Assembly (NCBI GenBank): GCA_964017185.1
Contig: OZ024884.1
Coordinates: 19,810,048 to 19,874,047, forward strand
Length of the DNA: 64,000 bases
Direction: 5' to 3'
From: Rugalucina vietnamica
Lineage: Eukaryota; Mollusca; Bivalvia; Lucinida; Lucinidae
Shown here one piece after another: positions 1 to 64,000 of this stretch. The first letter of the stretch is position 1. Each line of letters opens with the position of its first letter. The position numbers were made by a program, and so were the translations under genes. A model generated the notes under the pieces. It searched no databases and was not told where the DNA came from. It saw nothing but the letters and a program-made list of their open reading frames with translations.

Positions 1-70
1 CCCGCGGCAATCAGGCAAGAAAATGCCCAAAAACAAAATAAAAGCTATGAACTTCGATGGTAGTCGACAT
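1..70 (-). pseudogene. C-type lectin first exon, partial at window edge (copy A)
   Basis: Read on the minus strand from the ATG at 68-70, this encodes MSTTIEVHSFYFVFG, close to the start of the complete lectin exon at 4065 (MSNTIKVPSFLVLSWAFACL). The same start region and upstream DNA recur at 4041-4190. After about 15 residues the frame meets a TGA, and the expected signal-peptide end (AFSCLIAAG) lies in a neighbouring frame, so the copy looks frameshifted inside the signal peptide, in a T-rich stretch. The rest of the gene lies outside the window. It may be a pseudogene or an assembly slip in a homopolymer. Confidence 0.5.
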
Positions 71-439
71 GTTATTCCGAATCTAAGTGCTTATTTATTA
101 TTCATATTCATATAAAAGCCCGTCATAAAACATCTGTCTACAGTTTTTAAGCATTCGATGACAACGAAAAACGATAGTACACAGCTGATCAACGACTTGT
201 TTTCTCTTCACGAACAGATCTTAAGAACGAAAAATTCAAGCTTCAAGAGTACAGCCTACCTTGCACTACCTTACTCATCGGAAATCTACACTCAGGTTTT
301 TAGACACCCAACGTTTTCTCCGATGCTGCTATTTCTTGTACTTTTTTTAATTAAGTTAAGAGGATGTTTCCTTTCTTACTTCAAGCCAAAGAGGTTCAAG
401 TGGTCAATGACACGGCTAGAAAGTCGGATATTGCAATTC

Positions 440-740
440 CAAAAAAAAAACAAATTATACGAGGAATTGAAGAACAGCCAAAAATGGGAGAAGAGGAACG
501 CATAGTAAGACAACATGAGCGCGACATTGCCGACATCAAAGATTTCCAGTATTAGGTCAAAGAAACTCAAGTTGTCAAGGTTGACCTTTCTAGGGACATA
601 CACACGACCACCTGTCTGAACTGCAACTTTTCTTGCCATGAAAATTGTATTTATGCAGATGATGATCAAAAACATTTTGTGCCAGGCAATGGAGAATAGA
701 ATTTGTAGTGAATGTCTGGATAAAGCCTATGCCTACTAAG
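440..740 (+). pseudogene. AIG1/GIMAP-like GTPase cysteine-rich tail, decayed (copy A)
   Basis: The plus strand reads RGIEEQPKMGEEERIVRQ, then RDIADIKDFQY, then a TAG stop at 553-555. In the same frame it continues as VKETQVVKVDL, SRDIHTTTCLNCNFSCHENC and IYADDDQK. The TTCxxCNFxCHxxC...ADD pattern after a charged helical segment is what I recall for the C-terminal tail of many invertebrate and fish AIG1/GIMAP-type GTPases. The last part (CQAMENRICSECLDKAYAY, about 680-736) is in another frame, implying a frameshift. The GTPase domain is not in the window. Copy B has CAG where this copy has the TAG, so the stop is private to this copy. The family call is from memory and the pseudogene status is seen directly. 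Confidence 0.6.
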
Positions 741-1282
741 AAAGGACAAAATAACCACTGTCCTATAGGCAATCAGCTCTGCATTTGGGGCGCCCAAAAT
801 TCATCCATATCATTTCATGAAAGTTTTGCTTCAAAGCCCGAAACGACATAACACACCCATGATCTTGGATATCAGTTAATGGAATGATAAAACAACCAAA
901 AGTATGTTTTATACGTACTTATCTACAATTCTTTAGTTTTCCAAGTGTGTTTCCTTTTCCTTCTCCTTCAAAGGTTTGATCATCACTCATATTTTTTTTT
1001 CAATTTGTTAATTCTGTTAATATAAAACAAAACTTTATAGGCTCGTATTTTGTTGTTTATCACTTTTTAGCCCATTGGAATCACTGGCCCATTCTTAAAT
1101 TTTGAAAGTACTGGATAGACCAAAGAAGCATAAAATACTTCTTCCTTATACGTTTGACGAAACAAAGATCACTCTGCAGTCACATGGAGACATACCTTCA
1201 ATCCACCAGTTGCTATAAAATTGCTGAAACTAGAATTGTCTAGCCCCACTTCTGAGCTTTTTTTCGGGATGAGAAAACAATG

Positions 1283-1705
1283 ACAGGTAACAATCCCAAG
1301 CTAGATCTTATCAGAACAAAAAATGTCAACTAGTTCTCAAGATATTGAGCGGAAACACAATTCTGAAGTAAATCAAGGGCCGTAACTCCGTCAAAATTTT
1401 TTGAAAAATCATGGGTAACAATCACAAGCTCTTGTCAATGTTACATGTAATGTGCATACAAAATTTTGTCAGATTCTGTCAACTCGTTCTCAAGATATTG
1501 AGCGGAAACAAAATTCTGTAGTATATTAAGGGCCGTTACTCCGTCAAAATTTTGCAAAAACATGATGGGTAACAATCACAAGCTAGATCCTGTCAATGTT
1601 GATCCGCATACAAAATTTGATTTGATTTTGTCAATTCGTTCTCAAGATATTGAGCGGAATCGAAATTCTGATGTAAATCAAGGGCTGTAACTCTGTCAAA
1701 ATTTT

Positions 1706-1738
<33 letters not shown>

Positions 1739-2035
1739 ATAGCCTACGGTAACAGTCCCAAGCTAGATCTTGTCAATGTGGATGTGTATACAAAATTTGG
1801 CCAGATTCTGTGAATTTATTCTCATGAAATTGAGCGGAAAAGCGGAAACGATATTCTGACATAAGTCAAGGGCCGTAACTCTGTCAAAATTTTGCGTAAA
1901 ATGACGGGTAACAATCTCAAGCTCGATCTTGTCAATCTTGATGGCATACAAAATTTGGTCAGATTCTGTCAATTCGCTCTTAAAATAATGAGCGGAAACC
2001 AAACTCTGACGTTAATCAAGACGTTTTTCCAAAGC
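1283..2035. repeat. Tandem array of ~155-bp monomers (array A)
   Basis: About five monomers contain the words GGGTAACAATCCCAAGC, AGATCTTGTCAATGTTGATG, CATACAAAATTTGGTCAGA, TTCTCAAGATATTGAGCGG and GGGCCGTAACTCCGTCAAAA. GAGCGG recurs at about 1345, 1500, 1652, 1832 and 1989, giving periods of 152-157 bp, plus one longer unit swollen by a ~32-nt poly-A run near 1710-1736. The same monomer forms arrays B (5370-6400) and C (6797-7640). Small ORFs in it are by-products of the repeat. Confidence 0.85.
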
Positions 2036-2205
2036 GGGGATATAATAAATGAAATATCATTCACACGCTTATAGGAAGTAAGAAGGAACATAACCAAACA
2101 TGGAAGTGATTTATTTTCATGTTTGTGGACTTTGAAGACATAATTGTCGTGAAAATGCTAACACTGACTTGTAAGTTCATTAATAAGAGCTGTTGCAGGA
2201 CAGCG

Positions 2206-2647
2206 TAGCTCGCCTGATTTGTGCTTTGCCACTAAATCTATTAAAATCTATGACTCATGACACTGACCTCGTTCACTCAGGTGGGTCATGATGGTACAGC
2301 ATAAAACTTTGATCAATATCTACCAACATGCAAAGTATCAACTTGATCCATCTACATATCGAAGAGATATAGACTTATAAAGACTTTAACCAAAAACTTT
2401 AACACAAAATTTCTAAGTCTGTGACCTTGACCTCAAGGTCCACCAGGTGAGTCAGGATAGTACAGCATAAACTTCAGAGCAATATCTACCAACATGCAAA
2501 ATATCAACTTGATCCATCAATTACTTCAAGAGATATAGACTCGTAAAAACTTTAACGAAAAACTTTAACATTTGAGCAACGCCGACGCTAACGCCGACAC
2601 CGGGGTGACTGCAATAGCTCTTCCTGTACTTTCGTACAGGCGAGCTA
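2206..2647 (+). mobile_element. Pearl/Helentron-like non-autonomous element, two core repeats
   Basis: The left end reads TAGCTCGCCTG just after a short hairpin (GCTGTTGCAGGACAGC). The right end is a hairpin CCTGTACTTTCGTACAGG followed by CGAGCTA, so CAGGCGAGCTA mirrors TAGCTCGCCTG. Inside are two ~167-bp core repeats (TACCAACATGCAAAGTATCA; TGACCTTGACC; CTTTAACCAAAAACTTTAAC). Inverted end motifs, a hairpin near the end and variable tandem cores match my memory of bivalve pearl elements and Helentron-associated elements. No protein is encoded. A related copy at 7864 has three cores. Confidence 0.6.
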
Positions 2648-2796
2648 AAAACTAATTTGACATGTTTTAGGATTGCTACAGCAAGGCACATCTACGTATA
2701 TTATGTTAACTTCCAACGACTGTGCATTATCCAACAGTTTGTACTTCTTCCCACATTTGATAACCCATTAAATAAAGGATGTATGTTCATTAGACA

Positions 2797-4065
2797 TTAG
2801 ATATCAATTTGACACAGTTCCTCAAGCTTAGTAGAGCATTGTACATCTCCAAAGTCAAAATTCCAATTACTGTGCATCATCACGCAGTTTCCACTAGTCC
2901 CTTCGTTTGGCTGGTCAGCATTCCATGGGATATTTTTCACAAGATCACCATTATCCCATCTAAAGACACCTTCTTCTGCGATGTCACTAGCTCCTACGTA
3001 TACGTACGCAGATCCAGCTGAAACACGTATTAAAACAATAAATAATAGCAAATGCCTCAAAATATACAGCTGATATACCTAATGTACCTCTACAATAGAA
3101 ACTTGACGCGTTTCGGACTGCCCTTGGGTTTGGCACAGAAATGAATGTTTTATTACTAGGCTTATTATTAGGCTACATACCTGCTCGGAGGTACTCTTTC
3201 ATGAATTTGAAGGCTTCTGTGGAATTGAAGATCATAAGGTGCCCTCCTTCCCTTTGACATTTTTTCTCAGCTTGAAACCAGTCTGACTTATGCTTTTTAT
3301 AGTGTCTCCAGCATAGATTGAGCCTTTTATTGTACATGTAGTTTGAAGGGCATGTCTTCTCTTGGGGAGCTGAAATAAATGGTCAAAACTTTTTAGCATG
3401 CAAACGCGACAACTGTTGATGAATTTTTCGAGAATTTTTTTTGCAGTACAAAATGATAAAATCACCTCGTTCCAAATTGCTCATCCGTGCAGTTATATTT
3501 TCTATTTATTTATTATATGCAGTTTCCCGCCCGGTGTCTGTATTGTTTCCATTAATTTTTGAGCTTTCTATTCTAATACCCTTATCTGAGGGCTTTAAGA
3601 GATAGGCCCCGGTCCGAGTTTGAGTCTTTTGGGCGTAAATTGTACCCGAAATTCCTCTTCATCTTGTTCATATGACCCAAAATTTGGCAGAGCATTTAAA
3701 TCGTTAATTTGTGCCGTCATCACTAAATATCATAGTTGACATATCAAATACCAAAATTAAAGAACATAATGTAACGGAAGGAGCACTTGAATATTTAACA
3801 TACCGGTATTTAGCATACCTTACCTTTATCTCGTTGAAGCTCTTCCAGGCCGGATTCAATGTCTGATAGTCTATCCCCTATTTTCTCCAAACGCCGCAAG
3901 TCTGTCGCCTATTTCCTCTATTCTGCTCTCCAGGCGCATGGTTTTAGTGAGTAGCTTTTCTTCATAATCAAATGTAGAACAAGTAGATTCGAGTCTCACG
4001 GCTGTCAGACAAGCGAACGCCCACGAAAGAACCAAAAAGCTAGGGACCTTGATGGTATTCGACAT
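2797..4065 (-). CDS. Secreted C-type lectin, three exons (minus strand), frameshift in exon 1
   Basis: Exon 1 is 4065-3824, exon 2 is 3369-3181 and exon 3 is 3017-2797, stop TAA at 2799-2797. Both introns are phase 1 with GTAAGG and GTATGT donors and TTTCAG acceptors, so exon 2 joins exon 3 in frame. Exon 1 gives a signal peptide (MSNTIKVPSFLVLSWAFACL) and a heptad-like segment (RLESRIEEIGDRL...IGDRLSDIESGLEEL). Exon 2 gives the first half of the carbohydrate-recognition domain (TCPSNYMY...LCWRHY...WFQAEKKCQREGGHLMIF). Exon 3 gives the second half (YVYVGASD, FRWDNGD, QPNEGTSGNC, FGDVQC, LEELC). QPN stands where EPN or QPD usually sets sugar preference. The exon 1 frame runs into a TAG after GDRLAAFGENRG; the LEKIGDRLSDIE continuation is one base off, implying a 1-nt insertion near 3893 or an assembly error. 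A TATA-like CTTTATAAAT lies about 40 bp upstream of the ATG. Likely role: extracellular glycan recognition. Confidence 0.75.
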
Positions 4066-4599
4066 TCCGGTATTCCGAATCTAACTGCTTATTGATGCTT
4101 ATTTATAAAGTGTTTACATTCATATTAAAGCCTGTCGTATTTAACACCCGCCTTCAGTTTTTACGCATAATTCGATAACAACGAAAAACGATAGTACAAA
4201 AACTTGTTTTCTCTTCACCAACAGGTCTTATGAACGAAAATTCAATCCTGTAGAAAACAGCTCACCTTGCTCCGGACCTCGTCGCAGGTTTCTTCATAGA
4301 CACCCTGAGTTTTCTCCGACGCGTTCTAGTACTTTTAATTAAGTGAAGAAAGAGGAAGTTCAAATTGCTAAATAAAGGTAAAAAATTAAGCTGAGGATTA
4401 TATCTAAACCGCACGCACATCTTCAAAGCATGGTCAAGACATCTTTAAAGTTTTAAATGAATCGGAATAAAACTGTAGGAGTTGCGCACATAAGGTACAT
4501 GTACATATGTACTATAAGGGGGGAGGCCGGGGGGCGGAAGGACGGACATACGGAAGGACGGAATGACAGGAGGACGGATAGCCGAAAACTATGTCCATC

Positions 4600-4842
4600 C
4601 GCTTTTCTTGGAAAAGGTGAGGAACAATAATGCGAGGAACTGAAGAACAACAGAAAATGAGAGAAGAGGAACGGATCGTAAGACAACATTAGCGCGACAT
4701 TGCTAACAACAAAAATTTCGAGTATCAGGTCAACCTTCCTAGGGACATACACACGACCACCTGTCTGAACTGCAACTTTAACTGCCATGAAAATTGTATT
4801 TATGCGAATGATGATCAAAAGATTTTGTGCCAGGATTTGTAG
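4600..4842 (+). pseudogene. AIG1/GIMAP-like GTPase cysteine-rich tail, decayed (copy B)
   Basis: From the ATG at 4630 it reads MRGTEEQQKMREEERIVRQH, then a TAG at 4690-4692. In the same frame follow RDIANNKNFEYQVNL, PRDIHTTTCLNCNFNCHENC and IYANDDQKILCQDL, with a second stop at 4840-4842. It is homologous to 440-740, but its first stop lies where copy A has GAG, and it lacks an in-frame stretch equivalent to KETQVVKV. Two copies with different lesions imply independent decay after duplication. Confidence 0.6.
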
Positions 4843-5369
4843 TGAGAATCTGGATAAAGACTATACCTACTAAGAAAGGACAAAAAAAATCAGCTCTGTA
4901 TTTGCGGCGCCCAAAAAAATTCATCCATATCATTTCATGAACGTTTTGCTTCAAATTCCGGAACGACGAAACACACCTATGATCTTGGATAATTAATGGA
5001 ATGATAAAACAACCAAAGGTATGTTTTATATGTACTTATCTACAATTCTTTAGTTTTCCATCCTTCGCCTTCAAAGGTTTGATACTTTTTTTCAATTTGT
5101 CAATACTGTTTATATAAAACAAAACTTTATAGGCTCGTTACTTGTTGTTTATCACTTTTTAGTCCATTGGAATCATTGGACCATTCTTAAATTTTGAAAG
5201 TATGGAGTGTCACTGTACAGACCAAAGTGGCATACTTCTTCCTTATACGTTTGACGAAACAAATATCTCTTTGCAGTCACATAGAGACATACCTTCAATC
5301 CATCGGTTGCTATAAAATTGCTGAAACTAGAATTGTCTAGCCCCACTTCTGAGCTTGTTTTCAGGGTGA

Positions 5370-5821
5370 GAAAAACAATGACAGGTAACAATCCCAAGCT
5401 AGATCTTATCAAAACAAAAAAATTGGTCTGATTCTGTCAACTAGTTCTCAAGATATTGAGCGGAAACTAAATTCTGAAGTAAATCATGAGCCGTAACTCC
5501 ATGACAATTTTTCGAAAAATGATGGGTAACAATCACAAGCTGGATCTTGTCAGTGTTGATGTGCATACAAAAATTCTGTAGTATATTAAGGGCCGTAACT
5601 CCGTCAAAATTTTGCAAAAATGATGGGTAACAATCCCAAGCTAGATCTTGTCAATGTTAATGTGCATACAAAATTTGGTCAGATTCTGTAAATTCGTTCT
5701 CAAGATATTGAGCGGAAGCAAAATTCTGTAGTACATTAAGGGCCGTAACTCCGTCAAAATTTTGGAAAAATAACAATAAAAAAAAATAAAAAAATAAATA
5801 AAATAAAAAAAAATAATAATA

Positions 5822-5865
<44 letters not shown>

Positions 5866-6010
5866 AACGATGGGTAACAATCACAAGCTAGAGCTTGTCA
5901 ATGTTGATGTGCATACAAAATTTGGTTTAATTCTGTCATTTCGTTCTCAAGATATTGAGCGGAAACGTAATTCTGATGTAAATCAAGGGCTGCAACTCTG
6001 TCAAAATTTT

Positions 6011-6050
<40 letters not shown>

Positions 6051-6400
6051 AATAAATAAATAATAATAATGATAAATTAAAAAAATGACAGCCTACTTTA
6101 ACAGTCCCAAGCTAGATCTTGTCAATGTGGATGTGTATACAAAATTTGGTCAGATTCTGTGAATTTATTCTCAAGATATTGAGCGGAAACAAACTTCTGA
6201 CATAAGTCAAGGGCCGTAACTCTGTCAAAATTTTGCGTTAAATGACGGGTAACAATCTCAAGCTCGATCTTGTCAATGTTGATGGCATACAAAAATTTGG
6301 TCAGATTCTGTCAATTCGTTCTTATGATATTGAGCGGAAACCAAATTCTGACGTAAATCAAGGGCCGTAACTCCGTCAAAATTTTACAAAAATAATAGGT
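5370..6400. repeat. Tandem array of ~155-bp monomers (array B) with long poly-A interruptions
   Basis: The monomer is the same as in array A (TTCTCAAGATATTGAGCGG; GGGCCGTAACTCCGTCAAAA). Two very long A-rich runs interrupt it, at about 5770-5865 and 6014-6060, each placed just after the CAAAATTTTG(C)AAAAA word. This suggests replication slippage in the A-tract that ends the monomer. Confidence 0.85.
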
Positions 6401-6409
6401 AGCAAGTAA

Positions 6410-6650
6410 AGACTTTAACCAAAAACTTTAACACAAAATTTCTAAGTCCGTGACCTTGACCTAATGGCCACCCAGGTGGGTCGTGATGATACAACATAAA
6501 ACTTCAGACCAATATCTATCAACATGCAAAGTGTCAACTTGATCCATCAACATAATTATTCAAGAGATATAGACTTAAAAAACTTTAACCAAACACTTGA
6601 CGCCGGGATGACTGCAATAGCTCTTCCTGTACTTTCGTACAGGCGAGCTA
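6410..6650 (+). mobile_element. Pearl-like element, internally shortened copy
   Basis: It contains one core repeat (GTGACCTTGACCTAATGGCC; CAACATGCAAAGTGTCAACT) and the same right end as 2206-2647 (hairpin CCTGTACTTTCGTACAGG, then CGAGCTA). The left end with TAGCTCGCC is missing, so this copy is truncated on the left or was trimmed during duplication. Confidence 0.6.
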
Positions 6651-6797
6651 AAACTAATTTGACATGTTTTAGGATTGCTACAGCAAGGCACATCTAAGTA
6701 TATTTTGTTAACTTCCATCGACTGTGCATTATCTAACAGTTTGTACTTCTTCCCACATTAGATAACCCATTAAATAAAGGATGTATGTTCATTAGAG
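6651..6797 (-). pseudogene. Orphan lectin 3' flank, coding exon missing
   Basis: This matches 2648-2796, the 3' flank of the lectin gene, almost base for base up to GGATGTATGTTCATTAGA. At 2797 the lectin stop codon and last exon follow; here the sequence switches to GCGGAAACTAAATTCTGAAG of the ~155-bp array. It is the downstream edge of a further lectin copy whose coding part is gone. Confidence 0.65.
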
Positions 6798-7170
6798 CGG
6801 AAACTAAATTCTGAAGTAAATCATGAGCCGTAACTCCATGACAATTTTTCGAAAAATGATGGGTAACAATCACAAGCTAGATCTTGTCAGTGTTAATGTG
6901 CATACAAAAATCGCCAGATTCTGTCAATTCGTTCTCAAGATATTGAGCGGAAACAAAATTCTGTAGTATATTAAGGGCCGTAACTCCGTCAAAATTTTGC
7001 AAAAATGATGGGAAACAATCACAAGCTAGATCCTGTCAATGTTGATCTGCATACAAAATTTGATTAGATTTTGTCAATTCGTTTACAAGATATTGAGCGG
7101 AATCGAAATTCTGATGTAAATGAAGGGCCGTAACTCCGTCAAAATCTTGCAAAAACACAAAAAAATAAAA

Positions 7171-7212
<42 letters not shown>

Positions 7213-7640
7213 ACAGCCTACGCTAACAGTCCCAAGCTAGATCTTATCAATGTGGATGTGTATACAAAATTTGGCCAGATTCTGTGAATTTATTCTCATG
7301 ATAGTGAGCGGAAAAGCGGAAACGAACTTCTGACATAAGTCAAAGGGCCGTAACTATGTCAAAATTTTGCGTAAAATGACGGATAACAATCTCAAGCTCG
7401 ATCTTGTCAATGATGATGGCATACAAAATTTGGTCAGATTCTGTCAATTCTCTCTTAAAATATTGAGTGGAAACCAAATTCTGACGTTAATCAAGGGCCG
7501 TAAAAATTTTACAAAAACTGATGGGTAGCAATCCCAAACTAGGTCTTGTCAATGTTGATGTGTATACAAAATTTGGTCAGTCAGTTCATTCTCAAGATAT
7601 GAGTGGAAACCAAATATTCTCGGAATCACGGAAAGGCGGA
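6797..7640. repeat. Tandem array of ~155-bp monomers (array C)
   Basis: The monomer is the same as in arrays A and B, with a poly-A expansion at about 7175-7210. Downstream, 7670-7850 matches 2035-2200, so this array and its right flank correspond to the second half of block A. Confidence 0.8.
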
Positions 7641-7863
7641 ATGATGGAAGGACAGAGTGAATCCAGCATAGCTCCACTTTTCCAAAGCGGGGATATAATA
7701 AATGAAAGACCAGTCACACGCTTATAGGAAGTAAGAAGGAACATAACCAGAACAAACATGGAAGTGATTTATTTTCATGTTTGTGGACTTTGAAGACATA
7801 ATTGTCGTGAAAATGCTAACACTCAATTGTAAGTCCATTAATAAGAGCTGTCGCAGGACAGCG

Positions 7864-8365
7864 TAGCTCGCCTGACTTGTGCTTTGCCACTCAATCTATT
7901 AAAATCTATGACCCATTACATTGACCTCAAGGTCACTCAAGTGGGTCATGATGGTACAGCATAAAACTTAGATCAATATCTACCAACATGCAAAGTATCA
8001 ATTTGATCCATCTACATATCGAAGAGATATAGACTTATAAAGACTTTAACCAAAAACTTTAACACAAAATTTTTAAGTCAGTGACCTTGACCTAATGGTC
8101 TTTCAGGTGGGTCGTGATGATACAACATAAAATTTAAGACCAATATCTACCAACATGCAAAGTATCAATTTCATCCATCAACATATTCAAGAGCTACAGA
8201 CTTATAAAAACTTTAACCAAAACTTTAACACAATTTCTAAGTCCGTGATCTTGACCTCAAGGTCACCCAGGTGGGTCATGTTGATACAGCATAAAACTTC
8301 AGACCAATATCTACCAACATGCAAACTATCAACTTGCTCCATTAACAACTTCAAGAGATACAGTG
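7864..8365 (+). mobile_element. Pearl-like element with three core repeats, right end missing
   Basis: It starts TAGCTCGCCTGACTTGTGC after the hairpin GCTGTCGCAGGACAGC, like the element at 2206. The TACAG/ACATAAAA word recurs at about 7958, 8120 and 8283, giving three ~165-bp cores. The terminal hairpin and CGAGCTA are absent; the sequence changes at about 8360. Core number therefore varies between copies (two, one and three). Confidence 0.55.
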
Positions 8366-8385
8366 GTATTATGGCTAAAAACCCA

Positions 8386-8600
8386 AATTAGCCGTTTTAA
8401 CGGCTAATTGTAAAATTTCGCGGCGAAATTGTGTGAAAAAAAAGTCAGCGCGGAATTTCGCCGCGAAATTCCGCCGCGAAATTCCGGATTTCGCGGCGAA
8501 ATTGCGTGGCGGAACACGGCGAAAAAGTATACCTGACATTATGCATAAAAATCAATTGACCGGTGTTTCGCGGTGTTTCTCGGCGAAAAAGATGGCAGTC
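8386..8600. repeat. CG-rich palindromic low-complexity cluster
   Basis: It starts with a hairpin (AATTAGCCGTT, 2-nt gap, AACGGCTAATT at 8386-8409). Short palindrome-like words such as TTTCGCGGCGAAATT and AATTTCGCCGCGAAATT then recur several times until about 8595. It is strongly CpG-rich compared with the AT-rich surroundings. The 63-residue ORF across it (MKKKSARNFAAKFRREI...) mirrors the repeat and is not taken as a gene. Confidence 0.6.
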
Positions 8601-8830
8601 ACAAAAGTTTTTTTTTTTGTTTAAATTTTATTTTAATTTGGATGTTTTTATATCAATTCAAGTCGTATCAATATTTTGTTTTCGTTTCCATTTTGTATAA
8701 TGATCATTTTAGTCCCGACAGTCACAAAATTTTACTGTTTAAATTTCATTTTAATTTGTATGCATTTATTTCCTTTCAATTCGTATAAATATTTGTTTTA
8801 ATTTCAATTTTGTATGATAATCGTTTAAGA
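8600..8830. repeat. Two tandem copies of a ~110-bp AT-rich unit
   Basis: The words ATTTTATTTTAATTTGGATG and ATTTCATTTTAATTTGTATG, each followed by TATTT...TCAATTC and TTTCCATTTTGTATAATGAT or TTTCAATTTTGTATGATAAT, occur twice about 110 bp apart. No coding function is seen. Confidence 0.6.
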
Positions 8831-8959
8831 GTTTAAGTTTCTGAGACCCTACTTTATTTTCATGCTTCTTTTTCAGATTAATCAGACTTACCCGATAATA
8901 TCAGATCCTATTATGTAGCTTGATTAACAGAACAAAAGCTTATAGCGGCGTAAGCAATT

Positions 8960-9178
8960 TTCATGGGATGAGGCTGAACGTCAAAGTTACCAATTTTTCA
9001 GTCATGTCTGGACGGAGCTACCGTTTCCTGGGTATTAAGTTGTACTGTGGGTGGTTAATGTGCTTTACTCAGTGACACAACACGGTCTCGCCAGTGCGGA
9101 TCGAACTCATGACCCCTCGATTCGGATTCTGATGTACTACAACTATGCCACCGCGATCCGAACCCACATATGTATACA
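8960..9178 (-). mobile_element. tRNA-derived SINE-like remnant
   Basis: On the minus strand, 9178-9070 reads ATCGCGGTGGCATAGTTG (A-box-like) and, about 45 nt later, GAGTTCGATCCGCAC (B-box-like), then GTGTTGTGTCACTGAGTAAA, which resembles the conserved body of several invertebrate SINEs. No tRNA cloverleaf with paired acceptor ends is present, so this is not called a tRNA gene. Its 3' end and target duplications were not identified. Confidence 0.45.
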
Positions 9179-9416
9179 AGTCTTTGGATTCAACATGATG
9201 AAGCAATCGGCTTCAACTCTTCTTTAGACATTTAATCGCCTGTGGTAATGACACTGCTAAAAGCATCAGTGAATTTTTGACTACGTCAAGTGGACGCCGT
9301 TTCGTTGAAATCAATTTAGTCGAAACGACATACGACCTTCACCGGGTCGATACGATATTCGATCGAATACAAGCAGTCCAGCAAAGTACATGTACACAAC
9401 TGTGTCGAAATTGTCA

Positions 9417-11084
9417 ACCAGAGGACCAATGGTCCTGTAAACGCTCACCTGAGATCTGCTTCTTATACCAATAAACATATTTGAATATTATGGTTTTTAA
9501 CCCCAGTGCAGGGGCAGATGAAGCCCTTGGGCCATTTTCTATTTTCAGAATAATCAATATTCTGTCCATTTGCCAATTTCCTGCTGATTTTCCCCTTCAA
9601 ATAACATTTTAAAAGCAGATGAGCCCCTGGGGTCCATTTTTTTTCAGAATCATTAAAATTCAGTCCTACTGCCCATTTCCTGCAAGACTTTCACTTTAAA
9701 TGACATTTTAAAAGTTTTCCCCATTCAAATGCATTGACGACCTATGTTGACCTTGCCATGAAATAGGTCAAGGTCACCACAGGGTCATGATTTATATATA
9801 CATTGTAGTACTTGAGTCATCCATACTTCATGCAAAGTTTCGTTGAAATCGGTTCACCGGTTCTGGAGAAGATATTTTAAGGGTTTTTACCATATATGGG
9901 CATGGCGGCCATCTTGGTCATGTGACCTGGATTACTTATATACACATTCGTTCCCACTTCCTACAGATGCTTCATATAAAATTTGGCTTTGATTGGCCAA
10001 GTGGTTTCAGAGAAAAAAAATCTTCGAAAAGTGTGTATGGACGACAGACTGGCCAAGGTCAAGAGATGACCTTGACCTAAATTAATCATATACCTTCATC
10101 TAATCCATTAGTTGTTTGCATCTACCACTTTTCAGATCCCAGGCTGCAATAGTTTTCAAAAAATAGCTAATTTCCACTTTTCCCATTATAAGTCTATGGA
10201 AACTTAAAGTTACCATAGCAACCAGAGTTCTTATCCGACTGGAATAAAAAACACAAATTATGTAGAGGCTACTGTCAGGAACATGTATACAAAGTACAGG
10301 ATTCATCCACTTGACAGTTTCTGAGGAGAAGATTTTTGAATGTTTTTTTTCAAAATTTTGCCCTTTATGGGGCCCCAGCAACCAATCAAAATAAAGGATT
10401 AGGACAAAACTCGCAAGAAACGTCAAACACTACTCAATAAACATTTCTGCAAAAACAAAATTCAAATGTCTGCAATTTTAGCGGAAAAATAGCCGATTTC
10501 CACTTTTCCCATTATAAGTCTATGGAAACTTTAAGTTGCTATAGCAACCAGAGTTCTTATCCGCCTGGAATAAAAAACACAAATTATGTAGAGGCCACTG
10601 TCAGGAACATGTATACAAAGTACAGGCTTCATCCCCTTGACAGTTTCTGAGAAGAAGATTTTTGAATGTTTTTCGAAATTTTGCCCTAAATTGGGCCCCT
10701 GCAACCAATCAAAATGAAGGATTAGGACAAAAGTCACAGGAAACGTAGAGGACTACTCAATAAACATTTCTGCAAAAACAAAATTCAAATATCTCCAACA
10801 AGACAGCAAAAACTGGCAATTTTCACTTTTTTCCATTATAAGTCTATGGGAAGCATAAATTGCCATGGCAACCAGAGTCCTTATCCGATCAAAACAAAAA
10901 ACACAATTATTCTTTCCCCCTACCTGTAGATGGTGTATGTGTAATATGAGAACAATCAGCCCAGCGGTTTCAGAGAAGAAGATCTTTGAAATTGTGGACG
11001 ACGACGGACGGACGACGGACGGACGGACGCCGGAGCATGGGTATACTATAAGCTCACCAATGAGCCTTCGGCTCAGGTGAGCTA
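9417..11084 (+). mobile_element. Pearl/Helentron-like element, second family, copy 1
   Basis: The left end has the hairpin AGGACCAATGGTCCT followed by GCTCACCTGAG. The right end is (GGAC)n-like DNA, GCCGGAGCATGGGTATACTA, then hairpin AGCTCACCAATGAGCC/GGCTCAGGTGAGCTA. The CTCAGGTGAGC end mirrors the left GCTCACCTGAG. Inside are one ~450-bp unit (9480-10040; words TGGGCATGGCGGCCATCTTG and GATTGGCCAAG) and units of a ~310-bp repeat. The left hairpin, inverted motif and right hairpin are shared with the element at 13613. No protein is encoded. Confidence 0.6.
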
Positions 11085-11850
11085 ATAAAAAACAAACTTT
11101 GTAGAGGCTAATATCATAAGCATGTATGCAAAGTTTCAGCTTCATCCGCCTTACAGCTTCTGAGAAGAAAATTTTTGAATATGTTTTCGAAAATTTACCC
11201 TTTACGTTGCTATAGCAACCAAACGAATAAAGCGATGTTGACAAAAGTTGTTAAAAACGTGGAGGACTACTCAATAAACATTTATGTAAAAACACAATTT
11301 CAATATCCTCAATAAAACGGCAGAAATTGCAAATTTCCACTTTTTGCCTTATAAGTCAATGGAAACTTCAAGTTACCATAGCAACCAAAGCAGTTGGACA
11401 AAGACAATAAAAAACACAAACTTTGTACATGCTAATGTCATAAGCATGTATGCTAAATTTCAGCTTCATCCCCCATACGGCTTCTGAGAAGAAGATTTTT
11501 GAATATTTTTTTTCGAAAATTTACCCTTAATGTTGCTATAGAACGAATAAAGTGATTTTTACAAAAGTTGCCTTAAACGTGAAGGACTACTCAATAAACA
11601 TTTATGTAAAAACAAAATTCAAATATTCCCAGCCTGACAATGGAAAATGCCAATTTCCACTTTATCTCCATACAAGTCAATGGAAACTTTAAGTTGCCAT
11701 AGCAACCAGAGTTCTTATCCGATCAAAATAAAAAACACAAATATTCGTTCCCCCCACCTGTAGATGCTATATGTGAAATATGAAAAGATTCGGCCTGGCA
11801 GCTTCAGAGGAGAAGTCGTTTGAAAATGGTTTTCTCATGATGTGACTCGT
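10100..11850. repeat. Array of ~310-bp repeats, interrupted by an element end
   Basis: About six diverged units share CCATTATAAGTCTATGG, CATAGCAACCAGAGTTCTTA, ATAAAAAACACAAATTATGT, GCTTCATCC...TGACAG and GGACTACTCAATAAACATTT. Unit starts are at about 10120, 10455, 10765, 11085, 11330 and 11620. The terminal hairpin of the pearl-like element falls at 11030-11084, within the array, which resumes in mid-unit. The outer part may belong to a second, truncated copy. ORFs such as 10100-10426 (minus) are repeat by-products. Confidence 0.7.
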
Positions 11851-12186
11851 ATGAAAAGTCCCTTTCGCAACTCGTGCTCGACTAGGTTTGAAAAAACAAC
11901 AACAATGTAGATAATTGATCACTATGCACTGTACTCTTTTTACTCATTAGGTGAAGCACTGTACTCTTTTACCCATTAGGTGAAGTCAACAATTTTAAGT
12001 ACCCACCAATTGTTAAGAATCAATATTTTAAAACAGTTGTTTTCCAGGACGACGACATGATGATTTGCTCAGCTGTGCTAGGTATGGCCCTCAGGAAATA
12101 TTACCAAGTAAATAAATCATGTCACTTTCGATCTTGAGCACTTGGGTAAGCATTTGTTCTATTTGGGTCACTTGTTAAAAACTTTA
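11851..12186. other. No gene seen
   Basis: AT-rich DNA with a short direct repeat near 11935-11985 (GCACTGTACTCTTTT followed by CATTAGGTGAAG). No open frame, RNA gene or element end was recognised. Confidence 0.5.
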
Positions 12187-12498
12187 AGTCCAATTTTACA
12201 CATATGTAATTATACTCCAATGTGCAAAAATACTCCAGTGTGCAAATCAACCTGTGAGTAAATTTATATTACATTGGCTGGGTTTTATCACCAGGTGTAT
12301 TTTTGTGCTGAAATGTCATTTCTGGATTAAAACCTGTTGAGTTTTAATCCAGAAAAGATTTAATACAAAAATACTCCTGGCAATAAAACCCATGCAAACG
12401 TTAATTCAAATTTACTCACAGGTTGATTTGCATCCTGGAGTATTTTTGCACATTGGAGTATAATTACATGTGTAAATTTGGCACATGCGAATTGGACT
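12187..12498. mobile_element. Foldback (palindromic) MITE-like element
   Basis: It begins AGTCCAATT and ends AATTGGACT. The arms pair over nearly their whole length: ATTATACTCCAATGTGCAAA (left) against TTTGCACATTGGAGTATAAT (right), and CAACCTGTGAGTAAATTT against AAATTTACTCACAGGTTG. At the centre, TTTCTGGATTAAAAC is separated by seven bases from GTTTTAATCCAGAAA. A ~14-nt block near the right tip (GGCACATGCG) has no partner. No clear target duplication is seen. It would form a long cruciform or hairpin. Confidence 0.7.
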
Positions 12499-13612
12499 GC
12501 AGTCTTTGGTTGATGCTAGGCGGATGACTACCTGCTGGGGAACCTTGCTCTCCACACTTTATATTTTGTGTGATGTTTGTTATCATTTCTTTCCAGTCTG
12601 GTTCAACCCATGGATTGAATTATGCTTCATTGCAAATCTGATGGGCTATTAATCAAGTTATTGCACAGATGGACCCAGGAAGTCTAGTCTATAGACAGGT
12701 TGCTGGGTGGGAAATAAGAAACATAAAACTTGAATATATTAATATATCTTTCTTACAGATATATACAACAATAAAAATGCTGTGATAATGATTTTATACA
12801 GCACATAATTCAGTAACACAATGAGCCACATAATGAGGAATAGTGTAGTCATGGATACCAACCAGGTCCTGGGATAAACTTTTTTATGCTCAACTGAGTC
12901 TGAAAATTGAACTGCTTATAAATACTGAAATAGCCCAAATTTCAGGTATATATCACCAAAGCCAGTAAGTTAACCTACTAATAAATGTTGAAATGTCTTC
13001 TATTGTCGGTATTTTAACATTACATGTATTTATAAGCAGAATAAATTACATGTAGTTTCAGCAGAGCTGAGCAGAAAAAATTTTAGTTTCAGCCGAGCTG
13101 AGCATAAAAAGTGTTCCAGGTCTGACAGAAACTGGGCTGCACAGACATAGATGATGCTAAAATACAGAAAGCAAAGTTATGGTCAACATTTGCTGAAAAA
13201 TAAAAGCATTGATCAGCTGCATGTGACTTTTCTAAGAACAAAAGACAGAATTTCTCATTATGTGGCTCTTACAAAGGTGGGCACTGTAAATAGAGGGTGT
13301 TTTTTTCTCCTTTGATTCTTTTTGATCGGGATCATCTACTGAAAACCTTCAATGTATAAGAAAGAACTACCCTTTAATTAACAGATAATGTCCACCTTAA
13401 TGTGGCTACTGTTAATCAAATGACTGATAGAAGAGTACTTAAGGGGGATAACTATGATGTACTCTGAACAAGGGGGGGGGGGGGTAACTACGGTGCACTC
13501 TGCATTGAAATGACATTGCTGTTGTTGCCTTGGATACCTCCTGTGTAATACGACCAATGGCAAAGTAAATTGCATTGGAATGACATTGCCGACAAACTGA
13601 CATGAGTCAGAA
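12499..13612. repeat. Non-coding; inverted repeat pair at about 12822 and 13255
   Basis: GAGCCACATAATGAG (12822-12836) is repeated in inverse as CTCATTATGTGGCTC (about 13255-13269), about 450 bp apart, which could mark a MITE. A 31-bp tandem duplication (TTTCAGCNGAGCTGAGCA) lies at about 13055-13105, and a G-homopolymer near 13471. The small minus ORF at 13378-13644 looks fortuitous. Confidence 0.4.
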
Positions 13613-15134
13613 ACCAGAGGACCAATGGTCCTGTAAACGATCACCTGAGATCAGCTGCATATACCAATAAACATGTTTGAATATTATGGTATTTAACTCC
13701 AGTGCAGGGGCAGATAAGCCCTTGGGCCATTTTCTTTTTTCAGAATCTTCAATATTCTGTCCATTTGCCAATTTCCTGTTGGCTTTTTCCTTCAAATGAC
13801 ATTTTAACAGTTTTCCCAATTCAGATGCACAGGCAACCCATGTTGACCTTGCCATAAACTTGGTCAAGGTCATCACAGGGTCATGATTTATATACACATT
13901 GGAGTACTTTAGCCATCGATGCCTCACGCCAAGTTTCCTTGAAATCAGTCTATTGGTTTCAGAGAAGATGATTTTTGATGGGTTTTTACCATATATGTGC
14001 ATGGCGGCCATCTTGGTCATGTGACCTAGATTATTTATATATACATTGATTCCCCCATTCTATAGATGCTTCACTTAAAATTTGGCTTTGTTTGGCCAAG
14101 CGGTTTCAGAGGAGAAGACGTTTGAATATTATGGAAATATACATGTATATTGCCCCGGGGTGGGGGCACATGAGCCCCTGGGGTCCAATTTTTTTCAGAA
14201 TCATTAATATCCAGTCCTACTGCCCATTTCCTGCAAGACTTTCACTTTAAATGACATTTTAAAAGTTTTCCCCATTCAAATGCATTGGTGACCTATGTTG
14301 ACCTTCCCGTAAAATAGGTCAAGGTCATCACAGGGTCATGATTTATATACACATTGTAGTGCTTGAGCCATCGATGCTTCGTGTCAAGTTTCGTTGAAAT
14401 CGGTCAACCGGTTCTGGAGAAGAAGATTTTTGAACGGTTTTTACCATATATGGGCATGGCGGCCATCTTGGTCATGTGACCTGGATTTTTTATATACATA
14501 TTTGTTACCCCTTCCTATTGATGCTTCACATAAAATTTCGCTTTGATTGGCCAAGCGGTTTCAGAGGAGAAGATGTTTTAATATTATGGAGATATACATG
14601 TATATTGCCCCGGGGTGGGGGCGGATGAGCCCCTGGTGCCCATTTTTTTTCAGAATCATTAATATTCAGTCCTACTGCTCATTTTCTGCAAGATTTTTCC
14701 TTTAAATGACAATTTAACAATTTTTCCCATTCAAATGCATTGGTGACCTATGTTGACCTTGCCGTAAAATAGGTCAAGGTCATCATAGGGTCATGATTTA
14801 TATACACATTGTAGTGCTTGAGCCATTAATGCTTCATGCCAAGTTTGGTTGAAATCGGTCCAGTGGTTCCGGAGAAGAAGATTTTTGAAGGGTTTTTACC
14901 ATATATGGGCATGGCGGCCATCTTGGTCATGTGACCTGGATTATTTATATACACATTGGTTTCCCCTTCCCATAGATGCTTCATGTAAAATTTGGCTTTG
15001 ATTGGCCAAGCGGTTTCAGAGGAGAAGATCTTTGAAAATGGTGGACGGACGACGGACGACGGACGGACGGACGGACGACGGAGCATGGGTATACTATAAG
15101 CTCACCTTGTGAGCCTGACGGCTCAGGTGAGCTA
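13613..15134 (+). mobile_element. Pearl/Helentron-like element, second family, copy 2 with three ~455-bp cores
   Basis: The left hairpin AGGACCAATGGTCCT and CACCTGAGATC are as at 9417. The right end is GACGGACGGACGGACGACGG, GAGCATGGGTATACTATAAG, then AGCTCACCTTGTGAGCC/GGCTCAGGTGAGCTA. The internal boundary word TTTGAATATTATGG recurs at about 13678, 14121 and 14576, giving three tandem units of 443-455 bp. Each holds AGGTCAAGGTCATCACAGGG, GGCATGGCGGCCATCTTGG and TTTGATTGGCCAAGCGG. It is non-coding. Confidence 0.65.
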
Positions 15135-15513
15135 ATAATTGACGGGGTTCTTTTGCTAACCGTTTTGAGTTAAACAGCATGTTATGTGCCTTCCAAAATC
15201 CACATGTACGGACGGCTTCGAACACGTTCATGCATGTCGAATGTCAAAACCTCATTGTATACAAGGCACAATACACTAGTAAAAGGGAGGATACTGTGTT
15301 TAAAACAAAGTATTGTAGTTCATACTTGTACACTAATTTTGTGTAAGAAATGGGTCATATGAAGTTTTCAGTTTATTTCGGGACACATATATACAGTAAG
15401 GGCCACGAGTACGCACGGTGGCAATATGAGCGCATGCGGTATACATGTATTACCCTGAAAGTGTTGACTGTTAAACTGAACTACTACATCATAGGGTCAT
15501 CATAGGGTCATGA
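15135..15513. other. No gene seen
   Basis: No open frame of useful length and no element end was found. The word ATCATAGGGTC is tandemly doubled at about 15488-15510, immediately before the perfect palindrome. Confidence 0.5.
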
Positions 15514-15575
15514 TACATACTACCCATAACATTGTAAAACCTTATAAGGTTTTACAATGTTATGGGTAGTATGTA
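15514..15575. repeat. Perfect 62-bp palindrome without spacer
   Basis: Each arm is 31 bp. The sequence reads TACATACTACCCATAACATT... into a central CTTATAAG and mirrors exactly to ...ATGTTATGGGTAGTATGTA. The first mismatch is at 15513/15576. It would extrude as a cruciform or fold into a hairpin if transcribed. No flanking coding region explains it. Confidence 0.85.
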
Positions 15576-15832
15576 GAATTTTTAGATTACATTTTGTCTC
15601 CTAGTTTTGGACTGCCTATGACAGGCAGATGTAGATATCACACTCTTATTATGTAGTATTTAGTAAGCCTCTGAAGAAGCCGAAAGGCGAAAGCGCGCTC
15701 AGGCACAAATAGGATTTTGCACTGTTGATGATAAAATCTCCATATATACTTACCGCATATCATTTTAGCATCCAAATTGGATCCAGTGCTACCGACAGGG
15801 TTTGATTGTTTGATGTATATTACCTAAATCTC

Positions 15833-15835
<3 letters not shown>

Positions 15836-15926
<91 letters not shown>
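15836..15926. repeat. (AT)n microsatellite
   Basis: About 90 bp of uninterrupted AT dinucleotide repeat. The minus ORF running through it (poly Ile-Tyr) is an artefact. Confidence 0.95.
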
Positions 15927-15928
<2 letters not shown>

Positions 15929-16892
15929 TAAATCCATCAGATCGGATGAACGAGAAAGAAGGACATTATCGAGTCCTGCGACACCAGTTCCCCGGGAGTG
16001 GCAAAATCCAATGTAAAGCAGTAATAACACAAACTGTGAATTTCTTGAGGGCCCTCGGTGTGAAATCCAAACATAGAACACGATGTGCAAACAACGTGTA
16101 TGCATTTTTACAGATAACGAAAATGCTTTCTTGCCAGGGATGACGTAACTGCACTTTAGCCAATGGAGACACAGATACGCGAATTTTCATAACAACCACG
16201 ATGCTTCTGACGGTACAATCATCTGAAGCAGATGTCTTGGTTTTATGCTGCTGTCTATTCTAGCCAAATGATTGCAATACATTATGAATTCACGCTGGAA
16301 ATCCTGAAAAAGCACGTTACTTGCAGTCTATCGTTTTGAGCAAGCCTTGATGTCCTGATGAGACTCTCGACCATTCCATATCTTCATGAAAATAGAAGTT
16401 ATGACTACACAATAAGGCAGTTTATGCTGCTGAGAAAAGCGATCAATCACAAACTAGCTTGTGCAAACAGACGATAACACTCCCCACAACACATAAGAAG
16501 GTGTACGAAACACCATTTACCGATTCTGTTCATCTGCTGGGCAATTTGGTTCAAGTGTAAAATTTGTCCGTCACTTTTTCTGTTGCCATAAGCGCTACAC
16601 AAATGAAAATGTACCATTTGATGACACATTTATAACGTGAAATCTTCAAAAGCATGTTTTTAGCCTTAGCAGAAACGCTCAAACTTATCAGCCTAAGCAG
16701 AATCCCTCAGAAGGTTGGTCGGGAATATGGGCCCCGCTCATCGGGTCCTTCAGAAATAGATGGGCTCATTTTGCCTCCAGGCATAGCTTATACGCTACTT
16801 ACTGACCGTCTTATTACTGGTTAACCGCTCAGGTCTGAGCCTTAGCAGGAAAGGTGTTTTAAAATCAAACCATCCATACGTATAAGCCGTAG
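15927..16892. other. Region upstream of LINE ORF1, no gene seen
   Basis: It may include the LINE 5' untranslated region. The word AGCC(T)TAAGCAGAA recurs loosely three times at about 16660-16850. Small ORFs on both strands (15946-16143, 15966-16199) overlap in opposite directions and show no recognisable domain. Confidence 0.4.
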
Positions 16893-17877
16893 TGGCTTAC
16901 TTGGGTGGTTAGTGCTCAAGGCCAAGAACAAAAGGAAAAGAGGCCACACACAGAGGTCGCTGATAGCAGTATAGGTGATGAGATGATCTCAATCCAGAGA
17001 CAGTTAGATCAAATGAGCAGTGACATACAAAGTACTCGGGATGATATACAAAGTACTAGGGATGATCTCAAGAACTTAATGTCCAAAACAGAAATGAGAG
17101 AGTTTATTACCAAAACTGTTGAAAAAATAACAATGTCTATGAAAGCTGAGCTCGACAAACACTTTGCAGCTAAAATAGAAACCACGGTGATAAAGCAGGT
17201 GGATGAGAAGTTAGATGAGAAGATAGATGATAAGATGGGCGCGATGAGTGACAGAATAGATACTCTGACATTAGAAAATGTGAACCTCAGAGAAGAAATA
17301 GATAAGTTAAAGACTCAGATCACTGAAAATGGGAATATTGCAAAGGCAGCTATGCAACGGGCAAACATGAATGAACAATACTCCCGTAAGAATAATATCA
17401 AGATCATGGGGGTACCAGAAGATGGAGATGAGCCAGAAGACAGACTGATCCATAATGTACAACAGATTCTGCAACAGAAGGCAGGAGTTGTTCTGGAAGC
17501 AGGCAAAATAATGGCGATACACCGCATTCCCGGAAAATCTGGTTTGCCCAAGCCAGTCCTGCTTAAATTGACAAACAATAATGAGAAGGCTAAGATAATG
17601 CGAAAGAGAAAAGAGATGAAAAAATGGTGGCTATCGCCTCGTTGATGATGTCACAAAAGATAATACCAAACTGATAAATAAGCTCAATGAACACAAGGAC
17701 ATAGACTCTGCCTGGTATTTCAATGGCAGTGTGTACGGGAAGTTGAAAACTGGAGTACGCTCTCGATTCGACCTATACAAGGACATTGATGATGTTATCA
17801 CGGGCTGGAAGACTGTGAAAGCTGGAGGCAGTACTGCTACGGGAGCAGAGCCGATGGACTCCACTGTATCTAAATAG
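16893..17877 (+). pseudogene. L1/Tx1-like LINE ORF1 (RNA-binding coiled-coil protein), one frameshift
   Basis: The first ATG in frame is at 16983; an open frame without ATG extends back to a TAG at 16890. The protein has a long coiled coil (RQLDQMSSDIQSTRDDIQST through ENVNLREEIDKLKTQI), then the conserved L1-ORF1-type RRM entry (NEQYSRKNNIKIMGVPEDGD) and a continuing nucleic-acid-binding region (VLLKLTNNNEKAKIMRKRKE). At about 17621, in an A-run, the frame shifts by one. The other frame continues as GYRLVDDVTKDNTKLINKLN, SAWYFNGSVYGKLKTGVRSR and on to a TAG at 17875-17877. In living L1-type elements ORF1p coats the element RNA. It belongs with the ORF2 downstream. Confidence 0.8.
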
Positions 17878-20789
17878 ACATTATATAGACGCTATCTGTA
17901 CAGTATACATTATCCAATGGACAGAATTAAAACGATGGGAGGACTACAGATAGAGTACTAACAGACACTTGAACCAGAATCATAATAAAGAGACTTCTGT
18001 TTAAAAATTATTCAAAGACATCAGATTAAGTGTGAATGTTAGTGTGAATGTGAAATCCATGGACTTATTGGCTAGTTATTCTACTGGAAAAAACTAAGGT
18101 CAGCAATTCTTTAAAACATGTATATGTGCTGTTTTTACATACTACTTTATCCTTATTTAACTGAAATCAAGATACATGAAACATGAGCCTGACTAATGGA
18201 AGTTATTTTCCTAGCACAAGTTAATTTTCTTTACTCTCTTACCCATAAAGCAGACCAGGGAAGACAAAAATCGTTATATATACCTTATATTACTGTCAGT
18301 TTCACATTCTCAAAAAATGTTGAAGGTATTGAATATAACAGAATAATGTTATGTCATACTGTAAAATAGCAGTGTCACAAGAAAATTTGTCCTTGGAGTT
18401 TCTAACCATGATAGAAACCAGTCTATACAGGCACAGAGGCAGGTTAAATGCTTGAAATCTGGGATTTAAGAAAGAAGGCAAATTAGGTCTATCTGTGAAA
18501 CAAAAAACACATACCGGCAGTGCATTTATTGTAATGCTGATCTGTGTCTCTGTCTTTCACATGCAGGAAAAATAACTTTTTGTTATGTGGCTCAAATATT
18601 GAAACAGGATTATTTTCATACATGGATGGACCAAACCAGTAAATATACATAAGTAGAACTGAATATTTTTACAAAATGCTGTTGTAAATTATGGTATATA
18701 TATACATGTATATTGAAACACTTAGAGATGAGATCAGTGAAGAACCAAACCAGATCTGTTGACACTACAGATAGTTTTTTGGAATGCTGTGAATAACACA
18801 AGCAAATACCCAAACTAAATGAGTTTTGGGAAACAATATATTGTCTTAGAAATGCTTTTGTAAGTTATGGTATAGTTTTAGCTCTAGTTCAACAAAGTTA
18901 AAAATGTTTTATTTATATATCTATAAAATGAGCCTGTACATAAGAAAATCATCAATCTGAGCTTCCAACCAGATCCGACAAAAAACCTGGCTGTATTGTC
19001 ACAGAAGCAGTTTGGAAGCTTGAAAATTCAGATTCATAGGAAAGAGACATTACTTTATCTATGGTCCCAAAACAAGGGCGCCGATCAGCTTAGCTTTAGC
19101 TGAACAGCTGGTTTGCATCTTTGTATTTTTTTTTTTTGTTTTTTGTTTTCTTCCTTTCTCATATGCAGATAGTTGGTTTTCTTATGCGGCGGCTCAAATG
19201 TCTTAATTCCAATAATGAATACAAAGCAGACCTTTAAACATGTAAAAGTCTTACCAGATCAGCAAGATTTGAATAGGAACATTCGGAAAGATTCTATTCA
19301 ATAGTTAAAATTAATGTATCATATATTAATGAAAATAGATTTAAAAATTTCTATCCAACCATTATCTCTGCTTAAATCATAAGTTGTACTGTCTCATATT
19401 TCGTTTCGATGAGACTGAAGGATAAAGATGATGGTTTGGAATGGAAATATATAAGTCATACTCCTACCTCCCTTCTTGTATTATATAACAAGATAGGAGG
19501 ACATGGAGAAGAGACTAATAACATTGTCATTATATACACATGAACTCAAACTTCTACTATGGTAGGCATTTCACGAGAAATAATGATAACATGATATTCA
19601 TCTATGTATACAGTTATCATACATGTTCTTCTCAATTAAGTATTATAAACACTGTCCAAAATGCAGTATTAGATAAGTTATTATGTTATATATAATATAC
19701 ATGGACATATTGTTCGCAAATACTATGTATGTTGTATTCAAGTATCATACATGTTTTTTTTTTTTGTTTTTTCACAATGAAGTTAATATACATGCTGTTT
19801 TCTCAACTTTACAAGCACATGCCAGTGTAATGTACAGAATTTTCCTAAAGTTGTGAAAATTGAAAATTTTTGAGTAGAAAAACTTCCACAATGAAGTTAA
19901 CATGCTCTTTTCTCAACATTATGAGGACATGCCCGTGTTATGTACAAAATCTTCATATGTTGTAAAAAGTGAAAATTTTGAATAGATTTTTTTTTTATAT
20001 TTTAATATATTTAACATGGATTGTGGAACCCATCGAGGCGGTTCTGACGGGTACCCACAATCTGTATTTTTGGATCGGGAATAAGAAAAATATGTGTGCA
20101 CTATTATACACCAGATTTTTTGTACGAAAGTGGGGTATGAGGGGTATACATTACACGGACATGTTATCTTGATGAGTTTTTATTCATTGTTCCCAAAGAA
20201 GGTATAATTTATGTACTTTTCAAACATTTGGATGAAAAAGATTGTTTTTTTTTTAAAACATGCAGTTCCCAGAATTTCATTTGCTGTAACTCATATAATT
20301 ACTGTATATCTTATAAGCAGTTGAAGAATCTATAAGCTTTTACTTTTCCATGTTAAATCACATTTGAAATCAAACAAAAATAATATAGCTTTGTTCCATT
20401 CAATCAGTGAGGTACAAATAGTTTCTGCCAAAGTTGTATATATGGTGGTAATAGCTAAGAGAAAAAATGACCATGTTATGTCATTCAAAGGTTAGATGCC
20501 ATGCAAACCAATTATCATTTCTATTCCAAGACATGTAGCCTTAATCTGCTCCTTAAATGTAACTTTACACAAAAACACCATAGATTTTTGGTATTTTTAA
20601 TACCTTAAACATATACTTAGCACAACATCAAGCTTGTAGCCAATTCTTTGTATTATTGTTTGTATTTCTATTTGTTTTTCAGTTGTTGTTTTTTGTCATG
20701 TTATCATACTCTTTATATGTTGTATTTCCTGACAGCCCACCCTACTTCCTTAGTGCACAGTATATTTATCTTATTTTTTGTATTATTTT
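17878..20789. other. 2.9-kb AT-rich spacer between LINE ORF1 and ORF2
   Basis: It has no useful ORF. It contains a ~115-bp tandem duplication at 19769-19985 (CACAATGAAGTTAA; TTTTCTCAAC; ACATGCC) and a repeat at 19930-20100 related to 47640-47800 (AGGCGGTTCT...GTACCCACAAT). The words ATGTGGCTCAAAT near 18590 and GCGGCTCAAATG near 19190 are related. L1-type elements normally have a short inter-ORF gap, so this spacer probably holds later insertions or joins two element copies. Confidence 0.5.
20728..20774. repeat. Inverted motif pair flanking ORF2 (left)
   Basis: CTGACAGCCCA and GTGCACAGTATAT occur here in order. Their inverse (ATATACTGTGCAC ... TGGGCTGTCAG) occurs at about 30700-30762, just beyond the ORF2 stop, separated by a C-homopolymer. 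The matches are short, but two motifs conserved in order and orientation are unlikely by chance. Confidence 0.35.
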
Positions 20790-22110
20790 AATCAACTACG
20801 GCTGACTTAAAAATTGTCTCTTATAACACTCAAGGCCTGCAAGGTATTCAAAAGAGAGTAGATATTTTTGATTATTTGAAAAACAAGGGATGCCATATAT
20901 ATTGCCTACAGGATACACATTTCACAGATGAAGATGTAAGAAATATTATAGATCAATGGGGAGATAGTAATTGTGTATTCAGTAATTACAGATCTAACGC
21001 CAGAGGAGTAGCAATACTATTTGGGAAAACATTAGATTACAAAATCAACAGAAAAATTGTAGATTCTTATGGAAACTATATAATTCTAGACATAAAGATA
21101 AATGATAGAAAAATCACTTTAGTCAATTTATACGGACCAAATAACGATAGTCCTAACTTTTTTAAACAAATCTCAAGCTGCATAGATGATATTGATAATG
21201 AGGAAACTATCATATGTGGAGATTTTAACTGTGTTTTAAAGCCTGAATTGGATTATTACAATTACAAATCTATCAACAACCCTAAAGCAAGAGAAATAGT
21301 TTTGGAATTAATGAACACAAAATACTTAGTTGATCCTTTTAGGGAAAATAACCCAACAAAAAAACAATTTACTTGGAAAAAAAGAAATCCCTGTAAACAA
21401 GCACGCTTAGACTATTTTTTGATTTCAGAAACCTTAATGCAGCATACTAAAAGTGTTGTGATAGATTCGAGCTACAGATCAGATCATAGTATTGTCATAC
21501 TAGCACTCAATTTAACTAATTTTAAACATGGAAAATCATTTTGGAAACATAACAACTCCCTGCTTTTGGATTCAATATATCTTGAGAAAATTAACAAAAA
21601 AATTTTAGACATTAAATCTCAGTATGCATTACCTGTATATGATTACGAACAAATAGATAATATATCAAATGAAGATGTTCAATTCACAATAAATGACCAA
21701 TTATTTCTAGATACACTTTTAATGCAGATTAGAGGAGAATCAATATCATATGCAAGCTTCAAAAACAAACAAAGAAATAATAGAGAAAAACTTTTAATGA
21801 ACCAAATTGATGATTTAGAAAATATTAGAAATGAAAACAATATGGATCAGTTAGAAATTTTGAAGACAGAATTACAGGATATTAGACATGAAAAACTTAA
21901 AGGTTATATGATACGATCAAAAGCTCAACATATAGACCAAGGAGAAAAACCTACAAAGTACTTTTGTGGACTCGAAAAACATAATTATACATCGAAGACA
22001 ATAAGCCAAGTTGAAAAAGAAGATGGGTCAGTAATTACAAATCAAACAGAAATATTACAAGAGATTGAAAATTACTATAAAAAACTGTATGAAAATAAAG
22101 ATGACACACT
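20790..22110 (+). pseudogene. LINE ORF2, 5' part: APE-type endonuclease and linker
   Basis: The frame opens near 20790 (TTADLKIVSYNTQGLQGIQK) with no ATG before 20876. Endonuclease landmarks in order are the YNTQGL start, CLQDTHF, IILDIKI...LVNLYGPN, IICGDFNCVL, KKQFTWKKRNPCKQARLDYF and the terminal SYRSDHSIVIL. A linker with a coiled-coil-like stretch follows and the frame reaches NYYKKLYENKDDT. At 22110 the reading is interrupted by element E1, and the frame continues at 28191. The endonuclease nicks target DNA to prime reverse transcription. All catalytic-type residues (N, E/D, D, H) appear to be present. Confidence 0.85.
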
Positions 22111-22849
22111 TAGTAGAGTTGCTTATGTAACGAAAAATGCTCCCGTGGACTTTTCTTGTTAATCAGGGTTTTTATATACCAAAATGTTCATTAGTATGTG
22201 TAGGTTTCAAAAATGTTTCCTGCCATTTTTTCTATTAACTTTCAAGGTCAAGGTCAAAGGTCAAAGGTCACGGCTAAGGCTTACTGGTGTGACTTACAAT
22301 ATCAATAATTATGACCAAGATAATGTTTTTGAAAAGTACAAAACTAGTGTAATTGATAGTAAACACATTTCGACAATTTTTGATGTCACTTTCAAGTGAC
22401 CTTGAAATCCCAATTCTAAAGGTCAAGGTCATTTATGCCAAATTTGTAAGAAAAATTACAGACATACGGCTTATTTATCGGCGCATTACAAAGTCAGAAG
22501 TATATAGAATGAATCTTTGACATAGATGGTATCTTGAATATTTGTGGGTTTGGTATATTAGTCATTTGCACCACCATGTCACAAACAGTTGCCATAGCAA
22601 CAGCACTTTATGGTAGCCTTAGCGTGAATTTTGAATGATTTTAACAGCGCATTTAAGTGCTTAATCATTGAATTATCTATTAGTTTTGTAGTGGTTTTGA
22701 ATCAACATGGGAATAAATGAAAATGTTTTAATGCATTTATTACTTGCATAAACAATCCCCACAACTTTAATTTTACAGTTAAAGGTCAAGGTCAAATGAT
22801 AATGGTCGAATGATACAACGAACACCCCGTCCATGACCCCCTTTTAAAA

Positions 22850-25640
22850 TAGTGCCGAAACGGGGATATATATACAAGATTAATCATATGTCAGCAACAA
22901 CTTGCCTTAAATCATTGAATGTGGTATCAAATCGAAGCAAAGATAAACCCTTTTCATCTCATGGTAACAATTATCTAATTTGCACATTCATGAATATTAA
23001 TGAAAACAAAAAATCACTGAAAAAAAAAAACACAAGAAAACCTCCGTGGTATTCCTTGAGATAATTTGACCTACCTTGCACCCCAGGATGATTTTAATGG
23101 GTGCAAAATTGTTCATTGGGATCCCAGAAATGCTTTTGTTCATAAAGATAAAAAGGTACAAGTAGGCAAAGATCAGGAAAAGGCGCAATCAGAAAAAGAT
23201 TCCCACTCCAAAAACCGAGGTGGGAAAAAACCAAACTAACAATCAGGTACTTATACCATGAAACATATCGTAAGCCGAATGAGCAGCTATTTTCCCAATA
23301 GGTGGCCACTCAGTTACCTTAACTTAACTAAAAATATGAAAACATACATAAGGCGCCAACAGCACAAAAAATTTTAAACACCAAGACATAAAACAAAAAG
23401 AACCACTACAGAAGTATCGACTTGGAACGATCAGTAACACAAAGTTACTGGCGGGCTTAAACCGGTTTTACAGGTACCTAACCTCACCCTCAGCTTCTGC
23501 AGTGGTTCACAACATTTAGTTAGTTCTTCGGTCCTCGTGGTGAATCTCTAACTAGTCAATGAATCATCAAGAACAAACAAATAAATCATGATAAACATCC
23601 TGATGAATCAAAAACCAGGACTCACAGATTGAGTAAGCTGCCCGACGATGGAGATCCCTGGGCGCCGAATAACCTACTAACTCCGGAGCAAAAGTGCAAA
23701 ATATGTTTGCACTATGAAAAAATGCATGGTTTCCATAGCAACCATTAACATGATTTTTGAGCATGGGCATGTGCATACAAAATTGGTCATATATCCGCTA
23801 TTATTTATCCTAGACCACTGAATCAGATCTCATTTTAAAGCTTAGACATTGTCCTTTTATCCTATGGTACGTAGTAACAGAGTCGAATAGCTGATCTCGT
23901 GTAGAGTTTTTTGGTACCGGTGTCGATCGTTCCAAGATGGCGGCGAGTCAAACAGGTAATTTGTGAGTCGCCTTTTATTTGTAAAAATATTAGTTATGCC
24001 CATCTCAGACACTGTCAGGATAGGAAAAGATCAGATTTTACGATTTTGATATTGCCATTTCGCAGCCTGGCCATTGTAGCAATGAGTGGGTGACTTACAT
24101 GATTTTAAATCCAAGCATAGATCAATAAGGCTGTGGCGACGTTTTGTCTTTTAAACAGCAAATATCGTCACTTTTCTACAAAATTCTATTAGCCAAGACC
24201 CCTAAACACTTTCCCTAGCCCTGGTAGCACACAGAAACTTTCCTGGTAGAAACAAATGAGCTTGAATTTACCAGTCAGGCTACTGTGTAGAAACCATTAA
24301 ATCTTAGCCAGCAATGTGTAGAAACCATTAAATTTTAGCCAGCAACCGTGTAGACACAGGTAATTTTTGACTATTATGTAACTGTGTAGATGCAGATTTT
24401 GGATATTGTGTATACGGTCGGGTATATCTACCTATTTCAATTGCTAGTGGTAATTGCAACTGCGGAATATGGCGAGTACGCAGATTATACACGAGTATAT
24501 CAGATTATATGATTGTAGAACATTGTCACAGCAATCAATTGATACCAATTATAGCTCTCTATGTCTATCAGAAGCCAAGATACAGTTGATTTTCTATGTA
24601 TAACGCCTTATTTTTTCGTAATTTTCCTGTGAATTCGAAAGGTTTGGTTAATATTCATAAAACAAAAAGTCAAATGACTTATATATTGTAGTACTCGATT
24701 ATATAATTTTGCCCTAGCAACCATTTGATGCCATTTTCAGCATGTTAGGGCTTTTGGTTGTAGGTTTACCCGTTTAATTTTCCCAGTTTTTCATTACTAT
24801 TTATGAAGTTTTCATTAAAGTTCGTGAAATTAAAAATCAAATCATTCTTATATGTGACTTAAGTGTCATAGTACACTGCAATAGCATTCAATTGATACTT
24901 CTTTCAGCATACTGGGTATGTAAACAGCTATGGCACAAGTGATTTTGTGCGTATACCCCATATTTTTCCAAGATTTTTTCTCCAATTTTTGTGTGTTTTA
25001 TCAATTTTCATGAATATGCAAATTCAATAATTTGTATAATAGGTATTAAGGTTAAACTGCTAAGTCTATGCTTCACTATCAGACCAATTTAAGTATTGTA
25101 GAGCATGCTATTATTGGTATTTGAATATTTTTTGTAAGTACAACCTGGTCTTTAGAATCACACTAGGGGTGGGTGTGCATCATGCAAATGTGTTCATTGT
25201 TAAGGACAACCTTTATGGCATTAAGGTGGTCCCTCTGACCACACTGGCAGCCATGAAAATTGGTTTCAGGGATATAATTATAGATATTATAACTCACCCC
25301 AAACCTTGCAATGGCTATAGTTTTCCCTCGTTTATCCTCGATTTTCGAATTTTTGTTAATATTCATGAATATGTAAATGATATTGTTTTCATTTTGGGCC
25401 CACAACATCAATAAATATATCATATGATATGGTTCTATAATAAAGTGTCACAATGATAATTTGATGGTTTTTCCCTGAAATTAGTTTATTTATGGATTGT
25501 TAACGATTTTTTCTGTCATTTATTAATGTTTTCATTAAAATTCATGAATATGTAAATTAGATAACTTGCATAACTTACAATAAGTTCAAAAGGGCAATGT
25601 CTAAGTATTAGTATTTACTACCATATAACAATATATTCAT
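22850..25640. repeat. E1 core: ~190-bp family module with opposed arms
   Basis: Forward-type words (TTCATGAATATTAATGAAAA, TCTCATGG...TAACAA, TTTGACCTACCTTGCACC, CATTGGGATCCCAGAAATG) lie at 22850-23130 and 23710-23880. Reverse-type words (TTCATTAAA, TTTACCCGTTTAATTTTCCC, GTTCATTGTTAAGGACAACC) lie at 24450-25640. The module matches E2 (33600-37330) and E3 (40490-43345). Compared with E3, a retroelement fragment has been inserted between about 23130 and 23700. Confidence 0.6.
23130..23690 (-). mobile_element. Retroelement 3' fragment inside E1
   Basis: On the minus strand this carries LVGYSAPRDLHRRAAYSICE, then ESWFLIHQDVYHDLFVC, and a 3' region with CACGAGGACC, AACCACTGCAGAAGC and CCTGTAAAACCGG. 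The same stretch occurs on the plus strand at about 38335-38830. E3 has uninterrupted sequence at the corresponding position, so this is a separate insertion. It is a 5'-truncated piece, as expected from target-primed integration. The family is that of the remnant at 37570-38860. Confidence 0.55.
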
Positions 25641-25959
25641 TGAATTGTAGCCGCATGATAAGACCTATAGTGATCAAAGCGTAATAGATAGAAATCATTT
25701 TTGAAACAATTATTTTGTAGTACCTTAGTCATGCTTGTAAAAAGTCCATCGAATTCGACTAAAATCTTGTCGAAATATTTATTCAAAACCAATATTGTTT
25801 TGTTAATAAAAGTCTTGGTTGCTATGGCAACACAATTAGAATAAAGGTAAAAGTGAGATTTTTATTACAGCCATCAAAATACAAAACATAATTGGTGGCT
25901 GTAAAGTATCTTATCTTGCTCTGGCTATGTAATCACGTTGTAAAATGAGATTCTTGCGT

Positions 25960-28140
25960 ATATTTTCGACATATGTGAGCGAAAAGACCTTGACCTTTCA
26001 AATAAATAGTTCAAGGTCATATGAGAGTGACATAAGAATAACGATCAGGTATGTGCTAAAGATTTTACCTAGTTAAAGGGCAGTTTCAAAATAATGGCCC
26101 CAAAGTGTGACATAGGGTTAAAACACTAAAAGTGTTATTTTGCAGACAAATCTGGCCTTATTTGTACCGTTATACCACTAATTTAAAACTTTGAATAGAA
26201 TCAATAAAATATGAAGAATGGTTCTTAAAAATGATGGCGTTTCTTCGAATTTTTATCTGTAAAGTGGAAAAAAATCTTACACTCCTTACTTTCTAAACAA
26301 ACACTCGAAAATGTAAAGAAGTGACAGAGCTAAACCAATTGTTATGTAAACTGAATTGGGGCCTGAGCTTAGTATAAACAGTAAGAAAATAAATGACAAC
26401 TACAAGTATTAAACATTTGCTGACCAATAATTATGAAATCTTACACTCCTTACGTTTAGACCCCCTGTGGATTTCCGTGCGGTGATATAAAAATCCGAAA
26501 CTACCAGACAGGTGATGCTGTTCTTTATTTTTATCTATATATTCATATGTTTCATATTTTGTATCTCTTCAATATCTATTCCTTAATTTGACGCAGTATG
26601 GTAGCTTTCAAATTTGACTTCATTGAAAAATGTCACACTAAAATCTTAAATACCTTACATCAAATATCTGCATAACTTTTTTATTTATAAAGTTACATAG
26701 TAGGAATTTTGTCAGATCAAGCCTGTCTGAGCGCTTGTTATTTTGGCATATCACTTGATCATTTCCATGCATACAGTACAGTCTTTTTGGGGTCTAAAGC
26801 CTCAAAATGGACCGGGACCATTTTTTTAAACTGTCCTAATATCAAAATGGACCAGGGCCATTTTTTAAAACTGTCCTAATATCAAATATACCCAGAGAAG
26901 CAACCACAAATGATAATATTTTTGTTGGTCCCATAAATTCTAGAACCATGACATTTGACCTTGACCTTAAAATGTGTGCAGAAAAATGGCAGGAACCATT
27001 TCTGAAATCTAAGTGATAAAACAAACATTTTGGTATATTACAATCATGGTTGTCTTAAAGTTCATTAAACACGATAAGCAACTCGAAAACTTAACCATTT
27101 TCCTTAATTATGCACAGCATTCAAAGGTCATACCATGTCCTGTCATTAACCTTCGTTGCTATGGCAACTCATTTGGTGGATCGCTGCAACTTACATATAT
27201 ATATATAGAACCCTACAAGAATACGTACCATATAAAAGGTCTTGAATTCAACCTCCCTCATGCCTGTCATAGCACGCGCATAGTTATTTTGCAAATTTTG
27301 CGTTCTTTTTGGGCAAATTTTTGATAAATGACCTTGACCTTTCAAATGGAGGGGTCAAGGTCATTTGGAAATTGCACTCGGTAATTGCTAAAATGTATTT
27401 ACTTTCGATATTTTCCAGTTTGCAGCAGATTCACATGGAAGATCAGCCATAAATTTAGCGATAGTCATATGCCCTATGTATTTAATAGCCGTGACCTTTG
27501 ACCTCTGACCTTGACCTTGAAAGTCAACCGAAAAAATGGCAGGACACATTTTTGAAATCTAAAAAATAAAAGAAACACTTTGGTATATTACAATCATGAT
27601 TGTCTTAAAATTCATTGAACAAAATAAGCAACTCGAAAACTTAACCATTTTCCTTAAATATGTACAGCACTCAAAGGTCATACCATGTCCTGTCATTAAC
27701 CTTCGTTGCTATGGCAACTCATTTGGTGGATCGCTGCAACTTACATATATATCGAACCCTACAAGAATACCTACCATATTAAAGGTCTTGAATTCAACCT
27801 CCCTCATGCCTATTGTAGCACGCGCGCAGTTATTTTGCGTATTTTGCGTTCTTTTGGGGCAAATTTTGGGTAAATGACCTTGACCTTTCAAATGGATGGG
27901 TCAAGGTCATTTGGAAATTGCACTCGCCAATTGCTAAAATGTATTTACTTTCGATATTTTCCAGTTTGCAGCAGATTCACATGGAAGATCGGTCATAAAT
28001 TAAGATATAGTCATATGCCCTATATATTTAACAGCTGTGACCTTTGACCTTTGACCTTGACCTTGAAAGTCAACAGAAAAAATGGCAGGAAACATTTTTG
28101 AAATCTACTCATCAAACCGAACATTTTGGTATATAGAAAC
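25960..28140. repeat. E1 right arm expanded as ~549-bp tandem units
   Basis: The word TTGGTATATTACAATCATG starts at about 27030 and 27580 and reappears as TTGGTATATAG at 28129, just inside the terminal repeat. GACCTTGACCTTTCAAAT followed by GGTCAAGGTCAT occurs at about 25988, 27330 and 27878. GTTGCTATGGCAAC recurs at about 25825, 27165 and 27712. The terminal arm has thus been duplicated in tandem two to three times. A separate 43-bp duplication (AAAATGGACC...CTGTCCTAATATC) is at about 26803-26890. Confidence 0.75.
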
Positions 28141-28190
28141 CCTGATTAACAAAAAGTGGCCACGGGATTACATAAGCAACTCTACTAACT

Positions 28191-30648
28191 TGAAAATGTT
28201 GATTTAGAAGAGTATATGAAGGATACAAATATGCCAAAATTACCAAACCAAGAAAGTAAAAAATTAGAGGGCGTCTTAACATACAAGGAAATTTCGGAAG
28301 TATTACTTAAAATGAAGCCAGATAAAAGTCCAGGAATCACAGGCTTCACTGCAGAATTCTTTAAAGTTTTCTGGAAGCAACTAGGATATTTCGTACTACG
28401 GTCTATTAATCACAGCTATAGAATGGGAGAATTATCTATCACCCAAAGACAAGGTATTATCACATGCATTCCCAAAGAAAATAAGCCAAAACATCTATTG
28501 AAAAATTGGAGACCTCTAACACTCCTAGATACAGTATATAAAATTGCTTCTGGTACTATAGCTAATAGACTCAAATCAGTAATAAATAATTTAAGAAATA
28601 AAGACCAAATAGGATTCATCAAAGGAAGGTACATAGGGGAAAACACTAGACTAATTTATGACCTAATGAGCTTTACGGAGGAAAATCATGTTCCTGGCCT
28701 ACTACTCTTGATTGATTTTGAAAAAGCCTTTGACTCCCTCTCATGGCAATTTATACATAAAGCCTTAAAATATCTTAATTTTGGTCCTTCTTTAATTAGA
28801 TGGGTGGACATCTTTTATAAGAATATCACTTCTGCAGTGTCTCAATGTGGCTTTTTAACATCCTTTTTTAACATTGGCAGAGGTTGCAGGCAAGGTGATC
28901 CACTGTCACCATATCTTTTCATTATATGTGCAGAATTTTTGTCAACTGTAATAAGGAAAAACAAAAAAATTAAAGGTATTTTTTTAAATGGTGAAGAATT
29001 TAAAGTATCTCAGTTTGCAGATGATACATCAATTTTCCTAGATGGATTCTCCCAGTCATTGAATTGTACCCTAGAAGAACTAGATAAATTTGCCAAAATA
29101 TCAGGCCTAAAAATAAACTTTGATAAAACACAACTTATATGGATAGGCTCCAAAAAACACAGTACACAGTCAATTAAAACAAGGTGAAAACTTTCATGGG
29201 GTGGACATAAATTCAGAATACTTGGGATAAACTTCAATGTGGACTTAGAAAAAATGGTAAAAGAAAACTATGAAGCAAAGATGCAAAATTTAGAAAAGGT
29301 AGTAAAACAATGGGAAAAAAGATCATTAACACCTCTAGGTAAAATAACAGTAATCAAAACATTTATTATATCTGCCTTTAACCAATTATTCATAACGCTT
29401 CCAAACCCAGATAAAAATACAATTGATTACATAAACAGAGTATTATTCAGCGTCCTTTGGAAAAACAAACCTAGTAAAATAAAGCAAACAACAATTATTA
29501 AACAATATGAAGATGGTGGGTTAAAAATGGTCAATATCATGGCTTTTATGGAAGCTCTAAAATTAACATGGATCAGAAGACTTTTAACAGAGGATTGTAA
29601 GTGGCAGATTTTTATTAAACAATATCTAGATATAGATAAGTTAACAGGGTGTAATATAAAATATTTGGAAAAGGTTATCTCAGAATTACCTAATTATTTT
29701 TGGAAAGATGTATTACAATTCTTGATAAAGATCAATAAAAAATCTGTTTATACAGATGCAAGCATCTTAAAAAGTCCAATTTATTACCATCATCAAATCA
29801 AGGTTGGTGGCTCACATATATATTTCAAACTATGGTTTGATAAAGGTATAAATATATTAATGATCTGGTTAATGAAAATGGAGAGTTTTACCATTACAAT
29901 GAATTAAGTATGAACACAGGAATAAACACAAACTTTTTACAATATAATGGATTGATCAATGCCATCAAGCAATTCCTAAAAAACAAGAACATAAAAATTA
30001 CCCACAAAGAGCCATCTCCTTTTATTCCAACCAATGTCATGCCAGTAATGAAAAATAGTAAAGGATCAAAAGATATGTATAGTATTTTGAATAGTAATGA
30101 TAACGAAACACCAACAGGACAAACCACTTGGAATAAAATATATAACCTTACTAAAGAACAATAGAAACAAATATACATATTCCCATTCAAAACTACAACA
30201 TATCCCGCCTTAAAATGGTTTCAAATTAATATAAATCACAACATATTAGTCACAAATAAATTATTGTATCAAATGAAATTAAATGATGATGCACTGTGCA
30301 CCTTCTGTCAGACAACAAATGAATCTATTATTCACCTTTTTTGGAAATGTGAAAAAATACAAGAGTTTATCAGAAATGTAAAAAGTTGGTTAAATTCATA
30401 TCACATTCAGTGTGATATAAGTGAAAAATACTTTCTATTTGGTTTGCAAGAGGAGCACAGATTCACAAATGTCTTAAATTTTGTCATACTTTATGCAAAA
30501 TACTATATTTATTTAGCTAGATGTCAGAAGCAAAATCTAATTATGAATGTCTTTAAACAGAAACTAAAAGTGATGTATAAAATTCATAAAGAAATAGCTT
30601 TCTTTCATCATTCCATAAAGAATGGAGCCACTTTACACCATTAATAGA
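28191..30648 (+). pseudogene. LINE ORF2, 3' part: reverse transcriptase and C-terminal zinc motif
   Basis: It is in frame with 22110 once E1 and one ACT are removed. Reverse-transcriptase blocks in order are MKPDKSPGITGFTAEFFK, LLKNWRPLTLLDTVYKI, NKDQIGFIKGRYIGENTR, LLLIDFEKAFDSLSWQFI, GRGCRQGDPLSPYLFIICAE, QFADDTSIFL and SGLKINFDKTQLIWIGS. The catalytic FADD is intact. A TGA interrupts at 29185-29187 where CGA is likely (TR-stop-KLSWGGHKFRILGINF). The frame shifts near 29855, and a TAG stands at 30162-30164 where TGG is likely. The end carries the CxxC...HLFWKC motif (LCTFCQTTNESIIHLFWKCE), usual after L1-like reverse transcriptases. The copy is dead but young-looking. Confidence 0.85.
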
Positions 30649-31100
30649 TGACATAGTACAATATTAGGATTTTCAACAATTTCATATATGAATAAGAAAT
30701 ATATACTGTGCACCCCCACCCCCCCCCCCCCCGCCCCACCCTGACATTTATGGGCTGTCAGATAAAACATAAAATATCTGTTACCTGTTTAATTTAGAGA
30801 TTTAGTTTTGATAAATCATAACCCTATATTAATAAATTTTTGAACAAAAGTATGAAAGGCTGTATAAAAGGTGCACTTTGATACACCCATTGATATATAT
30901 GTATGTATATATATTTACATGTTGTATGATGACAGCCTCCAGACTGTCAGAGTGAAAGTAAGTGCACATGTCTGAATGAAGAGAAAAAGGAGAATGAAAG
31001 AGTTGGAAACCCTTTCTGAGCAGCCTGGTACAGAAAGGTGTATGTAACAGGCAAACAGAAAAAAAAATTTTTTTTTTGGATGTCATGACATCCGATTTTC
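30649..31100. other. LINE 3' flank, probable UTR
   Basis: It contains a C-homopolymer (about 30712-30735), the inverse of the 20728 motif pair, an A9/T10 run and a 16-bp palindrome GGATGTCATGACATCC (31078-31093). The LINE end is not certain; the A/T run near 31060 is a plausible end. Confidence 0.35.
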
Positions 31101-31261
31101 GGGCCAAAGTCCCATAAAATGGAGTCAACGTCTCAATATGACAATAGCTGCTGACTAGGCTGTTAAGCATCAACTCAAAATCAAACAAAACAACTGCATC
31201 AGGCAATGTCTGGAACACCAATGGTACTTTTATTGAAGCAGTGCTCATGACCAAGGACTGA

Positions 31262-31425
31262 ACAATTTTTGTTCCGTTTAACGTCCCTTTCCATATTATT
31301 TCAGCTCATATGAGACGAGCCTACCGGTAGGTGGGACGAAAACGGGAGAACCCCGAGAAAAAAAAACACCTGGCACACCCGCAAGCAGAACTTGGCTTGT
31401 CTCATATGTGCCCCGAACCCAGACA
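31262..31425 (-). mobile_element. tRNA-derived SINE, partial copy
   Basis: On the minus strand it shares GCTTGCGGGTGTGCCAG, CTCGGGGTTCTCCCGTTTTC and CTCATATGAGCTGAAATA with the full-length SINE at 44331, and ends with AAAGGGACGTTAAACGGAAC. A B-box-like TGGGTTCGGGGC is present, but the A-box half is not recognisable, so it is 5'-truncated or diverged. The shared boundaries independently confirm the family. Confidence 0.7.
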
Positions 31426-31580
31426 AAATGAACTAGCATGCGCAGAGTTGTGCTTTTGTATGGCCGGCGAGTCATTTCATAATCCGGAAATCGGAAAACA
31501 ATCTTTAGGTGACGATTATTATATCTTATTTCTATTTATTTCCTTAGGTTTTACCGCCTAAGATTTTAAGCGAAAAATGT

Positions 31581-33370
31581 GTTACATACGTTACCATTAA
31601 ATCGCCCGTCACCCGCATTGATATTTGCTTACTAATATTGGCAAGCTTTGTGAAAGGTAACTTAAGAAATAGTGACCGAAGGTGTTGATAATAACATTTC
31701 ATAACACTGGATACTAACAATGGTGTAAAACATGTTGTGCCTTTTTGTTGTTTGGGTGTGCGCGCTTTAAGTTCACGGACAACCGGATTACACTCTTATA
31801 TATTTGCTGTATGAATATTTGCTATATGATTTCTAAATTAGTGCTAAATCATAATTACATACAGCGATGAGCATTTTATCAGCATTAAAATCATTAAAAC
31901 TGATTTTTGATATTTAATAATCATGTGTAACATACGTTACCATATTTACCAATCAAAAGTACACATTTCTGGCAAAGTAGTGAGCATTCAACTTAAAGAA
32001 GGCATATATGTTACTGATATACAACAAGATGATTGTATTCTTTTTCTTCTTTTCTTCAAACTTGTCTGTTCATAGTTGACTTTGAACACTTTATTCTTTC
32101 ATAATCTGAAGTGAGTTACTGTGGACTATATGCAATAACTTTCGACTAAGGAATGACATGGTGATTAGTTTTTTCAGGTTTGTAAAAGAAAAGGAATAAG
32201 TGTCATTTGGATCAGTGTATCTAAAATATAAATGTGCAAAGAAAAGTATATATTAAAATAGCTTACTGTTCTGTAATTAAACTCTGAACTTTCTGTTTTG
32301 AAAATGTAACATACGTAACACCATCGATGCATATATGTGATTAAAAGTATAAACACATTTGCCAGTAACATTCTATCATCAGATGACATTAACATATTTA
32401 GGTTTGGAATTTATTTTAGAGATTCATGGTGCATTTTTCAAACTTAGAGTATATTTCTGTTTTGAATGGGTAACATACGACGTGCGTAACGGCTTCTGGA
32501 GGGCAAATGCACCATACCATTGGGCGACAACGTACATAGAAAATCTTTATATTGATCAACGAAGCCACCCGTAGTGTATTAAAAGTGAAATTCAAAAAAA
32601 GAAGTATATTAAAATGGCTTACTATTCTGTAATTAATATTTACACAGGCTGTTTTGAGAATGTAACATACGTAACACCATCATTGCATGAAAATGATTAA
32701 ATATATCAATATATGTGCCCGTAACATTCTTATATCAGATGATATTAATACATTTAGGTTTGGAATTTAGATGAGAGATTCATAGTGTATTTTACAAACT
32801 TAGAGCACATTTCTGGTTTGAATGGGTAACATACGTAACGGCTTCTGGAGGACAAATGCACCATATCACAGGGCGACAACGTGCCTAGAAGCTCTTTATA
32901 TTGAGCAAAGAAGCCACTCATAGTATCAAACCTAGTATGTAGAGGGTGTTGTGCGAAACGAAAAATTTCCCTACCCACCGTCTCCTCTAAAAGTTTTGAA
33001 CCACTGCAATAGATGAGGGTGAGGTTATAGTACGGTACATGAAACTGAAACTTGGCGATAAAATGCACCCATCAGGGGAAAGGACAAACTTGGTCTCAAA
33101 TGAAAGCTTATTAACCCTGCTATTGATTTCCGGTTGTCGTAGCTTTCTTAAAGTGTAGCGTCATATTAGAAAAAGGGGAGATAACTCCCTACTATATCAA
33201 AGCAAGTTTCGACAGACAGTTGTTTTCGTTAAAAAAGTAATAGAAGTTTTCATGGGACAACGTAAAGCTCATAGTTATATAACACAAACATGTATTTCAT
33301 GGCGATTGGTTGCTGTTTAGGTTCCTTGAATGTCAAGACTATGTTATGACATAATGTTACGTAACATACT
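31581..33370. repeat. Cluster of seven GTAACATACGTTAC palindromic motifs
   Basis: GTAACATACGTTAC or a close variant (GTAACATACGTAAC, GTTACATACGTTAC) occurs at 31581, 31927, 32306, 32470 (expanded), 32662, 32826 and 33357. Part of the cluster is explained by a ~354-bp tandem duplication (32246-32600 and 32601-32950, with matching AACACCATC(G/A)ATGCAT and GGCTTCTGGAGG words). The outer copies at 31581, 31927 and 33357 lie outside that duplication. No ORF is associated. Confidence 0.75.
32930..33027 (+). mobile_element. Retroelement 3' segment, left of E2
   Basis: TTTTGAACCACTGCAATAG and ATGAGGGTGAGGTTA match the 3' region of the retroelement at about 38510-38540 (GTGAACCACTGCAG; ATGAGGGTGATGT). 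The sequence stops at the E2 boundary and resumes at 37569 with AGGCGCCTGTAAAA, as it does at 38540. E2 therefore inserted into this segment. Confidence 0.6.
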
Positions 33371-33579
33371 TATAAAATCGTTGTAAATGAATATTTTCAA
33401 TTTAATTTGCACGATTAATGTAAACACTGTTGAAACGAATTTTCTTTGGTCTTATAACCAATTTCACAAGCTTTTCAGCAATGCCAGCTACGTTTCTGTA
33501 CTGTTTTTATTAACTGAGTTACACTCCTTTAAAGTATCGCATCCCCGTTCAAAAACTTGCACATTTAAGTGAATTGATA

Positions 33580-36500
33580 ATGGGGGTACACAAAGAAAAT
33601 GGATCATATCTCAGCTGTCTCTTATTCTAGACCACAGAACTTTGTATCATTTTACAGCGGAGACAAATCCCTGATATCGCATGAATAAAAAATCAAATTT
33701 GCATATTCATGAATTTTAATTAAAACTTTAAAATGACAGGAAAAAACACACATAAAAACAATAAATGACCTAATTTCATCTCTAAACGATCATTGTGACA
33801 CATTTTTATTGCGCCAGTAATAACACTTGATAAAATTGTTGATGTCATATACCTATATGAAAAATATATTATTTGTGTTCTCATGAATATTAATGAAAAT
33901 GACAAAAAAAAATCAGGAAAAGCGAGGGGAAAATGTTTTACCCTATAAGACTTTGGGGTGGGCAATAGGATCTACCTTGTACCCTTAGACAATTTTAATG
34001 GCGGCCAGTTTTGTCAGAAGACCACCAAAATACCAAACAAATATTCTCTTCAACACTAAACACATTTCTATGATGTCAGTATCATAGTTCCCCACCCGCC
34101 CCTAATGCGATTGTAAAGAATACTCAAATACTCTTATCCCAGCAACAGCATGCTCTAGAGTATGATAGTTTGTCCAATTGTAAAATACGGACTTAGAACT
34201 TTCACATATATACATATTAATGTTCAAATCATTGATTTTACATATTCATGAAATCAATAAAAGATAACAAGAATCGGTACAATAGGGGGGGGGGGGATAG
34301 TTATAAAATCACTTGACTCTGAGCTGTTTATAAACATATAACACTGAAAGTGGTATCAAATGAATGTTATGACAACTTGCGGTAACTTTCAAGTCTGATA
34401 TAAGGCTCATCTGATTGTCACTTTCATGAATAATAATGAAAACTAACAATTGGAGAGAAAACGAAATGAAAAAGAAATTAAACGGGAATATATACAAAAT
34501 AACTTGCATCTCAGCAACCAAAACCCTAAAGTGCTGAAATTGGTATCAAACGATTGCTTATCAAAATTATATCACTCTATTCTACAATAAATAAGTCATT
34601 TGATTTTTGTATTTAATTAAATCTGTAAAAATTGGAGAAAAACGCAGAAACAAATGAAGGGGTATACCTGAATTACCACACCTATCTTGGCTAATGATTT
34701 ACTGAATAGCTGAAATTGGAATAAAATGATTGCTAGGACACTGTACAATAACCAAATTCTAAAAAATATAAATCAGGTGACTTACGCATTGTTCAATTGA
34801 TAATAAAACTTAAACGTGTTGAGAAAATCACTGAAAAAAATGAAGGGGTATACCAACAAAATCGCTTATATCTCAGCTAGTAACAATCATAGATTTTTGT
34901 AAATGGTACTAAATGATTGTTATGATATTGTGTTATACCATGTAATAAATAGAGGATATTTGCTTTTTTGAGGTGAATACTTCAAATATATTGCATCGAG
35001 TGAGTTGAAAAAAAAGCAAATTTTCTTTTTATTTTATACAATACAGGGGCATTTTCCAATTCACAAGGCAGGCGGTGAAAATGCAAAAACCAAAAAATTT
35101 TGAAAACACAAATAATTTTGGTACCACATTGTTCCTTACGTTCTAACTATGAAAATGAATACACACACTTTATGTTTTCGTTCATAAATAATGGAAGTAT
35201 AGGCCTTTGAATTTCTGAAGTGAGACTCATTTAATGACGTCAAGTAAATGGTAACGTCAGAAGTAATCCAAAATCTACAATGAAGATATAGGCTGATACC
35301 AGTCACTAGTGACTTTTGATATCAGTGAGATTTGATATCAGTGAAATTTCATATCAATGAAAATACCAATTTTATCAAATTTTGATATACATTGGTTTTC
35401 ACTGTAAAGTATAAAATAAGATATGTTGATCAGCTGAAATTCTTGTTGTTCGTATAGTAATAAGAATTTTAGATAAAAGGAGAAAAATTAGAGAAAAACG
35501 AAGGGGTTATACCAATAAAATCGCTTATATCTCACTTACCAAAAGCCTTAGAGTGCTGCTAATGCTAACAAATAATTGCAAGGGCAATGTGCTATAATGA
35601 TAAAAAAAAAAGGTATTTATGCTACTTGACTTTCTTAATGTTCAAATATTAACGAAAACTTTAAATATTAGAGACAAATCACAGAAAAATGAAGGGGTAT
35701 GCCAACGCAATCTCAAATATCTCAGCTACCAAAGGTCATAGAGTGTTGACAATGGTACCAAATAATTGCTAGTAGATCAATGTACTATATCCAGGTAATA
35801 AGATACGTAAATCGTCTGAATTTTTGTCGTTGGAACATTAATGAGAATATTAGATATTAAAGAAAAATCACCAAAAAATAAAAGGACTATACCAAAAAAT
35901 TGCTTATATCTCAGCTAGCAAATGTAAATGGTACCAAAGGATTGCTAAGGCAAGGAACTTTTGTCCTGCAGTCTGATATATTAACCAGTTTAGATAATGT
36001 TTTGAATGTTACGTAAAACTTCAAAAAAATTTAAACATAGCAGAAAAAGTTATGGTTGTGTTCCAACAAAATCATTTGTACATTTGTTTTTAACTAATTG
36101 CTATTGTGTATCTGGCCATACAGCAATGGCTTGTAGTCGTAGAGATTGTTTGATGCAATGTTGAATAAATTATGGCTATTTGCAACTGAGATACAATTGA
36201 CCTTGCTGATATTCGTACCTCTTCAATTTTCCGTGATTTTCACCTATTTTTGAGGTTCACAAAACAAATATTCATATTATTCACTGATTAATAATGTTAA
36301 AAATGGGTATAGTACATTATCGTAGCTATCATTTAATACAAAGTCTAATTCTCTAGGGCTATTACTAGCTGAGATACTTGTAGCTTTATAGGTATACCAC
36401 CTTATTTTTTCTTCAATGTTTCTCCGATTTCTCAAGATTTTATTCAAAGTCATGAAACGAAAGTCAAATGGCATATAGTTCATAGTGCAGGTGTATTTTG

Positions 36501-37330
36501 ACATCAATTGCAGCACATCAGACCTTCTGGTTGCTGAGATACAGATCAGTTTGTATATTTACCCATTTAATTTTCTATTTCATTCGAATCAATATCTATT
36601 TTTCATTAATATTCATGAAATTGAAAATCAGACGAGGCTTATACATTACAATAGCATGTATTTGACAACTTTCAGCCTAGGTAAAAGTGACAGGTCCCTT
36701 TATTTAGAAAGTACCAATCTTAGTAATTTTGTCAATTGTTAATAAAGAAAGGGCAAATTGGAGAAAGAGTAATTCAGTAGGCACGCACTTTTCTTAATAA
36801 TCATATTATGTGTTGAAAATCATGGAAAACTTGTAATTTGATGCCATTCCAACATTTCGCTAACAGGGTCATATTGTTGCATTTACGTTGTCCCGCTGAA
36901 CAATTTGGTATACCTGAGGAATTGAGTCTTCCGTCAGACCACCCATCATTAGTATTCATTTTTAAATTGACCATTCAAATCAGCACATTAGCTAACGGTC
37001 AAAGACGGTTAGACAACAAGGGGGTTAGACAAACAAACCAACACGTGTTTTTTATCGGTAAATATAGGTGCAAAAACACAATGTTTGTCTGAGGAAATAG
37101 GGATGGGCGTGGTTATACCTTGCTGGCGGAGGAGTCAATTGATCTAGAGATTTTGGTCTGTAATTAGTTTACTTTTTTATTTTCAATGATTTTGCTATCA
37201 TTTTTAATGATTTTATCAATAATCATGAATATGCAAATAATATATTTTGCACAACTTACCATTAGGTGAAAGAGCTATGTCTAAGCTTTAGAACGAGACC
37301 AAGTTTAGTCATCTAGGTTAAGTAACGGTA
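33580..37330. repeat. E2 core: ~190-bp tandem units in opposed arms
   Basis: Left-arm units contain AATCGCTTATATCTCAGCTA, ATGGTA(C/T)(C/A)AA(A)TGATTGCTA, CATGAATATTAATGAAAAC and ATGAAGGGGTATACCAA. The ATCTCAGCT word falls at about 34308, 34498, 34673, 34861, 35519, 35709 and 35898, with local spacing of 175-190 bp. From about 36150 the words appear inverted (TAGCTGAGATAC, TATACCACCTTATTTTTTC, GGTTGCTGAGATACA). The turn lies near 36130. The many short ORFs here are repeat by-products. Confidence 0.7.
36920..37140 (+). mobile_element. 221-bp MITE, copy 1 (in E2)
   Basis: The ends are AATTGAGTCTTCCGTCA and TGGCGGAGGAGTCAATT. Internal words shared with copy 2 at 41919 include ATTGACCATTCAAATCAGCA, CATTAGCTAACGGTCAA, AGACAAACAAACCAACACGT and AAAAACACAATGTTTGTCT. 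Both copies have the same length and orientation. AATT at each end could be part of the terminal repeat or a fixed target. Confidence 0.75.
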
Positions 37331-37568
37331 GAAATATTGACGATATAGCATTATGTACTCTTCAGAATTTTTGCATTTTACAACATGTTAGTACAGAGTT
37401 ATCTCCCCATTTTACAATATGACGCTACACTTTCCGGACACTACGACAACCGGCAAATGAAAGAAGAGATGATAAGCTTTAATTTGAGACCAATTTCAAC
37501 CTTTCCATACAAAGGTGCATTTTTCGTTCGAATTAAGCGTCGTACAGGATTGATCATGTACCGCACTA

Positions 37569-38860
37569 TTAGGCGCCTGTAAAATCGATATAAGCCCCCC
37601 CCCCAGTAATTTCATATTAGTGATCGTTCCAAGGCGATACTTCTGCTGTGGTTCCATTTGTTTTATGTTTAGGAGTCAAATTGGAAAAAGAGCTGTTCAC
37701 TCGGCTTACGATATGTTTTCTAATTATACGTACCTAATTATCAATTACGTTTTCCCACCTCGGATTTTGGAGTGGGAATTTCTTTCTGATTGCTCCTTTT
37801 CCTGATCACTGCTTCTTTGTAGAACCACAGTTGAATAAAGCCAACACTACGGATACCGAAGCCCCTTTTTGGATTCACATCTTTCTTTTGCAAATGGATT
37901 TGTTTTTTCTAAAATTTATGATAAAGGCGATGACTTTGATTTTGATATAGAAAATGTTGGATGGTGACGTTTCTCGCCGTGTTTCGTATGGTGTATACAT
38001 TTCGCAACTTATTAGGTTTGCTAGAGTCTGCAGTCATGAAGCGGACTTCAACGCGGGAAATAAATGTTTAACAGCCAAACTTCTCCTGCAGGGCTATCGG
38101 TATCATAAACTTAGAAAACATTTTCTAAATTTTATCGCAGACCACTATGAGTTGATTTCCATATTTAATGTTGGGCTAAAGGCGCTTTAACGTGTGGGTC
38201 TTTCGGAAACAGAATTTTATGGTGACTTGGTATACAAATTTAAGAAACTTATAGGAAGGAATGATTTTTGTTTTCATGTCAGAAAAATCATAACACGTTA
38301 TAGACGTATGGGTTATAACGTATGGTTTTCAAAAAGTTATTCGGCTCCCAGGGATCTTCATCGTCGGGCAGCTTACTAAATATGTTTCAGAGTCCTCGTT
38401 TTTGATTCATCAGGGTGGTTATCATGATTTATTCGTTCGTTGACTAGTTAGAGATTCGCCACGAGGACCAAACAACTTCATTTTTGTACATGTAAATATG
38501 AATTTTGTGAACCACTGCAGAATATGAGGGTGATGTAAGGCGCCTGTAAAACCGGTTTAAGCTCCCCCCGCCCCCAGTAATTTTATATTATTGATCGTTC
38601 CAAGGCGATACTTCTGTTGTTGTTCTTATTGCTTTGTGTTTTGGAGTCGAATTTTTGTGCTATTTGGGCATTGTGTGCGTTTTCATATTTTAGTTAAGTT
38701 CGTGTAGCTACGGCTTACGGTATGTTTTCTTGGTATAAGTACCTAAATGTCATTTTGGTTTTTCCCACCCTCGGTTTGTGGAGTGGGAATTTCTTTCTGA
38801 TTGCGCCATTCCCTTATCATTGCCTATTTTTACATTTGAACCTTTTTGTAAAGCATTGTT
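37569..38860 (+). mobile_element. Retroelement remnant: post-reverse-transcriptase region between two copies of its 3' segment
   Basis: Coding pieces read LDGDVSRRVSYGVYISQLIR, FARVCSHEADFNAGNK, LTAKLLLQGYRYHKLRKHF and LSETEFYGDLVYKFKKLIGR, preceded by a trace of SKIYDKGDDFDFDI. I recall this string as the region after the reverse transcriptase in a retroelement common in bivalve and coral genomes, possibly Penelope-like. The polymerase domain itself is absent. A ~250-bp segment (GATCGTTCCAAGGCGATACT; GGAGTGGGAATTTCTTTCTG) stands both before (37600-37820) and after (38590-38830) the coding part, like the duplicated ends of Penelope-type insertions. It is broken in several places and looks old. 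Confidence 0.55.
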
Positions 38861-39574
38861 ATGTTGTTTATAAGTTTTAAAGATATTCAATGATAGTATT
38901 CTTAACAAACGCGACCATGGCATGTTAGACACAAGCCTGTCTGCTTTTAAATTATGCAAATATTACCGTGAATATGCTTTTTTTATATTAGCCAACATGC
39001 CTTTCGCTTTACCATTTTTCCATTATGACATGAACACTTACTGTGCTAACTACAGCGACTGCCACAATAGGAATCGTGCGTATTAAGACGAGGTCTTTTA
39101 CGCATTTCCCTCGAAACATGTACACATATCAAAACATGTGTCGTAAATAGAAAATTACCCAGCATGTTCCCAGATCATACCGCAACACTTTGCTTTTGGG
39201 TGGGACTAGATAGCGAAAAGAGGCCCTTTTTGCGAAAATGTGCGAAAAGAGGTATTTGAATGCCGAAAGTCCTTTATGATGTATATTATGTAATAAAAAT
39301 TAGTTATTTCAGATAGTGCGATAGTAGCAGCAATCCATAATACAAGTAGAAGAATTTCTAAAATATTAAATGTCGACAAAAAGGTGCGATGGCTTAGTGA
39401 CAGAGCATTTCTAATTACGAGGTGTGGATTATCACAGTAGGTGTTGGCTGGCACACGCATATATTGCCTTATGACACCTTGGTTAATATACGGTGACAAA
39501 AAGTCAACATTGGCGCCTACTGAAACCTAATGGTGAAATGCAACCATATCTCATCAAAAATGCACATCAATCAC
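38861..39574. other. No gene seen
   Basis: AT-rich, with a short repeated word GCGAAAAGAGG at 39214-39252. A minus ORF at 39206-39499 has no recognisable domain and is probably fortuitous. Confidence 0.4.
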
Positions 39575-39905
39575 AGGGTGGCCGCACGATAATCGAGCGG
39601 ACGCCGTGGTCTGTCCGTATGATAACCGCACGATTTCCATAAATTTTAATAACCTTGCAATAACCGTACGGATGCAGTACGATCACCCTAAAGGTCTAGG
39701 ATTATCTCTATTTTTTGTCCCAACATTATCATAAAAAACGTGCGGTGACCGCATGATCATCGCATGGTTTCCGTACGGTGCCCGTACGATGCTACCTATT
39801 ACGTGTCTACGGGCTACGGTCTTACGATTTTTAAAAAATTGTAAATGTGCAAACTATTACAAAATCGTAGAGGCTACGGAGATCGTAGGAAGCCGTAGAA
39901 TCGTA
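39575..39905. repeat. CG-word-rich repeat split by E3 (left part)
   Basis: CCGCACGAT, CCGTACG, CGTGCGGT and GCCCGTACGATG recur densely until E3 begins. Similar words (GAGACCGCACGA, CATACGATCATCGCA) continue at 44015-44150 after E3. Together they probably form one older element with CG-rich internal repeats, like the one at 59199. Its outer ends were not identified. Confidence 0.4.
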
Positions 39906-40489
39906 TAGTCGGCCATGCTTAATTTCTAGGGCCTCTAGAAAAAAGTTTTGATGGCATTTTTTGTTAATGCTCGGCATCCATGCTAGAAATGTTCTTTTGG
40001 GTATGACAAAGTGTCCCAGGGCCGATGCCAGGTCTGAATCTTCGAATTAAGGTCATGGTAAGGTCAAAGGTCAACTAGGTGCATTTCGGTTCTAAAACCT
40101 CTGTTGAATAATCTAATTTGTCATAAATGTTATTTTTATCAGTGTCTTGCTATGCTTAATATGCCCAAAACCAGACATGCAGTTATAAGAAATAATAAAC
40201 AAACAATTTGAGGAATATACTTCCTATCATGGGATAGATACAAGTTCAGCTTTTGCCAAAATCATTTCAGAGTAGCTTGCACAATGTTTGTAGTACATAT
40301 TTATAGTCAGGAATTTCAGATCCATTTTTCTTTACAAATTTAAATGCTATTTATAAGTCACAATGATCTTTCCTAGTAATAACAACACCTAGGCACACCG
40401 ACGTATATAGAACGCTACGAAGGCTAGATTTAAAACAATTTGTATTGGAGACGTATATAAAACGTTTCAATTCATTGCAAATTAAAATG

Positions 40490-43345
40490 ACCCGCGGGGC
40501 TAATTTGACCTAACTTGCACCCCCAGAACAATTTTGCATGGGTGTCAAATCGTCCATTGGGATCCCTGAAATGCAAAGAATTTTGTCGTACACGATAAAC
40601 CCAATTGCATTATGAAAAATGCATTATTTCCATGGCAACTGTTGATGTGATTCATGAGCATGAGGGTGTACCTACAAAATTGATCACAGTTCTGCTGTTA
40701 CTAGTCCTAGACCTCTGAATCTGGCCTTGGGTCAACACTGAGGCATAGGCCTTTCATTGCGTAAGTACTGCAAATTAACTAACTTGCATGTTCATGAATT
40801 TTAATGAAAACATTAAAAGTGATTTAAAATGTTTATTTATCCATGAATAAACCAATTTTAATCCTAAACTATCATTATCACACTTTGTTACTGCACCAGT
40901 TATACAGTATAATGACAAATTTATTGATGTCTTGGGCATATATGAAAATAATCTCATTTGCATATTCATGAATATTGATTAAAATGTTGAACACCTGGGG
41001 AAAGCAAGGGAAAATCTATTGCCATTTAAGGATTTTAGGTAGGTTATTTAATATCTTTCTTGCACTTTAGGACAATTCTCATGCTGCCAGTTTGGCCCGA
41101 GGACCACCTAAATGCCATATATTGTTGTCCTCACAATGAGCACATTTGCATGATATGAAATTACATAGTTTCCACGCCCACTCCTATAACGTGATTCTAA
41201 AGTATGGGATGAACTTACAAACAAACCCATATTCCACCAAGAATATGCTCAAAGACACTTTGATTGGTCTGATAGTAATGCATTGACATAGCAATTTGAA
41301 ATGTAAAATTAATATTCAAATAATTGAACTTACTTATTCATGAATATTAAAGAAGAAAATAAGAAAAGATATTGAGTACACATACAAAATCACTTGTTCA
41401 AGGGCTCTGAGTAAACTTAGGATACTGAAAGAGGTATCAAACGAATGCTATGACAATGTAAATAATCACCCTGAAGTCTGATAAAAGAGTTATCTGATAT
41501 TCAATCTCATGAATATTAATGAAAACCTTATGAGAGAAAAAAAAATAAACAAGTAAATCTACAAAATGACATGTATCTCGGCAGCCAAAAGCGCTAAGGT
41601 CTTAAAAGTGGTATTAAATGGTTGCGTAGGTAATATTAAAGCATTTAATCTAAAATATGTAAGTCATTAGATTTTTTTTTCATGACCATTAATAAAATCG
41701 TTAGAAATCGAAGTTTAGATGCGGAAGAGTTAAGAAGGAAACCATGTAAAACACATGTATCTTGATTACTGATAGACATACAGGGTTGTTTTTGGAATCA
41801 AATTATTACTAAGACTGTAATTGGAATCAAATGATTGCAAGGACAATGTTCTCTAATCATGTAATCAAATATATAAACCATAAGATATTTTTGTATGGAT
41901 ATGAATGAGGACTTTATGAATTGAGTCCTCCGTCAAACCACCCATCATTAATATTCATTTTATATTGACCATTCAAATCAGCACATTAGCTAACGGTCAA
42001 TGACAGTTAGACAACACGTGGATTAGACAAACAAACCAACACGTGCTTTTTACAGGTAAATGTATGTGCAAAAACACAATGTTTGTCTAAGGAAATAGGG
42101 GTGGGCGTGGCTATACCTTACTGGCGGAGGAGTCAATTAGAAAACAATTATCACCAAAAATGAAGTGGGAATACCAACAAAATTACTTATATCTCGGCTA
42201 CAAATGCCATGAGAGCCCTGAAAATGGTATCAGTATAATGCTATAACAATGTAGCATTGCCATATAGTCTTATAGATAAACCATATTATATTGATTGTTG
42301 TAAATACTATGTAAAATATGAACAAAATAATGAAAATTACACAAAATTGAAGATTGTGCTCCAAGAAAATTACTTCTATCATCTTGGTTGCCAACAAGTA
42401 TGCTTGGCATATCTGAACCTATATCGATAAAGTATTGTCCTATCAATTATATGATGCCACATTAAGCTTTCTAGGGCTATTGGTAGTCGAGACCCGAGAT
42501 ATATGCGATCTTAATGGTATAGCCCTTCATAATTCGGTGATTTTTTCTCTAATTAAAGCATATTTTTTAATATCAATACCACAAAAATATCAAAATATTT
42601 ATATATCTGATTACAAAATTATAGAACATTGTCCTAGCAATCAGCTGATACCAATTTCAGCTCTCTATGTCTATCAGTAGCTAAGCTACATTTGCTTTTA
42701 CAGGTATACCACATTAATTCGTCCTGATTGTACCCCAATTTCAGAAGATATTATTAATGTTCATGAAAATAAAATCTAATGGCTTATATGTTTAATATAT
42801 TTTAGTATAGTCAAGATGGTATAATATAACCCTAGCAATCATTTGATGCCATTTTCAGCACTTTAGTGCTTTTGGTTGCCGAGATACACGGCAATTTGTA
42901 GGTTAACCCGTTTAATGTTTTCTTTTTTTCTCTCCTATTCCTAAAGTTTTCATTAATATTCATGAGATTGAAGATCAGATTATTCTTATACTAGACACAT
43001 GGGTGATATTTCTTTTCCATAGCATTCATTCTATATCACTTTCAACATTCTAGGTTTATATACAGCCTTGTGGTAAGTGATTTTTGCACGTATATCCCCT
43101 TTTTTATGATTTTCTCAAATTTCTTTTGTGTTGTATCATTAATATTCATGAATTAGCAGGCTCAATGATTTGAATATTAGGTATGCATTTTTAAAAGTAT
43201 TACTGTCAGGCCAATCATAGTAGTTTAGAGCATACTATTGGTTTGATATGAGTATTTTTGTAAGTACAACCTATTCGTTTGAACCATAGGTGGGCGTGGA
43301 CACTATGTTATTTTACACCATGTTCATTGTTAAGGACAATATGGA
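40490..43345. repeat. E3 core: ~190-bp family module in opposed arms
   Basis: The left part has TTTGACCTAACTTGCACCCC, CATTGGGATCCCTGAAATG, CATATTCATGAATATTGATT and TGTATCTCGGCAGCCAAAAG in forward orientation. From about 42440 the words are inverted, for example CTATCAGTAGCTAAGCTACA, AACCCGTTTAATGTTTTC and CATGTTCATTGTTAAGGACA. The turn is near 42420. E2 turns at a corresponding point, which supports a common ancestor. Confidence 0.7.
41919..42138 (+). mobile_element. 221-bp-family MITE, copy 2 (in E3)
   Basis: The ends are AATTGAGTCCTCCGTCA and TGGCGGAGGAGTCAATT; it is about 90% or more similar by eye to 36920-37140. It lies in the left arm of E3, whereas copy 1 is in the right arm of E2, so these are probably two insertions rather than one inherited one. 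Confidence 0.75.
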
Positions 43346-44151
43346 CAGTTATTAGAATGTTCATGACACAAGCAGGAATTATAAAATAATACCAGAAGTG
43401 CATTGAAAAAGTCATAGCAACTTTACAGGATCAGGTTTATAATCAAGTTTCGTTGTAACATTTTATTTTGTATTGTCACAATGCGATTTAACCTGGGGTG
43501 CTTTATTAGCACAAACACGGCATGTTTACTACTTTAAACAAAGGTAAATTACATCTTTTGCCCTCTGCATAACGCTATGTCTATTTACAACTGTTACACT
43601 CATAATTAAATTAGCAAATTAAAATAAAGAAAAGAAACGGTTGTATTTGTAAGCATTTTCAGCATATTTGCACCATTTTGACCTCTGACCTTCCTGTGTA
43701 TCGAACCCATGTGTCAAATTAATTCTTGTGGCAAGCCTCTGGGTCATTCCATATAAATTGGCAGCTGTTGTTTTATTTATTTTGAACATTTTCGTGACAA
43801 AAAAGACCATATTATGAAATTAAGTATTATTTTTCTTACAAAATGCACTTAGTTGACCTTTGACCTTACTGTGACCTTAAAACGCAAATTCACGCTTGGC
43901 ATCCGGCCCTATGTTGTTTGTAGTATCCCAAGGAACAATTCTAGCCTTGATGCCGAGCATTAACAAAAAATGCCATCATGAATTATCGTAGAAATTAAGC
44001 ATGGCCGACTAGTAGGGATTCGTATGGTCTGACACCCTGCGGAGACCGCACGAAAATGCAACAATTGGCATCATACGATCATCGCAAGCTAATCGTAGGC
44101 CTAATATATCCTAGGCATTAGCAACAAAAATATTGAAAAATGGGCATACGA

Positions 44152-44230
44152 CATCGCTGTAGACAAACTGTCTACCAGCGTAGACAAACTGTCTACCAGC
44201 AGCAATAGAAAGGCAATCAGATTGCCACCG
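44152..44230. repeat. Short palindromes in tandem
   Basis: GTAGACAAACTGTCTACCAGC occurs twice in tandem (a 21-bp period); each unit is an imperfect palindrome GTAGAC-AAACT-GTCTAC. It is followed by GGCAATCAGATTGCC, another hairpin. Confidence 0.7.
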
Positions 44231-44330
44231 TCTCAGTTAAACAAATATATCATTTATTGGTTTAGTAATGGATTTCTTTTGTCATTTTGTAATCATTATG
44301 AAGCGTCTTTTTAAAAAGAATAAATGAGTT

Positions 44331-44890
44331 TGGGCGGCCCCCGTGGCCGAGCGGTTAAGAGCGCTGTTTCTTAATCACTCCATCATCTCAATGCTGTGTG
44401 GGTTCGAGCCCCGCTCTGGCAAAATGTGGGACAAACCAAGCTCTGCTTGCGGGTGTGCCAGTAGGTTTTTCCTCGGGGTTCTCCCGTTTTCGCCCCAACT
44501 ACTAATTGACCCGTCTTATATGAACTGAAATACCGTATTCGTTCTAATTAGTGCACAGTGCGCTTAACCTTTCAAGATAACTAAAAGATAAGGTATCATA
44601 GCGCACACTATGAAGGAAAACTACTCATGAAAATGCTGAAATAGCCACGTCAAATGTCATTTTCGATCACTTAAGGTTAAGTTTAAGTGCTTCTAATGCG
44701 GTATAATGTGTAGAATTGGTGTAAAATACCAATACACTAATCGAGCAGTGTGCGCTTATGCATATGTTTTTTTCGGAAAAGACCGCGGTGTGCCCTTGTT
44801 AGAGTATGTGTGCTAATTAGAACGAATATGGTAATCTTGAAAGGGACGTAAAGCTGAATCAAAATAAATAAAAAAAAATAAATGAAAAAG
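44331..44890 (+). mobile_element. Full-length tRNA-derived SINE with 10-bp TSDs, carrying a nested MITE
   Basis: TAAATGAGTT flanks it at 44321-44330 and 44891-44900. The head is tRNA-like: CCGTGGCCGAGCGGTTAAGA (A box) and GGGTTCGAGCCCC (B box), closest to a Leu/Ser-type tRNA. The body includes TGCTTGCGGGTGTGCCAG and CTCGGGGTTCTCCCGTTTTC, then CTTATATGAACTGAAATA. The end is GAAAGGGACGTAAAGC and an A-rich tail with AATAAATA. Without the nested MITE and one TA it is about 259 bp. Pol III promoter boxes are intact. The 61-residue ORF at 44343 is a translation of the SINE. Confidence 0.85.
44533..44831. mobile_element. 299-bp TA-flanked MITE inside the SINE
   Basis: The ends CCGTATTCGTTCTAATTAG and CTAATTAGAACGAATATGG form ~20-bp inverted repeats, flanked by TA (44531-44532, 44832-44833). 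It splits the SINE body between CTGAAATA and ATCTTGAAAGGG. TA duplication and size suit a Tc1/mariner-mobilised MITE. Confidence 0.85.
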
Positions 44891-44900
44891 TAAATGAGTT

Positions 44901-45600
44901 GGGTGTCAACACATCCATAAATTATATCTTTGTCTAGGTTTGACCGAAAACATAAAACTTGTGTAACGGAATGCGTGCAAATAGTCAGGCCGCTTTTAAA
45001 TATGTCAAATTAATAAGCGATGTTTATGACAATAAATTAAGTTCATACCAGGTTAAAATATCAAGAGCTGTGTTGCAACCTTAATTATTTGGACAGTGAG
45101 TCCCCGAGAAAAATTTATATATATATTTTTTTTATCCATATTGTGTTATTTGTAACCAGGTACGTTACACTTGAATGACATTTATCAATGTACCTTAACT
45201 TTTCATATTCGTGTTTTTCTCCGTACTGTACCTGGCGTTTCGCATCAAGAGTTCGACTGTAAGCTCTAGATTTTTTGCCAACTTATTAACAGTTCGTTTA
45301 CTAACGCGTATTTCTATAAATTAGATTTGTAAATGTTTAAAATTTTGAGCAAGTTTCAGAATGGCCTACTTTTGATACTCCTCGGTTTTGTTGCATCGAT
45401 TGTGAGCTGGAAACCATATACATGCGCTTGTAGCGTAATTTACTGTTTGTATTCTGATTGTAGTATATAATACTTTATGCCATAGTAGCAATCTAGATTG
45501 TATATGTACAGCAATTATATTGTGATTTATTTCGAATGCAGAAAAATCGTGCCCGAATTTGTATGGCAGTATTCTAGAAACGTTATCGAAACCTGTCACA
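44901..45600. other. No gene seen
   Basis: AT-rich DNA with no domain-bearing frame. The minus ORF at 45366-45626 has no recognisable features. Confidence 0.4.
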
Positions 45601-47130
45601 GGGTATGATACCCGTGAAGCCAACAAAATTCGTTACAGCGATGCAACATCACACGACGCCACACGAATGTATTGCGTTAATCGGAAGCCAGATCGATTTG
45701 GTAACAACCTATAGTGAGGCGGTATTTCTTTCGCCGAAGATTGTTGCCGAATCCATAATGCCTCACTGTAAATTGATGTCTAGTCGACCTGGCGAAATGA
45801 ATCAATGTAATCTCTTTCATCACGAGTCGGCCATATCAAACTGCAAAATACGAAATGTTTTTTGCAGACTGAAGGCATGATTTTGAAGAAGAATAATAAT
45901 AAGTAAAATAGAATAATAAATTATATATTTTCATCATGTTTAAGTAATATTTGAACTTTCAGTTATTCCGCCCTTTATAACCGCGATGCAACCAAATTTC
46001 TAGCAGTGCATATTGATGCAACATCACACGACGCCATACGTAATATATTGCGTTGAGTGGAAGCCAGATCAGTTGGGTAACAACCTACAGCGAAACAATG
46101 TGTTTTCGCTGTAGATTGTTGCCGAATCGATAATGCCTCACTGTAAATTAATGCCCAGTCGACCAGGCTTCCAGTCACTGCAATCTCTTTCATCACGAGT
46201 CGAGTAACGGTGGATAAATCTGCACTGTACGAAATTTGGTTGCAGACAGCAAAACGATCGTACGCGAATTGCGTTTAGCCAAATTTTGCAAAAAAAAGTA
46301 CAATCAAAAATAAATTGTCACCATAATTATAATCAACTGATGTTTGCTTCAACTTTCAAGTGGAATGTTTTGGAAATTAATCCATAGTTTCTACGACTTT
46401 TCTTAAAGACCTTACGAGCTGCCAAAATACTGTACTTGAAGCAAAAATCAGTTGATGATCTGTTTTATCCTAAAGGCTCCAAGATCCAGATCAGCTTGCT
46501 ACAACTGAGCAGTTGATCAGTGTCTTTGTCTTACTGTAACTGTATAAACTGTACTGTTCATTATGACAAAATGTGAAGCTTTGTGCTTACTTTGTTTACA
46601 AATGTGGACATTTCCCATATTGGATAATAAGTCACATAATAAAAGGTGGCTCTGTAAAGCCATATGTGATCAGCTGTGCCAATTAACTAGCAGTAACATT
46701 ACTTTTAGTACAAAATAAAGATTGAGATCAGTTGCGTGACAACAGAGTAGCTTATCTGTGTCTTCGTTTTCATTGTATGAAAAGTACATTATGGAACATG
46801 AATCAAGACCTGAAGTTCAGGGTGGATTTGGTAACCTGTTTTTCTATTACCGATTATTTATAAGCTGGAAATCAGCTGATAATGCAAAAATGGTGAATAT
46901 TTGATTGGCCTAAAATTGATTGATTAACCAAAAAAAAAAAAAAATCCTAATGTCAGTTAATTTTCGTTATCTGATTCAATCACAATAATAATATTATTTT
47001 GTCTCCATAGGCGCAATACTATAGGACATGTAAGTTGTTGCGCCCTTGTACCCCCATGATGCAACCAAATTACTAGCAGTGCATATTGATGCAACATCAT
47101 ACGGCATGTGGTGACGAAATTGCTTCCGTC
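45601..47130. repeat. Diverged ~230-bp interspersed repeat, two full copies and one fragment
   Basis: Copies at about 45610-45830 and 45985-46205 share GATGCAACATCACACGACGC, GGAAGCCAGATC, GTAACAACCTA, GATTGTTGCCGAATC, ATAATGCCTCACTGTAAATT and TCTCTTTCATCACGAGTCG. A fragment at 47055-47105 shares GATGCAACCAAATT and GCAGTGCATATTGATGCAAC. Between 46430 and 46800 there are further short AGATCAG/TTGATCAGTGTC repeats. The ORFs on both strands are repeat shadows. Confidence 0.65.
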
Positions 47131-47639
47131 ACGATTTGAATAATATTGGACCAATCTTCGCTATAAGAAACCCGGTTGTATTCCCAGTATACAGGGTGTA
47201 TAATCGTGTTTCTCTTTTTGTTCAATCACGTCGTGCATGCAGATGTACTCGACCAGCCAATAATGTTTTAATTCGGATATTCGAATTAACATGTCTAGTC
47301 CAAATGTTTCAATCTCAATGTAATATTATTTTGAACCCTTAGACTTTTATGAGCCCTTCCTTTTATTATCATACTGCAATTAACAATACAATTTTTCTTG
47401 TTCTTGTAGAAATGTTTTTTTTTTCTTCTTTTTTTTCGGGGGGGGGGGATTGTCCAACATCAATGTAGTAATCACTAAAAGTAAATCAGCTGGCTAAGCC
47501 CTCGCCCAATGCCGTGTACCGGCACATTCATAACTCAACATCAGGAAAACATGTCCGTGAAATGTAAATCTCCTCATACATTATAGTAAAACTGGGGTAC
47601 ATTTTTTTCGCTCCAAACCACAGATAAAGGGTACTCGTT

Positions 47640-47800
47640 AGAACGGCCTTAGCAAGGCGGTTCTAACGTGTACCCACAATTTATGTTTTGAGCAAAAATA
47701 AGAAAATATCAAAATCTTATTCTTCTGAATATTTTCATTTTTAACAACTTAAAATATCTCTGTATATTGCACGGGCATGTTTTCGTTATTATAGCATACG
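47640..47800. repeat. Interspersed repeat related to 19930-20100
   Basis: AGGCGGTTCTAACGTGTACC resembles 20036-20056. TTCATTTTTAACAAC...GCACGGGCATG is the inverse of the 19925-19980 stretch. The two halves have opposite relative orientation at the two sites, so the copies have been rearranged. Confidence 0.45.
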
Positions 47801-48239
47801 TCGGAAGAGATCCAACATAACATAGTTTTTCATTTCTTTGTCTTTGAGCTTCCTTATTCTTTTCATTTTCGGCAAAGGTTTCAATGAAGTCGTATCCTTC
47901 TGTGTGGAGAAGTATCACAAAACACCAAGGGGAACATCCTGTTAATATAAAAATATGTAAGCAAGCTTTCTTACAACGCCGGTATTGTTCATGGTTGTCA
48001 AATTCGAAAGGTTCAGCACAAAGCTGTATTGAGTCATTGCAAAACCTCAGTCTCCATGACGTTGTTTTCTTACAAAGCAGCAGTGTTGTGGTTAATATTA
48101 ATGATAATTTGATATTTGTAGTGTATGCACAAACAAAAGAAAACCATTATAAAGCAATCGAAATTATGAAGTTCAACGATTGTATAATAGAAACCGTTCA
48201 CTTGATCTCAAAAAGGACTTTTTTAAAAAGGCCATTTAC
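47801..48239. other. Flank of the Ig gene; possible downstream exon
   Basis: On the minus strand, CTTCTCCACACAG (a plausible splice acceptor, near 47906) precedes EGYDFIETFAENEKNKEAQR, which could be a cytoplasmic-tail exon of the Ig gene upstream, but no matching donor is convincing. The plus ORF at 47884-48264 (126 residues) has no recognisable domain. Neither is called as a gene. Confidence 0.25.
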
Positions 48240-49118
48240 TCAATTCGCGATACAGTCTAGTTGAATGTCGGTACCCTTCTGCACTTCAATGCTACCTGGT
48301 AAAGGCTTTATGAAAAAAGGGAAAAGCTGCGCATCTCCAGATTCGTCTCGAGGAGCAATTGAATCCGTGAACGTATTGACATTGCCAACTGGATAGCAAT
48401 ATGGAATAAACTTTCCGACATCTTTCCCAACTGCATTTCCATCAAGAACTGTAAGAACCGTCTCGGTTGTGGCTATGCCGTACTGATTCCTAGCGGTGCA
48501 AACATATCTTCCGTTGTCAGACTTCTGGGCATTCTGAATGAGCAACGAGTATATCTCGGATTTACTACGGTAACCCAATCTTGCACCAGACCTGCCAAGC
48601 GCATTGATAATCGTATTACATCCGATTGTCTCATTCACGGAATCATTTTTGGCCCTGGCCCAAGTAATGTCTTGTAGGGGAACAGATATAAGGCGGCAGT
48701 CAAATCTCGCTAGTGATTGACTAATTGCCACTGTGTTATTCGCCCCTGGTACTAAAGAAATTCGAACGTTGTCGTCGCATTGTCCGTTCGTCATTTTTCC
48801 TTTTGAATGATTAGGAATATTATCTGTTTTTCTTGTCACAGTTTGTTGAATGAAGTCGAAGAATTGATTGACTCGGATATGGATTATTTTTCCCAGTTCA
48901 AATGATTTCTTCTCGTCGTCCACGCGATCACTGTATCTATTTATTATAGATAGTATGCCGCCTAAAACAAAACATCCTAAAAGGACAAGTCCACCAAGTA
49001 ACAGAAGAGTGTTCATAGGAAATGTGATATCCTCTGGACAGCAACCAGGTTGACAACAACCGGAATGACAAATAACTGTGAATGTGTTATTAGCGCGACT
49101 GAAAGTGCAGATATCCAT
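48240..49118 (-). CDS. Single-pass membrane protein with immunoglobulin domain
   Basis: A 292-residue frame on the minus strand from the ATG at 49118. Residues 1-34 hold a cysteine cluster (CHSGCCQPGCCPED, C17-C27). Residues 35-59 are a hydrophobic membrane segment (NTLLLLGGLVLLGCFVLGGI), with no separate signal peptide. A linker with NQFFDFIQQTV follows. Residues ~117-225 form an I-set-like Ig domain with C141, W153 (DITWARA), the SDNGRYVC signature (C207) and ARNQYG. A second Ig domain starts (FPFFIKPLPGSIEVQKGTDI) but stops at IAN, just after its first cysteine. Either the gene is truncated, or a donor has been lost; GTAAAT follows the TGA directly. The likely topology is a short cysteine-rich face and a larger Ig-bearing face at the cell surface; it could serve adhesion or recognition. 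No family name is assigned. Confidence 0.6.
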   Translation of the reverse strand: MDICTFSRANNTFTVICHSGCCQPGCCPEDITFPMNTLLLLGGLVLLGCFVLGGILSIINRYSDRVDDEKKSFELGKIIHIRVNQFFDFIQQTVTRKTDNIPNHSKGKMTNGQCDDNVRISLVPGANNTVAISQSLARFDCRLISVPLQDITWARAKNDSVNETIGCNTIINALGRSGARLGYRSKSEIYSLLIQNAQKSDNGRYVCTARNQYGIATTETVLTVLDGNAVGKDVGKFIPYCYPVGNVNTFTDSIAPRDESGDAQLFPFFIKPLPGSIEVQKGTDIQLDCIAN

Positions 49119-49595
49119 GTGCGAAACAGACGAAGTTATGACAGCCTTTCTTAAAATATGCTTTCAAAATGCAACACTTGATTCACAGTTTATATATAAG
49201 TAACGAGCGTTAAAAAGACCTAGTTTATTTAACCGCATGATTTTGCGCAGATTATCTTGTTTTATCACGCGTAACAGCGAAATTTATAACTCTTAGATAC
49301 ACGCTAACACATATAAACAGTAATTCATTGATACAATATAAACAAGCATACGTGCACAGTTGACTAACAGAAAACCAATTTAATTAAATGACGCATGCTA
49401 CTTACCTTGTTCTAAACTTAATGCTTATTTACAGGGTATCTTATAATATTTGATTTCATTTGCATGCGCATTATTTATTGCATCACTTATGAAGCAGAAA
49501 AGCAAACACACAATGTTTAATATGTTTATATGATAACAACTGTGACGTAACTAAGGGCGCTGGCAGTATTATATTATTTTTCTGCTTCCGCCATT
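49119..49595. other. Probable upstream region of the Ig gene
   Basis: No ORF. AT-rich with a TATATATAA-like word at 49191-49199, about 75 bp upstream of the ATG on the minus strand, which could act as a TATA box. This is weak evidence. Confidence 0.3.
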
Positions 49596-50015
49596 TGGGA
49601 CGACTATATTTTGTTTTTGAAAAACCTAAGATTTTCCCTTTAAATGACATTTTAACATTGGTCCCTATTCAAATGCATAGACAATTTATGTTGACCTTGC
49701 CGTAACGTAGGTCAAGGTAATCACAGGATTGTGATTTATATACACATTGTAGTACTTGAGTCATCAATGCTTCATGCCAAGTTTCGTTGAAATCGGTTCA
49801 CCAGTTCCGGAGAAGATTTTTGAAGGTTGTTTTCACCATAAATAGATGTAGCGGTCATGTTGGTCATGCGACCAGGATTATTTATATACACTCTCATTCC
49901 CACTTCCTATCAAATTTGGCTTTGATTGGCTAAGCGATTTCAAAGGAGAAGATCTTTGAAATTTTGGACGGACGATGGACGGGCAGACGACGGACGGACG
50001 CCGGAGCGTGTGTAT
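49596..50015 (+). mobile_element. Pearl/Helentron-like element, second family, truncated copy
   Basis: It shares TTTAAATGACATTTTAACA, TATGTTGACCTTGCCGTAA, ATTTATATACACATTGTAG, CAAGTTTCGTTGAAATCGG and the GACGGACGGACGCCGGAGCG run with 13613-15134. Both the left hairpin and the terminal AGCTCACC/GGTGAGCT hairpin are missing. Confidence 0.7.
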
Positions 50016-50344
50016 ACGAAAATGTTTTAAATCAGTGAAAGTATGAATCCTGTGATTCTACAGTGAGTTTAAAGCAGACTCATGTAAAATGTGAATTACG
50101 TGTAATTCTACGGTTTCTTCTACGAAACAGCAACATACTACCTAGATCAGCAGTAGTAATGGACGGCACTATATGCCAATTTTCTGAAAACTTATTGGCC
50201 AAATTTTATAGGCCAATTTCACATAAGCGCTAGCGCCTAAAATTGGCTTATAAATTTTCAGAAAATTGGCCAATAGGTGCGCACCCTGGGTCTCAGTTTA
50301 AAAATGAACTAGCTAAGTTGCACGTTTGTGTTAAGACAGGTCTG

Positions 50345-50535
50345 CACATTTGCACATCTGCACATCTGCTCATCAGCACATCTGCTCATCTGCACATCGT
50401 CTCATCTGCACATCTGCTCATCTGCACATCTGCTCATCTGCACATCTGCTCATCTGCACATCTGCACATTTGCACATCTGGACATCTACACATCGGCACA
50501 TCTACACGCCTGCGCATCTACACATCTACACATTT
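50345..50535. repeat. Minisatellite (CTGCACAT/CTGCTCAT)n inside the Polinton-like element
   Basis: About 185 bp of CATCTGCACATCTGCTCAT-type repeats lies immediately inside the left terminal repeat. It opens frames in all three plus-strand phases (His-Leu-His-Ile-Cys repeats), which are artefacts. The next ~600 bp up to 51160 shows nothing recognisable. Confidence 0.9.
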
Positions 50536-51342
50536 TTGGAGACTATGCGATAACTGACATCGTCAAGTTTTCTGTAGGTAAGTTCCATTAAGAAATTAAG
50601 AAAGGTCCTTTTCCCTCTTGTGTTTCTGGGTAGACTTATCACATTGTGACACTTGCTGGACTTGTCTGGGATGGGGCAGTTGTGTGGGTATGTAGTAGAT
50701 TATGTTGCTATACAGCTGAATGCGTCTGAAGAGTGTCTTAGTCTTTTATCTCAAGACTTCAACTCTATTAGAGGCATGACTCTATAGCTTCCTTAGAGGC
50801 TGTAAAGTGGTGTGCGTTTCACTGTCTCTTGGTCTTGTATCTCAAACCTCAACTAGTCAAAATGCATAACTTTATAGCGTCTTCCTAATATATTGAGGCT
50901 TTTCAATGTTCTCGTATCTCTAGAACATTGATAAGCGTCAAAATCTCAGCTAGTTATTGACAAACTTTAACCCTTTCCTTCTACCTCCTGAGAGGAGAAA
51001 TGAAAACCCAAGACTGGCATTAACATTTTCAACAATTTTATTTGTCCCGCTAACTATGAATGCACGATGAAACAGAGGATTAGGACCGTTCCTCTGTCCT
51101 CGTTTACAAGTGTTTCCCCCGAATATAGCTACTCTTCGGTTTATGGTTAATACTATTCATACCGTATGTGTTTTATGTGGCAACGATAATGTCTGTTCCT
51201 CGGCCACTTCGTAGTTTGGTGGGTCATAGCCATTCAGTTTCTTCTCAATCAAGAAGTTTCGTTTCTTGATGGCATACAGTCTTGATCCGTCCTCGTCATA
51301 ATCTTCTTCATTCCTCAATCGTTTAGCTGTTTCCTGTATTTT

Positions 51343-52008
<666 letters not shown>

Positions 52009-52132
52009 AGCTGGTTAGTCGAAGAATACTGAGATTCATTCTGAGTCTGTCTTTTTATACCATCGCTGGAGTTGGTTTTGTTCTAGTTCTTCTCAGATTT
52101 GGTTTCTTTGTAATCCTCTGACGTTTAGCTGT

Positions 52133-52378
52133 TTATTTCTTCTTTTTTTCTGATAGTTCTTTACTGATAGAAAGCAGTTCTGTCCGACACACTCTGCAAT
52201 ACTTCGATGGTCTACCCTCTCTAAGCCTTTTACTCAAAGCTGTATTCAACCTTTTCATAAGGTTTCTGATCTGTGCATAACTTGCATGAGATCCACTCGG
52301 TTTCTGTGTCACAGGCGTTTTCTTAGATTCTTCCATAGCCTTGCAGGATTGTTTAGTCTGTTTTTCTAAAGAAGTCAT
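52133..52378 (-). pseudogene. Small basic protein of the Polinton-like fossil
   Basis: An 81-residue, lysine- and arginine-rich frame (SYAQIRNLMKRLNTALSKRL; SKYCRVCRTELLSISKELSE) with one CxxC pair. No family is recognised. It lies between and in the same orientation as the other two coding remnants, so they were probably expressed together. Confidence 0.4.
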
Positions 52379-52514
52379 CTCTTTAGCGTTTTGTACAAAA
52401 CTGATAATTTACAAATTCTTAGATTGTATTTATACTAGTTTTTCTTTCTACGAAAGTGTAATTTTAAAATCGTTTTGCCTGTTACAAAAGGAACAATCAT
52501 ACCATTTTCTGTTT

Positions 52515-53174
52515 TTAATGTAATATGCACTTTACTTGGTCTACAATAGATATTGAAACAGAAACATAGTGCAGAGTTTTAAATTCTTTATAGAAGAAAT
52601 ATGAATCTGATTTACTTTGAAATGGAACAACTCGTAAAATAGGTGCAACAGTATCACCAATTAAAGTGAAACTTGCAATGTCAGAATAAACATAGAAGTT
52701 GCTAAAATTGTGATTCAACTTTGCATTGAACTTAAACACATTTTGCTCATTTCCAATAGGCTTTTCGACCAATGATGAATCTAATCCTAAGAATTGAGCG
52801 AATTGTTTTGGGAATATAAGCCTAACCAACCTTTCGTTTTGGGCTAATATTTTGAAACGTTGACTCAAATGATCATATGTCATAGTAATGTGAGCATTGA
52901 ATTTTTTCAGTATGCCTTTTTCAAAGTTGTCAATGGAGTTCTGCATTTCTTTAGCTAGATATTCATGTGACTCATAATTTCCAGTTGGAATTGTTAGTTT
53001 GAAGTTATAGCAGCCGTTATTACTGCTACATATGTATGTGATGTTTTGATTTCCAACTCTGCGTAAACTGGATTGGTCTAGGAAAGTCAAAAAGAAATAG
53101 TTGTTTTCTTCTGTTATATTGAGAACTTCAGATGGTGTTGCAATTTCAACCAAGGCAACCTCCCAGCTTTCCAC
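52515..53174 (-). pseudogene. Beta-rich, possibly capsid-type protein (part of the Polinton-like fossil)
   Basis: The frame begins with MESWEVALVEIATPSEVLNI. I recall the SWEVALVEI-type opening from many uncharacterised invertebrate proteins linked to Polinton-like elements. The rest alternates short hydrophobic strands (YNFKLTIPTGNY, AHITMTYDHL, RFKILAQNERLVRLIF, NFYVYSDIASFTLIGD), consistent with a beta-sandwich. A structural (minor capsid or penton-like) role is an inference. No signal peptide or membrane segment is seen. The gene sits next to the right terminal repeat and reads away from it. Confidence 0.45.
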
Positions 53175-53785
53175 GTATAGGATGATCCAATCTTGCAGTA
53201 AATTCAGACTGTTTATTTGATGGGAACGTGTTCATAGAACTGTCACTGAGTAATGTAACGTAAAAATCCTTCATGTTTGAAGAAGTACAGAATGTGTCAG
53301 TATTACTTGAGTGAATGAATAATTCTGCTCTTGAAAATACTATATATCAGTCTGATTTACAATGTGAAACACCAACTATTTAAACACAAAACCTTTTGTC
53401 GATTTCCATTCATGCGTCGTTTTCCGAAAATTTTCTACTTTCAGTTTTAGAATTTCTGAAAATACTAACCTATTTTTGTTTTTCTCAGAAATAACCAATA
53501 TCGATAGTTCCCCTTGAACGTACAAATATATCAACTATGAAATTAATAAAACTCGAATTTTCTGGAAATGTGCAGACCTGTCTTAACACAAGGATACTTA
53601 CCTACACGTGCAACTTAGCTAGTTCATTTTTAAACTGAGACCCAGGGTGCGCACCTATAGGCCAATTTTCTGAAATATTATAGGCCAATTTCAGGCGCTA
53701 GCGCTTATTTGAAATTGGCCTATAAAATTTGGCCTATAAGTTTTCAGAAAATTGGCATATAGTGCCGTCCATTACTACTATCAGC

Positions 53786-55544
53786 TGGCCAACTGTCACT
53801 CCGCTTTACTTCAGTAAATCGTTCCACTTCCCTGACAGCTTAGATAGGCTGCATTTAAACCAATGTCAAACTGATTGCGGATTTCGTAAGCGACTAGCAG
53901 CTATGTTATTTTGCTATTTATCGTATTATTTTTGTTATGTATTTGTATCAGTGCCAAATATCTTCAAGCAAACAAATAAAATTGCCTAAAACGTTTAAAT
54001 TAATGTAGAAAAACAAACGATTTTCGAGTTTGAGTCGCTAATTCTACAGTAGTCTCCCCTGATCTATTTTTTAACATCTTTGAAAATTTCCATAAAACAA
54101 AAATGAAATATTGTATGATTCTGTGTACTTTAACAACTAGAATATTCATGATTTATGTCATATATGCGTATTACCCAAAGCAGAAGCATTTAGCAAAACA
54201 CCTGGACAGGAAAGAGAGCCAAAACTACTGAGATTGAGCTTGCCTACTCTGTTACCGTAAATTCTTTTAAATAAACAGATGGCATTTTTGACGAGAATAG
54301 TTTATGAAACTGAAAATATTATTATTATCATCACCATTATCATTTCAACCACCATCACACTCATCATCAACAAAATAATGTTCACAACAGATTTCAATAT
54401 TTCTAACTATTTTATGAAGATTTCTCCTTAAAAAAAACAATACTTCCTTTGCAAGCGTTTATGGTAAGATCAGATGCTACATTGTACTCTTATGTTTAGA
54501 GTCATGTCAATAATCTAACCTGGACTCTTTGATGTTTGAAGTTTTAACTGGGTAGGCCACTTCCAAGTAGGACTGATTTTGTTTTCTGGCACCTGATTTG
54601 CCAGATACTTCAGCTTTTGGTAGTACTTAAATAATTTTTTTTTTGTTGTTGTTGTTGTTGTTTTTGTTTTTTTTTAGAAGAATGTTTCGATTTTTACAGC
54701 CTCCTGCATAGGAAATTTTAACTTTATAAAATTTACATACTTTCAGTCAAACTCAGGTTTGGAAGTGATGTCATTTGCTTACTTTGTCGCCATAGGCGAC
54801 ATCGCAATCAATGTAACGTCATTTCTGCGTACTTAGTCCAAGTTGGTTTAAAATTGAAAATAAAAGTTTATGCAAGAAAATGAGCAAGACTATAAACCTT
54901 GCATAGGAATAAAAATAAATAAATAAAGTAATAAACACATAATTAAATAATAATAATGTTAACCCCAAAAAGGATAAAAAACCAAATACATAAATAAATA
55001 AGTATAAAACAAAAACAAATAAGTAAATAAATAAATAAACAAATAAATACGTAAATAAAACACCAATAATTAAATGTACTTTGAAAGAGAAAAAAATGAA
55101 TTAATAAAAATAATAGTAATTAATTATGAATAAATAGATAAATAAATAAATAAATATGTAGTTTACGTAATGGGTGCCTACATAATTAGATGAAAATATA
55201 ACAAATGAGCCCAGTCACGCATAAAGGGTCCTTAGGGTGATTTGTTTGCGAAATTCGACTTTTTACCCTATTAGAAAGAGACATGTAATTTGAACAATTT
55301 GTGAAAATTCTATCATAATATATCTGATATTTACATTTCTATAGCAGTTTAAAGTTGTATACCCTCACGGTTGTAACAACAGAACTACGACGTCATTCGA
55401 CGTCTTCTCGACGTCTTTAAGGATTTGGCGTTCTTGTGAAACGCCCTTTGTATTTTTTATGTTGAAATATACCGTAGAATCTGAAGTGGTCTCATACTGT
55501 TATGTCTGCTGGTGATCTCTTCTAGTTTATAAACAGTTAAGCAG
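53786..55544. other. No gene seen; simple repeats
   Basis: AT-rich. It includes ATT/ATC trinucleotides (about 54310-54370), a T-rich run with (GTT)n (about 54633-54675) and AATA/AAATA simple repeats (about 54905-55160). No ORF with recognisable content. Confidence 0.5.

Positions 55545-55586
<42 letters not shown>
55545..55586. repeat. (TA)n microsatellite
   Basis: About 40 bp of TA dinucleotide repeat. Confidence 0.9.
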
Positions 55587-55588
<2 letters not shown>

Positions 55589-55739
55589 AAAGTATCCGCA
55601 TGCATAGGCCTGGACAAATATCTGGTCAGGATTGTGCTTTAGCAATGTGGGAAAATCGCAGAGTGAAATCATCGGAAAAGAAGAAGGGAACCATTGTGAG
55701 AAAAGAAGATCTATGGTAGAATACCAATTTATGGGTATC

Positions 55740-58560
55740 TCGGTATCACATTGACGCTTTCAATTTTTGGTCATCTGCAAATGGACACCTTTCTGAATGT
55801 TTTCTTCTGCAACGTGGCTGTCGACAGGGTGATCCAATCTCACCATATATACTCAGTACAAAAAGAAACGCAAAATTTTGATTTTTATTTTTTCGCGTCA
55901 ATATAATATTTTTTCCAAGTCTAAGTAATTCTAAGGATTTGCCATTCATATGAGAGTTTCACAATTGAGTTTCGTTGCGATTTGAAAGCGGGTGTAATTT
56001 TTTAGGTGAAAACTTGTGAAATCAACATCTTCTCCAAAAAACACATTTGAGAGAATAATTATATAAAATTTTGCTTAGAGTATGATTATTGTGGTCCAGC
56101 AAACCATAAAAAGAGAAAGTTAATTGAATTTCATGAAAAGAAAAAAATTGCTGGGATTTTAAAAAAAACATTCTATGAAAAATGACAAGCTCTTTCGAAA
56201 TACGGCATTTTGGTCTCCTTTTTGGTAAATGATATCCCTTTTTCGATTAAATAATGTTAGTTAACATAAATGTGACTCTTTAAAAGTTTACCCTTCTGGT
56301 CGTTTTTCAGAACTTCCGGTTCATTGAAAACAGTTTTTCTTGGTGATAAAATCAAGGTTAAGACAAGGATTTAGAATTTGATAGCATGAAACTTTACTAC
56401 AGTATTCGATGCCAATTTAACGTAATTTGCAATTTGCCCGTCATCCGAATTAGTTTTTAGACGTTCTTAAAAATTTTCCCAATTTTGGTCAAAATGTAAG
56501 ATGCGTCACATTTTATGAACAGTATACAGCTTTGTTTTAGACAGCATTATTCTTCTGAAAGAGGTGTTTACTCATATCATTTGCTGCCAAGCCCAATTTT
56601 ACTTATGACACAAATTTTTAAAGTTTGCCAGGTTGACCATTGTTTTGAGCGTTTTGGCCACTTATTCATGTTATTGACTATAGCAGCCAAAGATAGCCAT
56701 AGTGACTCACAAACTCAATTCTGATTTATGAAAGACAATCAGAAACTGATGAATTGTCGTTTTAAGGCAACAAAAGGGAACAGAAGAGGTTTTTAAAGTG
56801 GTAAAAAAGAGTACCCTTTTTGTTTATGGGTACTCTTTATTGACGCAGAAAAACATAATGTTTCCGTGTTCGAAAAAAAATGGAATTAAGTCTGCGGGTA
56901 GGAGACATGTCATTTTCAGTTTTCTGTAAATTTGAAATAGTTATCTTTAACATTGTACAATTTATGACAGAAAATATATATTTTGCGTTTCTTTATGTAT
57001 TGAGTATATTTTTTTTTACTTTGTGTCGAAATACAGGCTATACTGATATAGAAAAACGAAAATATCAAAGGAATTAAGGTTGGGAACAAAACAATTGTTA
57101 TATCTCAATATTCAGATGGTATCTCGTTGATTCTGGGTGGTACAGAAATTTCACATAAATATGCTCTTTTGACATTAAAATTCTATGCTAAGATTTCCGG
57201 CCTCGGTGTTTATATGGATAAGACATCTGTTATATGGATAGGGTCAATGCGACATTCAAACAGAATTCTATGTAGCGAATATGATCTTAATTGGGTAACG
57301 GATAAATTCTCCTTACTAGGAGTAACTTTGTCTACAAATTTGCAAAATGTTGTTGCAATGAATTTTGATGAAAAGCTTCAAATGTTGCGTTCTATTTTCA
57401 CCTCTAGGTCCAGAAGAGTATTAACACCAATAGGAAAATTAGTATATAGTAATTAAATCATTGGTTGTACCCAAACTAAATCATTTATTTGTAGGGTTGC
57501 CTAACCCTTCAGAGGATTTTATAAAATCTTTACAGAATATGTGTTTTAACTTTTTATGGAAAAACGGCCCAGATAAATTAACAAGAACAGTAACAATGCA
57601 AGGATATGAAAAAGGTGGTCTGCGCATGATTGATATAAGTCAGTTTATAAATGCATTAAAGATAAGTTGGTTTAGGAGATCCATTACTGACAATAAAGAC
57701 TGTTTTATAATTCATAATACTATGTATCCATTTTATGACAGATGTCTTATTTCTGGTAGCGACTGTATAAAATATATTTTAGATAGGATAGATAAACCCT
57801 TTTGGTATGATATATACAAGGCATTGTATAGCCTTGCGTTGACTTATAAGCCTACTAATCGGACAGAGTTCTTATGTTCGCCCCTTTGGTGTAACCATAA
57901 CCTCAATGGCTGGAGTTTTTTTTACAAGCCTTTTAAAAATATTCTTGATCAATACAAAGTTTCTTACATACCATGGTATAATTGCAGCCTGTAAGTTATT
58001 GACAAAGGTGTAATTGCCAACATTAACCCTTAAAGGAGTTACAACCCTTTCGTATTAATACGATTCAGATCATCACTAAGGATTGAAAAGGCTGCATGTC
58101 AATTTATGATATCCTTGTTTATAAAGATATTCTACCAGCATCAGTAGCAAAATGGGAGAGAGATTTCATATTTGATAGGACATCAGATTGAAACAAATAT
58201 TTTTATTTCCATTCAAAACCACAATATTATTCAATCTTAATTTGGTTTCAACTTAGATAACAAAACAGAAAGTTTGAAACATCTGTTTTGGGAGTGTGAC
58301 CGTATTCAAACTTTTTGGACAGACTTCAAAAACTTCCTTATCGCAAAAAAGTCATATAACCATGTAGTTTGAATGATAAAATTATTACGTTTGGAAGCAT
58401 CAAGCCTGACATAGTATTCAATCTTATACTCTTAATGGCTAAATATATTATCTATTCGAAAAGATTAGAAGGTTCGATTCCTACATTCGATATTTTCAAA
58501 ACTGTCTTGACTTGACAAATGTAATGCAGCTAAAATGGTGATATAGTAAAGTTTGACAAG
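55740..58560 (+). pseudogene. Second L1/Tx1-like LINE ORF2 remnant (reverse transcriptase to C-terminus)
   Basis: At 55776-55850 the frame reads NGHLSECFLLQRGCRQGDPI and SPYI. It is interrupted by a 1.15-kb MITE and resumes after it as FFLLCVEI. Then come IKVGNKTIVISQYSDG, where YSDG replaces the catalytic Y/FADD, FYAKISGLGVYMDKTSVIWI, a stop near 57454, and 57461-57994 (LNHLFVGLPNPSEDFIKSLQ; YEKGGLRMIDISQFINALKI). A trace of the HLFWEC zinc motif is at about 58275-58300. It aligns in order with 28191-30648 but is more decayed. The 5' half, including the endonuclease, is absent, as in 5'-truncated insertions. Confidence 0.8.
55852..57004. mobile_element. 1.15-kb TA-flanked MITE inside the second LINE
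   Basis: TACTCAGTACAAAAAGAAAC at the left end is mirrored at the right by GTTTCTTTATGTATTGAGTA, with GCAAAA following on the inside. The flanks are TA/TATA on both sides. Its removal rejoins CACCATATA and TTTTTTTTTACTTTGTG, restoring the conserved SPYIFF stretch. No transposase frame; the 60-70-residue ORFs inside are not conserved with anything recognised. TA target and ends suit Tc1/mariner-type mobilisation. Confidence 0.8.
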
Positions 58561-59195
58561 GAATGGAATACATACAAAAATATTTTAATAAAAGGCTTTA
58601 ACAAGCTTGCCATACAGGTTCCAAACCCTTTCTATCTTAGTATTTTTTCTCTGTAATTTCTTTTTCACAAACAGTGTTGTAATAGGTATTTGTAGTAAAG
58701 AATTGTCTCAGAAATCTTCACTTCCAATCAACTCATTTGAGGCTCTGGCATTCCTATAAAGAAATACGTTGTTTATGTTAAGGAACCAAATCTCCTTTCT
58801 AATCATGGTGTTTTGTTTGTTTGTTTGTTCGGTTTGGTTTATCTAATTATGGTATGTATCTTCTCCTCTGTTAATCACATTGTATGGTGGGGAAATATCA
58901 AAAGTCAAACTACATACAGACTGCCTATCTGATATGCACTTCTCAACAATTGCAGTTAGTTGCTTAATTTATATTGCACAAGGGATGCTTCTATTAGGTT
59001 ATATTGTAACTTTCAATGTTTCATTATCATGAGCTTACAGTTTCATGTATTTGTTATACAAAGAGCATAAAATGAAATTTACAAAAATGGTAGGTTCAGC
59101 ATGTTCGCGAGCCTATTAGTTTGGTTACTGCCAGGAAATCTCTAATAATTGACCTTATAATGCTGAAGCTCCATTTCTGCTATATATCATAGAGG
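58561..59195. other. No gene seen
   Basis: AT-rich DNA following the LINE remnant. It has a (GTTT)n run near 58810. No recognisable element end. Confidence 0.4.
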
Positions 59196-59198
59196 TAA

Positions 59199-60159
59199 TA
59201 CTGCGTTTACACTATGTTCCCGGCGGTCACGGCGGCCACGTTTCAGACAGCCGTGATCAAAACGGGATACACGTGAGGCAACGCAGAGGAACGGGATGGG
59301 CAAACGTAGCAGGCCGTGATAAACGTGGACACCGTGGTAATTTTTTGACAGTTTAAAAATCTGCCACGGCAGTCACGGCGGAAATGAGAAACGTAATGGG
59401 CCGTGATGAAACGGGCTGAACGTAACACACCGTGACAGAACGTAACAGTACGTAACGAAAATGGAGGCGGTCCGCAGTGCAACGGGAAGCTAGTGAATAG
59501 CCCGGCAAGCTACGGATCTTCCACGTTCTGCTGCGTTTAATCACGGTCGTCTTACGTCTCGTCCCGTTTCCTACGGAATACTCAACACGTTTTGTTGTGT
59601 TAAGTTACGGTGCGTTAAGGTCTTTGAGGGTGTTCACCCCGTTCTACTACTACGTATGTCACGTTATGTTACGGTTATTACGGCGCGTGAAGTTTATAGA
59701 TATAAAATAGCATATCATGGGGACATGTTCCTTCATATGGAAGCAGTCACTATAGTGAACAATAGAGATTACACGCTGCACTATGCCATTGAAGAAGAAA
59801 ATACAATCCCGAACTTTCTGCAGTCGGTTGTTGAGGAGCGCGGTTGTTATAATTTTATAGGACTGATTCGTATACAAAAGGCGCTGAAGTGCTTTAAATT
59901 GTATGGTGTCTACGATTTGTCCGTAGCTGACCTTGAAAGAACGAAAAAACGCGTTACGCCTTGGTCAAAACGCAACTGACCGCATAAGAACTAAACATGT
60001 CGTAATAGAACGTGCTAATAATCGTGATAGATCGTGGATAACCGTAACGTACCTTACCGTGACACACCAGCTTATCACTACCACGGCTTGTTACGGATAT
60101 CGTTATACAACGGCATGCTACGTTTCAAGCGTCACCGGGAACATAGTGTAAACGCAGTA
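59199..60159. mobile_element. 961-bp TAA-flanked TIR element with CG-palindromic interior
   Basis: The ends TACTGCGTTTACACTATGTT and AACATAGTGTAAACGCAGTA continue inward as CCCGG/CCGGG. TAA flanks both sides (59196-59198, 60160-60162). A 3-bp TAA duplication suits PIF/Harbinger-type mobilisation. The interior is full of words like CCGTGAT, ACGTAAC, AACGGGA and their complements, so it can pair with itself at many places. One 107-residue ORF (59656-59979; REVYRYKIAYHGDMFLHMEA; NTIPNFLQSVVEERGCYNFI) has no recognised domain; it could be captured host sequence. Confidence 0.75.
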
Positions 60160-60162
60160 TAA

Positions 60163-62095
60163 GGTAGACTGACCCTTAATGAGCTTGAACAAACATTTTT
60201 GCAAGGAGCTTCTTTGCTTCTTTTATTACAAATATAACAAACGTATACGATACACTATTATATTTATCTTATTAGCTTATGGACAGGAATTATACAACAA
60301 AATCATTTTTATTTTGTGGAACGGCATGAATTCATATTACCATATTCATTGTGATTGGCCCACAAGCTTCAATAAGCGCACACCGTGGTTGTTTTTTAGA
60401 AGGTGCATTGGCGCACACTTTCCTCACTAGCATATTGGTATTTTACACCACTTTGATAATAAAAAAGGATATTTTACAATGATTTCGACAGTTTTAAATG
60501 GCATAATCAAGGGAAATTTCAGCCGCTTATATTTTGTTCTCATCTGTAGTGTGCGGTTGTTGGAACGATACATGTCATGTACTCTTTAACCTTGATTTTA
60601 GGCTGTTTTGAAGGATTATACGTGCTGTGTGCCAATTGGAATGAATACGATATTATAAACATTATATAAATATTTTCCAATATATCATGCTTTTATTATG
60701 ATGCTAGCCTATCCTCATGGAGTATACAAAAAGGGTCGCTTTCAGCATACAAAGGACTCGGTGAACCGATTAAATTCGATGGTTCTTAAACTATAGAAGC
60801 TGAGGCTTCATAGCTGTTATATAATAAGAATAGGGCAGGCTGATCTTGGACTCTTGTGACAAGGTACAGGCAGACTGCTTAAATAATATCAATGAAAATG
60901 AGCTGCATATTTTTTGACTAACATGAATTGCTCTTTTTGAATATAAGTATATGATTCATGCTTAATTTAATCTATCTTCATTTCAGCTCACAGCAAGACA
61001 TGCGTATTATGTGTCTGGTAGTGGCAACATGTGTCTGTTAATCAATGACTAAATGCATTTATCATTTGCTATCTAAGACTGTGTTTGACACATACGTCTA
61101 TTTTATCTAGATTTTAATTAATTTCGCAACCTTCTTACAAAGACATTAAATATACACTTTTCATGCACAAAGTGACAGGTTTCGTTCACAATTGAATAAA
61201 CATATTCTACGAATTATAAGCATCATGTTGAGAGATTATTCAAATTTTGTATGAATATGTACGTAAACGAAATGATAAAATATAAAACTTTGATCCTTTG
61301 GAAGCAGTAAAAACATTCAAAGGGAGATAGGATGGATTATTTTGCGCAATTTCGGGTAGTGAACCCTCATCAGTAGCCCTTTTAAAACTGGCAACGAAAG
61401 CCAGACTATAGTACTGTAAGAAGAACGTCTCTTTTGAATAGAAATCTGCCAATAGAAATTTAGAAATAAATTTATTTATATAGGGGAAATAAAAAAAATA
61501 TCTTCTAAACAACAGCTGGTCTGGTTCTCGAATTATCCCAAAATTTGTTTTCTTGGTTGATGAAGTTCCTTTTTGAAAATTTGGGTTGAAAATGTAATTT
61601 CCCCTATTAAACATATAGGAAACAGAAATATCTTATAAAGATGTGTCCCCCCCCCCCCCCCCCCCCGAGATCAACAAAATCCTTTTGCATACACTTGTAT
61701 TTTACCAATATACATATCTTTTACAAATGACATTCTTGATCTCTGCGGGGAAGGCTGTCAAAATGCTCAAAAACTAAATTTTGATACTAGTTCATCAAAT
61801 ACCTGACTTCAATAATTTTGTGCAAGCCTGTAGCTTGTTTATATTCACTTTCTATGTGGGTGAACTTGGTTTAGTCATGTCAGGAAAATGTCTCTCTTCA
61901 GATTTCCAACCAAATAATCCATTAGACATGTAATACTAGCCTGGCATTCTATTCCGAAAATTTCGCGTCATGTCGGGCTGCTTCCAAATGACTTCATAAG
62001 ATTGTCACCGCCATATTTAGTTTATCAGCTCTAGGATGACACTTAAAATACAAGGTATTTGATTACAAAATCGACAGTAAACCCCCAAGACTATT
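60163..62095. other. No gene called
   Basis: A minus frame at 61240-61614 (124 residues; FKRATDEGSLPEIAQN) has no recognised domain and no conserved context, so it is left uncalled. A C-homopolymer lies at about 61646-61667. No element ends were found. Confidence 0.35.
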
Positions 62096-62229
62096 GGAAT
62101 GTCATACACAACACAATACGCCGTTCTATATCGCTCGTGGAATTTTTCTGTCATCGGCTTGTTAACTCGTGCGTACGTACTTCAAGGGGACGGTATCACA
62201 GTTTTTGTCCGTAATTCAGGTCTGAAGAC

Positions 62230-62420
62230 TCAATCCATTGGAATTAACACATTAGGCACAACAAAGTCTCCAGCCTCATCACGGTATGTCCTTGTCCTGA
62301 AAAATGTCAAGGGATCTCTGTTTGTAGTCTTAATCCGAAGGACTGGAGAAACCCGGAATGGAACCTGCGACCCCTGGTTTACAAGGCAAGTGGCTTAACC
62401 ACTGCGCCAAGGTGGCAAGG
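62230..62420 (-). mobile_element. tRNA-Thr-like SINE head or tRNA pseudogene
   Basis: The minus strand from about 62418 reads GCCACCTTGGCGCAGTGGTT (A box), AAGCCACTTGCCTTGTAAAC (anticodon loop with TGT, Thr) and GGTTCCATTCCGGG (B box). The acceptor ends do not pair, so it is not an intact tRNA gene. Sequence beyond the head up to about 62230 may be the SINE body. No poly-A tail or target duplication was confirmed. Confidence 0.5.
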
Positions 62421-62659
62421 AGGCTGCGTTTGCTGTGATCCCATTAAACATAATTACCATTGCTGAATATATATATATATATATGCTGGTTTGTCAATAC
62501 CAGATGAAACAAACCGCTGCATTATCGAGTTTTGTCTGGTTTATTTGTTCATTGCGTCTCCGTCTGACATTACGAATAGTGTAACACGCGACAATAACAG
62601 CATCACCTCGTAAAATTCAATCGGTTAACTTAAAGTAGGGTTTAAATCTTAGGCGCAAA

Positions 62660-62836
62660 ATGAAGTTGGAAGACATCCGTTGCCTAGTGATCGTGTTTGC
62701 TTTGCACCGGATTGAAGCCCGGTCCCTTGGCGGAGGAGAAAATAAAGTGCCTTTTGAGTACGCTGGGTTTCTTAAAAGAGATCAGATAGGATTCGGAAGA
62801 TACAAAAGGGAAAATCAAAATGGCGGTATGACATAA
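62660..62836 (+). CDS. Candidate first exon of a secreted peptide precursor
   Basis: The ATG at 62660 opens 58 codons: MKLEDIRCLVIVFALHRIEA, a weak signal peptide, then RSLGGGENKVPFEYAGFLKR and DQIGFGRYKRENQNGGMT before a TAA. Two dibasic KR sites (residues 39-40 and 49-50) could release short peptides in the secretory pathway. The sequence AATGGCGGTATGA at 62819-62831 offers a splice donor inside the frame, so the true protein may continue in another exon outside what can be seen. An (AT)n run ends about 175 bp upstream. No homologue is recognised. It could be a chance ORF. Confidence 0.3.
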   Translation: MKLEDIRCLVIVFALHRIEARSLGGGENKVPFEYAGFLKRDQIGFGRYKRENQNGGMT

Positions 62837-64000
62837 GTTTGTTCCTTACTATATACCTAATACTTAGGTATACTTAATACTTTACCTTAATAATGAGTGG
62901 CTGAGTTCAAAAATGCAAATTAATATTAAGACGAAATTTAATAATCTCTTTAATACGTCAATAATTAAACGGTCTACTTCTTTGAAAAACAATATATTTT
63001 TTTTTTTTTGACATTTTTTTTGGACATTTTTTTTTTTTTACAATTTCAAAGGTATATTATCTGTATTGTCTGAGAACGCATAACACAATATCGCTGATTT
63101 TTACTGCGAACATGGTAAGCACCTTCAACTTGTTTTGTCTGGATTCTCAGTAGTAGTTATAACTTTAATATTAATGTAGCTTTTGATCGTTCCATATTAC
63201 ATTTCATTGAATAAGAGGATGTTCCAATAGTGAATGGGACTTTTCTCCTATTTCATAAACCCTGAAATAGTTATTATTGTTTATGTCATAAACTATTTCA
63301 TGAATGACTCAAGTTTACTACTTTCATTTACTGGTAAACATCTGATCTCTCTATAGAGCACATTTGATCAGATTTGCTCAACAACTTTGGTTGCTATGGT
63401 TAAGTGAGAACTGGTGCAGTATCTATGGCAACGATTTGTCTTTCGAAATAATATAGCAACCATTCCTCTCTATGAATTCTCACTCAAAGCATTTTCTGAG
63501 TTCTGTGGTTGCTAGACAACATTAATCTTAATGGACAATTGTCTCTTTTGTAATTCATTTGCAACATTTACATTATATCTTATAATTTCAAGGTTAATAA
63601 CAATTTAGTATGTTATTTACACTCTGGCTATGAAATATTTCTAAACCCCCAATTTTATTGTATTGTATAGCAAACAAAACCCAGTTTTACTCGCAAAAAT
63701 GCGCACCCTTTTTAAAGTTTCAGCTGTATATATGTAATATTTGCAGCGTACAAAGCCAGTAATACACTATATAAACTATAAATTGTCTTTAATAGACTTT
63801 TTCCACCAGTTGCCATGACAACCAAATAATTCAGGTACATATTACGTACGTGGCCATGGACTGTATATTAACATCCTCTGGCTGCTAGGCAACGGCAGGT
63901 TGTTGTCTAGGTGTCAAATTTTAGCTGTGAATTACGGTTACATTATATTGAGCTACAACAATAATTTACTCTCAATAAGCAAATTTTATTTACATAAAAA
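62837..64000. other. No gene seen; several X-box-like motifs
   Basis: T-rich runs lie at 62995-63045. Between 63385 and 63895 there are five GTTGCYATGGYAAC-like words (for example TTGGTTGCTATGGTTAAG, GGTTGCTAGACAAC, GTTGCCATGACAACC, GCTGCTAGGCAACGG), the form recognised by RFX factors. Confidence 0.35.

Follow-up and report, generated by a model that had tools for sequence, protein, structure and literature searches.

A window of 64,000 nt of contig OZ024884.1 from Rugalucina vietnamica (source genome, 1.09 Gb) contains three inverted-repeat DNA elements, E1, E2 and E3, each of them complete and flanked by an exact 3-bp target duplication. They represent three of at least six families with a common core, all of them cut-and-paste DNA transposons of the non-autonomous kind. 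In the reading that we prefer, with a probability of about 0.75, DUF6589-type proteins would mobilise them in trans, and the modules of the core would be inherited subterminal arrays that perhaps bind the transposase.

Structure of E1, E2 and E3

The initial annotation had delimited three elements flanked by ACT, TTA and GTA duplications, and all three hold at the positions listed in Table 1. The imperfect inverted repeats that it had attributed to them were recovered by BLAST, with lengths and identities of ~340 bp and 74% in E1, 135 bp and 79% in E2, and ~180 bp and 78% in E3. Over the terminal 20 bp, the two ends match at 20/20, 14/20 and 20/20 positions, respectively.

E1 interrupts a LINE that exists uninterrupted elsewhere in the genome, with a single ACT: when the flanks are joined into 300 bp with one ACT, four LINE copies align with them over the full length, at 98-100%. 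The segment 23153-23698 of E1 is absent at that point in 19/19 E1 copies spanning it among the matches listed, which are contiguous there. This later insertion, which matches repeats flanking a GIY-YIG-like frame in locus L010, may be Penelope-like.

The elements had been described as non-autonomous, in agreement with our data: those that were read showed no frame for a transposase. None of the 12 longest open frames of the window (at least 158 codons) lies within E1, E2 or E3. For the comparison between families, 20 genome loci of 10 kb each (L numbers) were used, and for each locus the six longest frames of at least 120 codons were listed; of these, only the nested Penelope-like frames of L010 and one of 122 codons, which belongs to the L005-nested element, fall inside the elements compared. 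The Pfam scan covered eight chosen frames. Rfam gave no match at gathering scores over window positions 21900-45000.

Table 1. Positions of the features of E1, E2 and E3 in the window, and of the genome frames related to the candidate partner of E1
Feature	Position	Strand	Remarks
LINE endonuclease part, broken by E1	20792..22110	+	
ACT target duplication of E1, left copy	22108..22110	.	duplication scan and LINE empty site
E1, non-autonomous element	22111..28187	.	6077 bp, ends TAGTAGAGTTGC...
Single remaining left-arm module of E1	22915..23056	+	
Later insertion within E1	23153..23698	.	
Right arm of E1, six modules	24495..25609	-	
Tandem duplication, E1 right terminal zone	26949..28147	.	copies 89% alike
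ACT target duplication of E1, right copy	28188..28190	.	duplication scan and LINE empty site
LINE reverse transcriptase part, 3' of E1	28189..29184	+	
E2, non-autonomous element	33028..37568	.	ends TAGTRCGGTACATGA, target duplication TTA
Left arm of E2, nine modules	33635..36081	+	
Right arm of E2, four modules	36175..37310	-	
222-bp repeat in E2	36919..37140	.	also in E3, at a different position within the element
E3, non-autonomous element	39906..44011	.	ends TAGTCGGCCATGCTTAATTT, target duplication GTA
Left arm of E3, eight modules	40716..42394	+	
222-bp repeat in E3	41918..42138	.	91% to the E2 copy
Right arm of E3, five modules	42400..43179	-	
Seven frames related to the candidate partner	C1:99415326, C2:36570011, C5:57487103, C8:22616618, C10:29963471, C17:8187160, C3:49369377		

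Copies in the genome

The 20-mer end of E1 was found at 192 genome sites (93+99) with up to 2 mismatches, compared with 1+2 for the reversed control. Among the 100 E1 end sites listed, there are 41 plus/minus neighbour pairs; in 37 the two ends are within 10 kb of each other, and 27 of the 37 have a span of 5.5-6.1 kb; protein-less E1 copies are up to 98% alike. The exact E3 end occurs at 67 sites (35+32; control, 0+0), and convergent pairs within 15 kb take in 58 of them, where 0.015 pairs are expected. Three further copies of E2 are present. Thus, at the E1 and E3 sites the genome copies end at the same places as the elements delimited initially, and the contrary outcome, copies with ends lying elsewhere, was absent. 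L042, which at first seemed to combine E1 ends with another interior, was judged to be a truncated copy and rejected.

A loose scan of the 20 loci for TAG..CTA pairs with at least 14/20 terminal matches found 8 pairs versus 2-7 in five shuffles. Because this hardly exceeds the shuffles, one pair of ends proves little, and proof comes from multiple copies. The same scan is what could be put forward for chance inverted repeats in AT-rich DNA, a reading already refuted, and of practically no probability, given the many copies with the same ends and the empty LINE site.

Ends and target duplications across families

The initial annotation had united E1, E2 and E3 in one family with TAGT ends. The shared core that it described stands; the elements themselves belong to three families, and at least three more (L006, L004/L009, L019/L020) carry the same core under other ends. 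All 17 elements compared begin with TAG and end with CTA, with ends that we placed at the TAG nearest the similarity border; the families therefore have 5′-TAG in common at their termini, the T at the fourth position not being general. That the ends differ strongly beyond the common terminus was confirmed, since only 4 of 28 family pairs have ends more alike than in every one of 30 shuffles, the others being at chance level.

An exact 3-bp duplication flanks 14/17 elements (ACT, TTA, GTA, AGA, TTC, ATA, GTT, ATG twice, TAC, ATT, TAT, CAT and AGT), or 15/18 if L015 560-5650 (TAG) is included; no exact duplication was found in L005, L009 and L010. The inverted terminal sequence, starting from 5′-TAG, is particular to each family; the target sites are varied, and most copies read have a 3-bp duplication. 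Ends of the L007/L005n type were located by pattern at 659 genome sites (345+314; control, 0+0). The interval L007 464-8962 was considered as one 8.5-kb element and rejected, as it comprises two oppositely oriented elements, one flanked by a CAT duplication and the other by AGT.

A shared core of opposed modules

Modules of ~185 bp point inwards, with a single orientation switch, in 16/16 elements examined. Opposed arms turning round at one point had been reported for E2 and E3; the arrays of all three elements turn round once, including that of E1, which keeps one left-arm module. Within the window, no module lies outside E1-E3, contrary to the possibility raised initially that cores occur mostly outside such elements. 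Core alignments longer than 1 kb between families have 65-79% identity, and the cores align in both arms. These alignments show the cores to be collinear homologues across families, in spite of ends that mostly have no likeness to each other. In protein-less transposons, the terminal repeats are as a rule kept while the interior decays. Here, it is the non-coding interior that can still be recognised from one family to another and the ends that cannot, so that a role of this interior can be tested.

The inward module arrays have a foldback-like structure, that is, long inverted repeats of tandem units, a likeness that is structural only. The core might accordingly be a foldback-type passenger, an old array captured several times by unrelated transposons and without a role in transposition. 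The combination of a common core with ends mostly unlike between families is what such captures could produce, and it agrees with the TAG-ended element nested in L005, which has related ends and no module, and with the weak module matches of L011, L012 and L014, found inside elements with other ends, GGACGTGCATTA. Against it, the strong cores with readable ends are TAG-ended, most of them with exact 3-bp duplications, and repeated capture would not give inward arms with one switch that are alignable on both sides; we regard this origin as distinctly improbable. Not every member of the TAG group has the array, because the L005-nested element lacks the module and the two L007 elements, with one partial module beside each end ('+-'), lack the array.

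In the reading that we prefer, that of inherited subterminal arrays, a subterminal repeat would have multiplied in tandem from either end towards the interior to form the modules, and the single partial module beside each end in L007 is what such growth from one subterminal unit would predict. The modules may be bound by the transposase inside the element and so help it to join both ends, as has been proposed for the repetitive long inverted repeats of Galileo; the available text of one study describes several transposase binding sites within the tandem repeats of Galileo/Foldback (PMC3688188). The ends would have changed together with the transposases while the core was kept.

A candidate protein-coding partner of E1

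A longer relative sharing the ends, anticipated in the initial annotation, was found at C3:53305321-53313153, a 7.8-kb copy in which both boundaries are exact E1 ends. The 600 bases read inside it (L054 and L057) match neither E1 nor the other loci sampled, and L057 lies in a stop-free candidate frame of 1651 codons. Frames elsewhere in the genome, at seven places (Table 1), share 60-61% identity with it, six of them being 1662-1664 codons long; the link is about 61% identity over 82 residues. Five of the related frames (C1, C2, C5, C10 and C17) weakly match Pfam PF20231 (DUF6589), a domain of unknown function, with 26.7-27.5 bits versus a cut-off of 27. The C3 frame itself is absent from the DUF6589 match list at E<=0.001, a Pfam search of an 83-residue fragment of it gave no match, and no relatives of this fragment were confirmed in viral contigs. 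On this sequence evidence, the product of the 1651-codon frame, which is related to DUF6589 proteins, is likely to move E1 in trans. The protein-less E1 copies, together with an intact candidate partner bearing the same ends, constitute a concrete system for testing whether DUF6589 is a transposase; no mention of DUF6589 was found in the openly licensed literature searched.

The C3 copy could also be a deleted E1 holding a nested, unrelated gene-bearing element, in which case the partner of E1 would be another protein. Other E1-ended pairs of 7-40 kb give this some footing: six of seven were sampled, 350 bp each, and four proved to be E1-like, and therefore enlarged by insertions, while L055 matches another repeat. 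We nevertheless find it unlikely, since neither C3 sample matches E1, although one was taken ~1.1 kb inside the end, a position at which L051, L053 and L056 are E1-like, and a whole 5.5-kb E1 plus a frame of ~5 kb cannot fit into 7.8 kb.

The other families would, in the preferred reading, have DUF6589-type proteins of their own. All 67 exact E3 ends are more than 20 kb away from the C3 frame and its seven relatives, so that a second family-partner pair was not found there; likewise, no L007/L005n-type ends occur near the C1 and C2 frames among 100 listed of the 659, which cover C1 and part of C2. A wider proposal, which we consider quite unlikely, is that DUF6589 proteins are transposases of their own superfamily, with 5′-TAG..CTA-3′ ends, 3-bp duplications of free sequence and inward modules that work in transposition in at least six families and were kept while the ends were replaced.

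Comparison with known systems

The superfamily of the E1-E3 families is unsettled, and Academ was considered. The nuclease of AcademX transposons is of the XPG type. A genome search with Pfam XPG_I (PF00867) at E<=10, which could miss a divergent domain, gave 20 matches, none of them at the C3 partner or its seven relatives. This weighs against the families being non-autonomous AcademX transposons, a described kind, which we still hold to be a serious possibility, somewhat short of even: in the portions of the sources available, AcademX transposons leave 3- or 4-bp duplications (PMC10045372), a length that agrees with that of the E1-E3 families, and Academ is abundant and amplified in bivalve genomes (PMC10294476). 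In openly licensed literature on bivalve 3-bp elements, foldback/subterminal repeats and Academ, this combination of features was not found described, and no paper was found containing any of the four element sequences searched.

The reproducible terminal inverted repeats, fixed-length duplication and empty LINE site are those of class II cut-and-paste elements. PIF/Harbinger transposons have a TWA-type 3-bp duplication, whereas the duplications of the E1-E3 families vary in sequence. EnSpm transposons share the 3-bp duplication with our families; however, the EnSpm/CACTA termini are 5′-CAC..GTG-3′, and those of the 17/17 elements, with ends set by us, are 5′-TAG..CTA-3′. The ends of the CMCT clade, as given in the accessible part of PMC12730594, are mostly 5′-CA..TG-3′.

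Galileo, of the P superfamily in Drosophila, and Foldback resemble E1-E3 in their long, internally repetitive inverted repeats and many protein-less copies; the available account of Galileo adds chimeric copies and 7-bp duplications (PMC3573991), in contrast to the 3 bp of the E1-E3 families. Furthermore, the repeat arms of E1-E3 are internal and separate from the terminal sequences, and the candidate partner appears to be DUF6589-like rather than P-type. The non-autonomous Helentrons Cg_HINE of the Pacific oyster, as far as the available text describes them, form families with different flanks around related central tandem repeats (PMC7492417), an arrangement like that reported here, whereas in the E1-E3 families the ends are inverted, the duplications are 3 bp long and two arrays face each other.

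Copies of E1, E2 and E3 in the source genome

The window corresponds to C16:19810048-19874047 in a eukaryotic assembly of 1.09 Gb and 47 contigs. E1, one of three protein-less inverted-repeat elements in it (E1, E2 and E3; see table), splits a LINE, with the endonuclease part on one side and the reverse transcriptase part on the other. When the E1 flanks were joined with one ACT (300 bp), the sequence matched four LINE copies elsewhere over its full length, at 98-100% identity, and the window itself in two separate parts, 1-151 and 148-300; the fourth base of this overlap is T, the first base of E1. The LINE copies with a single ACT, together with the two-part window match, show that E1 inserted into the LINE and duplicated its target.

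Searches with the initial 240 bp of E1 and with E3 gave 469 and 337 candidates, respectively; the 40 scored in each search were 98-100% and 96-100% identical. Because the copies are near-identical, E1 and E3 are young by this measure. Among 30 E1 loci cut out, the sequence beyond the terminus varies between copies, and at least 750 bp is E1-like in all except L042. With up to two mismatches, the 20-mer end of E1 has 93+99 sites genome-wide versus 1+2 for the control; the 100 end sites listed include 41 plus/minus neighbour pairs, 37 of them within 10 kb, and 27 of these 37 span 5.5-6.1 kb. The exact E3 end has 35+32 sites versus 0+0 for the control, forming 29 convergent pairs within 15 kb (0.015 expected by chance), of which 17 measure 3.8-4.1 kb. 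Two E3-ended pairs of 12.0 kb (C9:51699337-51711373) and 11.6 kb (C14:46122180-46133775) may represent a protein-coding partner of E3 or nested insertions. For E2, three further complete copies were counted within 20 loci of 10 kb; these loci were selected by the core motif, which biases the sample.

Elements, their ends and target duplications
Element	Location	Ends	Duplication	Frames
E1	window 22111-28187	TAGT start, ACTA end	ACT, exact
E2	window 33028-37568	TAGT start, ACTA end	TTA, exact
E3	window 39906-44011	TAGT start, ACTA end	GTA, exact
E2 copy	L001 2955-7693		AGA
E2 copy	L002 2004-8141		TTC
E2 copy	L003 2229-8082		ATA
L006 family	L005, L006, L008, L010, L015 (560-5650), L016	TAGTCTTCTAGC/TAGGCTAATGGC	L015: TAG
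L004/L009 family	L004, L009	TAGCCCGAGAGC
L020 element	L020	TAGTTAAGACAGG
L007 family	L007 464-4350 and 4839-8962	TAGYGGAGCTGC	CAT and AGT
Nested element	within L005	TAGYAGGGCGGATATG
Polinton-like	window 50152-53779	AGTAGTAATGGACGGCACTATA	ATCAGC
Polinton-like	L017 261-4613	AGTAGTAATGGACGGCACTATA	TACGGC
Penelope-like (inferred)	L010 2306-7233; also L018, L016			weak GIY-YIG; 640 codons

Among the copies listed, the whole-E1 search returned query parts 1-1042, 1589-3551 and 3552-6078, ordered and on one strand. The part between, 1043-1588 (window 23153-23698), is an insertion made after the element formed, because its two sides are contiguous, with a 3-base overlap, in all 19 listed copies holding both. 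Pieces of this segment repeat at three other places among the matches listed. Its match to repeats flanking frames with a weak GIY-YIG match in L010 makes a Penelope-like origin probable. Both frames of the L010 element sit between direct repeats, and the 640-codon one has no Pfam match. Pieces of this element break up several elements of the core-bearing set, E1 among them.

Further families, module arrays and the shared core

All 17 tabulated elements (L015 and the Polinton- and Penelope-like ones aside) start with TAG and end with CTA; their ends were placed at the TAG nearest the similarity border. An exact 3-bp duplication flanks 14 of the 17, being absent at L005, L009 and L010; counting L015, the figure is 15 of 18. 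The count leaves out L013 and L019 (a single end each), L017 (where the locus holds one end of L007 type), L018 (modules present, no ends found) and L011, L012 and L014 (other ends, weak module matches). The last three represent another element family, with ends GGACGTGCATTA and weak module-like matches. The two L007 elements belong to one family, are more than 99% identical and lie in opposite orientation 488 bp apart, with different duplications.

Scanning the 20 loci and the window with a profile of the module, a repeat unit of ~185 bp, gave 260 matches; those in the window all fall inside E1-E3. Module orientation goes from plus to minus exactly once in 16 of 16 elements, and the patterns range from '+-' in both L007 elements (one partial module on each side) to '++++++++++++++---' in L006. 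The profile found no module in the element nested in L005; this element and L007 show that the array is not required everywhere. Better-kept stretches of the module include AGAGAGCTGAAATTGGTATCA and ATATTAATGAAA, and the motif TTCATGAATATTAATGAAAA, with up to two mismatches, has 7718+7826 genome sites versus 22+37 for the reversed control.

Cores, formed by the inward-pointing arms, aligned over more than 1 kb among E1, E2, E3, L004/L009 and L020, with 65-79% identity; alignments with the L006 family were shorter, mostly 0.3-0.8 kb. Inserted repeat aside, L007 and the L005-nested element gave no core alignment at the threshold used. By contrast, only 4 of the 28 family pairs had terminal 150-bp sequences scoring above every one of 30 shuffles, the clearest case being L007 with the L005-nested element. 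Since cores align and ends mostly do not, the core of six families predates the present ends or changes more slowly. A 222-bp repeat, 91% identical, occurs at differing positions within E2 (window 36919-37140) and E3 (41918-42138), and also at L013 9143-9366.

A candidate protein-coding partner of E1

No transposase frame was seen among the longest frames of the elements read. Of seven pairs of E1 ends spaced 7-40 kb apart, six were sampled (350 bp each): four were E1-like at the sampled point and one (L055) matched another repeat. The sixth (L054), from C3:53305321-53313153, where two exact E1 ends enclose 7833 bp, matched neither E1 nor the compared loci. A second sample from this copy (L057) has one reading frame without a stop along its whole length and, in the genome search, lies within a stop-free frame of 1651 codons. 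L057 has relatives at seven other places (60-61% identity), six of which score equally and lie in frames of 1662-1664 codons. DUF6589 (PF20231), perhaps a transposon domain and searched for before L057 was read, matches five of these six frames (C1, C2, C5, C10 and C17), with overlap judged by position, strand and frame length and scores only near the cut-off (26.7-27.5 bits versus 27). Read most simply, the C3 element is E1's autonomous partner, a good candidate and the one such found for the set; a genome search found no second close copy of the L057 fragment. It is possible instead that the 1651-codon frame is a nested insertion within the E1-ended copy.

Comparison with known superfamilies and proposed mechanism

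Harbinger-type elements duplicate a 3-bp target of TWA type, a pattern that the varied duplications of the TAG elements do not follow. Galileo makes 7-bp duplications rather than 3-bp ones, and CACTA-type terminal sequences (PMC12730594) are not the TAG..CTA found here. AcademX fits by the length of its duplication (PMC10045372), and bivalve genomes show amplification of Academ (PMC10294476), but in a genome profile search at a threshold as loose as E<=10 none of the candidate partner loci matched XPG_I. E1-E3 and their relatives are a real set of families with unusual anatomy; there is a modest chance that they form a superfamily of their own.

A putative partner protein would cut at the TAG ends and join them to the target with a 3-bp stagger, and protein-less copies keeping these ends could multiply in trans. 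The inward arrays may have arisen as a subterminal unit near either end multiplied in tandem towards the middle; L007, where each end has a single partial unit, would resemble the short state of such growth. Since arrays outlived ends in six families, a role for them is plausible. The closest precedent is the tandem repeats of Galileo TIRs, which hold multiple transposase sites (PMC3688188). Recombination between long repeats, proposed as a source of new Galileo subfamilies (PMC3573991), could account for exchanged ends.

Other features of the window

Dense direct-repeat arrays occupy window positions 1-8400 and 9400-15100, and a minus-strand frame at 48243-49163 with immunoglobulin-type domains is probably a host gene. 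The Polinton-like element, flanked by 6-bp duplications, has two frames, one for an acidic protein carrying a finger of C2H2 type and the other for a protein without a Pfam match; its L017 copy sits inside an L007-type element.
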